From Sipunculus nudus (lineage: Eukaryota; Annelida; Sipuncula; Golfingiida; Sipunculidae), in contig CM049307.1 in the NCBI GenBank assembly GCA_026874595.1, positions 248,001 through 312,000 of the forward strand: DNA of 64,000 bases, given 5' to 3'. Both the position numbers and the translations under genes were made by a program. A model generated the notes under the pieces. It saw nothing but the letters and a program-made list of their open reading frames with translations. It was not told the origin of the DNA and made no database searches. Positions 1-64,000 of this stretch are shown piece after piece; the first letter of the stretch is position 1; every line of letters starts with the position of its first letter.

Positions 1-1822
1 GACTACAGACAAGCAGGCAGTGTAACTACAACAGCCATCCTGGTGGAGACTACAGACAAGCAGGCAGTGTAACTGCAACAGCCATCCTGGTGGAGACTAC
101 AGACAGGCAGGCAGTGTAACTACAACCCAATCCGGGTCGAGACTACAGACAGGCAGGCAGTGTAACTACAACACCCATCCTGGTGGAGATTACAGACAGG
201 CAGGCAGTGTAGCTAGAACACCCATCCTTGTGGAGACTACAGACAAGCAGGCAGTGTAACTACAACAGCCATCCTGGTGGAGACTACAGACAAGCAGGCA
301 GTGTAACTACAACAGCCATCCTGGTGGAGACTACAGACAGGCTGGACGTGTAACTACAACACCCATCCTGGTGGAGATTACAGACAGGCAGGCAGTGTAG
401 CCAGAACACCCATCCTGGTCGAGACTACAGACAGGCAGGCAGTGTAACTACAACACCCATCCTGGTGGAGATTACAGACAGGCAGGCAGTGTAGCTAGAA
501 CACCCATCCTTGTGGAGACTACAGACAAGCAGGCAGTGTAACTACAACAGCCATCCTGGTGGAGACTACAGACAAGCAGGCAGTGTAACTACAACAGCCA
601 TCCTGGTGGAGACTACAGACAGGCTGGACGTGTAACTACAACACCCATCCTGGTGGAGATTACAGACAGGCAGGCAGCGTAGCCAGAACACCCATCCTGG
701 TGGAGACTACAGACAGGCAGGCAGTGTAACTGCAACAGCCATCCTGGTGGAAACTACAGATAAGCAGGCAGTGTAACTACAACAGCCATCCTGGTGGAGA
801 CTACAGACAGGCAGGCAGTGTAACTACAACAGCCACCCTGGTGGAGACTACAGACAGGCAGGCAGTGTAACTTCAACACCCATCCTGGTGGAGACTACAG
901 ACAGGCAGGCAGTGTAGCTAGAACACCCATCCTGGTGGAGACTTCAGACAAGCAGGCAGTGTTACTACAACAGCCATCCTGGTGGAGACTACAGACAGGC
1001 AGGCAATGTAACTACAACACCAATTCTTGTGGAGACTACAGACAGGCAGGCAGTGTAACTACAACAGCCATCCTGGTGGAGACTACAGACAGGCAGGCAG
1101 TGTAACTACAACACCCATCCTGGTGGAGATTACAGACAGGCAGGCAGTGTAGCTAGAACAGCCATCCTGGTGGAGACTACAGACAGGCAGGCAGTGTAAC
1201 TACAACACCAATCCTGGTGGAGACTACAGACAGGCAGGCAGTGTAACTACAACACCAATCCTGGTGGAGACTACAGACAGGCAGGCAGTGTACCTACAAC
1301 ACCCATCCTGGTGGAGACTACAGACAGGCAGGCAGTGTAGCTAGAACACCCATCCTGGTGGAGACTACAGACAGGCAGGCAGTGTAACTAGAACACCCAT
1401 CCTGGTGGAGATTACAGACAGGCAGGCAGTGTAGCTAGAACAGCCATCCTGGTGGAGACTACAGACAGGCAGGCAGTGTAACTACAACACCAATCCTGGT
1501 GGAGACTACAGACAGGCAGGCAGTGTAACTACAACACCCATCCTTGTGGAGATTACAGACAGGCAGGCAGTGTAGCTAGAACAGCCATCCTGGTGGAGAC
1601 TACAGACAGGCAGGCAGTGTAACTACAACACCAATCCTGGTGGAGACTACAGACAGGCAGGCAGTGTAACTACAACACCAATCCTGGTGAAGACTACAGA
1701 CAGGCAGGCAGTGTAACTACAACACCCATCCTGGTGGAGACTACAGACAGGCAGGCAGTGTAACTAGAACACCCATCCTGGTGGAGACTACAGACAGGCA
1801 GGCAGTGTAGCTAGAACACCCT
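1..1822. repeat. 47-bp minisatellite (about 39 copies, cut by the window edge)
   Basis: Head-to-tail units of 47 bp, each carrying GACTACAGACAGGCAGGCAG, then GTGTAACTACAAC and CATCCTGGTGG. Variants (acaagcagg/acaggcagg, gtaactac/gtagctag, cagccatcc/cacccatcc) recur in blocks. The stretch near 230-420 recurs near 512-700 with an offset of exactly 282 bp, which is six units, so there is a higher-order repeat. The array ends where the unit breaks into 'accctcatggcttt'. No open frame is kept. If PDRG1 continues leftwards, the array lies in its first intron or beyond its 3' end. Confidence 0.97.
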
Positions 1823-2753
1823 CATGGCTTTGACTAGGAAACAAATCTTCATTCTAGTAGGTTGAAAAGCAGAAACTCACATCTGTTATAACTACATGAC
1901 AGTTTTTCAGGACTGTTATCTGTTTTTTTGTGTAGATCAACTGCAGAAAATTACACCTTCATGAAAAAGCAGGTATTTTATACCCTTGTGTAAAAAACCT
2001 TTGTATGTTGGATTTCTGATATTAATGAGTGCAACTAAATATCTGGTAATGATCAGTGAGGTATCATAATCTGACACTGATAATGTCAGTGCACAAGAAG
2101 CTTGACCATGTATAAGCTTGATATTTAATTAGCAAGGAGACTAGGTACCCCAGCCTCATGTCTTCATGTTGTCAGCAGCCACTACCTTGTGTTCTACAAA
2201 CACCCCAATCAGGAACAGGCCCCTTGTATGGGGCAATTAGCAGGCATGCTTGATAAGCGGAGAGTCCAGTGGAGGAGGAGGACTGAATAACTTTGATCCA
2301 ATAGAGGATTTTCCTCTCAGGCTGTCATGACTGGTTGTAAAACGGTAGCCCCATGTCAATACTTGCATAAACATACATTTTTTACATACTCTTCAAACAT
2401 TCATTATCAGTAGTGAATAGAGAAACAAATCACAACACTACCCCACCCCAGCGAGAAACCAAATGAACATAAAGCTTTCATGCATTGAATCATGGGCCCC
2501 TTAAAACAAATTCTCAAATGGCCAACTGATATCACTTAATTATATCTAAATTAATTTATGCATTAAAGGACTGGATGTTTACATCTCACTCAGAATACGT
2601 GTTAATCTGTAATTATATGAAAGGACATGCTTTAAAGTTAACACTACCAAATAATAGTGCAGTTTAACTAAACATACAGCAAGAACTGCAGTTATTTGCA
2701 GTATTTTACAAGTTTTTTCTATGTTAATAACAGTTGTTTTACAGAGTAATGTA
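1823..2753. other. Unique-looking noncoding stretch
   Basis: No credible exon, RNA gene or repeat was seen between the 47-bp array and the first tandem-core element. Minus-strand reading found nothing resembling later PDRG1 exons. It is probably intronic sequence of that gene. Confidence 0.5.
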
Positions 2754-4185
2754 ACAAGTGACCCGTGGGTCATGACGCTCAGCCGACTGACATGTTGACA
2801 ATATGTCCTTGCACAGACAACTAATTAAGGTAATGTAGGTGGCATTATTGTTCATGCATATTAGCTTAAGTTCATCAAGATCCATAAAGTACAACAAATT
2901 TGATGACAAACCAACCTGCCTTTCATGATAAATCTGGCAATTTATGTGTATTTTGCATTATTTCTAGGGTGCTCATACATACCCCAAAACTCTGAAGAAC
3001 ATAGTTCACTGTGACCAAATTTCAGGTTTCTGGGGAGAACTTTTGAGGAACTCTCAGGATGTCAAGTTAGAAGATTATGATCTGTGCCCTACTTTGGTAT
3101 CAAATTTTCAATTATTCTGAGGGGTGCTAATGTTTATAAGCCCCATAGCTCAGAAAATATGGGTAACAGAGACCTAAATACATGTTTCCAAGGAGATTTT
3201 CATAGACCTCCCTGGATTTTAGGTTAGAAGATTCCAGGTCCAATGTTTATGATTTGTGCCCTGCTTTGGTATCAAATTTTTAATTATGATGGGGGTGCTT
3301 ATAAGCCCAATAGCTCAGAGAATATGGGTAACAGAGACCTAATTCAAGGTTTCCAAAAAGACTTTTCATGGACCTCTCTGGATGTAAAGTGAGAAGATTC
3401 CAGATCCAGCGGTTACGTTTGTGCCCTGTTAACAGATGACCACATCTTTTAAGGTCTCAAAAATAGAGAAAAAATCGAAAAAAATCGAAAAAATACAGGT
3501 GGCACCACCAGTCTGCAGAAACTGATGAAAAACTCCATGATGAATATCCATGCAAAGAATCATGGTGATCAAAGCATAAGTTGTTCAGATACTTGAGCTT
3601 TTGTATCAAATTTTTCATTATACTGGGGGGTACTTCGGAGCCCCATAGTTTGAAGAATATGGGTAACAGAGACCTAATTCCAGGTTTCCAAGAAGACTTA
3701 TAATGGACCTCTCTGGATGTAAAGTGAGAAGATTCCAGGTCCAGGGGTTACAATTTGTGCCCTGTTTACAGATGACGGCATCTTTTGAGGTCCCAAAAAT
3801 AGAGAAAAAAAAATCGTAAAAAATAGAAAAAATACAGGTGGCGCCACCAGTCTGCAGAAACTGATGAAACACTCCATGATCAATATCCATGCTGAGAATC
3901 ATGGTGATCAATGCATTAGTTGTTCAGATACTTGAGCTTTTGTATCAAATTTTTCATTATGCTGGGGGGTACTTTGGAGCCCCATAGTTTGAAGAATATG
4001 GGTAACAGAAACCTAATTCCAGGTTTCCAAGGAGATTTTGTATGGACCTGTCTGGATGTAAAGTTAGAAGATTCCAGGTCCAATGGTTACAATTTGTGCC
4101 TTGTTAACGGACAGACGGCCGGACGGACGACGGACAAAGAGTGATCGCTATAGCTCAGATGACTTACAGTCAGCTGAGCTAAAAA
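2754..4185 (-). mobile_element. Tandem-core element, copy 1 (minus orientation)
   Basis: Read on the minus strand it starts with TTTTTAGCTCAGCTGACT, followed by a foldback partner (AGTCATCTGAGCT) and a GTCC-rich tract. It then carries several roughly 340-bp core units, each with 'ggcacaaat', a 'taggtctctgttacccat' box and a 'ggtggcgccacct' box. It ends in GACCCACGGGTCACTTGT. The same two ends bound copies at 7014-9435, 57391-59618 and 61537-63101, which is why I treat it as one discrete element. It has no protein-coding capacity and is a non-autonomous element of unknown class. It lies downstream of the PDRG1 exon, inside what must be that gene's first intron. Confidence 0.75.
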
Positions 4186-4268
4186 CTAGGTTAATGAAAA
4201 TAGGAAAAAAAAAGAAAACAACCTGGGCGATCAACTGCAGAAAATGAGCTCCTGTTAAAACTACCCAC

Positions 4269-4396
4269 CTGACAGCTTCTCTGGTCTGTTGTCTCCTCCT
4301 GTCTAGATCGACAATCTGTTGACGGTCAGCCAGGATCTCCTCCGCAGTCTCCTCCACCTCCATCAGGTTCTGCAGCATCTTCCAGGATGAAGCCAT
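4269..4396 (-). CDS. PDRG1: PDRG1 homologue, first coding exon (partial gene)
   Basis: The minus-strand exon encodes 42 codons plus two bases and begins MASSWKMLQNLMEVEETAEE. It continues with ILADRQQIVDLDRRRQQTRE and ends at a clear donor, AG|GTGGGT. The block VEVEE.AEE.LAD..QIVDLD..R...RE matches my recollection of the N-terminus of p53 and DNA damage-regulated protein 1. PDRG1 is a small prefoldin-beta-like coiled-coil protein found with the R2TP/prefoldin-like co-chaperone complex and with RNA polymerase subunits. The visible residues are the first helix of the predicted coiled coil. Later exons must lie to the left; none was recognised down to base 1, so the gene is cut by the window. 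Its start codon is 517 bp from the GPANK1 stop codon on the same strand, so its promoter probably overlaps the GPANK1 3' flank. The family call rests on one exon but the match is dense. Confidence 0.8.
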
Positions 4397-4913
4397 CTTT
4401 CCAGGGCTGCAGATACAGGCCTCCAGTCAGAAGAACGCAAACACAGATACTTAATACAATACAAACCCATAATGACTACAGATGTGATTAAATTTGTTCA
4501 CTTGATATTTTTTTAGCCCATCCCTACAACTTATCTAAGACTTTCAGCTGCTGCTTTTGGGGTCTGAGTAATATCTGTCATCTCTTCCTCACTGGAAGTC
4601 ACCAGGTTCCATGTGTTTGAGATACCATTTTAGAGTGGCATGTGTGGTGAAATGGTGTTTATAAATGAACCTCCTTGCCTTGGTTGTAGAGTGTTAGTAT
4701 AGTATACCAGTAGATCACTTTTGTAGGAAATTACAGCCCAATATCATAGTAGTGAAGCCAAGCCAATTCTTCACAATTTATCTTTGTATGTAAGCAGTAT
4801 CTTGTCAAGACTATATATGCTGATAAATTGATCACATTCATAATAAAGATTGCAGAAAGAGGTTTAGATTTTCAAAGACAGTCATTTTTTTTCTAAAAAG
4901 CTTTCAATTATTT
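4397..4913 (-). other. Short GPANK1-PDRG1 intergenic region
   Basis: These 517 bases lie between two same-strand genes. They must hold the GPANK1 3' UTR and poly(A) site and the PDRG1 5' UTR and promoter. I saw no canonical AATAAA on the minus strand, no TATA box at a fitting distance, and no repeat. Confidence 0.5.
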
Positions 4914-6002
4914 TCAATCAAAGCCATGAAACTCTCTGCGGAAATTAACTTCAAACTGTTTATCTTTTCTTTCTTTCTTAGACCTCTGTCTTTTACTGAG
5001 TGTAGCAGTCCTCATCTTTCGTTCTCCTTTATTTACTGTTTCAATGGCATCTTTGTCCTTTGGCCCAAAATGAGTCACTCTAGCCGTTTTTGTTTCTGGC
5101 TTATTCCCAAGACCATGGCGATCCCTTTTAAGTACAGTTTTCACAGGAAATCTCTGACCTTGTCCTTTTGAACCCAACCCTTGTTCTTCATTCCAGCCGC
5201 TTCTTAACAGCATCTGGTAGCCTCTGTTACTGGCAGGTATTCCTAACATTGTTGGTTTGGGCTTGAGCTGACAGTTAAAAAGATGAACAGTGGATGTTTC
5301 ATGTTTATTTCTGGAAATATCCGTGAAGTTTCTCTGACAAATATCACAATAGAATTCTTGTGTCTTTCCTCCAGAATGGGTGGTTCCAGTTCTACCAGAT
5401 AAACCTGCATTGCTTATTTTCTCACTTTTTGATGGATTACCTTGAAGTAAATCTGTAAAGGTTTCTCTGTCTTTGTGAGAAAAATCTTTCATTAGATCAA
5501 ATACAGTTTTCCCAGCAGAATCAGTGACAGAAGCATCGGCTCCTGACTCCATTAACACCTGTACAGCTACCTTCTGCTTTGCCCTTATTGCACACATTAA
5601 AGGTGTCCATCCAAACTGATCTTTTTTATTAACATTGAAACCGTCTGAAAGGCATTTCTGCATTCCCTTAAGCTCTCCATCCTGAACAAATCGCAAGAAT
5701 TTGTAAAATGTAAGATCACTGTCAATACTGGTTAACGTCCTTGTTCCTTGAGGATTTGTACTGACAGATGCTGCATGTTTTTTTCTGCGTTTCTGCTTAC
5801 GGTGCCACATTGAGTCCCTTCTCTCACTATGTTCCAAAATGACCCTACTGTCATCCTCAGCAACAATATTTTCATAAAATTTTCTCACACTCTTGCCGTC
5901 TAATTCTTCCACATTTGAGCTACTTCCCTTTCTTTTCAAAGTTTTCTCTGAATCTTCGGTGTCTTGAGGTCTGATGAAAATGACCGGGTTGGTGACTGCC
6001 AT
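4914..6002 (-). CDS. GPANK1: G-patch domain and ankyrin repeat protein 1 homologue
   Basis: One uninterrupted minus-strand frame of 362 codons, close to the roughly 356 residues I recall for vertebrate GPANK1. Visible domains in order: a basic, low-complexity N-terminus with a Lys/Arg cluster near residues 68-76; ankyrin repeats at about 97-170 (GWTPLMCAIRAKQK, then VLMESGADASVTDSAGKT); a C2H2-like finger with C219, C222, H234 and H240 in FYCDICQRNF; a G-patch at about 258-299 (GYQMLLRSGWNEEQGLG, ending DRHGLG); and a basic C-terminal tail rich in Lys/Arg. G-patch proteins typically bind and activate DEAH-box RNA helicases, so a nuclear RNA-processing role is likely, but the specific function of this family is poorly known. 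The start is the first ATG (MAVTNPVIF). The coding part has no intron and no break. Both neighbouring repeats are outside the frame. Confidence 0.92.
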   Translation of the reverse strand: MAVTNPVIFIRPQDTEDSEKTLKRKGSSSNVEELDGKSVRKFYENIVAEDDSRVILEHSERRDSMWHRKQKRRKKHAASVSTNPQGTRTLTSIDSDLTFYKFLRFVQDGELKGMQKCLSDGFNVNKKDQFGWTPLMCAIRAKQKVAVQVLMESGADASVTDSAGKTVFDLMKDFSHKDRETFTDLLQGNPSKSEKISNAGLSGRTGTTHSGGKTQEFYCDICQRNFTDISRNKHETSTVHLFNCQLKPKPTMLGIPASNRGYQMLLRSGWNEEQGLGSKGQGQRFPVKTVLKRDRHGLGNKPETKTARVTHFGPKDKDAIETVNKGERKMRTATLSKRQRSKKERKDKQFEVNFRREFHGFD

Positions 6003-7013
6003 ATTTCTTTAACTCTACAACCAAAGACACTAAAATTGCACACTCATAAAGGAATAATTTAGTAATCCAAGCAGTCTTTTATGGCATTTGTCTTCAACAA
6101 GAGAAGAGTGATACCATATAAATACATACAATCAATTAACACAGTGATATTGTGACAAAAATAAATAAATCTGATAAAATTAAAGTTCTGAACAAGATAT
6201 TTAGCTGTTACTGGCATTACTACCTTCATCAATGTTCTTCTTGATCTACATTGGTTTAAAATATATTTTGTTCTGTTCACTGGAACCCCCTCCCCCTGAA
6301 AAAAATACCCAAGTTTTTCTCTGTCCACATCTTGTGTATAACTCTCTTTAGGTCTTCACCTAAACCATCAATCATCATGCGCGAGGCATTCTATAAATAT
6401 AGTATAACGGACTACTTCGTATGAAAGGGGTCTGACTTCAGGTGTAACGTATGTTATGTGCTTCGTATGACAGTGGTCTGACCTCCCCAGTTGCATTCTT
6501 AACCTGCGTTACATTATGCTAACACAAACTTTGAGCAGGTCATAATGACCAAGCTTTAGGCTGCTATGCTGACCCATACCATGTGAGAACACTAGATAAC
6601 CACAACAACTGTTGTATGATCGTTCAAGAGACTGGGGTTGCTTATATGAACATGTTAACTGTACTTAAATTGGGATCGTCCAAAACACAGAAATTCCGCA
6701 GGATGCCCCATAATACCGGCCTAAATTTTCAATAAAATACCCTTCAGATAGTTGCTTTAGATGATTATGGGATATGGTCACGTCTGTCAATGGTCATATT
6801 TTGATCGAGTTGAGGGAGAAATTGAGTTTCTGATCAATAACTGCCATGCTAGGGATTAAGCTAAACGAGCGTTATCTTTTACCTTAAGTATCATGGAATC
6901 TAAATACCCCGTAATCAACCTGTGGAAAATTTAGTATTATAAATAATTATTTTTTAAAGCTACATTTACCAATATTGGCCTCAGTGTTTGCATATATTTT
7001 AAGACAAGTGACC
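6003..7013. other. GPANK1 upstream region
   Basis: This should contain the GPANK1 promoter and 5' UTR, but I see no confident core-promoter motif. A short imperfect direct repeat is present at about 6413-6485 (cttcgtatga...ggtctgac twice). Otherwise it is AT-rich single-copy-looking sequence with no supported exon. Confidence 0.4.
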
Positions 7014-9435
7014 CATGGGTCATGACGCTCAGCTGCCAAGCATGACCTGTGACATCATGGACTGAGATTCACAACTTCCAGTCAAATTTTGAAGAACCAA
7101 TTTGCCAATTTGTTGAAAATTTTCTATGACAACAGAAATATATATCACCTATGTCTGGTTAAAACACAGTGAATTGATGGTCTGAGGAAAATGCATGATT
7201 GTTAAGCTATCAGGAACTATTCCAACAGCTTGCTTGAAACCTGTCAGTCTCAAAAGGAACACCACAAAGGGCAAATATAAGATCAAAATATATAGCAAAA
7301 ATCAAGAAAATACATGCAAGAATTATTGAGAAACAGGTGCTTCTGTGTGAATTTTTATTCAATACAAGCCAACTGTACTGCACTTTTATAAATGATGGTA
7401 ATATTTATTCAGAAATATTTGACCCAATCCTTTACACGATTACATAAATATACATCCAACTGCATTCACTTTAACTGTTCTTGAGATAAAATGATCAAAA
7501 GGAATTAAAAGATGGTTGCCTGGTGTCCATATTGGACATCTGACAAGTCTGAAAGCAGACAACAAACATTCTCTAAATCGGACCAAACATTAAAGAAAAA
7601 TTACTGAAACTGCACTGAAGAAAGAATTTCTAAGGTGGCTAACTGGCAGACATAATGGATCTCTGACAAGTATGACATTTGATATCCCACATTCTCCAAT
7701 AAGAGACCAAACTTGGGGCAAATTATCCAGTAATGGATGCCCAAAATAATTCAAAAGGCATGTCCAGGCCCTCATATCAGATTTATAGATATGCAATTGT
7801 AAAAAGTGTAAGTCCAGTATTTTTTATTATCACTCTGCTTTTCAATGGGGTCAGCAGGGTAGGTAAACTGCCAAACCTGAAAGAAAAGAAATGCAGAAAG
7901 CATGACTAAGAGTCTTGAAATAAAACAAAAAGCCATCCTAAATCAAGGTACACATCCACATATTATGAGAAAAAACACTTGCTTTTATATGTGGTGATAT
8001 ATATTAAAATATTCAGATATCTAGGAAACTAAGTTTATTGCTAGGATTCCATAAAATAAACTGCAAAATGTTCCCATCATCTTATAAATCAGTAGCTAAA
8101 CCTTAATACTATACTCTCATAGTCTTAATGCCTGGCTGAAGCATTCTGACAACAGTGTTTTTGTTATGAAGCAACGAGGTACTTATCACTGAGCCTTATC
8201 ACTTAATAGGCTGATACAAAAGGGAGTCATATGTCACCAGTGTCACTCACAATTACAGCCACACAGGGAGATGTACCAGCTGGAGTGGGATGGTTATATA
8301 TACAAGAAAAATAGAGATGGTCTATAAAATAAGTAATTGTGAACATCCCTGACCTATGACCTTGGCCTTTTGCCCATATATCAACTGGATTCTTTCTAAA
8401 TGATGGGTAACTACTAACCACTTAAATCTAGTGTAATTACTTTGCAACCAATGGGTGAATAACTTTGACCTGCAACCTTTAACCTGCTGACCAGCTGACC
8501 CCAAAATCAATAAGTTATTTATTCAAGCAAAAAGACCCATAAATATGAAGTTTGAGTCAAACTGAGTGATGCATAGATGTGGCATATGTGAAAGACTGAA
8601 GGTTTGGGTTGAACAGTTACACCTGAAATATGCTCACAAGCATTTAGAACAATTAAATATTGTGACCTTGACCTTTGACTTTTTGACCTCAACATCAATA
8701 GGCTTCTTCCCTTATTGGTAAGTAAGCCATATATGACAGATTGAAGGTACAGATTGAAAAGTTTGCCTGAAAAAGACTCCACGCAAGAAGTGGGTGCTGT
8801 GAACTTGACCTTTGACCTCAAAATCAACAGGTCTTTTCCCCTGTTGGCAGAGAAGCGATATCAGTGCTGGAAGGTTTGGAATGAAAAGTCTAGCTTGAAA
8901 TGTGTCCACAACCTTTTCAAAGAAGTGGATCCTGTGACCCTGACCTTTGACCTTGTGACCTCAAAATCTATAGGATTCTTCTCCAACTTAGTAGGTAAGC
9001 TATATGTGAAAGATCAAAGAATTGGGATGAAAGGGTTGGCTTAAAATGCATCCACAGGCTTTTCAAAGAAGAGGCCCCTGTGACCTTGACCTTTGACCTT
9101 TTGACCTAAAAAAATTATGGTTCTTCCCCTGTTGGTAGGTGAGCTGTATGTGAAAGATGGAAGGTTTAGGATGAAAATTTTGTCTCAAAGAGTTATTTCT
9201 GGGGGTGCAAACACACCCCATAACTTCGAAAATATAGGTCGCAGTGACCTAATTTCAGGTTTGCAAGGAGATCTTTTTATAACCTCTAAGACTGCATAGG
9301 GTTCATGGCCCTAGCCCCTACGGTTACGATTTGTGCCCTGCTAACGGCCGGCCGGCCGGACGGACAGACGGAAGGACGCCAGACAAAGACCCATGGCTAT
9401 AGCCCAGCATGACTGAAAGTCAGCTGAGCTAAAAA
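7014..9435 (-). mobile_element. Tandem-core element, copy 2 with a different interior
   Basis: It has the same termini as copy 1: ACAAGTGACCCATGGGTC at the left, and CAGCTGAGCTAAAAA with its foldback partner and a GGCCGGCCGGACGGAC tract at the right. Only the part near 9190-9340 resembles the 340-bp core of the other copies. Most of the interior is other repeat material: an approximately 80-bp imperfect duplication near 7500-7760, and a tandem series of roughly 140 bp at about 8230-9180. It is either a composite element or an element that captured other repeats. Confidence 0.6.
8230..9180 (+). repeat. About 140-bp tandem repeat carrying TGACCT boxes
   Basis: Each unit has a cluster such as TGACCTTGACCTTTGACC, then 'tcaaaatcaatagg', a 'cttcccctgttggtaggt' box and 'gtgaaagat..aggtt'. 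The Gly-free 'ttggtaggt' box recurs near 8704, 8834, 8978 and 9122, so spacing is about 130-144 bp. Reverse-complement relatives occur at 23790-24350. Confidence 0.75.
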
Positions 9436-9800
9436 CTGCTGATTAACCTTGACTATTCCCTAATTACTGAAGGCTATGGGATTAGAAAAGTGTGGCATCA
9501 CTGTTGTTTGTTTAGGAGTTATGCATATGCCTAAACTGTTAGAGTTGTAAGCATATTTTCTTGTTCTTAAACAAATGATAAATTACATGTGTTTGTAAAT
9601 GTGTAAACTGAAAACTGAGTTAAATATTGGGAATGATTTTAAACAACCCTTTTATCCCTGACTCCAATTTTATCACTCATCCAAAATTTAATATATAAAC
9701 TTGTAATATATACACTGGATATGTCTGTAAAATTTAAAAAAAAAAAAAAAATTTTTTTCCAGTATCTTATATGTAAAGAACAAATGGAACATTCCGCTAC
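9436..9800. other. AT-rich spacer
   Basis: No gene seen. It includes an A-run next to a T-run near 9734-9760 that can fold back, just before the retroelement relic. Confidence 0.4.
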
Positions 9801-10001
9801 ACACCCACTGTAGATTTACCCTGCTGAATCCACCCTCTCTGACTAGTGAGAGTATGTTGGTGATCAGGAGGCCTCCAGCCCATGAGACCCAGCAGGCACA
9901 GTTGTGTTTGAGCTTTCAAACAGTACAGATGTGCCGAGTGTTAGTGCCACAAGACTACAGCCGTTTACACACAGTGTATACACTCAGTGTAAATAAGCGC
10001 T

Positions 10002-11349
10002 ATGGAAAGAGGCTTCCTTATCTACTATATCACTGATACCATCCTGAATAATCGGATACTACGCCTGAGATACATCACAGAGACGTTCCTAGGGGTGGAA
10101 TTTGACACTATTGCAGTGACCAGAGACCGCTTGTATCTACATCCGGAGACACAAGATGCAAGTCAGCAACTACTTGACCTGAATAGATGGAGGGCAACCA
10201 GAGTATTTGAAAACATTACAGAAGTTACTATGACTACACATAGACCGAAGAAACGATTTACCAAGGCCAAGAAACTTGAATTTCCAGTCGTTATGAAGGG
10301 CGTCCGAGTGGAGATTACAGAGTTCGAACTAGTTAAAGCTGAATCCCACTACAGCCATTCGACTGAGAAACAGACAGGGCCAAGCGACAATGAGGGTCAA
10401 GTTGATCTATTCAGACTAAGCGACAGCAACACAAGCACTAGTGAATGGGACCGCCATTGGACCGGAACGGTTCCGCATGGAACAATACAGAGCCATTATC
10501 ATCGATTTCTGTGGACGGTGTCTCCATTGGGGGCACCCAAGCAGAAGTTGTAACAACAAAGCCAGGTGCTACAAATGTGCAAGTGAAGACCACACTACCA
10601 GACAATGTACAACTACTCAACCGATTTGTGGGAATTGTGATGGAAACCATTCAACAGCCTGCTGGAGGTGCGAGTATTTTCGCCAATTTAAGAAGAATTA
10701 CCATCAAACAACAACAAATAGGACTGTAACTGAAACAACACAGAAAAGTCAGCAGAACGCCATTTCTATGGAAGTGGAGCACACAACAATGACCACCCAC
10801 CTGTCATGACCACCCACTTACCAAACAACAGAAGTTCAAGCTACAGCCAAAACGAAAATCAAGACCACCCAGACAGGGATTAAAACTACCAAGTCAGCTT
10901 GCATGCCGACTAAAAGACCACCCAAAGTACAGCATCAGACTACCTAGACAACGCCAATGATGACGTCAGTGGCGACCCAGACAGAACCAACACAAGCAGT
11001 AGCGAGATGTCTATCCTATAACAGCAAAGATACTAATGCAGAGACAGCATCTTCAGATGACGAATATAAGGATTGCCAGGAAGAAGAGCCAACTTTCCAG
11101 CCTACAGCAGAAGACTACAACTTCATAAGACAGTATGAAATATTTAAGCGACAGCAGCAAGGATTGCCACCCAGCTCACCATTTACAGACCGTCTTGAAG
11201 CAGGGGAAGATATAGAGTCCATTTCTAGATCACTACCTAATCCACCACCAGTCAGCTCCAGAACAAGTGTAAACCAGCAACAAGTCAGTGCCAGAACAAC
11301 TACAAACCTGGAAAAAACTAAGAAGAAGAAGAGACCCAGGTGGAAGTAA
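10002..11349 (+). pseudogene. Decayed retroelement gag/ORF1-like gene with zinc knuckles
   Basis: Three open stretches follow each other on the plus strand. The first (10002-10553, frame 3) has a segment resembling the nucleic-acid-binding region that precedes zinc knuckles in ORF1 proteins (GVRVEITEFELVKAE). The second (10441-10809, frame 1) holds three knuckle-like motifs: CGRCLHWGHPSRSC, CYKCASEDHTTRQC and CGNCDGNHSTAC. The third (10957-11349, same frame 1) is a polar, Ser/Thr/Gln-rich tail ending in a Lys/Arg cluster. A frame change near 10441-10550 and an in-frame stop at about 10807 split it, so it is not intact as read. Zinc-knuckle gag proteins package element RNA. No reverse transcriptase is visible nearby, so I cannot assign it to a LINE or LTR class; the C-x2-C triple arrangement favours a non-LTR ORF1. 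I give no restored reading. Confidence 0.65.
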
Positions 11350-12928
11350 ACAGCTACACAACTCACAACGCAAAAACCAGATGAACTCCTGATTAAAAGT
11401 GTAAAACAACAAAGTGCCGGCATCTTTAGTCTGTCAGCTCCTGCGGACAGGGCAGCATCAAGATCATCATCATCACCTTTCATCACCACGCTTAAAGAGC
11501 CCACAGCAAGGAGTCCTGACCCCTACCCCCTGGAGGTGCTCGAGGAGCGAAACTTCACTTGCCTTGCCTTGAGACCCAGCAGGGGACCCTTTAATCTGGC
11601 TGTAATCTGTCACACAGCACTTTGCCCTGTCAGGCTTGCAGTGTGCTTAGCCAGTGGTCAGCCAAAGGAACGTTATCAATTGTGATCCTTCTGCGAGTGG
11701 TCAAGTCCCCTTGTATTTATTTCACTAATATCAAAATATCTTCAGGTATACAGGATTTACATCCTTTGCAATTATAAAAGATGTTTCTCTTTTTTTTAAA
11801 TATATATATTTTTTAATTTGCAAAACAATACATATATGAAAACAACATGTGAGATATGCAAGCGGCCCCCTGCCAATACAAAAGAAAATGCTTACACAGC
11901 CATAATGTGGCATATATTGTTATGGAGAAATCTATCTGATGCCACAGACATTGAGCATAAACTTGATTGTACAGAGACATTTATTTTCTCAACTCTGTCT
12001 TAAGCAAAGGCCATAGACATAAATTAATATGTACATATTCATATTTTTTTAATCTGTCTGAAGTGATAAGAGAATTTCGACTCCATCTCTTGGCAGGTAT
12101 AACCCGCAGAATTAGTAAAAGTCCCGCTTTATAATAATATACAAGTACATGAGTTGAGTGATTTTGCTGAATGCCTGTTGATATGTATTTATAGATTTCA
12201 TTCCCCCCCCCCTATTTGAACATATGGATATGTATATGTTTCATATACAGTTTTTTTTATATTTGAATAAAGGAATATAAGGTTTAATATGATTCCTATA
12301 ATTTATATCGGACTACTGCATGAGTTGTATACATGGAAGTTCAGGTATATTGTATGTATATATTGGATATACACATACATACATACATATATATATATAT
12401 GACAAGGATTCTTGAGAAATCATATTTTGGCAAGATTGCACATGAATGGTATGGATAATGTTAGGGTTCAGCAATTATTGTTCTTTTATCAAAAAATATC
12501 TATGAATAGTTTTAACATTCAGATTTATTAATGGTGTATATTTGTATTAACAAAGAAAGTTTACAAATAAAAATACTGAATATTGTATTTGTATATTTCC
12601 CTTAAACACCTTTGACTGATTTATCACTTATACACGATATAACCTTCCCTTAAAACAATCACACTGTCTGTGGAATATTGCAGTCTCTCTTAGGATGATC
12701 ACTTACAGAGTTTCCTATAAAGAGTCTCATAGAATACATTTTTATATATTGAAATCTGATAAGAAAACACAATTCAGTAGATAAATAATTAAATATAACT
12801 ATAAAATATTATATATTTATTTATATTTTATAAATACATATTTATAATAAATATATTATATTAAATGTTCCACAGGTTGGTTACAGGACATATAAATTCT
12901 GTGATTTCTATGGTAAAAGATAATATAT
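11350..12928. other. Retroelement 3' flank and AT-rich noncoding DNA
   Basis: No supported exon. A 13-mer, GAGACCCAGCAGG, occurs at about 9886 and again at about 11572, on both sides of the zinc-knuckle relic, but it is too short to call terminal repeats. From about 11700 the sequence is strongly AT-rich, with (CATA)n/(TA)n at about 12371-12402. A 12838-12915 segment is repeated at 15855-15935. Confidence 0.5.
12838..12915 (+). repeat. Direct repeat flanking the 2.9-kb transposon, left copy
   Basis: It shares an AT-rich run followed by CAGGTTGGTTACAGG, 'atataaattctgtga' and 'aaagataa' with the right copy at 15855-15935. The duplicated stretch is far too long for a target-site duplication, so the transposon probably landed between two pre-existing copies. 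Confidence 0.6.
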
Positions 12929-14127
12929 AGGAAGTGGCTAAACAGCCATTAGGGTGCTGGCAGTTTAGTCCGCAGGCTAAACAGCCGGAATGGAATAATG
13001 ACCTTGCTGGCAGTCCTGACCACTGGCTGAACTGCTAGCAAATGAATGTAACATTGTATACTCTATTTCAGTGTGATACTGTGTACTTTCCATCAATATT
13101 TTGAAAATGAGCTGACAATAAAGTACTGACTTACCAAATTAGATATTTTGATAGTCTTTTTGTAAGAATGCCATTTGGTGTGGATATTTTTTTGCATCAT
13201 CTCACAACACAATAGCTAGGCTCAACAGCTTTAATTAAGTGTGGTGTAAGATTGTTTGATTATACCTTTGATCAAGTAATAAGTTGATCCTTTGGCCAAA
13301 TATATGACATATCCTGAGTTGTTTTTTTTCACACACTATTAATTGTTTGCTCATAAGCACACTAGTGTATAAACTATTATCAGTCTCTGGACACACATTC
13401 ACATTTCTGGTACATTTTATCACAAAATCTATTAACTATCCTGTTAATATTACATTTTTTTATCAGAAATTTTACATAAATCTACCCTGTAAATATCACA
13501 AATGTGCACTTTTAATACCTACTCATTAGTACTCAACATACCTATTACATACTAGCTGATAAACCCAGTATATCGGGCTTATTATCCGGGTTGGGGAGAT
13601 ATATTAAACTGAGATGTGGAATGTTGCCTCATTTTTTATTCTACAAGTTAACAGAAAATATAGGTTTTCAGTGGGAAAATCTCTCAATAAGATGTGTATA
13701 AATATTTTTTCACATTAATTTTGTGGGGCTGTCCTTGTGGCAAGAAATTTATACCCTGGTATGTTTACCTTGAAGACCTGATCAGTGATGATGTTTACAT
13801 TGCGAACCAGAATGAGACGTGGGGGCATCCAGGTTTTCAATGATATTTGTAGACTGGCCCAGTCAATGAAATGGCCCTGACTGTGTCGCACTTAGTGTCG
13901 GTACTGCTACCACGCGGCAACTAACATAACTAATTACTTCTCTCTGACCCTCTTATTTCACCGACTGGTAAACTTGGGCTGTTCAGGACAGTCAGCGCCA
14001 GACATCACCGCCTCGCTGAACTAAGGTCTATCCTAGTGACGTAAGGAGTAATTATAGTGGTCTTTCCCAGAATCTTTTTAAAAAACAACATGGTTAATTC
14101 AGTAACCGCCTATTGTGGGCTTCCAAC

Positions 14128-14184
14128 TTGCTATATATATATTTTTTATATATGTATATAATATATATATATATATATATATAT
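14128..14184. repeat. (AT)n microsatellite
   Basis: Nearly pure alternating A/T of about 50 bp inside the 2.9-kb transposon. Confidence 0.9.
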
Positions 14185-15044
14185 TACCATTTAGTCTTAA
14201 TATGGTTAGGCCGGTCCTCGGCTATTTGAATACGGCAAAATTTTTAACACTATATATAACCCTCAGCCTCAGCGAGTCAGTGTGTCACCGTTAATCAGAC
14301 CGTCGCTTATCGCAGCAGGCTGGTTTTGAAGTGTGTCTCTAGCTCAGCCAATCAGCGTGAGATATTCAGTTCAACACGCGACGAGCATCAAACTGTAATT
14401 CATGTACTGGCTGACTGAAACGATCACGACGTTCAGCGTGTTGGCAACTTAACAGTGACAAGACCTTCAAGTGCAACTTGAACACTAACAAATACACAGT
14501 ACAAAATCGATGTGACATTGTCCACAATGCACTTAAAATTTGGCCCATGGACCGTATGTTCGAACAGCAGAGATATATCATAGGACGTGAAGATCTATGG
14601 ACTTTCTGAAAACATGATTTCAGAGCGAATGTTACCAAGCAGGTTGAGCTGTCTGTTGCCAATGGGACCGCTGTTAGCGTCTCCATAGCAACGATGCCAT
14701 TCACAGTAGACGTGATGGCCTGATATGCAAATGTGATGGAATCGTCAGGAGCCTTGTGATGCCGTAATATGCAAATATCAGGGATTCACCATATGGACTT
14801 TACAGGGCTTTAGTGATGAGCTAGAACTGAGGTACGTCGCGTCTTACTCTATAGGTACCAGGAATCACGTTTCATTTGAAGCATTTTAGCAGTAAACATC
14901 AGTACACTAAAGCCCAGGCAGGCTATGATATTTGACTTTACTCTATCGTTGGATGTATAAAGATTTGGTTGATGTGAGGAACACATGAAAGATTACTTAA
15001 AAGTAAGTTGCAAGGAAACTGTTCCTGAAGAAAGGAACAGAAAT

Positions 15045-15140
15045 ATGCATACCTCATAAGTAGTAGAAGGGGACCTAATAGGACTCCATGCATGAACTCC
15101 ATGGGTTCGTATCCCATTTTCAGCCACTGCAACCTTTTTT
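15045..15140 (+). repeat. Possible tRNA-derived fragment
   Basis: ATGGGTTCGTATCCCAT forms a perfect 5-bp stem with a 7-nt loop like a tRNA T-arm and holds a B-box-like GGTTCGTATCC. It is followed by TTTTCAGCCA and a T-run. No matching acceptor 5' strand or D-arm was found, so this is a fragment or SINE head rather than a functional tRNA. Confidence 0.3.
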
Positions 15141-15854
15141 TTCATCGTATCAGACAAATGTTGAGGCCTGAAACCTCCAACACCACTCCACCCCAACCCA
15201 CCCCACGTCTGTTCCCGAAATAGGGATATGAATTAGGTTTTGTCATTAATCCTCCTGGGTTGAACTCTCCATTTCATAAAGCGAGAAACGTGTTTTGCTC
15301 TTTTACTGACCACACATGTGGGTGAGAGCCCCGTTCAAATGTAAGGCCCGACAGGCTCAAATCCCTCGGAGAAAGCAAGCGTTATTCATATGAACAATAG
15401 TAGTGTTTGAGGTTGAGTGACCACTATGCACACATTCCGGTCATTGCCGAAGGCAGTTCGGCTGTGCTCAGTCTAACCTCCGTGAAAGTCAGTAAAAATG
15501 GAAAAATCATTAAAATTATATGTACATTAAAAATTATTTATTCTCATATTGCCTATGTCACTGCGGGGATAATAACCTTTAAAATGAGGTAGGGTACACT
15601 ATTGTACACAACGCAGTTTTCAAGTAGAGAACATTGCGAACAGACGTGAACAGAATTCCTTATATAAGTATTAGATAGACCAGTCAGGACTATATTGTTA
15701 GCTCATTGTTCAAATAATAATTGAAAGTACAAATTATAACACTGTAATAGATCATTCATTAATTTGCCGGCAATTCAGCCAGTGGACTTAACTGCCGGCT
15801 GTTTAGCCACTGCCTAATATATAATTAATATATAAAATAGATAATGTATAAAAT

Positions 15855-15935
15855 TATATTTGATAAATAAATTATACTAAATATACCTCAGGTTGGTTAC
15901 AGGGAATATAGATTCTGTGACACTTGTGAAAGATA
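15855..15935 (+). repeat. Direct repeat flanking the 2.9-kb transposon, right copy
   Basis: Counterpart of 12838-12915, with CAGGTTGGTTACAGG, 'gattctgtga' and 'gaaagataa' in the same order. Confidence 0.6.
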
Positions 15936-16696
15936 ACGCCCGGTTTAATCTAATCGCTACCATGGAATTTACTCACTTAAAGCCCTCCCCCCCCCCCCCC
16001 CAGCATGAAGCAGGTCCCTTTCTGTGACTAAGTGCAGATACCCTGGTTGATCTTGAGTACGCTGAAGTGTGACTAATCACATGGGATTGGCCATAGTATA
16101 ATCACTCCAATAAGGATATCAGTTTCTGTATGATTTAAGAATGTCACATGAACATTTAAGCCACTTGCCTTATAAACATGGATCACATGGCCTCCAAACT
16201 GAAAGTGAAAATAGGATCAAATCATGTCCTATGTGCTAGCTCAAAATACCTATTGACATTCTGATGGACCAAAAGGGGGGGGGGGGGTGGGCGATAATAG
16301 AGTATCACCTAAACATACTGAATTTATTTCCTGATAGTCGCCATCCCAGCAGGAATCAGATATTTCTCAAACACCTAAGTCAGCAGAATATCTTATAGTA
16401 ATGCAGCACTGATAAAGCTCGCATATGGTACACTAACATCAAAGGTTCCAGTCAACGGTCTCTTTCTTGACGTTCCTCAGTGACACCGGAAGTTGGCAAT
16501 AACAAATTAATCTCAGACTTGAAGTCCTTCTTTCCCCATTTCTCAATATAATTGCATTATTTGTAAATTTCCTTAGCCATTTATGTTTGAGATATATATT
16601 TTTGAAAAGAATCCATAGTGAATCTGGTTGATATTAATGGCCATTTATAAATAAATATATGACGAGACTAGACATTTCCATGGGAACAGCGGCAAT
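15936..16696. other. Noncoding region upstream of the unidentified exon
   Basis: Single-copy-looking sequence with a poly(C) run at about 15987-16001 and a poly(G) run at about 16277-16289. It should include the promoter and 5' UTR of the exon at 16697. No TATA-type motif could be placed with confidence. Confidence 0.4.
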
Positions 16697-16792
16697 ATGG
16701 CGAGCATCATAGGAGATGATGATTCTCTGCTGGAATCACAGAGGACATCTCTGTTAGATGTTGTTGAGGATAAAAACAGGAGTCTAAGCAAG
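16697..16792 (+). CDS. Unidentified gene, first coding exon
   Basis: An ATG in a good context (A at -3, G at +4) opens 32 codons: MASIIGDDDSLLESQRTSLL followed by DVVEDKNRSLSK. The exon ends at AAG|GTTAGA, a plausible 5' splice site, in phase 0. The composition (acidic start, then a heptad-like run of Leu/Val) looks like an amphipathic helix or the start of a coiled coil, unlike the noise frames around it. I do not recognise the family. The continuation must lie to the right, but I could not place a second exon. Intron 1 is invaded within 130 bp by an inverted-repeat element, and the larger transposon at 18406-22523 follows. It could be a chance frame; the start context, donor and exact phase argue otherwise. 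Confidence 0.45.
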
Positions 16793-16913
16793 GTTAGATA
16801 AAGAAAATAACTGAAGTGTGAAAAAGTAGTGTAAAATGTGAATGACTTGACGTGTGTAACAGTTACACATGCCCCATATACCACTGAAACACTGTCCAGA
16901 ATAAATCTAAAGT

Positions 16914-18397
16914 AAGGGGGGGTAATATCGGACACTTTTGGCTTCGTCTGCTAACCATTCCATGACTAATCAAAACAACGCCGGTTTCCGGGTAGCATTT
17001 CAAACCTCACGAACAGGAGATCTTTTTAAGACTAAACACGTAGAGGTCAAGCGCCCTCCAGTACAAAAAATTTGCAAGAGACAACGCGGAGGTTCACCTG
17101 GGTAATATCGAACACCACCTGGGTAATATCGGACACCAGGCTAAACGGCGATAATTTGCGCAGGGGTTGACAATTATATCATGGAAAACTCACGTTGACA
17201 GCTGGCACAGACGCAATAACAAGCTCAAAACGTATTGTTTTATGGGAAAACATTGTCAAATCTTTCATTTGATCAGTTTTTCTACCGATGGTAACCTGTG
17301 GATTAGCCGTGTTTGTGGGTTTATTCTATGGACCTTACTGCCAGATCGTGACTGGCAAAGTGCCAGACGATTTGTCACAGAAAGGCAGTTCTCACAGATC
17401 GCGGAAATTTGCAAACTAAAATGTTTTAAGCTGTTTTTTTTGTATAAAATATCAATAATTACTAACACCCTAGATTAAATGCAGATAAAATATGTCCCAG
17501 TCTAAAATCAATAATACCTTTATTTCTGGTAATTCTAAAATACATTGAAGACTTCTGTTACGGTATGAGTCTGATGCATGCAAAATGCCGGAACTTAGTT
17601 TTACCCTATATGAATATACAGTGATAATTTAAATGCAAAAATCCAAATTAACATTATTATATGCAAACATAATAATATACAAGTATAACATTTTAATATT
17701 TGCATTTTTTTAGTAAAATGTTCAGTTATAAAAGTTGCATCCAAGCAACTTTAAATGCCGATATATATAGCAAATATGTGACATTATTACCCAGTGTAAT
17801 ATGAACTTATATACAGTCGTTCTGCTATAAAAATAACTCCAGATATTATAACAATTAATCATCTTTGCTTGAGCGGCAATGTGTCGTTGTTTATCCTTCA
17901 AAGAGCCCCTTATAATGATTGCCATTTTCCATGGTACCGTGTGTCCGATATTACCCAGGTTCCTTTTTTTGCCACCCGGGTAATATCGGACACTTAACAA
18001 ATTACAGTAAATTTTAAAATATCTTTGTTTTAAATCAAGCAAAATGCCACATATGAAAAATAAACAGTCTGACTGTGATATAAACTGGTCAACAGGTCAT
18101 GACATCGCTTCTGACTGTCAAAACTTGACCTAGTTTTTGGGTCACGCCGATCAAGTGTGTCGTGCCTGAACTTTCCAGGACGGCTGAGACCGGTCATTGG
18201 TTCTGTGGAAGCCATGTTAAACCAATAAAAAATGACCTTTTATTTAATTTTTGGCTGTATTTAACGGAAGTTGTAAACAAAACAAATCATAAACTTTAAC
18301 TTGTCACATGCTGTCGGTCAGGATTACCAAAACTGACCATTTCCTGAGGATTTATAGGCAAGTGTCCGATATTACCCGGGTGTCCGATATTTTCCGG
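16914..18397. mobile_element. Element with repeated GGGTAATATCGGACAC boxes
   Basis: GGGTAATATCGGACAC or a one-base variant occurs in plus orientation near 16920, 17101, 17120 and 17978, and inverted near 17941, 18362 and 18381. The outermost boxes point towards each other, which gives a roughly 1.5-kb inverted-repeat structure with subterminal copies inside. No transposase frame is present. The boxes resemble subterminal transposase-binding repeats, but this is inference. Confidence 0.6.
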
Positions 18398-20678
18398 GTT
18401 TACTCTATAGTCCGTTCCACCAACCGTGAAACACTGTTTTTTCACGTTAATTTTCTACCTTGATGATATAATCTGTGTTCATAGCCATACGGTGAATGCC
18501 TAGAAAACGACCTAATTTTATATGAAGTCAGTGATAATGTATTAAAAACAACTTACATCACGACGCTGAGGTGTTGTTTAGTTTATGTAAGAAGTGCATA
18601 GCTAACTTGGCCAAACTGAACGGCGTTGTATGTGAAATCTTTGCCGTCATAATGGAATGACGTAACCATGACGTCACGTTCATCGCGTGAATTTCCTGAA
18701 TACACGTTATGAAGAGGTCAGCAGGTGTCAGTCACCGTGTTCAGTAGACCCAGCTAGGCTCCAATATCTTACCGTATTTATGTGTGTATAAGACGACCCC
18801 ATGTATAAGACGACCCCCCAATGTTGAGCCTCAAATTTTGGTTCAAATTATTTTTCAGCATCTTAAGTTGGAGCTGCCAGCTACTGAGGATCACTTTGTT
18901 AGCATAATGATCACTTTAACACTGATGATTGAAATGAGATTTTATAATTTTTTATTCTTAAAATGGTCAGTGGTATATTTTTTTATGATGCTACAAGTGA
19001 AAATAGGAAAGTAACATAGAAAGGTATTATGCTACAATTCAAATTAATTTCATAAGAGACATCAAAGGGTCAATTTTAGGGCCCAAGTATAGGTTATAAA
19101 TTATTATCAAGGAGATGGCACCCACTAAGAATTAACATATCAAGAGAATGTGCATTACAGGGCATTGACACCTTCCTCTTTAAAAAAGAAATTTATTTCA
19201 AAGAAATGTCAGTCTTCTGCATAATTTGAGGCAGATCACCCCAAACACCCACTGCATATCAGCGTCCACATCCACAAGTGGCTTACGGTAGACAAGTGAC
19301 AGCGCACGAAACCAAGGCTTCCCCATTTATTATTCCGTGTTTTAATCTTAAATTATTGAAAATTACATTTTCCTGGCCTGTCCACAACCATATCACAGTC
19401 ACCAAGTTTTCCCACAAAATATATCACGTTTGCATAAACGACGTCCGTCAGGTTCGAATTTATTTCGTTGTACCAGTGAGGTAATGACCCAGTAGGACTT
19501 TCAGGAACTACGTTATTTTACGACATTTAACTGTGTGCAAGTTCAATGCTACCTTGTAGAAACTAGGAAATTGTGAGGAAATTCGTCATATTTATATCCC
19601 GCGGAAACTCGGGTTCCTTTCTTGAATTTTGTTGACCAGTTATAATACATTCATTTCTTGACGTAGTCCAATAATACAAGCTTGATAAACATTGAATTTC
19701 GCGTCACCTGAGGAAAGGCCGCTTCATATTTATAATTATACGCACCACTGGTTGTCTTGTAATCAAAGTGCCATGTGCGAGTCTCCGTGTTTGTCAGTGT
19801 GCAAGCCAGCTGACAGCGTCCGCATTCACTGGACTCGTGAACATTTTATGCGGTAAATACGGCACCATATGAAAAAAATCATCCTTGTATTAAAATACAT
19901 ATTACGTGCTACTGGATGGCATTAGCAAGTTTCCAGCATCCCTTGCGCGAGCGCTGTACTCTCGGATCTTGAGTACATGGGCAAGCCCCGCAAGCTGATA
20001 GCGGTATCACTCAACATAAATGGCATAATTATCCAAAACTGACGCAATTTATATTGCTTATTTTTATCCACGTATCATATGTGTCTGAAGAACTTTATTC
20101 ATCATTGTTACCAGAGCCTGAGGTAAATCCACTTTAAACCAATGTGTTTTGCACTACCGGGAATCCTGTTCTAAGATACACTTATGTATTTTGTGAACTT
20201 GTAATACGTGTACGCAGGAAGTACCCTGTCATAGTAGGCAATATAGGCATCATGGCTCCATGGCAGCACAAACTGTGGGTAACAAAGCAAGGATTGCAAA
20301 TTAAGAAAATGAAAAGCTACCGTCCGTTTAATAGTCATGGTATTGAATTCACGAAATGAATTGTGATTTTATCATTAATACTCCATTTGTTTATCAACAA
20401 AATTCAAAAGAACTGGTACATTTACAATATATCAATGTGTCAAACCCCTTTTTCAAATATTGGACTGCTCTAGCCAAGCTGAAATGTTGTCCCATGAGGT
20501 TCGATCATTTGTTTATACATCGCCAATACTTTTCCTGTCATTGTGACCATGTATAAAATTGGGTTGATGCATCTTCACCCATTGTTTTATGGAAATGTTA
20601 CTACTTTTCCTCCCAGTAAAGCTTGGTGAACAGGATATGGTGAAACATGTTTCGTTGGTTTATACAGAATGAGGATGC

Positions 20679-21591
20679 TGGGCTTTAGGGTTGGGACAGT
20701 TACCGGTATACGGTATTATCACAATATCTGACAGCTACGGTTATCATACCGTCAACTTTCCCATTATCGCGATACCACGATATCATTTTGTGTTCACAAT
20801 TTTAGTTCACAAGCAAGCCCTTGAGGTTCAAAATAAATTTATTTCAAAGAATCACATTTATTTTTATAAACCACATGTATTTGAATACACGCGTGTGGGT
20901 GGAACAGTGTGCTTACAGACTTCAGGATTAGTCGGAAATGTCCGCATGTAGGTGGAAAAGTGTGCTTACAGACTTCCGGATTAGTCGGAAATGTCCGGAA
21001 GTAGCAGGATGAGAGAGGACAAAAGCTTGAGAATTCCAGGAGAAAATAACATTAGAATTGAAGAGCAATAATTACACATATTTATGCTTTTATTACATGG
21101 AACGAAAATGTCAACATAAAAGTGTCACAACTGAATCGAACATTCCATACGGGTTGCATATTTTGCCATAAAAAATTAGGATGGTATATTTAGCCATGAT
21201 TGGTATGACACGCTCTCCGAAAATTCGCCGGGATTCTCCGGCTCTTATGTAGCTATAGGAAACTGATGGAAAGTTCTGACAAGCGTGATTCGACGATGGG
21301 GGCAGGACTTCCCGCGCCTCAAGCTTGCACACCTGCAGGACCTTCATGGAACTTACATCACTTAATGAGTCATTCTGTGGTACTGGCACAATTGGTATAA
21401 ATGATATTAATACTTAACCCCTTGTATAAAGTCAAGACTTTAAAGGTGGTTGTTATAAATATCATTATTGATGGCTTATTAATGCCATTATATATAATTA
21501 AATATATCGAGATATCACGGTATATCGCTATAAAATTTGAATAATTATCATGATATCAAAAACCCGTATCGTCCCAACACTACTGGGCTTT
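20679..21591. mobile_element. hAT-like non-autonomous element with 8-bp target duplication
   Basis: Flanked by TGGGCTTT on both sides (20679-20686 and 21584-21591), the 8-bp target-site length of hAT transposons. The ends carry GTTGGGAC in inverted orientation (AGGGTTGGGAC at left, GTCCCAACACTA at right). They are followed by subterminal 'gatatc/ccgtatc' palindromic boxes. The interior holds an imperfect 53-bp tandem duplication (about 20897 and 20950, 'gtgtgcttacagactt'). No transposase is present. Confidence 0.75.
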
Positions 21592-21893
21592 ATTTTAACC
21601 ACTTCATAGTTTCATCAATGCTGTTCAACTGCATACATATATAGATGTGCGGAGCTTGACATTGACATTGGGTTGAATGGACTGTGTGACCTCTGCTCAG
21701 ACAGCCGCCAGTGATACATTGTAAAAGGTGATGCTGCGTGGGGACGTGCCCGGAGAATATTTATAGGGCACACGTGTACGTGTACCCAAGTTTTGCCGTT
21801 TTAACCATTAATATTGTGAATGTTATAAACACTGCTTGTAATCAATGATAAGGTCATAAGAATAGTAATCTTCCATCAATATTTAAATTATGG

Positions 21894-21912
21894 GTGGTGG
21901 TGGTGGTGGTGG
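21894..21912 (+). repeat. (GGT)n microsatellite
   Basis: A short run of GGT triplets. Confidence 0.85.
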
Positions 21913-22523
21913 AAATAACACTTGAATGGTGTCACTGTTATAAGCACATTCAGGTGATACATGGTTGTTTTATGATGAATACCGACGTACACTTTTTAAC
22001 TATTTAAGCTGAGATGTTTCAGTTATTGTTGATGTAAATGTATCAGGTTTTTTTTTCAAACTTAAAAGAATCTCCTATGACTCTTAAACAGCATATCGAA
22101 GGGAGAGAGCAGGGGTGCCATTCATCATTCATGTACAATCATATGATATAACAGGGGCTACATACATGCATGTATTAATAATAGTAACGTGCTAGCTGCT
22201 ATTATTGTCTGACCACCTCACATCGCCAAACAGCGGGATTCTATCTCCTGCAATATGGAACACCGCTTATGACGTCACGCGCGTGCGAGGCAGAATCTTG
22301 TCAGTTGACCATGCACAAAATGTCGTAAACAGCCCACGAGTTTCTCCTGGATTTTGATTTTTGTTCATTACAGGCTATTCATCTCGGGTATGTAGTATTT
22401 TTCCTATCAGAAAATTAGGTCACGTTCTCAATTACCTCTGTACCAAAAATCTTTGTTCGTTTTTAATTCTTTTAAAAATGATCGAGAAAAAACAGTGTTT
22501 CACGGTTGGTGGAACGGACTATA

Positions 22524-23080
22524 AAAGTTATGGTACTACTATAGAACGCAGCCAACAACTATAGGATATGCATGAAGTCATACTGCTGCTTGCACCTTAA
22601 TTTTACAACTTATTTTTATCTTCCACTTGCACTCTCCTATATTACATAAATCCTAAACATAACGTCCGTCAATATACACTGAGTCATAATCTTGTTATTA
22701 TAGTCTGTTCCATCTGATTTTTAACGATTATCTCTACATAAGAAAAACTGGCAGAATTATAGAATCATGCCTACACCAGTACCTATACCCCAGGTCCCAA
22801 CTGGACAATAACAAACCTCAGTTGTGCCTTAACAAGCATGTTTCACTTCTGTAAATGCTTAGTTTCTCTTCTCTAGTCATATTTGTATCCATATATCACT
22901 TTAAAAATGGTCTTCCTTTCCTGGTATATCCATGATCACCAAGCGGGGGTGTTGGGGTGCAACCCCAAATATAAAATAAATATATATTCATTTACTACAT
23001 CATTAGTTTAGCAATTGACCGTCAGTTGGTGTTTCAATTACTCAGATTCAAATTAATCAGAACACCACAATTCAGTATCT
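22524..23080. other. Noncoding spacer
   Basis: No supported gene. Ordinary AT-rich sequence between the 4.1-kb transposon and a tRNA-like SINE head. Confidence 0.4.
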
Positions 23081-23082
23081 CA

Positions 23083-23155
23083 GCAAGTTAGCTTAGCGAG
23101 TTAGGGTGTAGTACTAGTAAGCATGAGATGGCAGGTTCAAACCCAGGTAGTGCCG
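23083..23155 (+). repeat. tRNA-like SINE head
   Basis: GTTAGCTTAGCGAGTTAGGG resembles an A box and GGTTCAAACCC a B box at tRNA-like spacing. The arms do not fold into a complete cloverleaf and there is no clean acceptor stem, so it is a SINE head or tRNA relic rather than a working tRNA. Confidence 0.5.
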
Positions 23156-23509
23156 TATAAAGTCTTCTTGAGGTTATTCAGTGGTGTGCAGTGACAGAAG
23201 TAAGAAGTGAATAAGATTGAATGAAATGAAATAGAGAGCTTGATAAGGACAGTTTTGGTATGAATTTCCATCGCTCCCCAGCCTGTAGGAAGGATTAGAA
23301 CTATAATTGCTCCGAAAAACTTGCCAAACAAAATTTGCATCAATGGCATAAGGAGGCAAAAGCGTAATTTTTGGTACCTTCCCCACTCACGATATGAATA
23401 TTATTTACTTTACGGCCCGGTTGACATATCTCATATGTATCTGTGGTTCATGGTGTCCCTAATAAGTGGCCATTGTTTATTAGTGGGACGTAGGAAAGAA
23501 GCCTCTTCC

Positions 23510-23780
23510 TGTGAAGAATTTTTTTCTGTTTTTGAGACTGTTAAGTGACAGCAATTATGTCAGTTTCTCAGCTGTGGTTTCATCCAGTGTCCTGAAACCT
23601 GGTGTGTTTATTGATTATGATTGGTTTCTTCTGTTCCTGAAGACTGGTGGTGCTACCTGTATTTTTTTTATAATATTGATGCATTTTTCCTTTATTTTGA
23701 GACTGACAGATTATATTGATACTATCAGATTCGCAACTGTGGTTTCATCTGTGACCTGTATCCCTGGTGTTTATTAGGGC
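23510..23780 (+). repeat. Fragment of tandem-core element core units
   Basis: Degenerate relatives of the 340-bp core: 'ctgaagactggtggtgctacc' followed by a T-rich run and 'ttttgagact' twice. Neither terminus is present. Confidence 0.5.
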
Positions 23781-23784
23781 CCTG

Positions 23785-24355
23785 CTTGAATAAGTGGATA
23801 AATGGCCCACCTCTAGCCAAGAAATCTATTGATTTTGGGGTCATGAGGTAAAGGGTCAAGATCACAGGACCCACTTATTTAGAAAAACTTTTCATCCACA
23901 AACTATCATCTTGCACATATAGCTGACCTGCCAATAGTGGAAGAAACTTATGGATTTTGGGGTCAAAGGTCAGGGGGCCATCTATCCACATATTAGTTTC
24001 CAGGTGATAGCTCTAGTTTGGATTGAAATATTGGTTTCAAACTTGACTTATATATGGCCCACCACTTAAGTTGGAACTGTGTCAATTTTGGGGTCATGAG
24101 ATCAAAGGACAAGATTACAGGACCCACTTCTTTAAAAAGATTGTGGATGCATTTTAAGCTAAATTTTTCATCCAAAACCTTCCATCTTCCACATGTGACG
24201 TACCTGCCAATACGGGAAGGTTCCTTTTGATTTTGGGGTCACTTCATAAAAGGTCAAGGTCACAGGCCCATCCATTCACAAATTAATTTTGGATGATTAC
24301 TCAAATTTGGGTAGACAGGTTGGTTTCAAGCTGATCACAGGACCCTTATTTTGAA
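23785..24355 (-). repeat. Reverse-orientation relatives of the 140-bp TGACCT repeat
   Basis: Units with 'gattttggggtcatgaggt', 'gtcaagatcacaggaccca' and 'cttccacatgtgacgtacc' recur about four times. They are the reverse complement of boxes seen at 8230-9180. Confidence 0.7.
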
Positions 24356-24533
24356 AAAAGCTAAAAAATATATCCTTATAGACAAATTCAGCTGAGCATC
24401 GAGACCCATGAGTCCCCAGTTATATATGTGACACTTCATTTTCTTATCATATATAATCATGCATCCAGACAAATCTGAAATATGAAGAGATCTTGAATTA
24501 GTTACAGACATTGGTTAATGTAAACAAGCATAG

Positions 24534-27500
24534 CTGGGACTTGATCTACTGACCCTCTGACCTGCAGGTAGAGTTTTTTTTTAATATTTTTTTGGTGGAG
24601 GTAACCGCCTCCATTTTTTTTAAATGCTAACTTAACTACATATATGTACATCTGCAGATTTCCATTCTGGTTTCGGACTACATGACAGGGCAGTATCACA
24701 CACTTCCTCTCATTTTATATCCTGGCGTCAACCAGGCCCAGTGACTACTGCACCTGCGGGCCCTTGGTGCGTAATCATCCCCATTGCTGGGTCATACCAC
24801 AGAGGAGCCCCCGAAAGGTGCACTCGTATGTGAGTGAAACACGGCCGTTGGGCACGACCTTCCCATTAAGCCTGCAGAGCGCTCACCCTGGGTGGGGGCC
24901 GACTGTGAAAAATCTCACCGCCTCGGCTTAGATTTGAACTCACAATCTCCCGGCTTTTAGTCCTGCGCTCTTCCCCTGAGCCACAGAAGCCAGTCCTGCA
25001 GGCAGAGTTATAACCTCTACACCAATGAGGATTTGATTCTCTGATACTCTGACCTGCAGGCAGACATATATCCTCTACACCAATGAGGATTTGATCCACT
25101 GACCCTCTGACCTGCTTGCAGATGTAAAACCTTTACACCACTAAGGATTTGATTCACTGACCTGCAGGCACAAGTATAACCTCTACAGCACTGAGGATTT
25201 GATCCTCTGACCTTCTGACCTGCAGGAAGAAGTATAACCTCTACACAACTGAGGATTTAACCCACTGACCCTCTGACCTGCAGGCAGTAGTATAACCTCT
25301 ACACCACTGAGGATTTGATCCACAGACCCTCAGACCTGTATAAGTATAACTTCTACACCACTGAGGGTTTGACCCTCTGACTTGCAGGCAGAAGTATAAC
25401 TTCTACACTGTTGAGGATTTGATCCTCTGACCCACAGGCAGAAGTATAACCTCTACACCACTGAGGGTTCGACCCTCTGACTTGCAGGCAGAAATATAAC
25501 CTCTACACCACTGAGGATTTGATCCTCTGACCCTGTGACCCACAGGCAGAAGTATAACTTCTACACCACTGAGGATTTAATCCACAGGCAGAAGTATAAC
25601 CTCTACAGCACTTAGGGTTTGACCCTCTGACCTGCAGGCAGAAATATAACCTCTGCACCACTGAGGATTTGATCCTCTGACCCTCTGACCTGCAGGTAGA
25701 AGTATAACTTCAACACCACTGAGGATTTAATCCTCTGACCCACAGGCAGAAGTAAAACCTCTACAGCACTGAGGGTTTGACCCTCTGACCTGCAGGCAGA
25801 AATATAACCTCTACACCACTAAGGATTTGATACACTGACCTGCAGGCAGAAGTATAACCTCTACACCACTGAGGATTTGATCCTCTGACCCTCTGACCTG
25901 CAGGCAGAAGTATAACCTCTACACCACTGAGGATTTGATCCTCAGACCCTCTGACCTGCAGGCAGAAGTATAACCTCTACACCACTGAGGATTTGATCCT
26001 CAGACCCTCTGACCTGCAGGCAAAAGTATAACTTCTACACCACTGAGGATTTGATCCTCTGACCCTCTGACCTGCAGGCAGAAGTATAACTTCTACACCA
26101 CTGAGGATTTGATCCTCTGACCCTCTGACCTGCAGGCAGAAGTATAACCTCTACACCACTGAGGATTTGGTTCACTGACCCTCTGACCTGCAGGCAGAAA
26201 TATAACCTCTACACCACTGAAGGTTTGACCCTCTGACCTGCAGGCAAAAGTATAACCTCTACACCACTGAGGATTTGATCCTCTGACCCTCTGACCTGCA
26301 GGCAAAAGTATAACCTCTACACCACTGAGGATTTGGTCCACTGACCCACAGGCAGAAGTATAACCTCTACACCACTGAGGGTTTGATACACTGACCTGCA
26401 GGCAAAAGTATAACCTCTACACCACTAAGGATTTGATACACTGACCTGCAGGCAAAAGTATAACCTCTACACCACTGAGGATTTGATCCTCTGACCCACA
26501 GGCAGAAGTATAACCTCTACACCACTGAGGGTTTGACCCTCTGACCTGCAGGCAGAAATATAACCTCTACACCACTGAGGATTTGATCCTCTGACCCTCT
26601 GACCTGCAGGCAGAAGTATAACTTCAACACCACTGAGGATTTAATCCTCTGACTCACAGGCAGAAGTATAACCTCTACAGCACTGAGTGTTTGACCCTCT
26701 GACCTGCAGGCAGAAGTATAACCTCTACACCACTGAGGATTTGATCCTCTGACCTGCAGGCAGAAGTATAACTTCTACACCACTGAGGATTTGATCCTCT
26801 GACCCTCTGACCTGCAGGCAGAAGTATAACCTCTACACCACTGAGGATTTGGTCCACTGACCCTCTGACCTGCAGGCAGAAATATAACCTCTACACCACT
26901 GAAGGTTTGACCCTCTCACCTGCAGGCATAATTATAACCTCTTCACAACTGAGGATTTGACCCACGGACCCTCTGACCTGCAGGCAAAAGTATAACCTCT
27001 ACACCACTGAGGATTTGATCCTCTGACCCACAGGCAGAAGTATAACCTCTACACCACTGAGGGTTTGACCCTCTGACCTGCAGGCAGAAATATAACCTCT
27101 ACACCACTGAGGATTTGATCCTCTGACCCTGTGACCTGCAGGCAGAAGTATAACTTCTACACCACTGAGGATTTAATCCTCTGACCCACAGGCAGAAGTA
27201 AAACCTCTACAGCACTGAGGGTTTGACCCTCTGACCTGCAGGCAGAAATATAACCTCTACACCACTAAGGATTTGATACACTGACCTGCAGGCAGAAGTA
27301 TAACCTCTACACCACTGAGGATTTGATCCTCTGACCCTCTGACCTGCAGGCAAAAGTATATCTTCTACACCACTGAGGATTTGATCCTCAGACCCTCTGA
27401 CCTGCAGGCAGAAGTATAACCTCTACACCACTGAGGATTTGGTCCACTGACCCTCTGACCTGCAGGCAGAAGTATAACCTCTACACCACTGAAGGTTTGA

Positions 27501-28572
27501 CCCTCTGACCTGCAGGCAAAAGTATAACCTCTACACCACTGTGGATTTGATCCTCTGACCCTGTGACCTGCAGGCAAAAGTATACCCTCTACACCACTGA
27601 GGGTTTGATCCTCTGACCCTCTAACTTGCAAGAGGAAGTATAACCTCTACACCACTGAGAATTTGATCCTCTGACACTCTCACCTGCAGGCAGAATTATA
27701 ACCTCTTCACAACTGAGGATTTGACCCACAGACCCTCTTACCTGCAGGCAAAAGTATAACCTCTACACCACTGAGGTTTTGATCCTCTGACCCACAGGCA
27801 GAAGTATAACCTCTACACCAATGAGGGGTTGACCCTCTGACCTGCAGGCAGAAATATAACCTCTACAGCACTGAGGATTTGATCCTCTGACCCTCTGACC
27901 TGCAGGCAGAAGTATAACTTCTACACCACTGAGGATTTAATCCTCTGACCCACAGGCAGAAGTATAACCTCTACAGCACTGAGGGTTTGACCCTCTGTCC
28001 TGCAGGCAGAAATATAACCTCTACACCACTGAGGATTTGATCCTGTGACCCTCTGACCTGCAGGCAGAAGTAAAACCTCTACAGCACTGAGGGTTTGACC
28101 CTCTGACCTGCAGGCAGAAATATAACCTCTACACCACTAAGGATTTGATACACTGACCTGCAGGCAGAAGTATAACCTCTACACCACTGAGGATTTGATC
28201 CTCTGACCCTCTGACCTGCAGGCAGAAGTATAACCTCTACACTACTGAGGGTTTGACCCTCTGACCTGCAGGCAGAAGTATAACTTCTACACCACTGAGG
28301 ATTTGATCCTCTGACCCACAGCCAGAAGTATAACTTCTACACCACTGAGGGTTTGACCCTCTGACCTGCAGGCAGTAATATTATCTGTACACCACTGAGG
28401 ATTTGATACACTGACCTGCAGGCAGAAGTATAACCTCTACACTACTGAGGGTTTGATCCACAGACCCTCTGACCTGCTGGCAGAAGTATAACCTCTACAC
28501 CACTGAGGATTTGATCCTCTGACCCTCTGACCTGCAGGCAGAAGTATAACCTCTACACCACTGAGGATTTGC
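24534..28572. repeat. 50/58-bp minisatellite (about 65 copies) interrupted by a SINE
   Basis: Units contain 'tataacctctacaccactga', 'ggatttgatcctctgacc' and 'ctctgacctgcaggcagaag'. Long units are 58 bp and short ones 48-50 bp, lacking one 'ccctctga' step. Part of a unit lies left of the SINE (24534-24573) and the rest runs 24995-28572. Blocks of several units recur (offsets of about 532 and about 764 bp were found for distinctive variants near 26471, 27003 and 27767), so there is higher-order structure. Minus-strand frames across it are repeat artefacts. Confidence 0.95.
24574..24994 (-). mobile_element. tRNA-derived SINE inserted in the minisatellite
   Basis: On the minus strand it begins with GTGGCTCAGGGGAAGAGC (A-box region) and has GAGTTCAAATCT (B-box region). 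A body of about 350 bp shared with 59872-60279 follows, and it ends in an A-rich tail (T-run at 24574). It is flanked by CCTGCAGGTAGAG (24561-24573) and CCTGCAGGCAGAG (24995-25007), a 13-bp target duplication with one difference, made from minisatellite sequence. Confidence 0.85.
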
Positions 28573-29318
28573 TGATTGCAAGAGGAGGTGAAAAAACGGG
28601 CATTAATGTTGAAGGATATTCAGTGCAGATTATTTGACTGGAGCGCCATCTGTTGGAGGGTGAGGTTAGGTAGTTCCTAAGAGATTCTATAAGGTTGAAT
28701 AATCAGGCATCATTTTGATGAACTGGGATTGGATCCCAGTCCTCCCCCCGGAACATAATATTATAGATCTAGTCAGCGGCTGGAAATTATTAAAAATTTA
28801 AATTTCTAAACTATAATTCTTAAATATTCAATTTTCTGCCACAAATAGTATGTGATTTCATGTAGAAAGTCATATAATGATGCAGTCATAAAATGTTTAT
28901 TCTTCTTGATTGGAGCGTGGAGACTTCGGCACGCAGAATCAGACCTAATGGCCACCATACTATACTATCAGACATACTCAGGGCTCAAAATAATGCCTTT
29001 CAGTTGTCTAAGACAGGCAAACGTGCACAGAATGGCATTTTTTGTTTTGTACCAATCCGTTGGAAAGGTGAACATCTTGATGTTATCCACATTAGTAGCT
29101 GATAAGTAGTAACATGCGTGACACAAAAACCAAATTTTTTACTGGTAGTATTCCACCGACTCCATATATTTCCTATATTCCTATAAGATTATTATAAATT
29201 TCTTATACTCTCTGGCATTTAGGCCCTCATCTCTTATATTTTCCTGTTTTGTTTCACTGAACAGTCGTGTTTCTGATATAACAGTGTTACTATTGGAAAC
29301 ATTTAGTTCTTTTTGTCT
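28573..29318. other. Spacer between two large minisatellites
   Basis: No convincing exon. Short open frames near 28852-29109 lack splice or family support. Just before the next array lies a pyrimidine-rich run ending in GATGCAG, which looks like a 3' splice acceptor. Confidence 0.4.
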
Positions 29319-32300
29319 GATGCAGGATGGCATGTAAGATGGTGGTATCAGGTTTACACTGAGGTAACTGTGACTGAGAGTTTGGTATTATGGTAGGATG
29401 GCACGTAAGATGGTGGTATCATGTTTACACTGAGGTAACTGTGACTGAGAGTTTGATATTATGGTAGGATGGCACGTAAGATGGTGGTATCAGGTTTATA
29501 CTGAGGTAACTGTGACTGAGAGTTTGATATTATGGTAGGATGGCACGTAAGATGGTGGTATCAGGTTCACACTGAGGTAACTGTGACTGAGAGTTTGGTA
29601 TTATAATAGGATGGCACGTAAGATGGTGGTATCAGGTTTACACTGAGGTAACTGTGACTGAGAGTTTGGCATTATGGTAGGATGGCACGTAAGATGGTGG
29701 TATCAGGTTTACACTGAGGTAACTGTGACTGAGAGTTTGGCATTATGGTAGGATGGCACGTAAGATGGTGGTATCAGGTTTACACTGAGGTAACTGTGAC
29801 TGAGAGTTTGGCATTATGGTAGGATGGCATGTAAGATGGTGGTATCATGTTTACACTGAGGTAACTGTGACTGAGAGTTTGATATTATGGTAGGATGGCA
29901 CATAAGATGGTGGTATCAGGTTTACACTGAGGTAACTGTGACTGAGAGTTTGATATTATGGTAGGATGGCACGTAAGATGGTGGTATCAGGTTTACACTG
30001 AGGTAACTGTGACTGAGAGTTTGATATTATGGTAGGATGGCACGTAAGATGGTGGTATCAGGTTTACACTGAGGTCACTGTGACTGAGAGTTTGGTATTA
30101 TGGTAGGATGGCACGTAAGATGGTGGTATCAGGTTTACACTGAGGTAACTGTGACTGAGAGTTTGGTATTATGGTAGGATGGCACGTAAGATGGTGGTAT
30201 CAGGTTTACACTGAGGTCATTGTGACTGAGAGTTTGGTATTATGGTAGGATGGCACGTAAGATGGTGGTATCAGGTTTACCCTGAGGTCACTGTGACTGA
30301 GAGTTTGGTATTATGGTAGGATGGCACGTAAGATGGTGGTATCATGTTTACACTGAGGTAACTGTGACTGAGAGTTTGATATTATGGTAGGATGGCACGT
30401 AAGATGGTGGTATCAGGTTTACACTGAGGTAACTGTGACTGAGAGTTTGGTATTATGGTAGGATGGCACGTAAGATGGTGGTATCAGGTTTACACTGAGG
30501 TAACTGTGACTGAGAGTTTGATATTATGGTAGGATGGCACGTAAGATGGTGGTATCAGGTTTACACTGAGGTAACTGTGACTGAGAGTTTGGTATTATGG
30601 TAGGATGGCACGTAAGATGGTGGTATCAGGTTTACACTGAGGTAACTGTGACTGAGAGTTTGATATTATGGTAGGATGGCACGTAAGATGGTGGTATCAG
30701 GTTTACACTGAGGTAACTGTGACTGAGAGTTTGGTATTATGGTAGGATGGCACGTAAGATGGTGGTATCAGGTTTACACTGAGGTAACTGTGACTGAGAG
30801 TTTGGTATTATGGAAGGATGGCACGTAAGATGGTGGTATCAGGTTTACACTGAGGTAACTGTGACTGAGAGTTTGGTATTATGGTAGGATGGCACTTAAG
30901 ATGGTGGTATCAGGTTTACACTGAGGTAACTGTGACTGAGAGTTTGATATTATGGTAGGATGGCACGTAAGATGGTGGTATCAGGTTTACACTGAGGTAA
31001 CTGTGACTGAGAGTTTGGTATTATGGTAGGATGGCACGTAAGATGGTGGTATCAGGTTTACACTGAGGTAACTGTGACTGAGAGTTTGATATTATGGTAG
31101 GATGGCACGTAAGATGGTGGTATCAGGTTTACACTGAGGTCACTGTGACTGAGAGTTTGGTATTATGGTAGGATGGCACGTAAGATGGTGGTATCATGTT
31201 TACACTGAGGTAACTGTGACTGAGAGTTTGGTATTATGGTAGGATGGCACGTAAGATGGTGGTATCAGGTTTACACTGAGGTAACTGTGACTGAGAGTTT
31301 GGTATTATGGTAGGATGGCACGTAAGATGGTGGTATCAGGTTTACACTGAGGTAACTGTGACTGAGAGTTTGATATTATGGTAGGATGGCACGTAAGATG
31401 GTGGTATCAGGTTTACACTGAGGTAACTGTGACTGAGAGTTTGGTATTATGGTAGGATGGCATGTAAGATGGTGGTATCAGGTTTACACTGAGGTAACTG
31501 TGACTGAGAGTTTGGTATTATGGTAGGATGGCATGTAAGATGGTGGTATCAGGTTTACACTGAGGTAACTGTGACTGAGAGTTTGGTATTATGGTAGGAT
31601 GGCACGTAAGATGGTGGTATCAGGTTTACACTGAGGTAACTGAGACTGAGAGTTTGGTATTATGGTAGGATGGCACGTAAGATGGTGGTATCAGGTTTAC
31701 ACTGAGGTCACTGTGACTGAGAGTTTGGTATTATGGTAGGATGGCATGTGAGATGGTGGTATCATGTTTACACTGAGGTTACTGTGACTGAGAGTTTGAT
31801 ATTATGGTAGGATGGCACGTAAGATGGTGGTATCAGGTTTACACTGAGGTAACTGTGACTGAGAGTTTGATATTATGGTAGGATGGCACGTAAGATGGTG
31901 GTATCAGGTTTACACTGAGGTAACTGTGACTGAGAGTTTGGTATTATGGTAGGATAGCACGTAAGATGGTGGTATCAGGTTTACACTGAGGTAACTGTGA
32001 CTGAGAGTTTGGTATTATGGTAGGATGGCACGTAAGATGGTGGTATCAGGTTTACACTGAGGTCACTGTGACTGAGAGTTTGGTATTATGGTAGGATGGC
32101 ATGTAAGATGGTGGTATCATGTTTACACTGAGGTAACTGTGACTGAGAGTTTGGTATTATGGTAGGATGGCATGTAAGATGGTGGTATCAGGTTTACACT
32201 GAGGTAACTGTGACTGAGAGTTTGGTATTATGGTAGGATGGCATGTAAGATGGTGGTATCATGTTTACACTGAGGTAACTGTGACTGAGAGTTTGATATT

Positions 32301-35300
32301 ATGGTAGGATGGCACGTAAGATGGTGGTATCAGGTTTACACTGAGGTAACTGTGACTGAGAGTTTGGTATTATGGTAGGATGGCACGTAAGATGGTGGTA
32401 TCAGGTTTACACTGAGGTCACTGTGACTGAGAGTTTGGTATTATGGTAGGATGGCACGTAAGATGGTGGTATCAGGTTTACACTGAGGTCACTGTGACTG
32501 AGAGTTTGGTATTATGGTAGGATGGCACGTAAGATGGTGGTATCAGGTTTACACTGAGGTTACTGTGACTGAGAGTTTGGTATTATGGTAGGATGGCACG
32601 TAAGATGGTGGTATCAGGTTTACACTGAGGTAACTGTGACTGAGAGTTTGGTATTATGGTAGGATGGCACGTAAGATGGTGGTATCAGGTTTACACTGAG
32701 GTAACTGTGACTGAGAGTTTGGCATTATGGTAGGATGGCACGTAAGATGGTGGTATCAGGTTTACACTGAGGTAACTGTGACTGAGAGTTTGGTATTATG
32801 GTAGGATGGCACGTAAGATGGTGGTATCAGGTTTACACTGAGGTAACTGTGACTGAGAGTTTGGCATTATGGTAGGATGGCACGTAAGATGGTGGTATCA
32901 GGTTTACACTGAGGTAACTGTGACTGAGAGTTTGGTATTATGGTAGGATGGCACGTAAGATGGTGGTATCAGGTTTACACTGAGGTAACTGTGACTGAGA
33001 GTTTGGTATTATGGTAGGATGGCACGTAAGATGGTGGTATCAGGTTTACACTGAGGTAACTGTGACTGAGAGTTTGGTATTATGGTAGGATGGCACGTAA
33101 GATGGTGGTATCAGGTTTACACTGAGGTAACTGTGACTGAGAGTTTGGTATTATGGTAGGATGGCATGTAAGATGGTGGTATCAGGTTTACACTGAGGTA
33201 ACTGTGACTGAGAGTTTGGTATTATGGTAGGATGGCACGTAAGATGGTGGTATCAGGTTTACACTGAGGTAACTGTGACTGAGAGTTTGGTATTATGGCA
33301 GGATGGCATGTAAGATGGTGGTATCAGGTTTACACTGAGGTAACTGTGACTGAGAGTTTGGTATTATGGCAGGATGGCATGTAAGATGGTGGTATCAGGT
33401 TTACACTGAGGTAACTGTGACTGAGAGTTTGGTATTATGGCAGGATGGCATGTAAGATGGTGGTATCAGGTTTACACTGAGGTAACTGTGACTGAGAGTT
33501 TGGTATTATGACAGGATGGCATGTAAGATGGTGGTATCAGGTTTACACTGAGGTAACTGTGACTGAGAGTTTGGTATTATGGCAGGATGGCATGTAAGAT
33601 GGTGGTATCAGGTTTACACTGAGGTAACTGTGATTGAGAGTTTGGTATTATGGTAGGATGGCATGTAAGATGGTGGTATCAGGTTTACACTGAGGTAACT
33701 GTGACTGAGAGTTTGGTATTATGGTAGGATGGCATGTAAGATGATGGTATCAGGTTTACACTGAGGTAACTGTGACTGAGAGTTTGATATTATGGTAGGA
33801 TGGCATGTAAGATGGTGGTATCAGGTTTACACTGAGGTAACTGTGACTGAGAGTTTGGTATTATGGTAGGATGGCATGTAAGATGGTGGTATCAGGTTTA
33901 CACTGAGGTAACTGTGACTGAGAGTTTGGTATTATGGTAGGATGGCACGTAAGATGGTGGTATCAGGTTTACACTGAGGTAACTGTGACTGAGAGTTTGG
34001 TATTATGGTAGGATGGCACGTAAGATGGTGGTATCAGGTTTACACTGAGGTAACTGTGACTGAGAGTTTGGTATTATGGTAGGATGGCACGTAAGATGGT
34101 GGTATCAGGTTTACACTGAGGTAACTGTGACTGAGAGTTTGGTATTATGGTAGGATGGCACGTAAGATGGTGGTATCAGGTTTACACTGAGGTAACTGTG
34201 ACTGAGAGTTTGGTATTATGGTAGGATGGCACGTAAGATGGTGGTATCAGGTTTACACTGAGGTAACTGTGACTGAGAGTTTGGTATTATGGTAGGATGG
34301 CACGTAAGATGGTGGTATCAGGTTTACACTGAGGTAACTGTGACTGAGAGTTTGGTATTATGGTAGGATGGCACGTAAGATGGTGGTATCAGGTTTACAC
34401 TGAGGTAACTGTGACTGAGAGTTTGGTATTATGGTAGGATGGCATGTAAGATGGTGGTATCAGGTTTACACTGAGGTCACTGTGACTGAGAGTTTGGTAT
34501 TATGGTAGGATGGCATGTAAGATGGTGGTATCAGGTTTACACTGAGGTCACTGTGACTGAGAGTTTGGTATTATGGTAGGATGGCATGTAAGATGGTGGT
34601 ATCAGGTTTACACTGAGGTCACTGTGACTGAGAGTTTGGTATTATGGTAGGATGGCATGTAAGATGGTGGTATCAGGTTTACACTGAGGTCACTGTGACT
34701 GAGAGTTTGGTATTATGGTAGGATGGCATGTAAGATGGTGGTATCAGGTTTACACTGAGGTAACTGTGACTGAGAGTTTGGTATTATGGTAGGATGGCAC
34801 ATAAGATGGTGGTATCAGGTTTACACTGAGGTAACTGTGACTGAGAGTTTGATATTATTGTAGGATGGCACGTAAGATGGTGGTATCAGGTTTACACTGA
34901 GGTAACTGTGACTGAGAGTTTGATATTATTGTAGGATGGCACGTAAGATGGTGGTATCAGGTTTACACTGAGGTAACTGTGACTGAGAGTTTGATATTAT
35001 GGTAGGATGGCACGTAAGATGGTGGTATCAGGTTTACACTGAGGTAACTGTGACTGAGAGTTTGGTATTATGGTAGGATGGCATGTAAGATGGTGGTATC
35101 AGGTTTACACTGAGGTCACTGTGACTGAGAGTTTGGTATTATGGTAGGATGGCACGTAAGATGGTGGTATCAGGTTTACACTGAGGTAACTGTGACTGAG
35201 AGTTTGGTATTATGGTAGGATGGCACGTAAGATGGTGGTATCAGGTTTACACTGAGGTAACTGTGACTGAGAGTTTGGTATTATGGTAGGATGGCATGTA

Positions 35301-36716
35301 AGATGGTGGTATCAGGTTTACACTGAGGTAACTGTGACTGAGAGTTTGGTATTATTGTAGGATGGCATGTAAGATGGTGGTATCAGGTTTACACTGAGGT
35401 CACTGTGACTGAGAGTTTGGTATTATGGTAGGATGGCATGTAAGATGGTGGTATCAGGTTTACACTGAGGTCACTGTGACTGAGAGTTTGGTATTATTGT
35501 AGGATGGCACGTAAGATGGTGGTATCAGGTTTACACTGAGGTAACTGTGACTGAGAGTTTGGTATTATGGTAGGATGGCATGTAAGATGGTGGTATCAGG
35601 TTTACACTGAGGTAACTGTGACTGAGAGTTTGGTATTATGGTAGGATGGCATGTAAGATGGTGGTATCAGGTTTACACTGAGGTCACTGTGACTGAGAGT
35701 TTGGTATTATTGTAGGATGGCATGTAAGATGGTGGTATCAGGTTTACACTGAGGTCACTGTGACTGAGAGTTTGGTATTATGGTAGGATGGCACGTAAGA
35801 TGGTGGTATCAGGTTTACACTGAGGTAACTGTGACTGAGAGTTTGATATTATGGCAGGATGGCATGTAAGATGGTGGTATCAGGTTTATACTGAGGTAAC
35901 TGTGACTGAGAGTTTGATATTATGGTAGGATGGCACGAAGATGGTGGTATCAGGTTTACACCTAGGTCACTGTGACTGAGAGTTTGGTATTATGGTAGGA
36001 TGGCATGTAAGATGGTGGTATCAGGTTTACACTTAGGTCACTGTGACTGAGAGTTTGGTATTATGGTAGGATGGCACGTAAGATGGTGGTATCAGGTTTA
36101 CACTTAGGTCACTGTGACTGAGAGTTTGGTATTATGGTAGGATGGCACGTAAGATGGTGGTATCAGGTTTACACTGAGGTCACTGTGACTGAGAGTTTGG
36201 TATTATGGTAGGATGGCATGTAAGATGGTGGTATCAGGTTTACACTTAGGTCACTGTGACTGAGAGTTTGGTATTATGGTAGGATGGCACGTAAGATGGT
36301 GGTATCAGGTTTACACTTAGGTCACTGTGACTGAGAGTTTGGTATTATGGTAGGATGGCACGTAAGATGGTGGTATCAGGTTTACACTGAGGTCACTGTG
36401 ACTGAGAGTTTGGTATTATGGTAGGATGGCACGTAAGATGGTGGTATCAGGTTTACACTGAGGTAACTGTGACTGAGAGTTTGGTATTATGGTAGGATGG
36501 CACGTAAGATGGTGGTATCAGGTTTACACTTAGGTAACTGTGACTGAGAGTTTGGTATTATGGTAGGATGGCATGTAAGATGGTGGTATCAGGTTTACAC
36601 TTAGGTCTCTGTGACTGAGAGATTGGTATTATGGTTGGATGGCACGTAAGATGGTGGTATCAGGTTTACACTTAGGTCACTGTGACTGAGAGTTTGGCAT
36701 TATGGTAGGATGGCAC
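29319..36716. repeat. 71-bp minisatellite, about 104 copies
   Basis: Very homogeneous head-to-tail 71-bp units with GGATGGCACGTAAGATGG, TGGTATCAGGTTTACACTG and AGGTAACTGTGACTGAGAG. Variable sites are CACG/CATG (the unit's only CpG), ggtatt/gatatt/ggcatt, gtaac/gtcac/gttac, and cagg/catg before 'tttacac'. Variants cluster in runs: a ggcagg-catg block at about 33290-33600, a gtcac block at about 34460-34720, and a cttagg block at about 35940-36700. Between about 30370 and 30740 gatatt and ggtatt alternate, a 142-bp dimer. Because 71 is not a multiple of three no frame persists. Confidence 0.98.
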
Positions 36717-37512
36717 TTTTAGTGGAAAGGCTTTTTTTCATGTGAAAGGCAAACTTGTACTAATGCCTTTCTGTTGTAAAGGTAAACATTTCAAAGTATT
36801 TTGTGCCCTGATACTATTACATATGTTATCGAACTCTGTTGTTATAGCAGTGAGCTGAAATATGTAAATTTAACGTCCATTAAAACAGAATAGCTTCATT
36901 TACAAGGACTTATGATAAAATCAGCAGGACTGTATCATTGTTAATGGATTTTGCAACTTTTATTAACTACATTAATCCCTATTTGACTTTGAATCAGTGA
37001 TATATAATTACCAAGTTAACTTCAAGCACAACTGTACTTTGTAATTCTATCAATGAAAATAATCTGAAAATATGGCATTATATTAAAAAAAATTATAACT
37101 ATAAAATTTGTATTGACCTTTAAATGTGCAGACAGATTGCAAGGTACTGTCCAGTAATTAAAGAAAATGTTAGATTACCTTTATGTGGAGCTGCTGTACA
37201 TTGTCTCTCATCATTTGCCTGCTACTGCTCATAGGGTTTTTATAATGCAGAATGGAACTTTTGAGTTTTGTACCATTACTTCTTAAAATTTAGCATAATG
37301 TACATGTATGTAAATATGAATGTTTGGGGTTCCAGATGAACATCTTTGTGGAAAATTTTTTTCATTGAAAATACACATTATTGTCAAGAATGCCATTTAG
37401 TAGGCCTGTCTCTAACTGAAGTAACTTTGGAGAATTTTCGCTATATAGTTCTATACTGCTGGTGTGCCAGTATTCTAAATTAATGGGTCTCGTGCTCATA
37501 TATATATATTAT
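36717..37512. other. Noncoding spacer
   Basis: AT-rich, no exon, RNA or repeat that I can support. Confidence 0.4.
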
Positions 37513-38276
37513 GATGCGCCATCTTCCGATCTGACCCATCTTATGAAGGGTCTGACCCAATAACTGATTTGATGTTGTATCACCCATCACCCATCTTAAG
37601 ATGGTTCAGACCTAATATCCAATCATGATCTGCCGGTGTAAGCTTACAGCTTTGAAATGAAAAAGAATTAGCAGATGAAATAAATGTTCATTTTTTTATC
37701 CTCGAGTACTATAATTAGTATATTTGACTGTATTATATGTTGAAAGTAGCTGATGAGTGGCAAGTTAAGGACCTGTGAAGGTTCTGTACCTTGTACACTG
37801 ATTTTATTATTTTTTTTTAAATGAATTTGAAGCAATTAAAATTTGTGTCTGTTTTTATTTTTGGGATATAGAGATGTGCCTGTGCCAAGCTGATATTGTT
37901 GATTGATTATATGGTCTGATCCATCTTAAAATGGGTCTGCACCAATTAATGATATTTGTTATTGAGTACCTCTAACCCATCTCGACAATTTCAAACCTGA
38001 TTATACAGATTGCTGATGGGTCATTTGGTCTGACCCATCTCAAGATGGGTCTAAACCAATAACTGACATATAAAAATATCATCACAATTAGTAATTGAAC
38101 ATCGGGATATGGGCCTGTTCCAATTTGACATCTTAAGATGGGTCTGAACTAATAATCGACATCGTTTATTGGGTCTGAGTCTGACCCATATTAATTAAGA
38201 TGGGTGGCCCAATAACTGATGTCAGTTATTGGGTCAGACCTGTCTTTAAGATGGGCCAGTTCGGAAGATGGCACAC
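37513..38276. mobile_element. Foldback (MITE-like) element with palindromic internal units
   Basis: The left end GCGCCATCTTCCGATCTGAC matches the reverse complement of the right end near 38248-38275 (GTCAGTTCGGAAGATGGC-like). The match continues about 60 bp to 'gacccaataactga'. Inside, a palindromic box close to CCCATCTTAAGATGGG plus 'tctgaccaataa' recurs about six times (for example near 37600, 37925, 38035, 38135 and 38195). No coding capacity. Both ends are flanked by TA-rich sequence, so a target duplication cannot be defined. Confidence 0.75.
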
Positions 38277-40732
38277 AACATATACATATTAAAAACTTGC
38301 CAGGAAAAATACTAAATTTGCTTCATTACTTGAAAAAGCACATAAAATCCACACAAATCATTTTTTTATACCCGTAATACTTCTTGAAAGGAAACAATGC
38401 AGAAGTAAAAAATAGCATCATTACGAAGGATCTGGTCCTCATTAGAAAAAAAAAGATGAGCTACCAAATCCATAGAACAATTGTTTTGTGTGTGTGTGTG
38501 TGTGTGTGATAGAAGTGTCTCACAGGAGTGTGTTAATATGCATTGTATCAGTTATCTCTTAACATCTTACTAATCAATACTCTCGGATTCCATGAACAGT
38601 TTTCATAAAGTCACAAGTTTTAATGAAATAAATGATTCAGTTTAAAAATTCATGTGCATGGATTTTCATGGATTTTGCAACTTTTGTTTATAAAGTGTTC
38701 TGGTGAATTGATGTATTCCTCCTTTAGGCTCAGATGAAAGTCAAATAAAAAATTACATATAATAACAAGTGGAAACATTTCACTGTATTCTTTAGAACTA
38801 AAAAAATTAGATGCATATTCCAGTATGTTGTTTATATTTGTGGATAATCATATTTTAATAGCATAATGAAACATTCTGTTATCTTTTATGAATGTAAATT
38901 ATGAAATATTCCAGTATTTTATTTATCTCTGTTTCATGAACATTTCTGTGTATATAATGAAATGCTATATTGTCTGTATATAGGGGCACTGTTAATACTT
39001 AATGTCACAATGTTCTCTTTGAATGTACAGTTCATTATTTCAAACTTTTTTGTCATATTATCATGGAACAGATCTGATAGGTTCTATTACTATATGTGAG
39101 CATTATTTGGTCTATATATATATTTGCTTGTTGAAACGATTCAAAACTTACCATGTGTAGGGTGTAGGAGTCCACCTGAGTCAGTGAGCCAGCTTTTGAA
39201 CACAGGGTATATACATCAAGCAGGGTATCAAAGGCCCTTTGCACCCAGCCAGTGTGTCCCAGTGTCACTTTTTATATCCAGTTGGAGCATAGTAACAGTA
39301 CTTATGGGGGACAAGCCAATACCTGACAACCAGCCAGGTCCAAAGGAAGGTGGTATGGGAAAATATACCGGTTGGCTGGGTGTAATTAAAGCTAGCTAGG
39401 ATTTGATCAGTTGCATATGGCAAGGTCTGTTTGCCTTGTGTTCTTGCTCACTTAGGCTCAGTTTATTAAAAGGCTACCTGTAAGTGGTCCCTGTGAATGA
39501 TGGAGTCAGGACCTGCAAACAATCACAAATCTTGTACCACTGTCTGTAGTTTGTATTTGAACAACTCCCAGGACGTTGCCAGATCACATTGACAAGCACT
39601 TTTCTGGTTTATTAGCACACAAATGAGAATGACACTGGTTGAAACCTCTAGGATGACTATGTCTATATATCTGACTGTTGGCAGGCTTTACATATCAAAT
39701 AGTAGCTCAGAGCTGTAGATAAGCTGTCATTATACTCAGACATTTACCTAGTGATCAAATGGTAAATATGATTAATGATTCATCGTACTGGGTTGGGTGT
39801 GCTTTCTTATTGATAAGAATATGATCTGTTTCATATTCAAGTCCATGTATTTTTTTTTATCTATAATCATTGAACAGCAAAATTCTGCTTACAGATCTAC
39901 CTGTTACAGTTTTAGAAAATTTTAAACTTTGCCAAAACCTGTTTTTATTATTTCCATAAATATCACTTCACAATATATGTGGAAAGAAAAGGTAAAATTC
40001 ATTGGTTAATATTTTTGTATTTGGACACTTAAACTTAATGTTTGTCTAATTTATTTTTACTCTGACCATTTATAATATTATTATTTCAATTATAATAATT
40101 ATTATTTTTTTTATTATTATTTTTATCTTCATTGTTACTTTAAATATTATTATTACTCCTGTGAAATAACAAAAATAATCATTAAAGCATGTAAAAATTA
40201 TAACACAAATTATTCAATTTGAATCAAAATAAATATTTATTTATTTGTTTGTATATATTGGATTAACTACTTTTTACCTCACAATTAGTCCTATTTCAGA
40301 TTCAAATAAAAAATACTTGTATTTTTAGCAATAAGATCAGTCAAGTCCGATGTAACTGTTTATATCCCTCTGTACTTCATACACATTATCTGTGGTATTC
40401 CCCATTGTAAGTCCTGTTTAATTCATGTGTTCCTAAGGTTATTAAACTTGCAAAGTCACAAACTGTCTTTTGAGATAAGTGTACCTGACAGTTAAATGCT
40501 ATACCTGGCAAATGTGTAAAAACATGAAATTAATAGTGTGTGGCCCCTCAGTAACCATGTACTCAACGAACAACCCTTGTTTTTATTTGTACAAGTCCAG
40601 GCAAAGGTTACCGTCAATACACAGCACCCATAGGTTTATCAGAAGCAGACCCCACTGTGTAATTTTATATCAACACCAGTGTGGGGGCCCTTGAGACAGC
40701 AGGAACAGGTTTGTAGGGATAAGTTATACAGA
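38277..40732. other. AT-rich region upstream of the TEX47-like gene
   Basis: It includes a (GT)n run at 38487-38508 and A/T/ATT-rich tracts at about 40070-40150. It should contain the promoter of the downstream gene, but no specific motif stands out. A possible minus-strand exon at 39155-39270 is listed separately. Confidence 0.5.
39155..39270 (-). CDS. Possible minus-strand exon, unidentified
   Basis: The minus strand is open through WVQRAFDTLLDVYTLCSKAG and SLTQVDSYTLHM and ends exactly at a consensus donor, ATG|GTAAGT. The protein composition looks more like coding sequence than the surrounding AT-rich frames. The 5' border is uncertain: the only AG upstream (after a purine-rich AAAAAG) has no pyrimidine tract. 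I do not recognise the family, and it may be chance. Confidence 0.2.
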
Positions 40733-40885
40733 ATGGCTCGCAGAAAAACGCTCCATGCCCACGAGCCTGAGGATGAGCTGGATAAGCTGTTACGATCAAA
40801 GGCGACTCCAGATATTGATGTTCCGACAAAGTCGTTGTTCGAGGCTATCTTGGATCGTAGGTTTCCTGGTGGCGATGAAGAATCG
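40733..40885 (+). CDS. TEX47: TEX47-like exon 1
   Basis: The first ATG in the frame (A at -3, G at +4) opens 51 codons, MARRKTLHAHEPEDELDKLL to FPGGDEES. The exon is ended at TCG|GTCAGT in phase 0, which fits exon 2. That donor is weak at +3; a nearby alternative (ACA|GTCCAA at about 40901) also keeps phase 0 but is poorer. Confidence 0.6.
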
Positions 40886-43800
40886 GTCAGTCATTACTTG
40901 ACAGTCCAAGAGTTTTTCTCTAAATTTAAGTATACTGTTATTACTGCTTGGTATGATAAAATAGTTTTAATGTTCCTTAGTGTATGTATTGTTAAAAAAT
41001 GGTCTAGTGAAATTAAACCTATTTATAGATTAATGTTCTTAGATGAGGGAAACCTGTATCCATTGTATATGAACTAATCAAACATTCATGGATATGTGTA
41101 TCTCAAAACAGGAAGTGTGTAGAAATGTGAATATAAATATTTTAAAACAAACATGATATCAAGATATTAGTATATTCAAACCAAAATGTATATGGATAAT
41201 CTGAAGGTGTTTGGGTAATTTGTATTTTCAAACCAATGAGATATATATATTAGTGAAACCTCAAAATTATTATCACCAACAGGAATTTGATAAAGTGGTT
41301 GCATTGTCATGGTGGTCTTCTAAGCAAGGTCTGATAAAAAGAGCAAAAAAGAAATGGGGGTCTCGAAAAAATGGTTGTTATTTTGAGGTGGTGGCTCAAT
41401 GAGGTGGTCGTTAGGTACGGTTTTACTGTAATTTGTGTAAAGATAATTGAATGTAGAGTTTCCTTATTATATCATGGGGGTACTGAAAATGTATTCCATT
41501 TACAGGAAAGATCTATAAACAGTGGTTATATACATGCATATTTTTAGATTCTTAAATGGCCAGTTGAGAAATAATAACATGAAGTGAAATAAGAGACAAA
41601 GAGTGGCTTGGAATAGAGGCATAATGTGGAAGTATAGATATGCTAGTGCCAGAATATTATAACGTTCATAGTATCATAGTGTTACAGTGATAAATACACA
41701 TTATCACACCTGATGACTACAGACTTATTTGTGGGATATCACCTGGCTATGTTAATAAAAAAGGGCAGCAGATTTATAATGTAGTAATCTTGTCGGACTT
41801 GGTGTATCATGAATCAGCACTAGTGGGAAATGTGGCTAAATACATTTTTTTTTATCTTCCTGTATGTTTTGTTGCTTGATAATGATGGACCATGATTGCA
41901 TGTCATCTGGTACATCATGCCCCATCATTTAATGGTTACATTATACATCCAAGAGATGTTACAGATAGTTAGTTGCTCTGAGGGTTTAATCTTTTCTCTC
42001 TATAATCTGAGGTTCATTTAAGAGTGATAAGATTAAAAAAAAGGTATACTTCCATTTGATTTATTCAAGCCCATTACCTGTAGTAATACATATACCAGGA
42101 ATCCTTTTGCCAGTCTGATAATGATTAACATATGGGATTGATTACATAAACATATGTACCAGTGACAGAGCTTCTGTTAGCGCTGAGCAACAGCTGTCTG
42201 TTCCCTTTAGTAGTGTATAGTCTTTATCCTGATATGTAGGGATCAGGAATGATTGTAGAAGGATCAGTTGTCTTGGAAATACGTATCAGTATAATTAGGT
42301 CTTGAGAAAAATCTTCAGTTGAAGTTCAATAGAACTGATACTTTAATCCTAACACCAGGTATACACTAATACTCAAGGGCAGATCCATGATTTAGGATAA
42401 GGGGGGGGGGGGGGGGATCAAACCAAGAGGACTAATGACTTCTGATACTTTTTTTTGGGGGGGGGAGGTTTGCAGTCAATGCCTCAGTTCATTTTCATAA
42501 GCCAAACTTTATCTAATTTTACCTGTATGGGCAAGGAAGTTAAAATTAGATAGAATATAGTAATTCGAACATCGTCCAGCATGAAAGGAACCCATGTCTC
42601 AGTCAACAAGGATTTATCTCTGCTGCCTATATTGTATATGTGGGGGATGCCATGATTGTACTCGTGGTCCGTCTTTATCTGAGTACCTTGTAAAAGTCGG
42701 ACAGTTCAATTACCGCGTCTCGTCCTGCTTTCTGCAGCTAAGCCTAAGCATTTTTTTGCTGGATTATTTGCATAAATTTTCATGAAATATATCCTTATAA
42801 ACCGATTGCCACATTGAGTGATTTTTGAGTCCTGCTGCTTTCAATCTCTGCATGCTGTGTATGTAATATTGGATGGTACTGTGACATTTTTTATTTTGTT
42901 TGACTTCAGTGCACAGTTACATTTAATTTTTAAGTAATTTCTTTGCTTGTAATTTTTCATTGAACCAAGCAGGCTGGTCCTAAAGATTGGTTTTCCAAGC
43001 TGAGAAATTATTGGGCATTACAGCAGAATTTTTTTTATGCAAGCAAATTCCTTGTCAACGTCAGTGGATCACATTTTTCTTTCGGTCCTTCAACTTTGAC
43101 ACCATAAAGTTTTGCCTACTGTATACATATATATATATGTGTTTTTGTATGTGTACAGTCATTTTGATTTGTTTATACGTTGGTCATTATAGTTTACTTG
43201 TTTTTACAGAAGAGTTTGCTGCACCGTATGGTCATCATATCCAAATTGTCTCATCAGAATTCCAAAGAAATTGGCGGTAAGTCACTTTTGTGAACACACC
43301 CAATCAATTTTGGTTTCTGCAATCCACATTAACTTTACCTAATCTTTGTTAAATATTTGTAGCTGGCAGTTCTATTTACAAGATGTTAATAATTACATGA
43401 GTTTTCTGTGTAATGGTTAATCTAAAATGTGATGTTTGTGTATTTAAGATCAATTACCCCTTGTGTTTAAAAATGGAAAAATACAAGTAAATTGATAATC
43501 TGTTCCCTTACTTTGTTTATTCATGTTACAGTTGCAAAGTGATGCTAACTTAAGGGAATGAGAGCTCTAGGCTAACTCAAGAAGATATACAAGTATGTAA
43601 AACTGTACATATATACACTTAAGTGGGATGATATTGGTTGATGTTGCTTCACGAAAAATTACAATAACTCAGGTGAATGAGATATACTTTACTTGATGTC
43701 ATCACTGGTGTTCTATACAGACTTATCGTCATGATGTTGTTATTGACAGTGAATCTTTTTATTTACAGAGTACTACGAAAACTACTTTAAAACACCCCAG

Positions 43801-46800
43801 AACCAGTTCCACGCAGAGGGGGTAACAGGTCTACTCCTAATATACCCACGCCATTGTGTCCATGTAATAGAGGTATGTAATACTGTATTGTGTCCATGTC
43901 ATAGAGGTATGTAATACTGTATTTCCTGGTCTACTCCTTTTACACCCACGCCATTGTGTACGTGTCATAGAGGTATGTAATACTGTATTTCCTGGTCTAC
44001 TCCTTTTACACCCACGCCATTGTGTCCATGTCATAGAGGTATGTAATACTGTATTTCCTGGTCTACTCCTTATGACCCACGCCATTGTGTCCATGTCATA
44101 GAGGTATGTAATACTGTATTTCCTGGTCTACTCCTTATGACCCACACCATTGTGTCCATGTCATAGAGGTATGTAATACTGTATTTCCTGGTCTACTCCT
44201 TTTACACCCACGCCATTGTGTCCATGTCATAGAGGTATGTAATACTGTATTTCCTGGTCTACTCCTTTTACACCCACGCCATTGTGTCCGTGTCATAGAG
44301 GTATGTAATACTGTATTTCCTGGTCTACTCCTTTTACACCCACGCCATTGTGTCCATGTCATAGAGGTATGTAATACTGTATGTCCTGGTCTACTCCTTT
44401 TACACCCACGCCATTGTGTCCATGTCATAGAGGTATGTAATACTGTATTTCCTGGTCTACTCCTGATATACCCACGCCATTGTGTCCATGTCATAGAGGT
44501 ATGTAATACTGTATTTCCTGGTCTACTCCTGATATACCCACACCATTGTGTCCATGTCATAGAGGTATGTAATACTGTATTTCTTGGTCTACTCCTTTTA
44601 CACCCACGCCATGTGTCCATGTCATAGAGGTATGTAATACTGTATTTCCTGGTCTACTCCTTTTACACCCACGCCATTGTGTCCATGTCATAGAGGTATG
44701 TAATACTGTATTTCCTGGTCTACTCCTGATATACCCACACCATTGTGTCCATGTCATAGAGGTATGTAATACTGTATTTCCTGGTCTACTCCTGATATAC
44801 CCACACCATTGTGTCCATGTCATAGAGGTATGTAATACTGTATTTCCTGGTCTACTCCTGATATACCCACACCATTGTGTCCATGTCATAGAGGTATGTA
44901 ATACTGTATTTCCTGGTCTTATCCTGATATTCCCACACCATTGTGTCCATGTCATAGAGGTACGTAATACTGTATTTCCTGGTCTACTCCTGATATACCC
45001 ACACCATTGTGTCCGTGTCATAGAGATATGTAATACTGTATTTCCTGGTCTACTCCTGATATACCCACACCTTTGTGTCCATGTTATAGAGGTATGTAAT
45101 ACTGTATTTCCTGGTCTACTCCTTATACACCCACGCCATTGTGTCCGTGTCATAGAGGTATGTAATACTGTATTTCCTGGTCTACTCCTGATATACCCAC
45201 ACCATTGTGTCCATGTCATAGAGGTATGTAATACTGTATTTCTTGGTCTACTCCTGATATACCCACACCATTGTGTCCATGTCATAGAGGTATGTAATAC
45301 TGTATTTCCTGGTCTTCTCCTTATACACCCACGCCATTGTGTCCATGTCATAGAGGTACGTAATACTGTATTTCCTGGTCTTCTCCTTATACATCCACAC
45401 CATTGTGTCCATGTCATAGAGGTATGTAATACTGTATTTCCTGGTCTACTCCTTATACACCCACGCCATTGTGTCCGTGTCATAGAGGTATGTAATACTG
45501 TATTTCCTGGTCTACTTCTTATACACCCACGCCATTGTGTCCATGTCATAGAGGTACGTAATACTATATTTCCTGGTCTTCTCCTTATACACCCATGCCA
45601 TTGTGTCCATGTCATAGAGGTATGTAATACTGTATTTCCTGGTCTTCTCCTTATACACCCACGCCATTGTGTCCATGTCGTAGAGGTACGTAATACTGTA
45701 TTTCCTGGTCTACTCCTTATACACCCACGCCATTGTGTCCATGTCATAGAGGTATGTAATACTGTATTTCCTGGTCTTCTCCTTATACACCCACGCCATT
45801 GTGTCCATGTCGTAGAGGTACGTAATACCGTATTTCCTGGTCTACTCCTGATATACCCACACCATTGTGTCCATGTCATAGAGGTATGTAATACTGTATT
45901 TCCTGGTCTACTCTGTATACCCCCAGTCATTGTGTCCATGTCATAGAGGTATGTAATACTGTATTTCCTGGTCTACTCCTTATACACCCAGGCCATTGTG
46001 TCCATGTCATAGAGGTATGTAATACTGTATTTCCTGGTCTACTCCGTATACACCCACGCCATTGTGTCCATGTCATAGAGGTATGTAATACTGTATTTCC
46101 TGGTCTACTCCGTATACACCCACGCCATTGTGTCCATGTCATAGAGGTATGTAATATTGTATTTCCTGGTCTTCTCCTTATACACCCACGCCATTGTGTC
46201 CATGTCATAGAGGTACGTAATACTGTATTTCCTGGTCTACTCCGTATACACCCACGCCATTGTGTCCATGTCATAGAGGTATGTAATACTGAATTTCCTG
46301 GTCTTCTCCTTATATACCCACACCATCGTGTCAATCAAGCACAGCCAATAGAATGTAAGCACCACTCTGTGCAAATGCTGTCTGAACAAGAACACAATAA
46401 TAGGAACAAGATACTAAACATTTGATCAAAACATAGCACCAGACATCCTCATAGAACAAGTGTACCTGAGCAATTTGATTGGTTCAATTGCCTTATTTTT
46501 TATTAATGAAATAGATGCCAGAGAGGGTCACAGAATCAAGATCTTTAATTATTTTATTGATTTGTTCCTACATTTCTACAGAGTTCTACTGAAACATTAC
46601 TGGACATCTGTCGTGACATCAGCCGAGGAGAAAGGACAGGATCAGGGGCTACTGCCAAATCAAAAATCATCATAGTGTCACATGATGTATCCTCAAACTT
46701 AATAGTTTTGTTTGTTTTTAATTTTTACATTATGTACAGTGTGTATACATAAAACAGATTAATACAGATTTACTCACTTTATACTGTATACTAACAACAT

Positions 46801-49800
46801 ACATTAGTCACTTTTCTTTAGTTATGATTCTTTGATGAATATATGACTGACACAGTAGAACAGTATATATAGTGCGTGTTGTACCAGGTCAAATTCAAGG
46901 TGGTTTTTAACAACTTACCTACCATATCTGAAGGAAGGTCTGCATGGACTGGGACATATTAACAAAGGGAAAAAAAGTAATAGTATATTGTCCAAACATT
47001 ACTTAGGGAATTGATTTTACTCTGATACTTCCACCATAATTTTCCTTTTTTATCTTTATACAGCTACTCAGACCAAACTTTTCTAAACTTTTCTGAGAAG
47101 ATATTTAATGTGAATAAATAAGTGTATAAAATAGTTTGTTAAAATTTGTAAGCAAATATTAAATAAACATAGGTGTATTTACATGACCTAGATGCACTTC
47201 CATTACCTTGACATCTGTCAGATTCCACAGCGACTATACCAGCAATGGAACTTCCGTGGCTTGGACATTGAAGCTCCTCGGGTTGAAGAGTATGATTTGA
47301 GCGAGGACCCTGTGCATTTGATGGAAGATATTTGTTTACAGCTACTGAAGCTCGGGGCCTACTTGGCAAGACAGCCGAATGTAGGTTTAGTAATACCATT
47401 ACTAATATTTAAGCTTCTTCTTCCTCAGTGGCGCCCTCTGCCACATCATTTAACTAATAGTATGTAACCAGGATGTATAAACATTGTCATCATTTCTCCC
47501 CGGGCCTCCATCTGGGAGACATTGTTTCTACCAAATTCTAGTATGTTTTCGAAAATTGGTGACACTGACCTTGATTTCAAGATCAAATCAGCTGAAATGT
47601 AAAATGTTTGTGGACCCCTCATCTTTTGAAGTATTGTAGGTTGAATAAGCCAAATTAAATTCATTGTCTCTATGATTTTATAGTGAATGTGATAACTTTT
47701 GAATCAATTCATATTATCCCCCTCAAACTTGACACACAACTGGTGCACTTGAGCTTTATCTTTAGGGTCAAATCTGCAGAAATCTAGGATCATTGTGACC
47801 TCCATAACTTTTTAAGTACTGCACATTTTTTCCTCAAATTTGGTATACCAGTTGTTCGACCAAGTTCAAACCAGTAACCCTGACATTGATCTTCATGGTA
47901 AAATCTATGATAATATGGGATTTCTGTAAGCACTAACTTCTGAGATAGAGCACATTTTTCCTCCGGTTTGGGAATCAGGGCCAGTGGGGGGTGGGGGGGG
48001 GGACATGTATCTGTAGTTGCAACTGCAAAAACTGCTATATTAGTAGTCTGTGTTGTGACTACTCACTATTATACATACTGTAGATTGTGACCATTCTGGC
48101 ATACATACTGTAGATTGTGACCATTCAGGCAGCTGTGTAGTTTATTATCAGGTATATTAGTAGTCTGTGTTGTAACTACTCACTATTATACATACTGTAG
48201 ATTGTGACCATTCTGGCATACATACATACTGTAGATTGTGACCATTCAGGCAGCTGTGTAGTTTATTATCAGGTATATTAGTAGTCTGTGTTGTAACTAT
48301 TCACTATTATACATACTGTAGTTTGTGACCATTCAGACAGCCGTGTAGTTTATTATCAGGTATATTAGTAGTCTGTGTTGTAACTACTCACTATTATACA
48401 TACTGTAGAATGTGACCATTCGGGCAGCTGTGTAGTTTATTATCAGGTATATTAGTAGTCTGTGTTGCATCTATTCACTATTATACATACTGTAGTTTGT
48501 GACCATTCAGGCAGCTGTGTAGTTTATTATCAGGTATATTAGTAGTCTGTGTTGTAACTACTCACGATTATACATACTGTAGATTGTGACCATTTGGGCA
48601 GCTGTGTAGTTTATTATCAGGTATATTAGTAGTCTGTGTTGTAACTACTCACTATTATACATACTGTAGATTGTGACCATTCGGGCAGCTGTGTAGTTTA
48701 TTATCAGGTATATTAGTAGTCTGTGTTGTAACTATTCACTATTATACATACTGTAGTTTGTGACCATTCAGGCAGCTGTGTAGTTTATTATCAGGTATAT
48801 TAGTAGTCTGTGTTGTAACTACTCACGATTATACATACTGTAGATTGTGACCATTCGGGCAGCTGTGTAGTTTATTATCAGGTATATTAGTAGTCTGTGT
48901 TGTAACTACTCACTATTATACATACTGTAGATTGTGACCATTCGGGCAGCTGTGTAGTTTATTATCAGGTATATTAGTAGTCTGTGTTGTAACTATTCAC
49001 TATTATACATACTGTAGTTTGTGACCATTCAGGCAGCTGTGTAGTTTATTATCAGGTATATTAGTAGTCTGTGTTGTAACTACTCACGATTGTACATACT
49101 GTAGATTGTGACCATTCGGGCAGCTGTGTAGTTTATTATCAGGTATATTAGTAGTCTGTGTTGTAACTACTCACTATTATACATACTGTAGATTGTGACC
49201 ATTCCTGCATATATACATACTGTAGATTGTGACCATTCAGGCAGCTGTTAGTTTATTATCAGGTATATTAGTAGTCTGTGTTGTAACTACTCACTATTAT
49301 ACATACTGTAGATTGTGACCATTCCTGCATATATACATACTGTAGATTGTGACCATTCAGGCAGCTGTGTAGTTTATTATCAGGTATATTAGTAGTCTGT
49401 GTTGTAACTACTCACTATTATACATACTGTAGATTGTGACCATTCAGGCAGCTCTGTAGTTTATTATCAGGAATATTAGTAGTCTGTGTTGTAACTACTC
49501 ACTATTATACATACTGTAGTTTGTGACCATTCAGGCAGCTCTGTAGTTTATTATAAGGTATATTAGTAGTCTGTGTTGTAACTACTCACTATTATACATA
49601 CTGTAGATTGTGACCATCCAGGCAGCTGTGTAGTTTATTATCAGGTATATTAGTAGTCTGTGTTGTAACTACTCACTATTATACTTACTGTAGATTGTGA
49701 CCATCCAGGCAGCTGTGTAGTTTATTATCAGGTATATTAGTAGTCTGTGTTGTAACTACTCACTATAATACATACTGTAGATTGTGACCATCCAGGCAGC

Positions 49801-52800
49801 TGTGTAGTTTATTATCAGGTATATTAGTAGTCTGTGTTGTAACTACTCACTATTATACATACTGTAGATTGTGACCATCCAGGCAGCTGTTGAGTTTATT
49901 ATCAGGTATATTAGTAGTCTGTTGTAACTACTCACTATTATATATACTGTAGATTGTGACCATTCAAGCAGCTGTGTAGTTTATTATCAGGTATATTAGT
50001 AGTCTGTGTTGTAACTACTCACTATTATACATACTGTAGTTTGTGACCATTCAGGCAGCTGTGTAGTTTATTATCAGGTATATTAGTAGTCTGTGTTGTA
50101 ACTACTCACTATTATACATACTGTAGATTGTGACCATTCAGGCAGCTGTGTAGTTTATTATCAGGTATATTAGTAGTCAGTGTTGTAACTACTCACTATT
50201 ATACATACTGTAGATTGTGACCATTCCGGCATATATACTGTAGATTGTGACCATTCAAGCAGCTGTGTAGTTTATTATCAGGTATATTAGTAGTCAGTGT
50301 TGTAACTACTCACTATTATACATACTGTAGATTGTGACCATTCCGGCATACATACTGTAGTTTGTGACCATTCAGGCAGCTGTGTAGTTTATTATCAGGT
50401 ATATTAGTAGTCTGTGTTGTAACTACTCACTATTATACATACTGTAGATTGTGACCATTCAGGCAGCTGTGTAGTTTATTATCAGTTATATTAGTAGTCT
50501 GTGTTGTAACTATTCACTATTATACATACTGTAGATTGTGACCATCAAGGCAGCTCTGTAGTTTTATTTTATATTTTACATTGCAAATTACCTGATGCAT
50601 CTGATAACAGTTGAATAGATAATTTATCATTAATACATTTTTATTTCACTTTTGTAGTATTCTTATCTCTTTACAGATGGCATTGAAAAACACAATGGAT
50701 GCCCTGCATGAAAAAGTACCAGAGCTGCTGCCGCAGCAAGGTAGGCCTGTCACATCCGTCTCTCCTGTCACTACTGATTACCAGCTAGAGGACAGCATGA
50801 TACTTACATCAGTGATGCTCCTATGAAGTCATCAGTAGAAAGCAAGATGTAACAGTCATCAGGTGGCACAGGAATAAAGGAAATCATTTAAAAATGCATA
50901 CCTGAAAACAGTGTAAATTGAATTTCCCTTTTGCAGCAATAATACAAAAATCTGGAATGTTTTACTTAAAATGTTTTATATGATGAATTGAAAATATTGC
51001 ACTATCATTTTTTTTAATGCTTTGAGTATATCTGTCTTATTAATATTCTTAAAAAATATAGCTTTCAGACAGGTGAATGCACGGATCGGGTGTCACTTAA
51101 AATATTTCAAAATTAAGGGAGGAGACCTCGTATGTGCCACTGCATGGCAAAAACTGCATCATGATAACAGTAAATCACACACTATGATGAGCTTGGGATG
51201 TTGATGCTGTGTATATTTGAGACAGGATAGTAACATTACCATGTGCAGGGATGTGTCAGCTAAGATGGTTCCATATTTTGTAGATAAGGTAACAGAACTT
51301 TCTTTCTTTTACCAACAGATTCAATTGGATGTTTACTTGAGACTCAGGAGGGGCCTATTGAGACACCAGAAGATTTTGTAAACAAATATGAGAGACCTTA
51401 TGATATCTCGCTGGCCTCAGGTAATCACCATCTGTAATTAGGGTATACAGCATGTAACTGATGTTTTGTTTTGGGTGTTTCTGTGGTAGGTATTCTCCCA
51501 ATTTAAGTTGGATGCAAAATTAAGTACTAATTTTAAATAATTTTTAATTTATTTAAGCTAAAGTCAGCCCTTCCATATAAAGCCAGGTCATTCATGGAAC
51601 ACCATCATGCATCACCAGTGTCTGTCTTTTAATCTTCATGATCTTTAAGTTGTATTGACAGCTTCTTGCTGCTGTCTATAGGATAAGTTAATCAGTGAAA
51701 GAATGCGGCCATTTTGGCTCTGTTAGTTATACTTGTTAATAATTGTGTTTACGTGACATTTTCATATGAGGATAAACTGTCAGAATAGAACATAATCAGT
51801 TTTCTAGGGAATATTTTCATCAAAGTCAGTTGTTCAGTGATAAAATGGACTCTGTTACCAGGAGAGTAAGGCAATTGCAAATATAATGGCACCCTTGCAT
51901 GTGCTGCCCCCTAAAAGCCATCTGTGATATTGATTATGCAGCTCAGTGTAGCCCCTTGTGCCTTATAAAGTATGTTATAGTTTCTTTTTAGCGAACCCTG
52001 TGAGCTTATGCAATGGTGCGGCGTCATGCGTCGTCTGTACGTTAACCATAGCTATCTCAAAAATGACAGGAGCTAGCATCACAAAATTTTTTACAAATAA
52101 TCAGTCATCTGAAAAACTCCATCAGATTTTGTTTATTTTTTTCTAACTGCATTTTCTTAGATTTTATAGGGAAAAAGCTAAAAAAGCTTTAAAAATTTTC
52201 TTCTCCAAAACTGTCCAGCCAAATTTTCCAATATTTAACAGAAATGATCCCTGGAACAATTTCTCTCAAGTTTATTCAAATGGTTCCAGTTCGGAGATTT
52301 TTGGCCGAGTTACAGGAGGTTGAACTTAGTCATATGTCCATATGTCATATCTGATTTTGAGGTATTGGTGGCACCACCTACATTGATGTGTTTTTTACAA
52401 ACAAAAATGTAATTTTAAACTCTTTTAGCTTATACACTGATTTATGATGAAACTGTTAAGCTGATTGGTTTAAAATTTACAAGAATTTTTCTATGGTAGG
52501 GTTCTGCCTGTTTTGTAAGAATAGATTGGGTAAATACAGTTTTAAAAAAGCATTCTAGCCAATTGAAAAAGGCTTTCTTTATTTGAAAACAGATTTGACA
52601 ACATGCTGAGTTTCAGCACCCAAGTCAAGAGGTCACTCAGTACAAACAGGTGGGGTCCAGACATCACCATGGCAACTGACCTGGCTCTGAGGGGTGTCTA
52701 GACAATGTGTCTAGACATCTAGACACAGCTTCTAGACACAATGTTTAGATGCAGAATTCCCAGATTATTGGAACTATATCTTTCAACTGTATGAAAAAAC

Positions 52801-55800
52801 TTGGTTTGCATTTTAAGTGAACCAGGTTTATCATCAGGTCACATGTGAACTGCTGTGCCCTCATTTTTGGTTGACCTCTGACCATTTGTGCATCTGTTTC
52901 CACACATAAACCTGCATATCTCGGGAACCGTTTGACCGATCAGGCTAAAAATTTTGCACAAATGTAGCCCTTTGATAGCTTTATAACACACTAAAAATGG
53001 TGGCGCCACCTACAACCATTTTTGCACAGCGTCCATCTGTTCATCTGCCTTGGGATAATATCACTCATATCTCAGCAGTGGTTTGACTTATCCACCTGAA
53101 ATTTTGCAGGTTTATACATCCTGGACAGCTTTCTTGATTTTATGACAGGTGGCGACACCTGCATTTACGTTGACTTTGCAGACATCCAAGCTCATATCTC
53201 GAAAACCGTATGACCGATTGGACCAAAATTTTGCATGTGTATAGATCTCACAGTGCTTTTCATCATAGGCAAAACTGGTGGCGCCATCTGCAGCCACTTA
53301 TGCACAGTGTCCATCTGTCGGCCTTGGGATAAAATCACTCGTATCTCAGCAGTGGTTTGACTTATCCACCTGAATTTTTGCAGGTTAATACATCCTGGAC
53401 AGGTTTCTTGATTTTATGACAGGTGGCGCCATCTACATTTATGTTAACTCTGCAGACATACAAGCTCATATCTCAGGAACCATTTGACCAATTTGGCCAA
53501 AATTTTACATGTGTATAGATCTCACATAGCTCCTCATCATAGGCAAAACTGGTGGCGCCACCTGCAACCATTTTTGCACAGCGTGCATCTGTTCATCTGC
53601 CTTGGGATAATATCACTCATATCTCAGCAGTGGTTTGACATATCCACCTGAAATTTTGCAGGTTTATACATCCTGGAAAGCTTTCTCGATTTTATGACAG
53701 GTGGCGCAACTTTCATTCAGGTTTACTCTGCAGACATCCAAGATCATATCTGGGAAACCGTATGACCGATTGGACCAAAATTTTGCATGTGTATAGATCT
53801 CACAGAGCTTTTCATCATAGGCAAAACTGGTGGCGCCACCTGCAACCACTTATGCACAGTGTCCATCTGTTCATCTGCCTTGGGATAAAATCACTCATAT
53901 CTCAGCAGTGGTTTGACTTATCCACCTGAATTTTTGCAGGTTAATACATCCTGGACAGGTTTCTCGATTTTATGACAGGTGGCGCCACCTATATTCAAGT
54001 TTACTGTGCAGACATCCAAGCTCATATCTCGGGAACTGTTTGACCGATTGGGCCAAAAATTTGCATGTTTATAGATCTCACATAGCTCTTCATCATAGGC
54101 AAAACTGGTGGTGCCACCTGCAACCACTTATGAACACCGTCCATCTTTTCATCTGCCTTGGGATAAAATCACTCATATCTCAGCAGTGGTTAAAATTATC
54201 CACCTGAAATTTTGCAGGTTTATACATCCTGGACAATTTTTACGATTTTATGACAGGAGGCACCACCTACATTCACGTTTATGATGCAGACATCCATGCT
54301 AATATGCAACACACCTCACTCTATTCCCCTTGCCACTTAATCCATGCCTCACTTCACCTGTCCCACTCTGATTTCTGCAGATACACATAGTTGCTTGTGG
54401 ACTACCCATATTCTAGTTTTAAAATGACCTAGTCTGAAACTTTCAGGTCCGAAATGTCCATTTTGCTGAAATCATAATGACTAAGGTAGATATGCAGGCC
54501 TTAAAAGGATCAATGTTAAATTTTAAAAATAAACTTCCATTCATACTCCCAAACTTTGCACAGGTTCGCATTAGGCCTGTAGGCCTTGTTTTTTATAAAT
54601 GAAGAGAATAAATCTTCTTTACTTTTCCATACTGGTCACAGGAAAACATACGCTAAACAATTATTTGTGTGTGAAAATATGATTCATTTATGATATTCAT
54701 TCCATTATGATATATTCGCACATTTGCTGTTTCTGATCACTTGATGATATTTGATTGCAGAAATGACATGGCCGATGTTCCTGATCCCTTAATGATATCT
54801 AATTGCAGAAATCAGTGACATGGCCCATGTTTCTAATCACTTGATGATATCTGATTGCAGAAATGACATGGCCGATGTTCCTGATCCCTTAATGATATCT
54901 GATTGCAGAAATCAGTGACATGGCCGATGTTTCTAATCACTTGATGATATCTGATTGCAGAAATGACATGGCCCATGTTTCTAATCACTTGATGATATCT
55001 GATTGCAGAAATGACATGGCCCATGTTTCTAATCACTTGATGATATCTGATTGCAGAAATGACATGGTACATGTTTCTAATCACTTGATGATATCTGATT
55101 GCAGAAATGACATGGCCCATGTTCCTGATCCCTTAATGATATCTGATTGCAGAAATCAGTGACATGGCCGATGTTTCTAATCACTTGATGATATCTGATT
55201 GCAGAAATGACATGGCCCATGTTCCTGATCCCTTAATGATATCTGATTGCAGAAATCAGTGACATTGCCCATGTTTCTAATCACTTGATGATATCTGAAT
55301 GCAGAAATGACATGGCTCATGTTTCTAATCACTTGATGATATCTGATTGCAGAAATGACATGGTTGATGTTCCTGATCCCTAAATGATATCTGATTGCAG
55401 AAATCAGTGACATGGCTGATGTTTCTATTCACTTGATGATATCTGATTGCAGAAATGACATGGCCGATGTTCCTGATCCCTTAATGATATCTGAATGCAG
55501 AAATGACATGGCTCATGTTTCTAATCACTTGATGATATCTGATTGCAAAAATGACATGGCCGATGTTCCTGATCCCTTAATGATATCTGATTGCAGAAAT
55601 CCGTGACATGGCTGATGTTTCTAATCACTTGATGATATCTGATTGCAGAAATGACATGGCCCATGTTTCTAATCACTTGATGATATCTGATTGCAGAAAT
55701 GACATGGCCCATGTTTCTAATCACTTGATGATATCTGATTGCAGAAATGACATGGCCCATGTTTCTAATCACTTGATGATATCTGATTGCAGAAATGACA

Positions 55801-56406
55801 TGGCCCATGTTTCTGATCACTTGAAGATTTCTGAATGCAGAAATGACATTGCCCATGTTTCTAATCACTTGATGATATTTGTTTACAGAAATGACACACC
55901 CATGTTTCTGATCACTTGATGATATATGATTGCAGAATGACATGGCCCATGTTTCTAATCACTTGATGATATTTGTTTACAGAAATGACACACCCATGTT
56001 TCTGATCACTTGATGATATATGATTGCAGAATGACATGGCCCATGTTTCTAATCACTTGAAGATTTCTGATTGCAGAAATGACTGGCCCATGTTTCTGAT
56101 TACTTGATGATATATGATTGTAGAAATGACATGGCCCATGTTTCTAATCACTTGAAGATTTCTGATTGCAGAAATGACATGGCCAATGTTTCTGATCACT
56201 TGATGATATCTGATTGCAGAAATGACATGGCCCATGTTTCTGATCACTTGATGATATCTGATTGCAGAAATGACATGGCCCATGTTTCTAATCACTTGAT
56301 GATATTTGTTTACAGAAATGACACACCCATGTTTCTAATCACTTGATGATATCTGTTTACAGAAATGACATGGCCCATGCCTGTGACCCTCTTTCCTTAC
56401 AACTGA
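40733..56406 (+). CDS. TEX47: TEX47-like gene (BLUF-like fold), eight exons
   Basis: Joining eight phase-compatible exons gives 265 codons plus TGA, close to the roughly 250 residues I recall for mammalian TEX47 (C7orf62). Hallmarks in order: LLHRMVIISKLS (first strand, BLUF-like, but without the flavin tyrosine), GVTGLLLIYPRHCVHVIE (core 'GITGLLL...E' block), SSTETLLDICRDIS, KIIIVSHDIPQRLYQQW, then a helical C-terminal part ending in EMTWPMPVTLFPYN. TEX47 is a testis-expressed protein of unknown biochemical role; the fold resembles BLUF domains but loss of the tyrosine argues against light sensing. Every intron is GT..AG. Three introns are filled by minisatellites (43873-46330, 48035-50562, 54725-56362). 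Exon 1's 3' border is the least certain point. A poly(A) signal follows at 56775. Confidence 0.75.
42401..42416 (+). repeat. Poly(G) run in intron 1 of the TEX47-like gene
   Basis: Sixteen G, with a second shorter G-run at about 42458-42467. Intron 1 (40886-43209) otherwise shows no structured repeat. Confidence 0.9.
43210..43276 (+). CDS. TEX47: TEX47-like exon 2
   Basis: Preceded by TTGTTTTTACAG and followed by GTAAGT. It encodes KSLLHRMVIISKLS and HQNSKEIG plus one base that completes a Glu codon with exon 3. This is the first beta strand and helix of the BLUF-like domain. The isoleucine in MVIIS stands where flavin-binding BLUF proteins have tyrosine. Confidence 0.75.
43769..43872 (+). 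CDS. TEX47: TEX47-like exon 3, source of the 66-bp array
   Basis: Acceptor TTTATTTACAG; encodes YYENYFKTPQNQFHAEG and then VTGLLLIYPRHCVHVIE, ending in phase 0 at GAG|GTATGT. The last 45 bases plus about 21 bases of intron are the unit of the array that follows at once. Retention past this donor meets a stop codon after 13 codons. Confidence 0.85.
43828..46330. repeat. 66-bp minisatellite made of exon 3 end plus splice donor (about 37 copies)
   Basis: Each unit holds an exon-like part encoding GLLLIHPRHCVHVIE or a near variant, the donor GAG|GTATGT, and the intronic 'aatactgtatttcct'. The first copy is exon 3's own end. The second is shortened, so its donor (43907) lies only 34 bp downstream of the true one (43873); donors then follow every 66 bp, with an occasional 65-bp unit. 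Sub-types differ at 'gatataccc', 'ttatacaccc' and 'ttttacaccc' and come in runs. The unit has no acceptor. Because 66 is a multiple of three, long frames stay open on both strands (one minus-strand frame reaches 460 codons), but these are by-products. Confidence 0.95.
46582..46686 (+). CDS. TEX47: TEX47-like exon 4
   Basis: Acceptor CTACATTTCTACAG; 35 codons in phase 0 from SSTETLLDICRDISRGE to KSKIIIVSHD, ended by GTATCC. The VSHD terminus joins IPQRLYQQW of exon 5, recreating the 'VSHxIPxRLxxQW' block I associate with TEX47. Confidence 0.8.
47222..47380 (+). CDS. TEX47: TEX47-like exon 5
   Basis: Acceptor CATCTGTCAG, donor GTAGGT, 53 codons in phase 0. It begins IPQRLYQQWNFRGLDIEAP and ends LQLLKLGAYLARQPN. 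The middle is acidic (EEYDLSEDP) and the end is a predicted amphipathic helix. Confidence 0.85.
47440..47960 (+). repeat. Dispersed approximately 130-bp repeat in intron 5
   Basis: Three or four degenerate units with 'ataacttttgaatcaa', 'ctcaaacttgacacac' and 'gatcttcatggtaaaatc' boxes. A 'ggggggtgggggggg' run follows at about 47986-48001. Confidence 0.5.
48035..50562. repeat. 87-bp minisatellite in intron 5 (about 28 copies)
   Basis: Units contain GTATATTAGTAGTCTGTG, TTGTAACTACTCACTATTAT, ACATACTGTAGATTGTGACC and GCAGCTGTGTAGTTTATTAT. Most are 87 bp; a few carry an extra 34-bp internal duplication (121 bp), for example near 48080-48230, 49190-49240 and 50210-50250. The unit junction reads TTATCAG|GTATATT, which has both AG and GT but no pyrimidine tract. 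Confidence 0.95.
50677..50740 (+). CDS. TEX47: TEX47-like exon 6
   Basis: Acceptor TATCTCTTTACAG, donor GTAGGC. It encodes MALKNTMDALHEKVPELLPQQ plus one base completing an Asp codon with exon 7. Confidence 0.8.
51319..51420 (+). CDS. TEX47: TEX47-like exon 7
   Basis: Acceptor TTTCTTTTACCAACAG, donor GTAATC. It encodes SIGCLLETQEGPIETPEDF and VNKYERPYDISLAS, leaving one base that pairs with AA of exon 8 to form Glu. Confidence 0.8.
51960..52420 (+). repeat. Dispersed mollusc-type repeat in intron 7
   Basis: Begins 'gcgaaccctgtgagcttatg', followed by 'cgtcatgcgtcgtctgt' and 'taaccatagctatctc'. It ends near 'ggtattggtggcaccacct'. Same style as the tandem-core elements, but a different sequence. 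Confidence 0.5.
52860..54320 (+). repeat. 278-bp tandem repeat, about five copies, in intron 7
   Basis: The box CTCAGCAGTGGTTTGAC recurs at about 53071, 53345, 53623, 53901 and 54179, a period of 274-278 bp. Each unit also has two 'ggtggcgccacct' boxes and 'ctcatatctcgggaacc'. Confidence 0.9.
54725..56362. repeat. 48/55-bp minisatellite made of the last intron's 3' splice site (about 33 copies)
   Basis: The unit reads 'tttctaatcacttgatg', 'atatctgattgcag' and then 'aaatgacatggcccatg'. The last part equals the first 17 bases of exon 8, and the CAG before it is in the position of the real acceptor. TTCTAAT sits about 24 bases upstream of the AG, a good branch-point distance. A 55-bp variant has a 7-bp insertion (aaaTCAGTGAcatgg). 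The two forms alternate in the left half and the 48-bp form dominates the right half. Frames on both strands (up to 140 codons) come from the repeat. Confidence 0.95.
56363..56406 (+). CDS. TEX47: TEX47-like exon 8 (last coding exon)
   Basis: Follows ATCTGTTTACAG, the outermost of the repeated acceptors. It encodes EMTWPMPVTLFPYN and then TGA; the WP...LFPYN ending fits my memory of TEX47 C-termini. If an upstream copy of the acceptor were used, the frame would end EMTWPMFLIT or EMTWPMFLIP and then stop. Confidence 0.75.
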
Positions 56407-56774
56407 CCTGACATTCTGGATGTTTGTCTGGGCTGAAGAAAACAAACCACTCACTAGAAGATAAAAAAGAACTGTCATGGCACATATGCTGGTGAAATAA
56501 GCTGCAGAAATTTTACATTTAGGACACCAGGCAGAGTTAGAAGTAATTTTTACACATTGAAAAAGTTTTAATTATGGTAGCTGTCAAAGATAATACACAC
56601 GTACACTGTATGTGAATTATCAATGTATTTTAACAAATATGTCATGAGAGTACATGTCATATAATTTAAGGCATATCATTTTTAATAATTCAAGGGTTTA
56701 TATTTTTCATATGCTGGTAACCTATTGATGAAAAATGCATACTTAGTTTGGAGAAGATTGTACTCTTGTATTTA

Positions 56775-56780
56775 AATAAA
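56775..56780 (+). terminator. Poly(A) signal of the TEX47-like gene
   Basis: AATAAA 369 bases after the stop codon, followed by a T/GT-rich stretch (56782-56816). The region 56407-56774 would be the 3' UTR. Confidence 0.7.
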
Positions 56781-56816
56781 GTTGTTTTTGTACAGATTTT
56801 TTTTGTCTGTTTTATT

Positions 56817-57390
56817 TCATGTCACCAAGCTGAACCCCCTAGTGGAAATATGTAATGGTTGGGTAAATACATTTATTAAACTGTATAAATAAAGATAAAC
56901 TTTGATGACTTTAGTTGTGAATAAGACCTTATGTGGTAAAGAAAGATTAAAGTATCGCTGTCTCGTGTATGTGTGATGGCTAAGTGTTGGTAATGATTCA
57001 ACTTTTAAGGTCTTGGTAAGTTTGTTTCCCATTTGCTCACTAAAGGGTACCAAGCTTCAGGTGTACACATATTTGTGCTTCTTCTGGGCCTTTTTTTTTG
57101 TTTTGCGAATCCTAACAAGTGATATCTTGGTAAAATGTACCACATAATACATTGTTTTGTTGTAAAATTCTGTAAGCAAGCTAACATATTTGAAATTACT
57201 TTTAATTATTACACATTTTACATTCATTCTTCTCAGGATTGGTCAAATTAAAATTTAATTCAAATTTGCAAATAAATCTCCAAAGACCATGCTGTACGTG
57301 TAAAAATGTGAAAATTTTCTATTTTATATATTATTTAAACATAAATTTAAAACTGCTCTAGAAATGTTGCCTATAGCGGATTCTAGCAGC
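56817..57390. other. Intergenic AT-rich DNA
   Basis: No supported feature between the poly(A) signal and the next tandem-core element. Confidence 0.4.
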
Positions 57391-59618
57391 TTTTTAGCTC
57401 AGCTGACTTTCAGTCATGCTGAGCTATAGCGATCACTCTTTGTCCGTCGTCCGTCTGTCCGTTAACCAGGCACAAATCATCACCTCTGGACCTAGAATCT
57501 TCATTCTTGACACAGAGAGAGACCTATGAAAAGTCTCCATGGAAACCAGAAATTAGGTCTCTGTTACTTATATCCTTTGAGCTATGGGGCCCCAAAGTAA
57601 CCCCCAGAATAGTAAAAAAATTTCATACAAAAACTTCAGTATCTCAAGAACTACATCACTGATGGTCATGAGTTTTGGCACACACATTGATCATGAGATG
57701 TTTCATCAGTTTCTGCAGACTGGTAGCGCCACCTGTATTTTTCGATTTTTTACGAATTGTTTCCTCTATTTTTGAGACCTTTAAAAATGTTAACATCTGT
57801 TAACAGGGCACAAATCGTAAAGACTGGACCTGGAATCTTCATTCTTGATACAGTGAGAGACCTATGAAAAGTCTTCATAGAAAACCTGAAATATGGTCTC
57901 TGTTACCCATATCCTTTGAGCTATGGGGCTCCCAATTACCCCCAGAATAATGGAAAATTTGATAAAAAAAACTGCAACATCTCAATAACTACAACACTGA
58001 TGGTCATGATTTTTGGCATACATATTGATCAAGAAGTTTCATCAGTTCCTGCAGACTGGTGGCACCACCTGTATTTTTTTCAAATTTTTACAATTTTTTT
58101 GCTCTATTTTTGAGACCTTTAAGGATGTAGTTATCTGTCAACAGGGTACAAATCATAACGACTGGACCTAGAATCTTCATTATTGACACACAGGGAGACC
58201 CATGAAAAGTCTCCATGGAAACCTGAAATTAGGTCTCTGTTACGCATATTCTTTGAGCTATGGCACTCCAAAGTACAGCTCAGAATAATGGAAAATTTGA
58301 TACAAAAGCTGAAGTATCTGAACAACTAATGCAGAGATCACCATAATTGATTGCATGGATATTAATCATGGAGTGTTTCATCAGTTTCTGCATACTGGTG
58401 GCACCATCTGTATTTGTTCCATTTTTTTACGAATTTTTTTCTCTGTTTTTTAGACCTTTAAAGATATGAACATCTGTTAACAGGGCACAAATCATAACAA
58501 CTGGACCTAGAATCTTCATTCTTGACACACAGGGAGACCCATGAAAAGTCTTCATTGAAACCTGAAATTAGGTCTCTGTTACACATATCCTTTAAGCTGT
58601 ATGGCTCCAAATTACCCCCAAGAATAATGAAAAATTTAATACAAAAACTGCAGTATCTCAATAACTACAACTCTGATGGTCATGATTTTTGGCGTACATA
58701 TTTATCATGAGGTGTTCCATCAGTTTCTGCAGACTGGGTGCGCCACCTCTATTTTTTTCAAATTTTTATGAATTTTTTTTTCTATTTTTTAGACCTTTAA
58801 AGAGGTGGTTATCTGTCAACAGGGTACAAATCGAAACAACCGGACCTAGAATCTTCATTCTTGTCCTGCAAGGAGGCCTATGAAAAGTGTCTGTGGAAAC
58901 CTGAAATTAGGTCTCTGTTTCCCATATCCTTCAAGCTATAGGACTCCGAAGTATCCCTCAGAATAATGGACAATTTGATACAAATTACAGCTGAAGTATC
59001 TGAACAACTAATGCAGAGATCACATTGATTCTTTGCATGGATATTGATTATGGAGTGTTTCATCAGTTTCTGCAGACTGGTGGTGCCACCTATATTTTAT
59101 TCAATTTTCCGAATTTTTTTCTCTATTTTTGAGATCTTTAAGGATGCTGTCATCTGTTAACGTGGCATGAATTGTAACAACTAGACCTAGAATCTTCATT
59201 CTTGTCATACAAGGAGGCCCATGAAAAGTGTCTGTGGAAACCTGAAATTAGGTCTCTGTTACCCATCTCCTTCAAGCTATAGGACTCCGAAGTATCCCTC
59301 AGAATAATTAAAAATTTGATACAAAAGCTGAAGTATCTGAACAACTAATGCAGAGATCACAGTGATTCTTTGCATGGATATTGACCATTAAGTGTTTTTA
59401 TTAGTTTCTGCAGACTGGTGGAGCCACCTGTATTTTTTTTTAAAGTTTACGCATTTTTTCTCAATTTTTGAGATATATAAATACAGACACTCTTGGCATG
59501 TTATTTAATCTGTTTGATGCTTCAGTTGAATGGGTATATACTACCATTTAGATAATAAAATTTCCTTTGGCGAATCTCTTCCAAGTTAGCTGAGCGTCAT
59601 GACCCATGGGTCACTTGT
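57391..59618 (+). mobile_element. Tandem-core element, copy 3 (six core units)
   Basis: Starts TTTTTAGCTCAGCTGACT with the foldback partner AGTCATGCTGAGCT, then a CCGTCGTCCGTCTGTCC tract. Six core units follow ('acaaatc' boxes near 57473, 57809, 58146, 58491, 58825 and 59166, period about 340 bp). It ends AGCTGAGCGTCATGACCC and ATGGGTCACTTGT. TGACCCATGGGTCA near the end is a perfect palindrome. Confidence 0.85.
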
Positions 59619-59871
59619 TTATCGGTTATGCTACAGTTATGGTTCTTTTGATGACACCAAAATCATTTTTTTACCATTTTTTGGCATAACCACATTCTAA
59701 CTAGTTTGTTTGCAATCGCCAAGCAATCACTGGACCCCCCTAAGCGATAATGGGGTGTACGACCTTTGAAATGAGATAAAGGTAAAAGTTGCAAAACTAA
59801 CCTATGACCAATACTATGTCTAATGATCAGGAATATTTGAGATTTAGCTGCAAAGTGGACATGAGAGAAAA

Positions 59872-60279
59872 GGCTGTTGCTCAGGGGTAGAGCACAGGAC
59901 TCAAAGTCGGGAGAGCATGAGTTCGAATCTCAGCCGAAGCGGTTAGATTTTTTACGCTTGGCCCCCACCTAGGATGAGGCAGGCTTAATGGGAAGGTCGG
60001 GCCAAAGGACCGTGCTTTACTCAAATACAACTGCGCCTTTCGGAGGTTCAGCGGTGGTAAAAACCCAATGATCGGAACTATTACACCCCCAGGAACCACA
60101 GGCGCAGTAGTCAGCAGGTCTGGTTAACACCAGGATAAAAAATGAAAGGAAGAGTCATTGTGATACTGCCCTAGCTGTCAAGCAGTCTTAAACGGGAATG
60201 GAGTTCTCCAGATATACAAATACTTGGTTAGGCTAGCATTTCAAAATCGGTGGTGGTAAATTACGTCCAACAAAAAAAT
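59872..60279 (+). mobile_element. tRNA-derived SINE, second copy
   Basis: GTTGCTCAGGGGTAGAGC is the A-box region and GAGTTCGAATCTC the B-box region. The body matches the minus-strand copy at 24574-24994 ('gcttaatgggaaggtcg', 'gcgcctttcgg', 'gatactgccct') and it ends in an A-run. No clear target duplication was found here. Confidence 0.8.
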
Positions 60280-60576
60280 ATACATGTTAAAAGTGCAAAA
60301 TCTGTAACCCATGACTAATATTGTGTCCAGTGATCAGGGGTCAATTAAAATTAGCCATATTGAGATCTAGCTGGACGATGGACAAGATTGAGAGATAAAA
60401 GATAGGGGGGGGGGGATCAAACATTAATTTAGAAATGAACAACCCCTATGAGATTCCATTCCAATCAGGGAGAGGCTTACGTAGTCATGTCTTTTCGACC
60501 CTATCTATTCACATGCCACAAGATGGCGCCACAAGTCATGTTAAGGGGATACTTTTAACCAAGATGAATAAGAACA

Positions 60577-60579
<3 letters not shown>

Positions 60580-60642
<63 letters not shown>
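60580..60642. repeat. (AT)n microsatellite
   Basis: About 31 uninterrupted AT dinucleotides. Confidence 0.98.
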
Positions 60643-60648
<6 letters not shown>

Positions 60649-60684
60649 CACCCAAAATAGATGAACGAATGAATTCAATGACCT

Positions 60685-61080
60685 TACGATTTTAGGTGGC
60701 ACTATCAGTCTTGTGTAAAAGATAAATTCTCAAACATCTTCGGACATAAAATCAGGCCACTCTCATAACGTACATCAAGCCACATCTCATATTACATTGG
60801 TAGATAGATTTTAGATAGCCCAATCAGTCTTTGTGTGGGAGAAAGCTACCCAAGATACATGGACACCAGTCTTGCGTAGCAGAAATCTGTCAAATTTCAT
60901 GGACATGCAAAAACTCAGGTTAATACATAAAATAACAATAACATAATAATGTGCGATTTTCACCTGACCCCCCCCCCCCCCCCACACACACACACAAACA
61001 CACAGAGAAAAGACTGTAGGTGGCGCAGCCAGTCTTGTGTGAGAAAAAGCTATCTAAGATGTATGGACATGCGACCTTCT
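60685..61080 (+). repeat. Degenerate repeat with poly(C)/(CA) tract
   Basis: Three loosely related units with 'ggtggc..c..cagtcttgtgt', 'gagaaa.agcta.c.aagat' and 'atggacatgc'. A C-run followed by CA repeats lies at about 60968-60995. Confidence 0.5.
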
Positions 61081-61433
61081 TACTCATACGATCCTCTTCC
61101 AGTTTGGCACTGCGGGACGACCGGGACTACGTACTTGTCTCATCTGTCTACTTCAAAATCAAAACTTGTTAAATTTCAAGGAAGCACCTGATGTTCACAT
61201 TTCACATGCTCATGCTTAGGGGCCTACAGAATATTACTTAATCCGTGAAATCCTTCATACCAGTGTCCGGCTCGTGCACATGCTAAGACCAGGCTAATAC
61301 ATTAATTAACTCCTGAGACATGTTTGACTTTCACACGAAACAGACGCGATGATAGATGCCAGGCAAAACAGATTTGAGGTCAATGGAAATCCATGGAGCA
61401 CTAGAGGCTAAAATCATGCTAAGCTTCGGAAAA

Positions 61434-63185
61434 TTGCGTCCAGAAGTTGTTGAGTTTCAGTTGCGTCCAGAGGTTTTTGAGTTTTTAATTGCGTCCAGAG
61501 GTTTTGGAGTTTCAGTTGCGTCCAGAAGTTTTTGAGTTTTTGGCTCAGCTGACTGTAAATCATCTGAGCTACAGCGATCACTCTTTGTCCGTCGTCCGTC
61601 TGTCCGTCCGTCTGTCCGTTAACCTGGCACAAATCGTAACCGCTGGACCTAGAACTTTACATTCCAAGAGATCCATGAAAAATCTCCTTGGAAACCAAAA
61701 ATTAGGTCTCTGTTACCCATATCCTTTGAGCAATGGGGCCCCAAAGTACCCCTCAGAATATAAAAAAAAAATCATAAAAAAAACTTCAATATCTCAATAA
61801 CTACATCACTGATGGTCATGATTTTTTGCATACATATTAATCATAAGACGTTCCATTAGTTCCTGCAGACTGGTGGCACCACCTGTATTTTTTCGACTTT
61901 TTAAGATTTTTTTTCTCTATTTTTGAGACCATTTAAAATGTGAACATCTGTTAACAGGGCACAAATCGTGAAGACTGGACCTAGAATCTTAATTCTTGAC
62001 ACACTGAGAGACTTATGGAAAGTCTCCATGAAAACTTAAAATAAGGTCTCTGTTACCCATATCCTTTGAGATGTGGGGCTCCCAATTACCCCCCCCCCCC
62101 CCCCCCCCCAGAACAATGGAAAGTTTGATAAAAACAAACTGCAACATCTCAAAAACTACAACACTGATGGTCATGATTTTTGGCATATGTATTGATAAAG
62201 ACCATCAGTTCCTACAGACAGGTGGTGCCACCTGTATTTTTTCAAATTTTTACAATTTTTTTTCTCTATTTTTCGAGACCTTTAAAGATATGAACATCTG
62301 TTGACAGGGCACAAATCATAACAACCGGACCTAGAATCCTTATTCTCGACACACTGGGAGACCCTTGAAAAGTCTCCATGGAAACCTGAAATTAGGTCTC
62401 TGTTACACATATCCTTCAAGATATAGGACTCCGAAGTATCCCTCAGAATAATGGACAATTTGATACAAAAGCTGAACTATCTGAACAACTAATGCAGAGA
62501 TCATCATGATTCTTTGCATGGATATTGATTATGGAGTGTTTCATCAGTTTCTGCAGACTGGTGGCACCACCTGTATTTGTTCGGGTTTTTTATGATTTTT
62601 TTTCTTTATATTTGAGACCTTGAAGGATGCTGTCATCTGTTAACGTGGCACAAATTGTAACAGCAGGAACTAGAATCTTCATTCTTGTCATGCAAGGAGG
62701 CCCATGAAGAGTGTCTGTGGAAACCTGAAATTAGGTCTCTGTTACCCATATCCTTCAAGCTATAGGACTCCGAAGTATCCCTCAGAATAATGGAAAATCT
62801 CACACAAAAGCGGAAGTATCTGAACAACTAATGCAGAGATCAGCATGATTCTTTGCATGGATATTGACCATTAAGTGTTTTTATTAGTTTCTGCAGACTG
62901 GTGGAACCACCTGTATTTTTTTAAAGTTTATGCATTTTTTCTCTATTTTTGAGAGTTATAAATACAGTCAAAATCTTGGCCTGTTGGTTAATCTGTTCGA
63001 TGCTTCAGTTAAATGGGTATATACTTCCATTCAGATGATAAAATTTCCTTTGGCGAATCTCTTCCCAGTCAGCTGAGCGTCATGACCCATTGGTCACTTG
63101 TTAATTGCGTCCAGAGGTTTTTGAGTTTCAATTGCGTCCAGAGGTTTTTAAGTTTTTAATTGCGTCCAGAAGTTTTTGAGTTTTC
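61434..63185 (+). repeat. 27-bp minisatellite split by an element insertion
   Basis: Units TTGCGTCCAGAGGTTTTTGA plus 'gtttca' or 'gttttta' occur four times at 61434-61536 and three times at 63102-63180. The array is interrupted exactly by tandem-core copy 4. Confidence 0.85.
61537..63101 (+). mobile_element. Tandem-core element, copy 4 (inserted in a minisatellite)
   Basis: Starts TTTTTGGCTCAGCTGACT with its foldback partner, has the CCGTCTGTCCGTCC tract and about four core units, and ends GTCATGACCCATTGGTCACTTGT. The 27-bp array on both sides fixes the element ends to within two or three bases. Target duplication, if any, is at most 2 bp (T/TA). A C-run at 62089-62109 lies in one core unit. 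Confidence 0.85.
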
Positions 63186-63832
63186 AGTTAATTAACTCGG
63201 CGGCGATGGGAAGGAACCCTTCAGAAAATATGTCCCTAAAACGTCGTTTCGGTAGACACAAACATATCGTTACATATTGGCCTATATAGTTATACCAAAC
63301 ATTATATTTGCTCAAACACGAGTGTGAGATTTGATTTATTCGAAATTCCTACGGGGCATGCAGCTCTCCCGACAGCGCACGCCATTTTAATATTCATGTT
63401 CGGATAATTATTCTTTCAGTTAAAGAGACATTGAAAACTAAAAAAAAATATGAACTGGATACTCATAACCCCCCCCCCCCCCCCATTAGAAAAAAAAAAG
63501 ATAAAGCCTTGCCAGCCTCAAGCTCTAGCACTAACTACAGTGAAGCATACTGTATTGGTTGCTTGGTTACCTTGCTAGCTACTAATGACAATGAACACGA
63601 CTGGCTGTGCGGTGATCGGCTGAGCGCTAACATGCAGTGCTTAATGCCGGGGGCTAGCATACGGCTGTGTTCGCCTGGATTGGCAATAATCAACCAGACT
63701 GGTGTGACATTATAAATCTATTGATCTCCTACAGGAGAAATAGCTAAACATAGCACGAATATTGTGACATGAGATAAAAAAAATTACTTCGGATTTCATA
63801 AACAGATAACTGTTGCATGTCTAAGTTTAGCA
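63186..63832. other. Noncoding spacer
   Basis: Contains a poly(C) run at 63469-63484 followed by an A-run. The open frame at 63431-63715 has no family or splice support. Confidence 0.4.
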
Positions 63833-64000
63833 TTTTTAGCTCAGCTGACTATAAGTCATCTGAGCTATAGTCGTGGTCCATTGTCCGTCGTCCGTCCGTC
63901 TGTCGTGCCGTCCGTCCGTCCGGATGTCCGTCCGTAAGACTGGCACGTTTCGACACCATTGGACCTACGAATCTGAAATTCGGCATACAGTTAGATGTCC
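63833..64000 (+). mobile_element. Tandem-core element, copy 5 (5' end only, cut by window)
   Basis: TTTTTAGCTCAGCTGACT, foldback partner AGTCATCTGAGCT, a long CCGTCCGTCC tract and the start of the first core unit ('ggcacgtttcgacacc'), which is more diverged than the others. Confidence 0.8.

Follow-up and report, generated by a model that had tools for sequence, protein, structure and literature searches.

In a 64,000-nucleotide stretch of Sipunculus nudus DNA (assembly GCA_026874595.1, contig CM049307.1, positions 248,001 to 312,000 of the forward strand; hereafter the window), a putative TEX47 gene holds two long minisatellite arrays, one repeating the 5' splice site of exon 3 and the other the 3' splice site of exon 8. 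We consider it probable (roughly 80%) that both arose by tandem duplication across the gene's own splice junctions and that each is spliced out with the intron in which it lies. The features are listed here with positions counted in the window and with slashes at splice junctions.

43210..43276, + strand: TEX47 exon 2, the earliest with homology (ACAG acceptor, GTAAGT donor, open frame, TEX47 profile match)
43769..43872, + strand: TEX47 exon 3 (ACAG/...GAG/GTATGT), its last 45 bases being the exon share of the 66-bp unit
43873..46332, + strand: 5' splice-site array ('mirage') in intron 3, with a 66-bp unit, 37 extra donor copies and a first unit of 34 bp
46582..46686, + strand: TEX47 exon 4 (splice-site and frame model, TEX47 profile match)
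47222..47380, + strand: TEX47 exon 5 (splice-site and frame model, TEX47 profile match)
50677..50740, + strand: TEX47 exon 6, with which the match covers profile positions 1-170 of 192
51319..51420, + strand: TEX47 exon 7, whose addition extends the profile match to 191 of 192
54728..56379, + strand: 3' splice-site array in the last intron, with a 48-bp unit holding ...GATTGCAG/AAATGACATGGCCCATG (Tandem Repeats Finder)
56363..56406, + strand: TEX47 exon 8, the last, with the stop (phase fits; SE.xWPMP ending aligns with 9fqr and 8glv)

The gene model was built from the sequence, with its exons backed by protein homology that begins at exon 2, and the predicted exons 2-8 give an open frame of 645 nt. 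The predicted protein matches the TEX47 family profile PF24787 with 200.3 bits against a curated cut-off of 25 (positions 1-191 of 192; 3e-59) and a TEX47 chain in the PDB at 9e-32. Exon 3 aligns to PDB entries 9fqr (Testis expressed 47) and 8glv (inner-arm dynein f/I1 light chain), and the conservation of the repeated exon stretch in both the solved TEX47 and the related dynein light chain argues that the array was copied from the exon and not the other way round.

The 5' array follows exon 3 without a gap, each unit joining the 45 bases of the exon end to 21 intron bases, donor included. Tandem Repeats Finder reports a period of 66 with 37.1 copies and a 94% match at 43887-46332, and the self-identity of the array at lag 66 is 0.86, compared with a maximum of 0.29 over 200 single-base shuffles. 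Between 43873 and 46279 the junction motif is present 38 times, namely at exon 3's own donor and at 37 more sites, of which 36 keep GT (30 as GTATGT, 6 as GTACGT) and the remaining one has AT; the donors are spaced by 34 bp once and thereafter by 66 bp, except for four 65-bp units. Intron 3 measures 2709 bp (43873-46581); the array takes up 90.8% of it and does not include the acceptor, which precedes 46582. An earlier, sequence-only reading of this DNA had already recognized the origin of the unit in the exon end and its donor, the roughly 37-fold multiplication of that donor, the gapless attachment and the share of about 90% of the intron, all of which hold; the end of the array shifts slightly, from 46330 to about 46332. 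The array copy most similar to the genuine end of exon 3 departs from it at 2 of 45 positions; averaged over the 32 full-length units, the difference is 4.0 of 45, the four 65-bp units among the 36 compared being excluded.

Use of the second donor, 34 bp further on, would shift the frame and run into a stop 13 codons beyond the end of exon 3, just as previously noted, and on paper all 37 extra junction copies (the AT site included) lead to a stop at codon 71-72 of 214, counted from exon 2. On these grounds only the exon-edge donor would be productive, which bears out the earlier claim for the first donor. The exons that would result from the second or third donor, 138 and 204 nt, are of ordinary size. 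Most array donors are identical base for base with the real one, so the sequence itself gives no reason for the choice of the first; since the intron-proximal site is often favoured among duplicated donors of equal strength, the choice of the outer donor, as supposed in the earlier reading, is not the default expectation. Conservation of the array donors was looked for as a sign of function and rejected: among the 66 windows of the unit, the donor 9-mer ranks 21 when variant types are counted and 35 when minor bases are, and so does not notably stand out. The array variants show no synonymous bias (6 of 34 possible versus 11 of 101, p 0.37). Both results fit the expectation for neutral copies. 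The variant pattern also bears on the view that the array is coding, with retained or alternative exon ends adding 22-residue blocks to the protein. The length of the unit, a multiple of 3, keeps the frame open from copy to copy, long open stretches are present on both strands (457 aa on +, 471 aa on -), and the TEX47 profile matches 19 stretches of the + frame, but the 34-bp first unit takes the frame into its early stop, the four 65-bp units shift it further and synonymous variants are not in excess. Such coding is highly improbable, and this reading was rejected on the frame breaks and the variant pattern.

The 48-bp array before exon 8 is the mirror case of the 66-bp array within one TEX47 gene; it had escaped the sequence-only reading, together with the recurrence of such arrays in the genome and their published name, 'mirages'. 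Its unit consists of 31 intron bases and the first 17 bases of exon 8, and the array reaches the last exon with 33 extra acceptor copies, 32 of them with AG; the EMTW core is intact in 19 of these 32. From all 33 extra acceptors the frame stops within the 48-bp array, that is, in the would-be last exon. The real acceptor reads TGTTTACAG and most array copies read TGATTGCAG instead, so that site strength might decide at the 3' array. A regulatory poison switch has also to be weighed for the 5' array, in which array donors would lead to an early stop and the levels of U1 or SR proteins would tune TEX47 output. Such a switch could build on the early stop reached from 37 of 37 alternative sites and on the 34-bp first unit, which places the stop in the path of all array donors; it is nevertheless improbable, given an array devoid of donor-specific conservation, a 3' array in which the position of the stops precludes any such effect, and similar arrays adjoining exons of unrelated families.

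The same contig carries the region a second time, inverted and nearly identical, with matches found for stretches on both sides and with exon 8 present there too; a large inverted duplication (paralogue) and an uncollapsed haplotype (allele) would account for this second copy alike. Array lengths vary between the two gene copies, the second having 38 donor spacings to the 37 here and 31 extra acceptors to the 33 here, and in the alignment of the two 5' arrays 28 of 36 units are identical, with 3 unit gains or losses. A haplotype left uncollapsed could hint at an error of assembly in which a repeat was collapsed or expanded, but this is very unlikely, as most units of the 5' array and, by eye, of the 3' array agree between the two copies, which are placed separately, the differences among units are ordered, and like arrays are present elsewhere. 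All 75 DNA matches listed for the 66-bp unit, in a search that passes over very frequent words and limits scoring to the top candidates, sit at the two copies of the TEX47 gene. The origin by duplication of an exon-intron junction, as proposed earlier, is consistent with this absence of the unit elsewhere among the matches listed and with the conservation of its exon stretch in distant relatives. The same two observations make it extremely unlikely that a dispersed satellite or mobile element landed beside the exon, even in a genome so rich in arrays: the exon share of the unit codes for protein and is conserved, and the confinement of the listed matches to the two TEX47 copies led to the rejection of this reading.

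The genome, at 1.43 Gb larger than that of amphioxus, appears to contain further junction arrays. Arrays bearing a donor numbered 13 in 118 Mb and control arrays 14 in 401 Mb, a density ratio of 3.1 (one-sided p 0.003). An exon-like tail, defined as at least 20 bases of the adjoining exon-like frame repeated by the array, was found in 6 of 12 readable donor arrays, the other 6 failing this test, and in 0 of 13 readable controls (p 0.005), a comparison that was neither blind nor equal, since donor arrays were read to the donor and their tail measured and the donorless controls were judged by eye. One of the six adjoins a PI4K2 exon (8e-32), and the exons next to such arrays come from unrelated families. 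One control array, L034, turned out at its 3' end to repeat the junction of a CFAP46-like exon, so the control screen is not pure. Within the window, inspection by eye found no exon edges at the 47-, 58/50-, 71- and 87-bp arrays.

Tandem duplication across the TEX47 junctions, the explanation we prefer, would require that a short duplicated stretch happened to straddle a junction, the 5' site of exon 3 for the 66-bp unit and the 3' site of exon 8 for the 48-bp unit. Each array would then be removed along with its intron, the splice site used would be the copy that adjoins the full exon, and the arrays would drift and change length while selection on the protein maintained the exon-edge copy. 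Splicing is presumably correct in the animal, with nonsense-mediated decay probably clearing wrong 5' choices; wrong 3' choices may be cheap, many of them rebuilding nearly the same protein ending. A junction-seeking mechanism would be unnecessary if minisatellite density matches that in small samples, an argument based on an assumed intron number and on two arrays in 40 kb. Judged from the sequence data, the arrays are most likely neutral by-products of a minisatellite-rich genome, removed whole by splicing.

Work on how a site is chosen among equal neighbours has mostly used engineered constructs containing two or three sites. Here, one gene offers dozens of identical donors together with similar acceptors, and like arrays stand beside other exons, for example that of the PI4K2 kinase. 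Strength cannot discriminate among identical donors, so a positional rule would be needed, favouring either the first donor made or, through exon definition, the one paired with the upstream acceptor. Perhaps at least 100 genes carry near-identical splice-site arrays in which the exon-joined copy is still used and such a rule decides; we put this forward tentatively, with the odds somewhat against it, the figure of a hundred or more genes being extrapolated from 13 arrays in 118 Mb. If true, the genome would be a ready natural experiment on the positional splice-site rule, and should arrays of this sort prove common among genomes rich in minisatellites, they would continually supply new exon ends and introns and would also be a trap for gene predictors.

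Several known systems invite comparison. In human segmental duplications, internal tandem repeats at exon-intron boundaries average about 30 bp x 4 and share with the TEX47 arrays the expansion of a minisatellite at exon-intron edges, but they are described as creating novel introns, whereas the TEX47 repeats lie inside an existing one (PMC2812944). Intron gain in potato RdRp is likewise attributed to a tandem duplication whose segment spans an intron-exon boundary and includes splice signals; there a single duplication yielded one new intron, whereas TEX47 has an array and no new intron is claimed (PMC4974935). One bivalve-related paper describes an intronic minisatellite without stating in that passage that it spans an exon edge, and the main text of PMC3902484 does not use the term 'mirages'. 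In our literature search this word occurred together with 'minisatellites' only in PMC3087553, where it denotes exon-intron boundary minisatellites of amphioxus Adh3 and of the globin genes BflGb6 and BflGb9. The TEX47 arrays are of this published kind: their units run across an exon-intron boundary supported by protein homology (45 + 21 bases at exon 3, 31 + 17 at exon 8), the splice signals recur in the repeats (GT in 36 of 37, AG in 32 of 33), and their lengths are unstable (37 versus 38 donor spacings, 33 versus 31 extra acceptors). Two haplotypes of BflGb6 differ in their mirage, with 6 units in one and 3 in the other, and RT-PCR points to regular splicing there (PMC3087553); compared with the amphioxus cases as given in that paper, a single predicted gene here holds 37 extra donors and 33 extra acceptors.

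In the TEX47 gene of Sipunculus nudus, both kinds of exon edge are multiplied, the 5' splice site in intron 3 and the 3' splice site in the last intron, as laid out here in window positions.

43769-43872, plus strand: exon 3, with its donor at 43873
43887-46332, intron 3: 66-bp array, 37.1 copies (Tandem Repeats Finder), multiplying this donor
54728-56379, directly upstream of TEX47 exon 8: 48-bp array, multiplying the last intron's acceptor
56363-56406, plus strand: exon 8, with the stop

Exons 2-8 join into a single open frame of 645 nt, with AG/GT at every intron-flanking edge. The predicted 214-residue product matches the TEX47 profile over positions 1-191 of 192 (3e-59), as well as the PDB chains 9fqr 'Testis expressed 47', which we take to be mammalian (9e-32), and 8glv 'Inner-arm dynein f/I1 light chain', presumably from a green alga (9.9e-12). 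The terminus encoded by exon 8, SEMTWPMP, corresponds in the alignment to 9fqr SEVVWPAP and 8glv SEQVWPMP, the query carrying one mistyped residue outside that ending. A candidate ORF for exon 1 (40634-41077) gave no convincing match in a Pfam search (best 0.41). Another array, of 87 bp, lies within intron 5 (48071-50564) and contacts neither exon.

At lag 66 the 5' array has a self-identity of 0.86, whereas 200 shuffles never exceeded 0.29. The junction motif AGAG/GTATGT and its close variants occupy 38 sites, the first being the exon 3 donor, and the 37 extra copies read GTATGT (30), GTACGT (6) or, at 45026, AT in place of GT. The sequence-only reading had described a 66-bp unit of 45 exon bases plus donor and intron bases, repeated about 37-fold, filling about 90% of the intron and placing the second donor 34 bp away, and the analysis agrees: the unit comprises 45 exon and 21 intron bases, 36 of the 37 extra junctions retain GT, 90.8% of the 2709-bp intron is occupied, and the first spacing is 34 bp, followed by 66 bp in all but four units of 65 bp. 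Exon 3 is the source of the unit, because the multiplied exon stretch, GLLLIYPRHCVHVIE, sits in a conserved region of the TEX47 protein. The 3' array is absent from the sequence-only reading. Its 48-bp unit (47 or 52 bp in some cases) consists of 31 intron bases with the terminal AG and 17 bases from the start of exon 8; it supplies 33 extra acceptor copies, 32 with AG and one with CAA. The real exon 8 acceptor, TGTTTACAG, is common to three array copies, the prevailing form being TGATTGCAG.

The same reading held that only the first donor is productive, and translation on paper bears this out, predicting that the frame from each of the 37 other sites is closed by a stop, at codon 71 or 72 of 214 (numbering from exon 2). 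Such transcripts would be expected to undergo decay because the stop precedes several introns. From the extra acceptors, 33 of 33 frames terminate within the 3' array, in what would be the last exon, and no decay would be expected. Among the 32 AG-bearing copies, 19 retain EMTW, the core of the protein's ending (15 of them as EMTWPM); the remainder diverge sooner, two with a stop directly after the first residue. Given these differing fates, misuse of the 3' array may cost little, whereas misuse of the 5' array would cost output. A full-length first 5' unit would have put the next donor in frame, a route that the 34-bp unit appears to have shut.

Since 30 extra donors match the real one in the whole 9-mer, donor strength cannot decide the choice. 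The donor at the exon edge is most probably used because it is transcribed first and is paired with the upstream acceptor over a 104-nt exon; inner donors would define progressively longer exons, from 138 to 2510 nt, the 138- and 204-nt options being of ordinary exon size. When duplicated donors are equal, the intron-proximal site is often favoured, which makes donor choice worth testing here. Nothing suggests that the 5' array copies themselves matter: in the 36 units compared, ordering the 66 windows from the least variable upward puts the donor 9-mer 21st by variant types and 35th by minor bases; of the possible variants, 6 of 34 synonymous and 11 of 101 nonsynonymous ones occur (p 0.37).

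Stretches of the region have counterparts at a distance of some 3 Mb on the same contig, with 95-100% identity where compared.

Window 4914-56480 against contig 2, 3293846-3440230, inverted: second copy of the region (copy B; the window's is copy A), tested stretches only

Exons 2, 3, 4 and 5 are identical in both copies. The match ends at window position 51528, shortly beyond exon 7; the distance onward to exon 8 is some 34 kb in copy B vs 5 kb in the window, so that the last intron is some 29 kb longer in B. Copy B is thus not a plain duplicate of A. A unit-wise alignment of the 5' arrays pairs 36 units, which are identical in 28 cases and otherwise differ by 10 substitutions; one unit occurs in A only and two in B only. 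Extra acceptors number 31 in B vs 33 in A. Copy B may be a large inverted duplication or an uncollapsed haplotype, and in both cases the arrays predate the split and their length is still changing.

Upstream of the gene, the window also holds a 71-bp array of 104 copies (29324-36716), whose counterpart in copy B extends far into a fetched locus (L018) and may be longer. By eye, the tandemly arranged copies of an element of about 339 bp at 3263-4108, 57461-59473 and 61774-62944 look related, a short ORF at 10420-10809 resembles a CCHC zinc-knuckle gag-type retroelement piece, and a minus-strand ORF of 364 codons (4914-6008) resembles a G-patch and ankyrin protein.

The genome (1.43 Gb) was screened for triplets of near-consensus donors (MAGGTRAGT) at the spacing of a 40- to 70-bp array, with the reversed pattern as control. 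This gave 1603 vs 450 matches, of which a single array can yield dozens. Among about the first 100 matches listed, covering 118 Mb for donors and 401 Mb for controls, we counted 13 donor and 14 control arrays (ratio 3.1, one-sided p 0.003); on contig 1, the matches listed comprise 11 vs 4 arrays (p 0.06). The 5' flanks of 13/13 donor arrays were fetched and 12 were readable, L028 being nothing but array. Six of the 12 (L021, L023, L024, L026, L029, L031) adjoin an open frame and repeat 20-56 identical bases of its tail, and five of these have an acceptor-like AG upstream, none being present within the 240 bases read at L031; at L021 the true exon edge may lie one unit ahead of the first matching donor. 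Two junction arrays of this genome are as follows.

Contig 1, 22459314-22459508 (L023): 62-bp array whose unit holds the terminal 56 bases of an exon encoding a type 2 phosphatidylinositol 4-kinase, together with its donor
Contig 1, 87891098-87894640 (L034, L057): 47-bp array multiplying a 3' splice site and ending at a CFAP46-like exon

Homology is strong for two of the exon-tail arrays, L023 (4hnd, 8.3e-32; Pfam, 5.1e-9) and L031 (FAM220, 3.1e-7; PDB search without match), and searches with L021 and L024 gave none. Control loci, 10 of 13 searched, reach Pfam matches of 0.0033 (dDENN) and 0.076, taken as chance, and the weak matches of L029 (PH domain, 0.016) and L026 (vinculin, 0.084; catenin alpha, 0.0072) therefore carry little weight. 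Among the other donor arrays, L020 adjoins a TPR exon (2.8e-8) with merely 5 exon bases in common, L025 and L027 have frames with negligible repeated tails (8 and 2 bases), and at L019, L022 and L030 the upstream side is repeated with no exon visible. By eye, none of the 13 readable controls (of 14) has an exon-tail repeat on its 5' side (six vs none, p 0.005, in a comparison that was not blind); at L039 an exon-like frame stops about 46 bp short of the array. The 3' end of control L034 is itself an acceptor array, at an exon that has no Pfam match and matches CFAP46 (2.4e-6) when joined to the next; the acceptor stretch of that following exon also appears, by eye, twice.

Arrays of period 31-80 with at least three copies number 2 in 40 kb sampled across ten contigs; 68 kb close to an end of contig 2 hold 7. 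If 200,000 introns are assumed, with 10-25% of donors fitting the pattern, chance overlap would yield 0.04-0.16 junction arrays per Mb, against 0.05 by strict count. The density error alone exceeds tenfold in this comparison, which therefore shows only that chance plus tolerance suffices, a special mechanism being perhaps unneeded.

In amphioxus, tandem repeats over exon-intron boundaries are known as mirages: they occur at 5' as well as 3' edges, many of the repeats carry splice signals, haplotypes differ in length, and RT-PCR gave no indication that splicing is disturbed (PMC3087553). Minisatellites at such boundaries have also been described in human (PMC2812944), and in potato a junction-crossing duplication created a new intron (PMC4974935). 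The TEX47 arrays share the anatomical features of the amphioxus mirages, to which they add their copy number, the multiplication of both edge types within a single gene and signs of recurrence in a genome.
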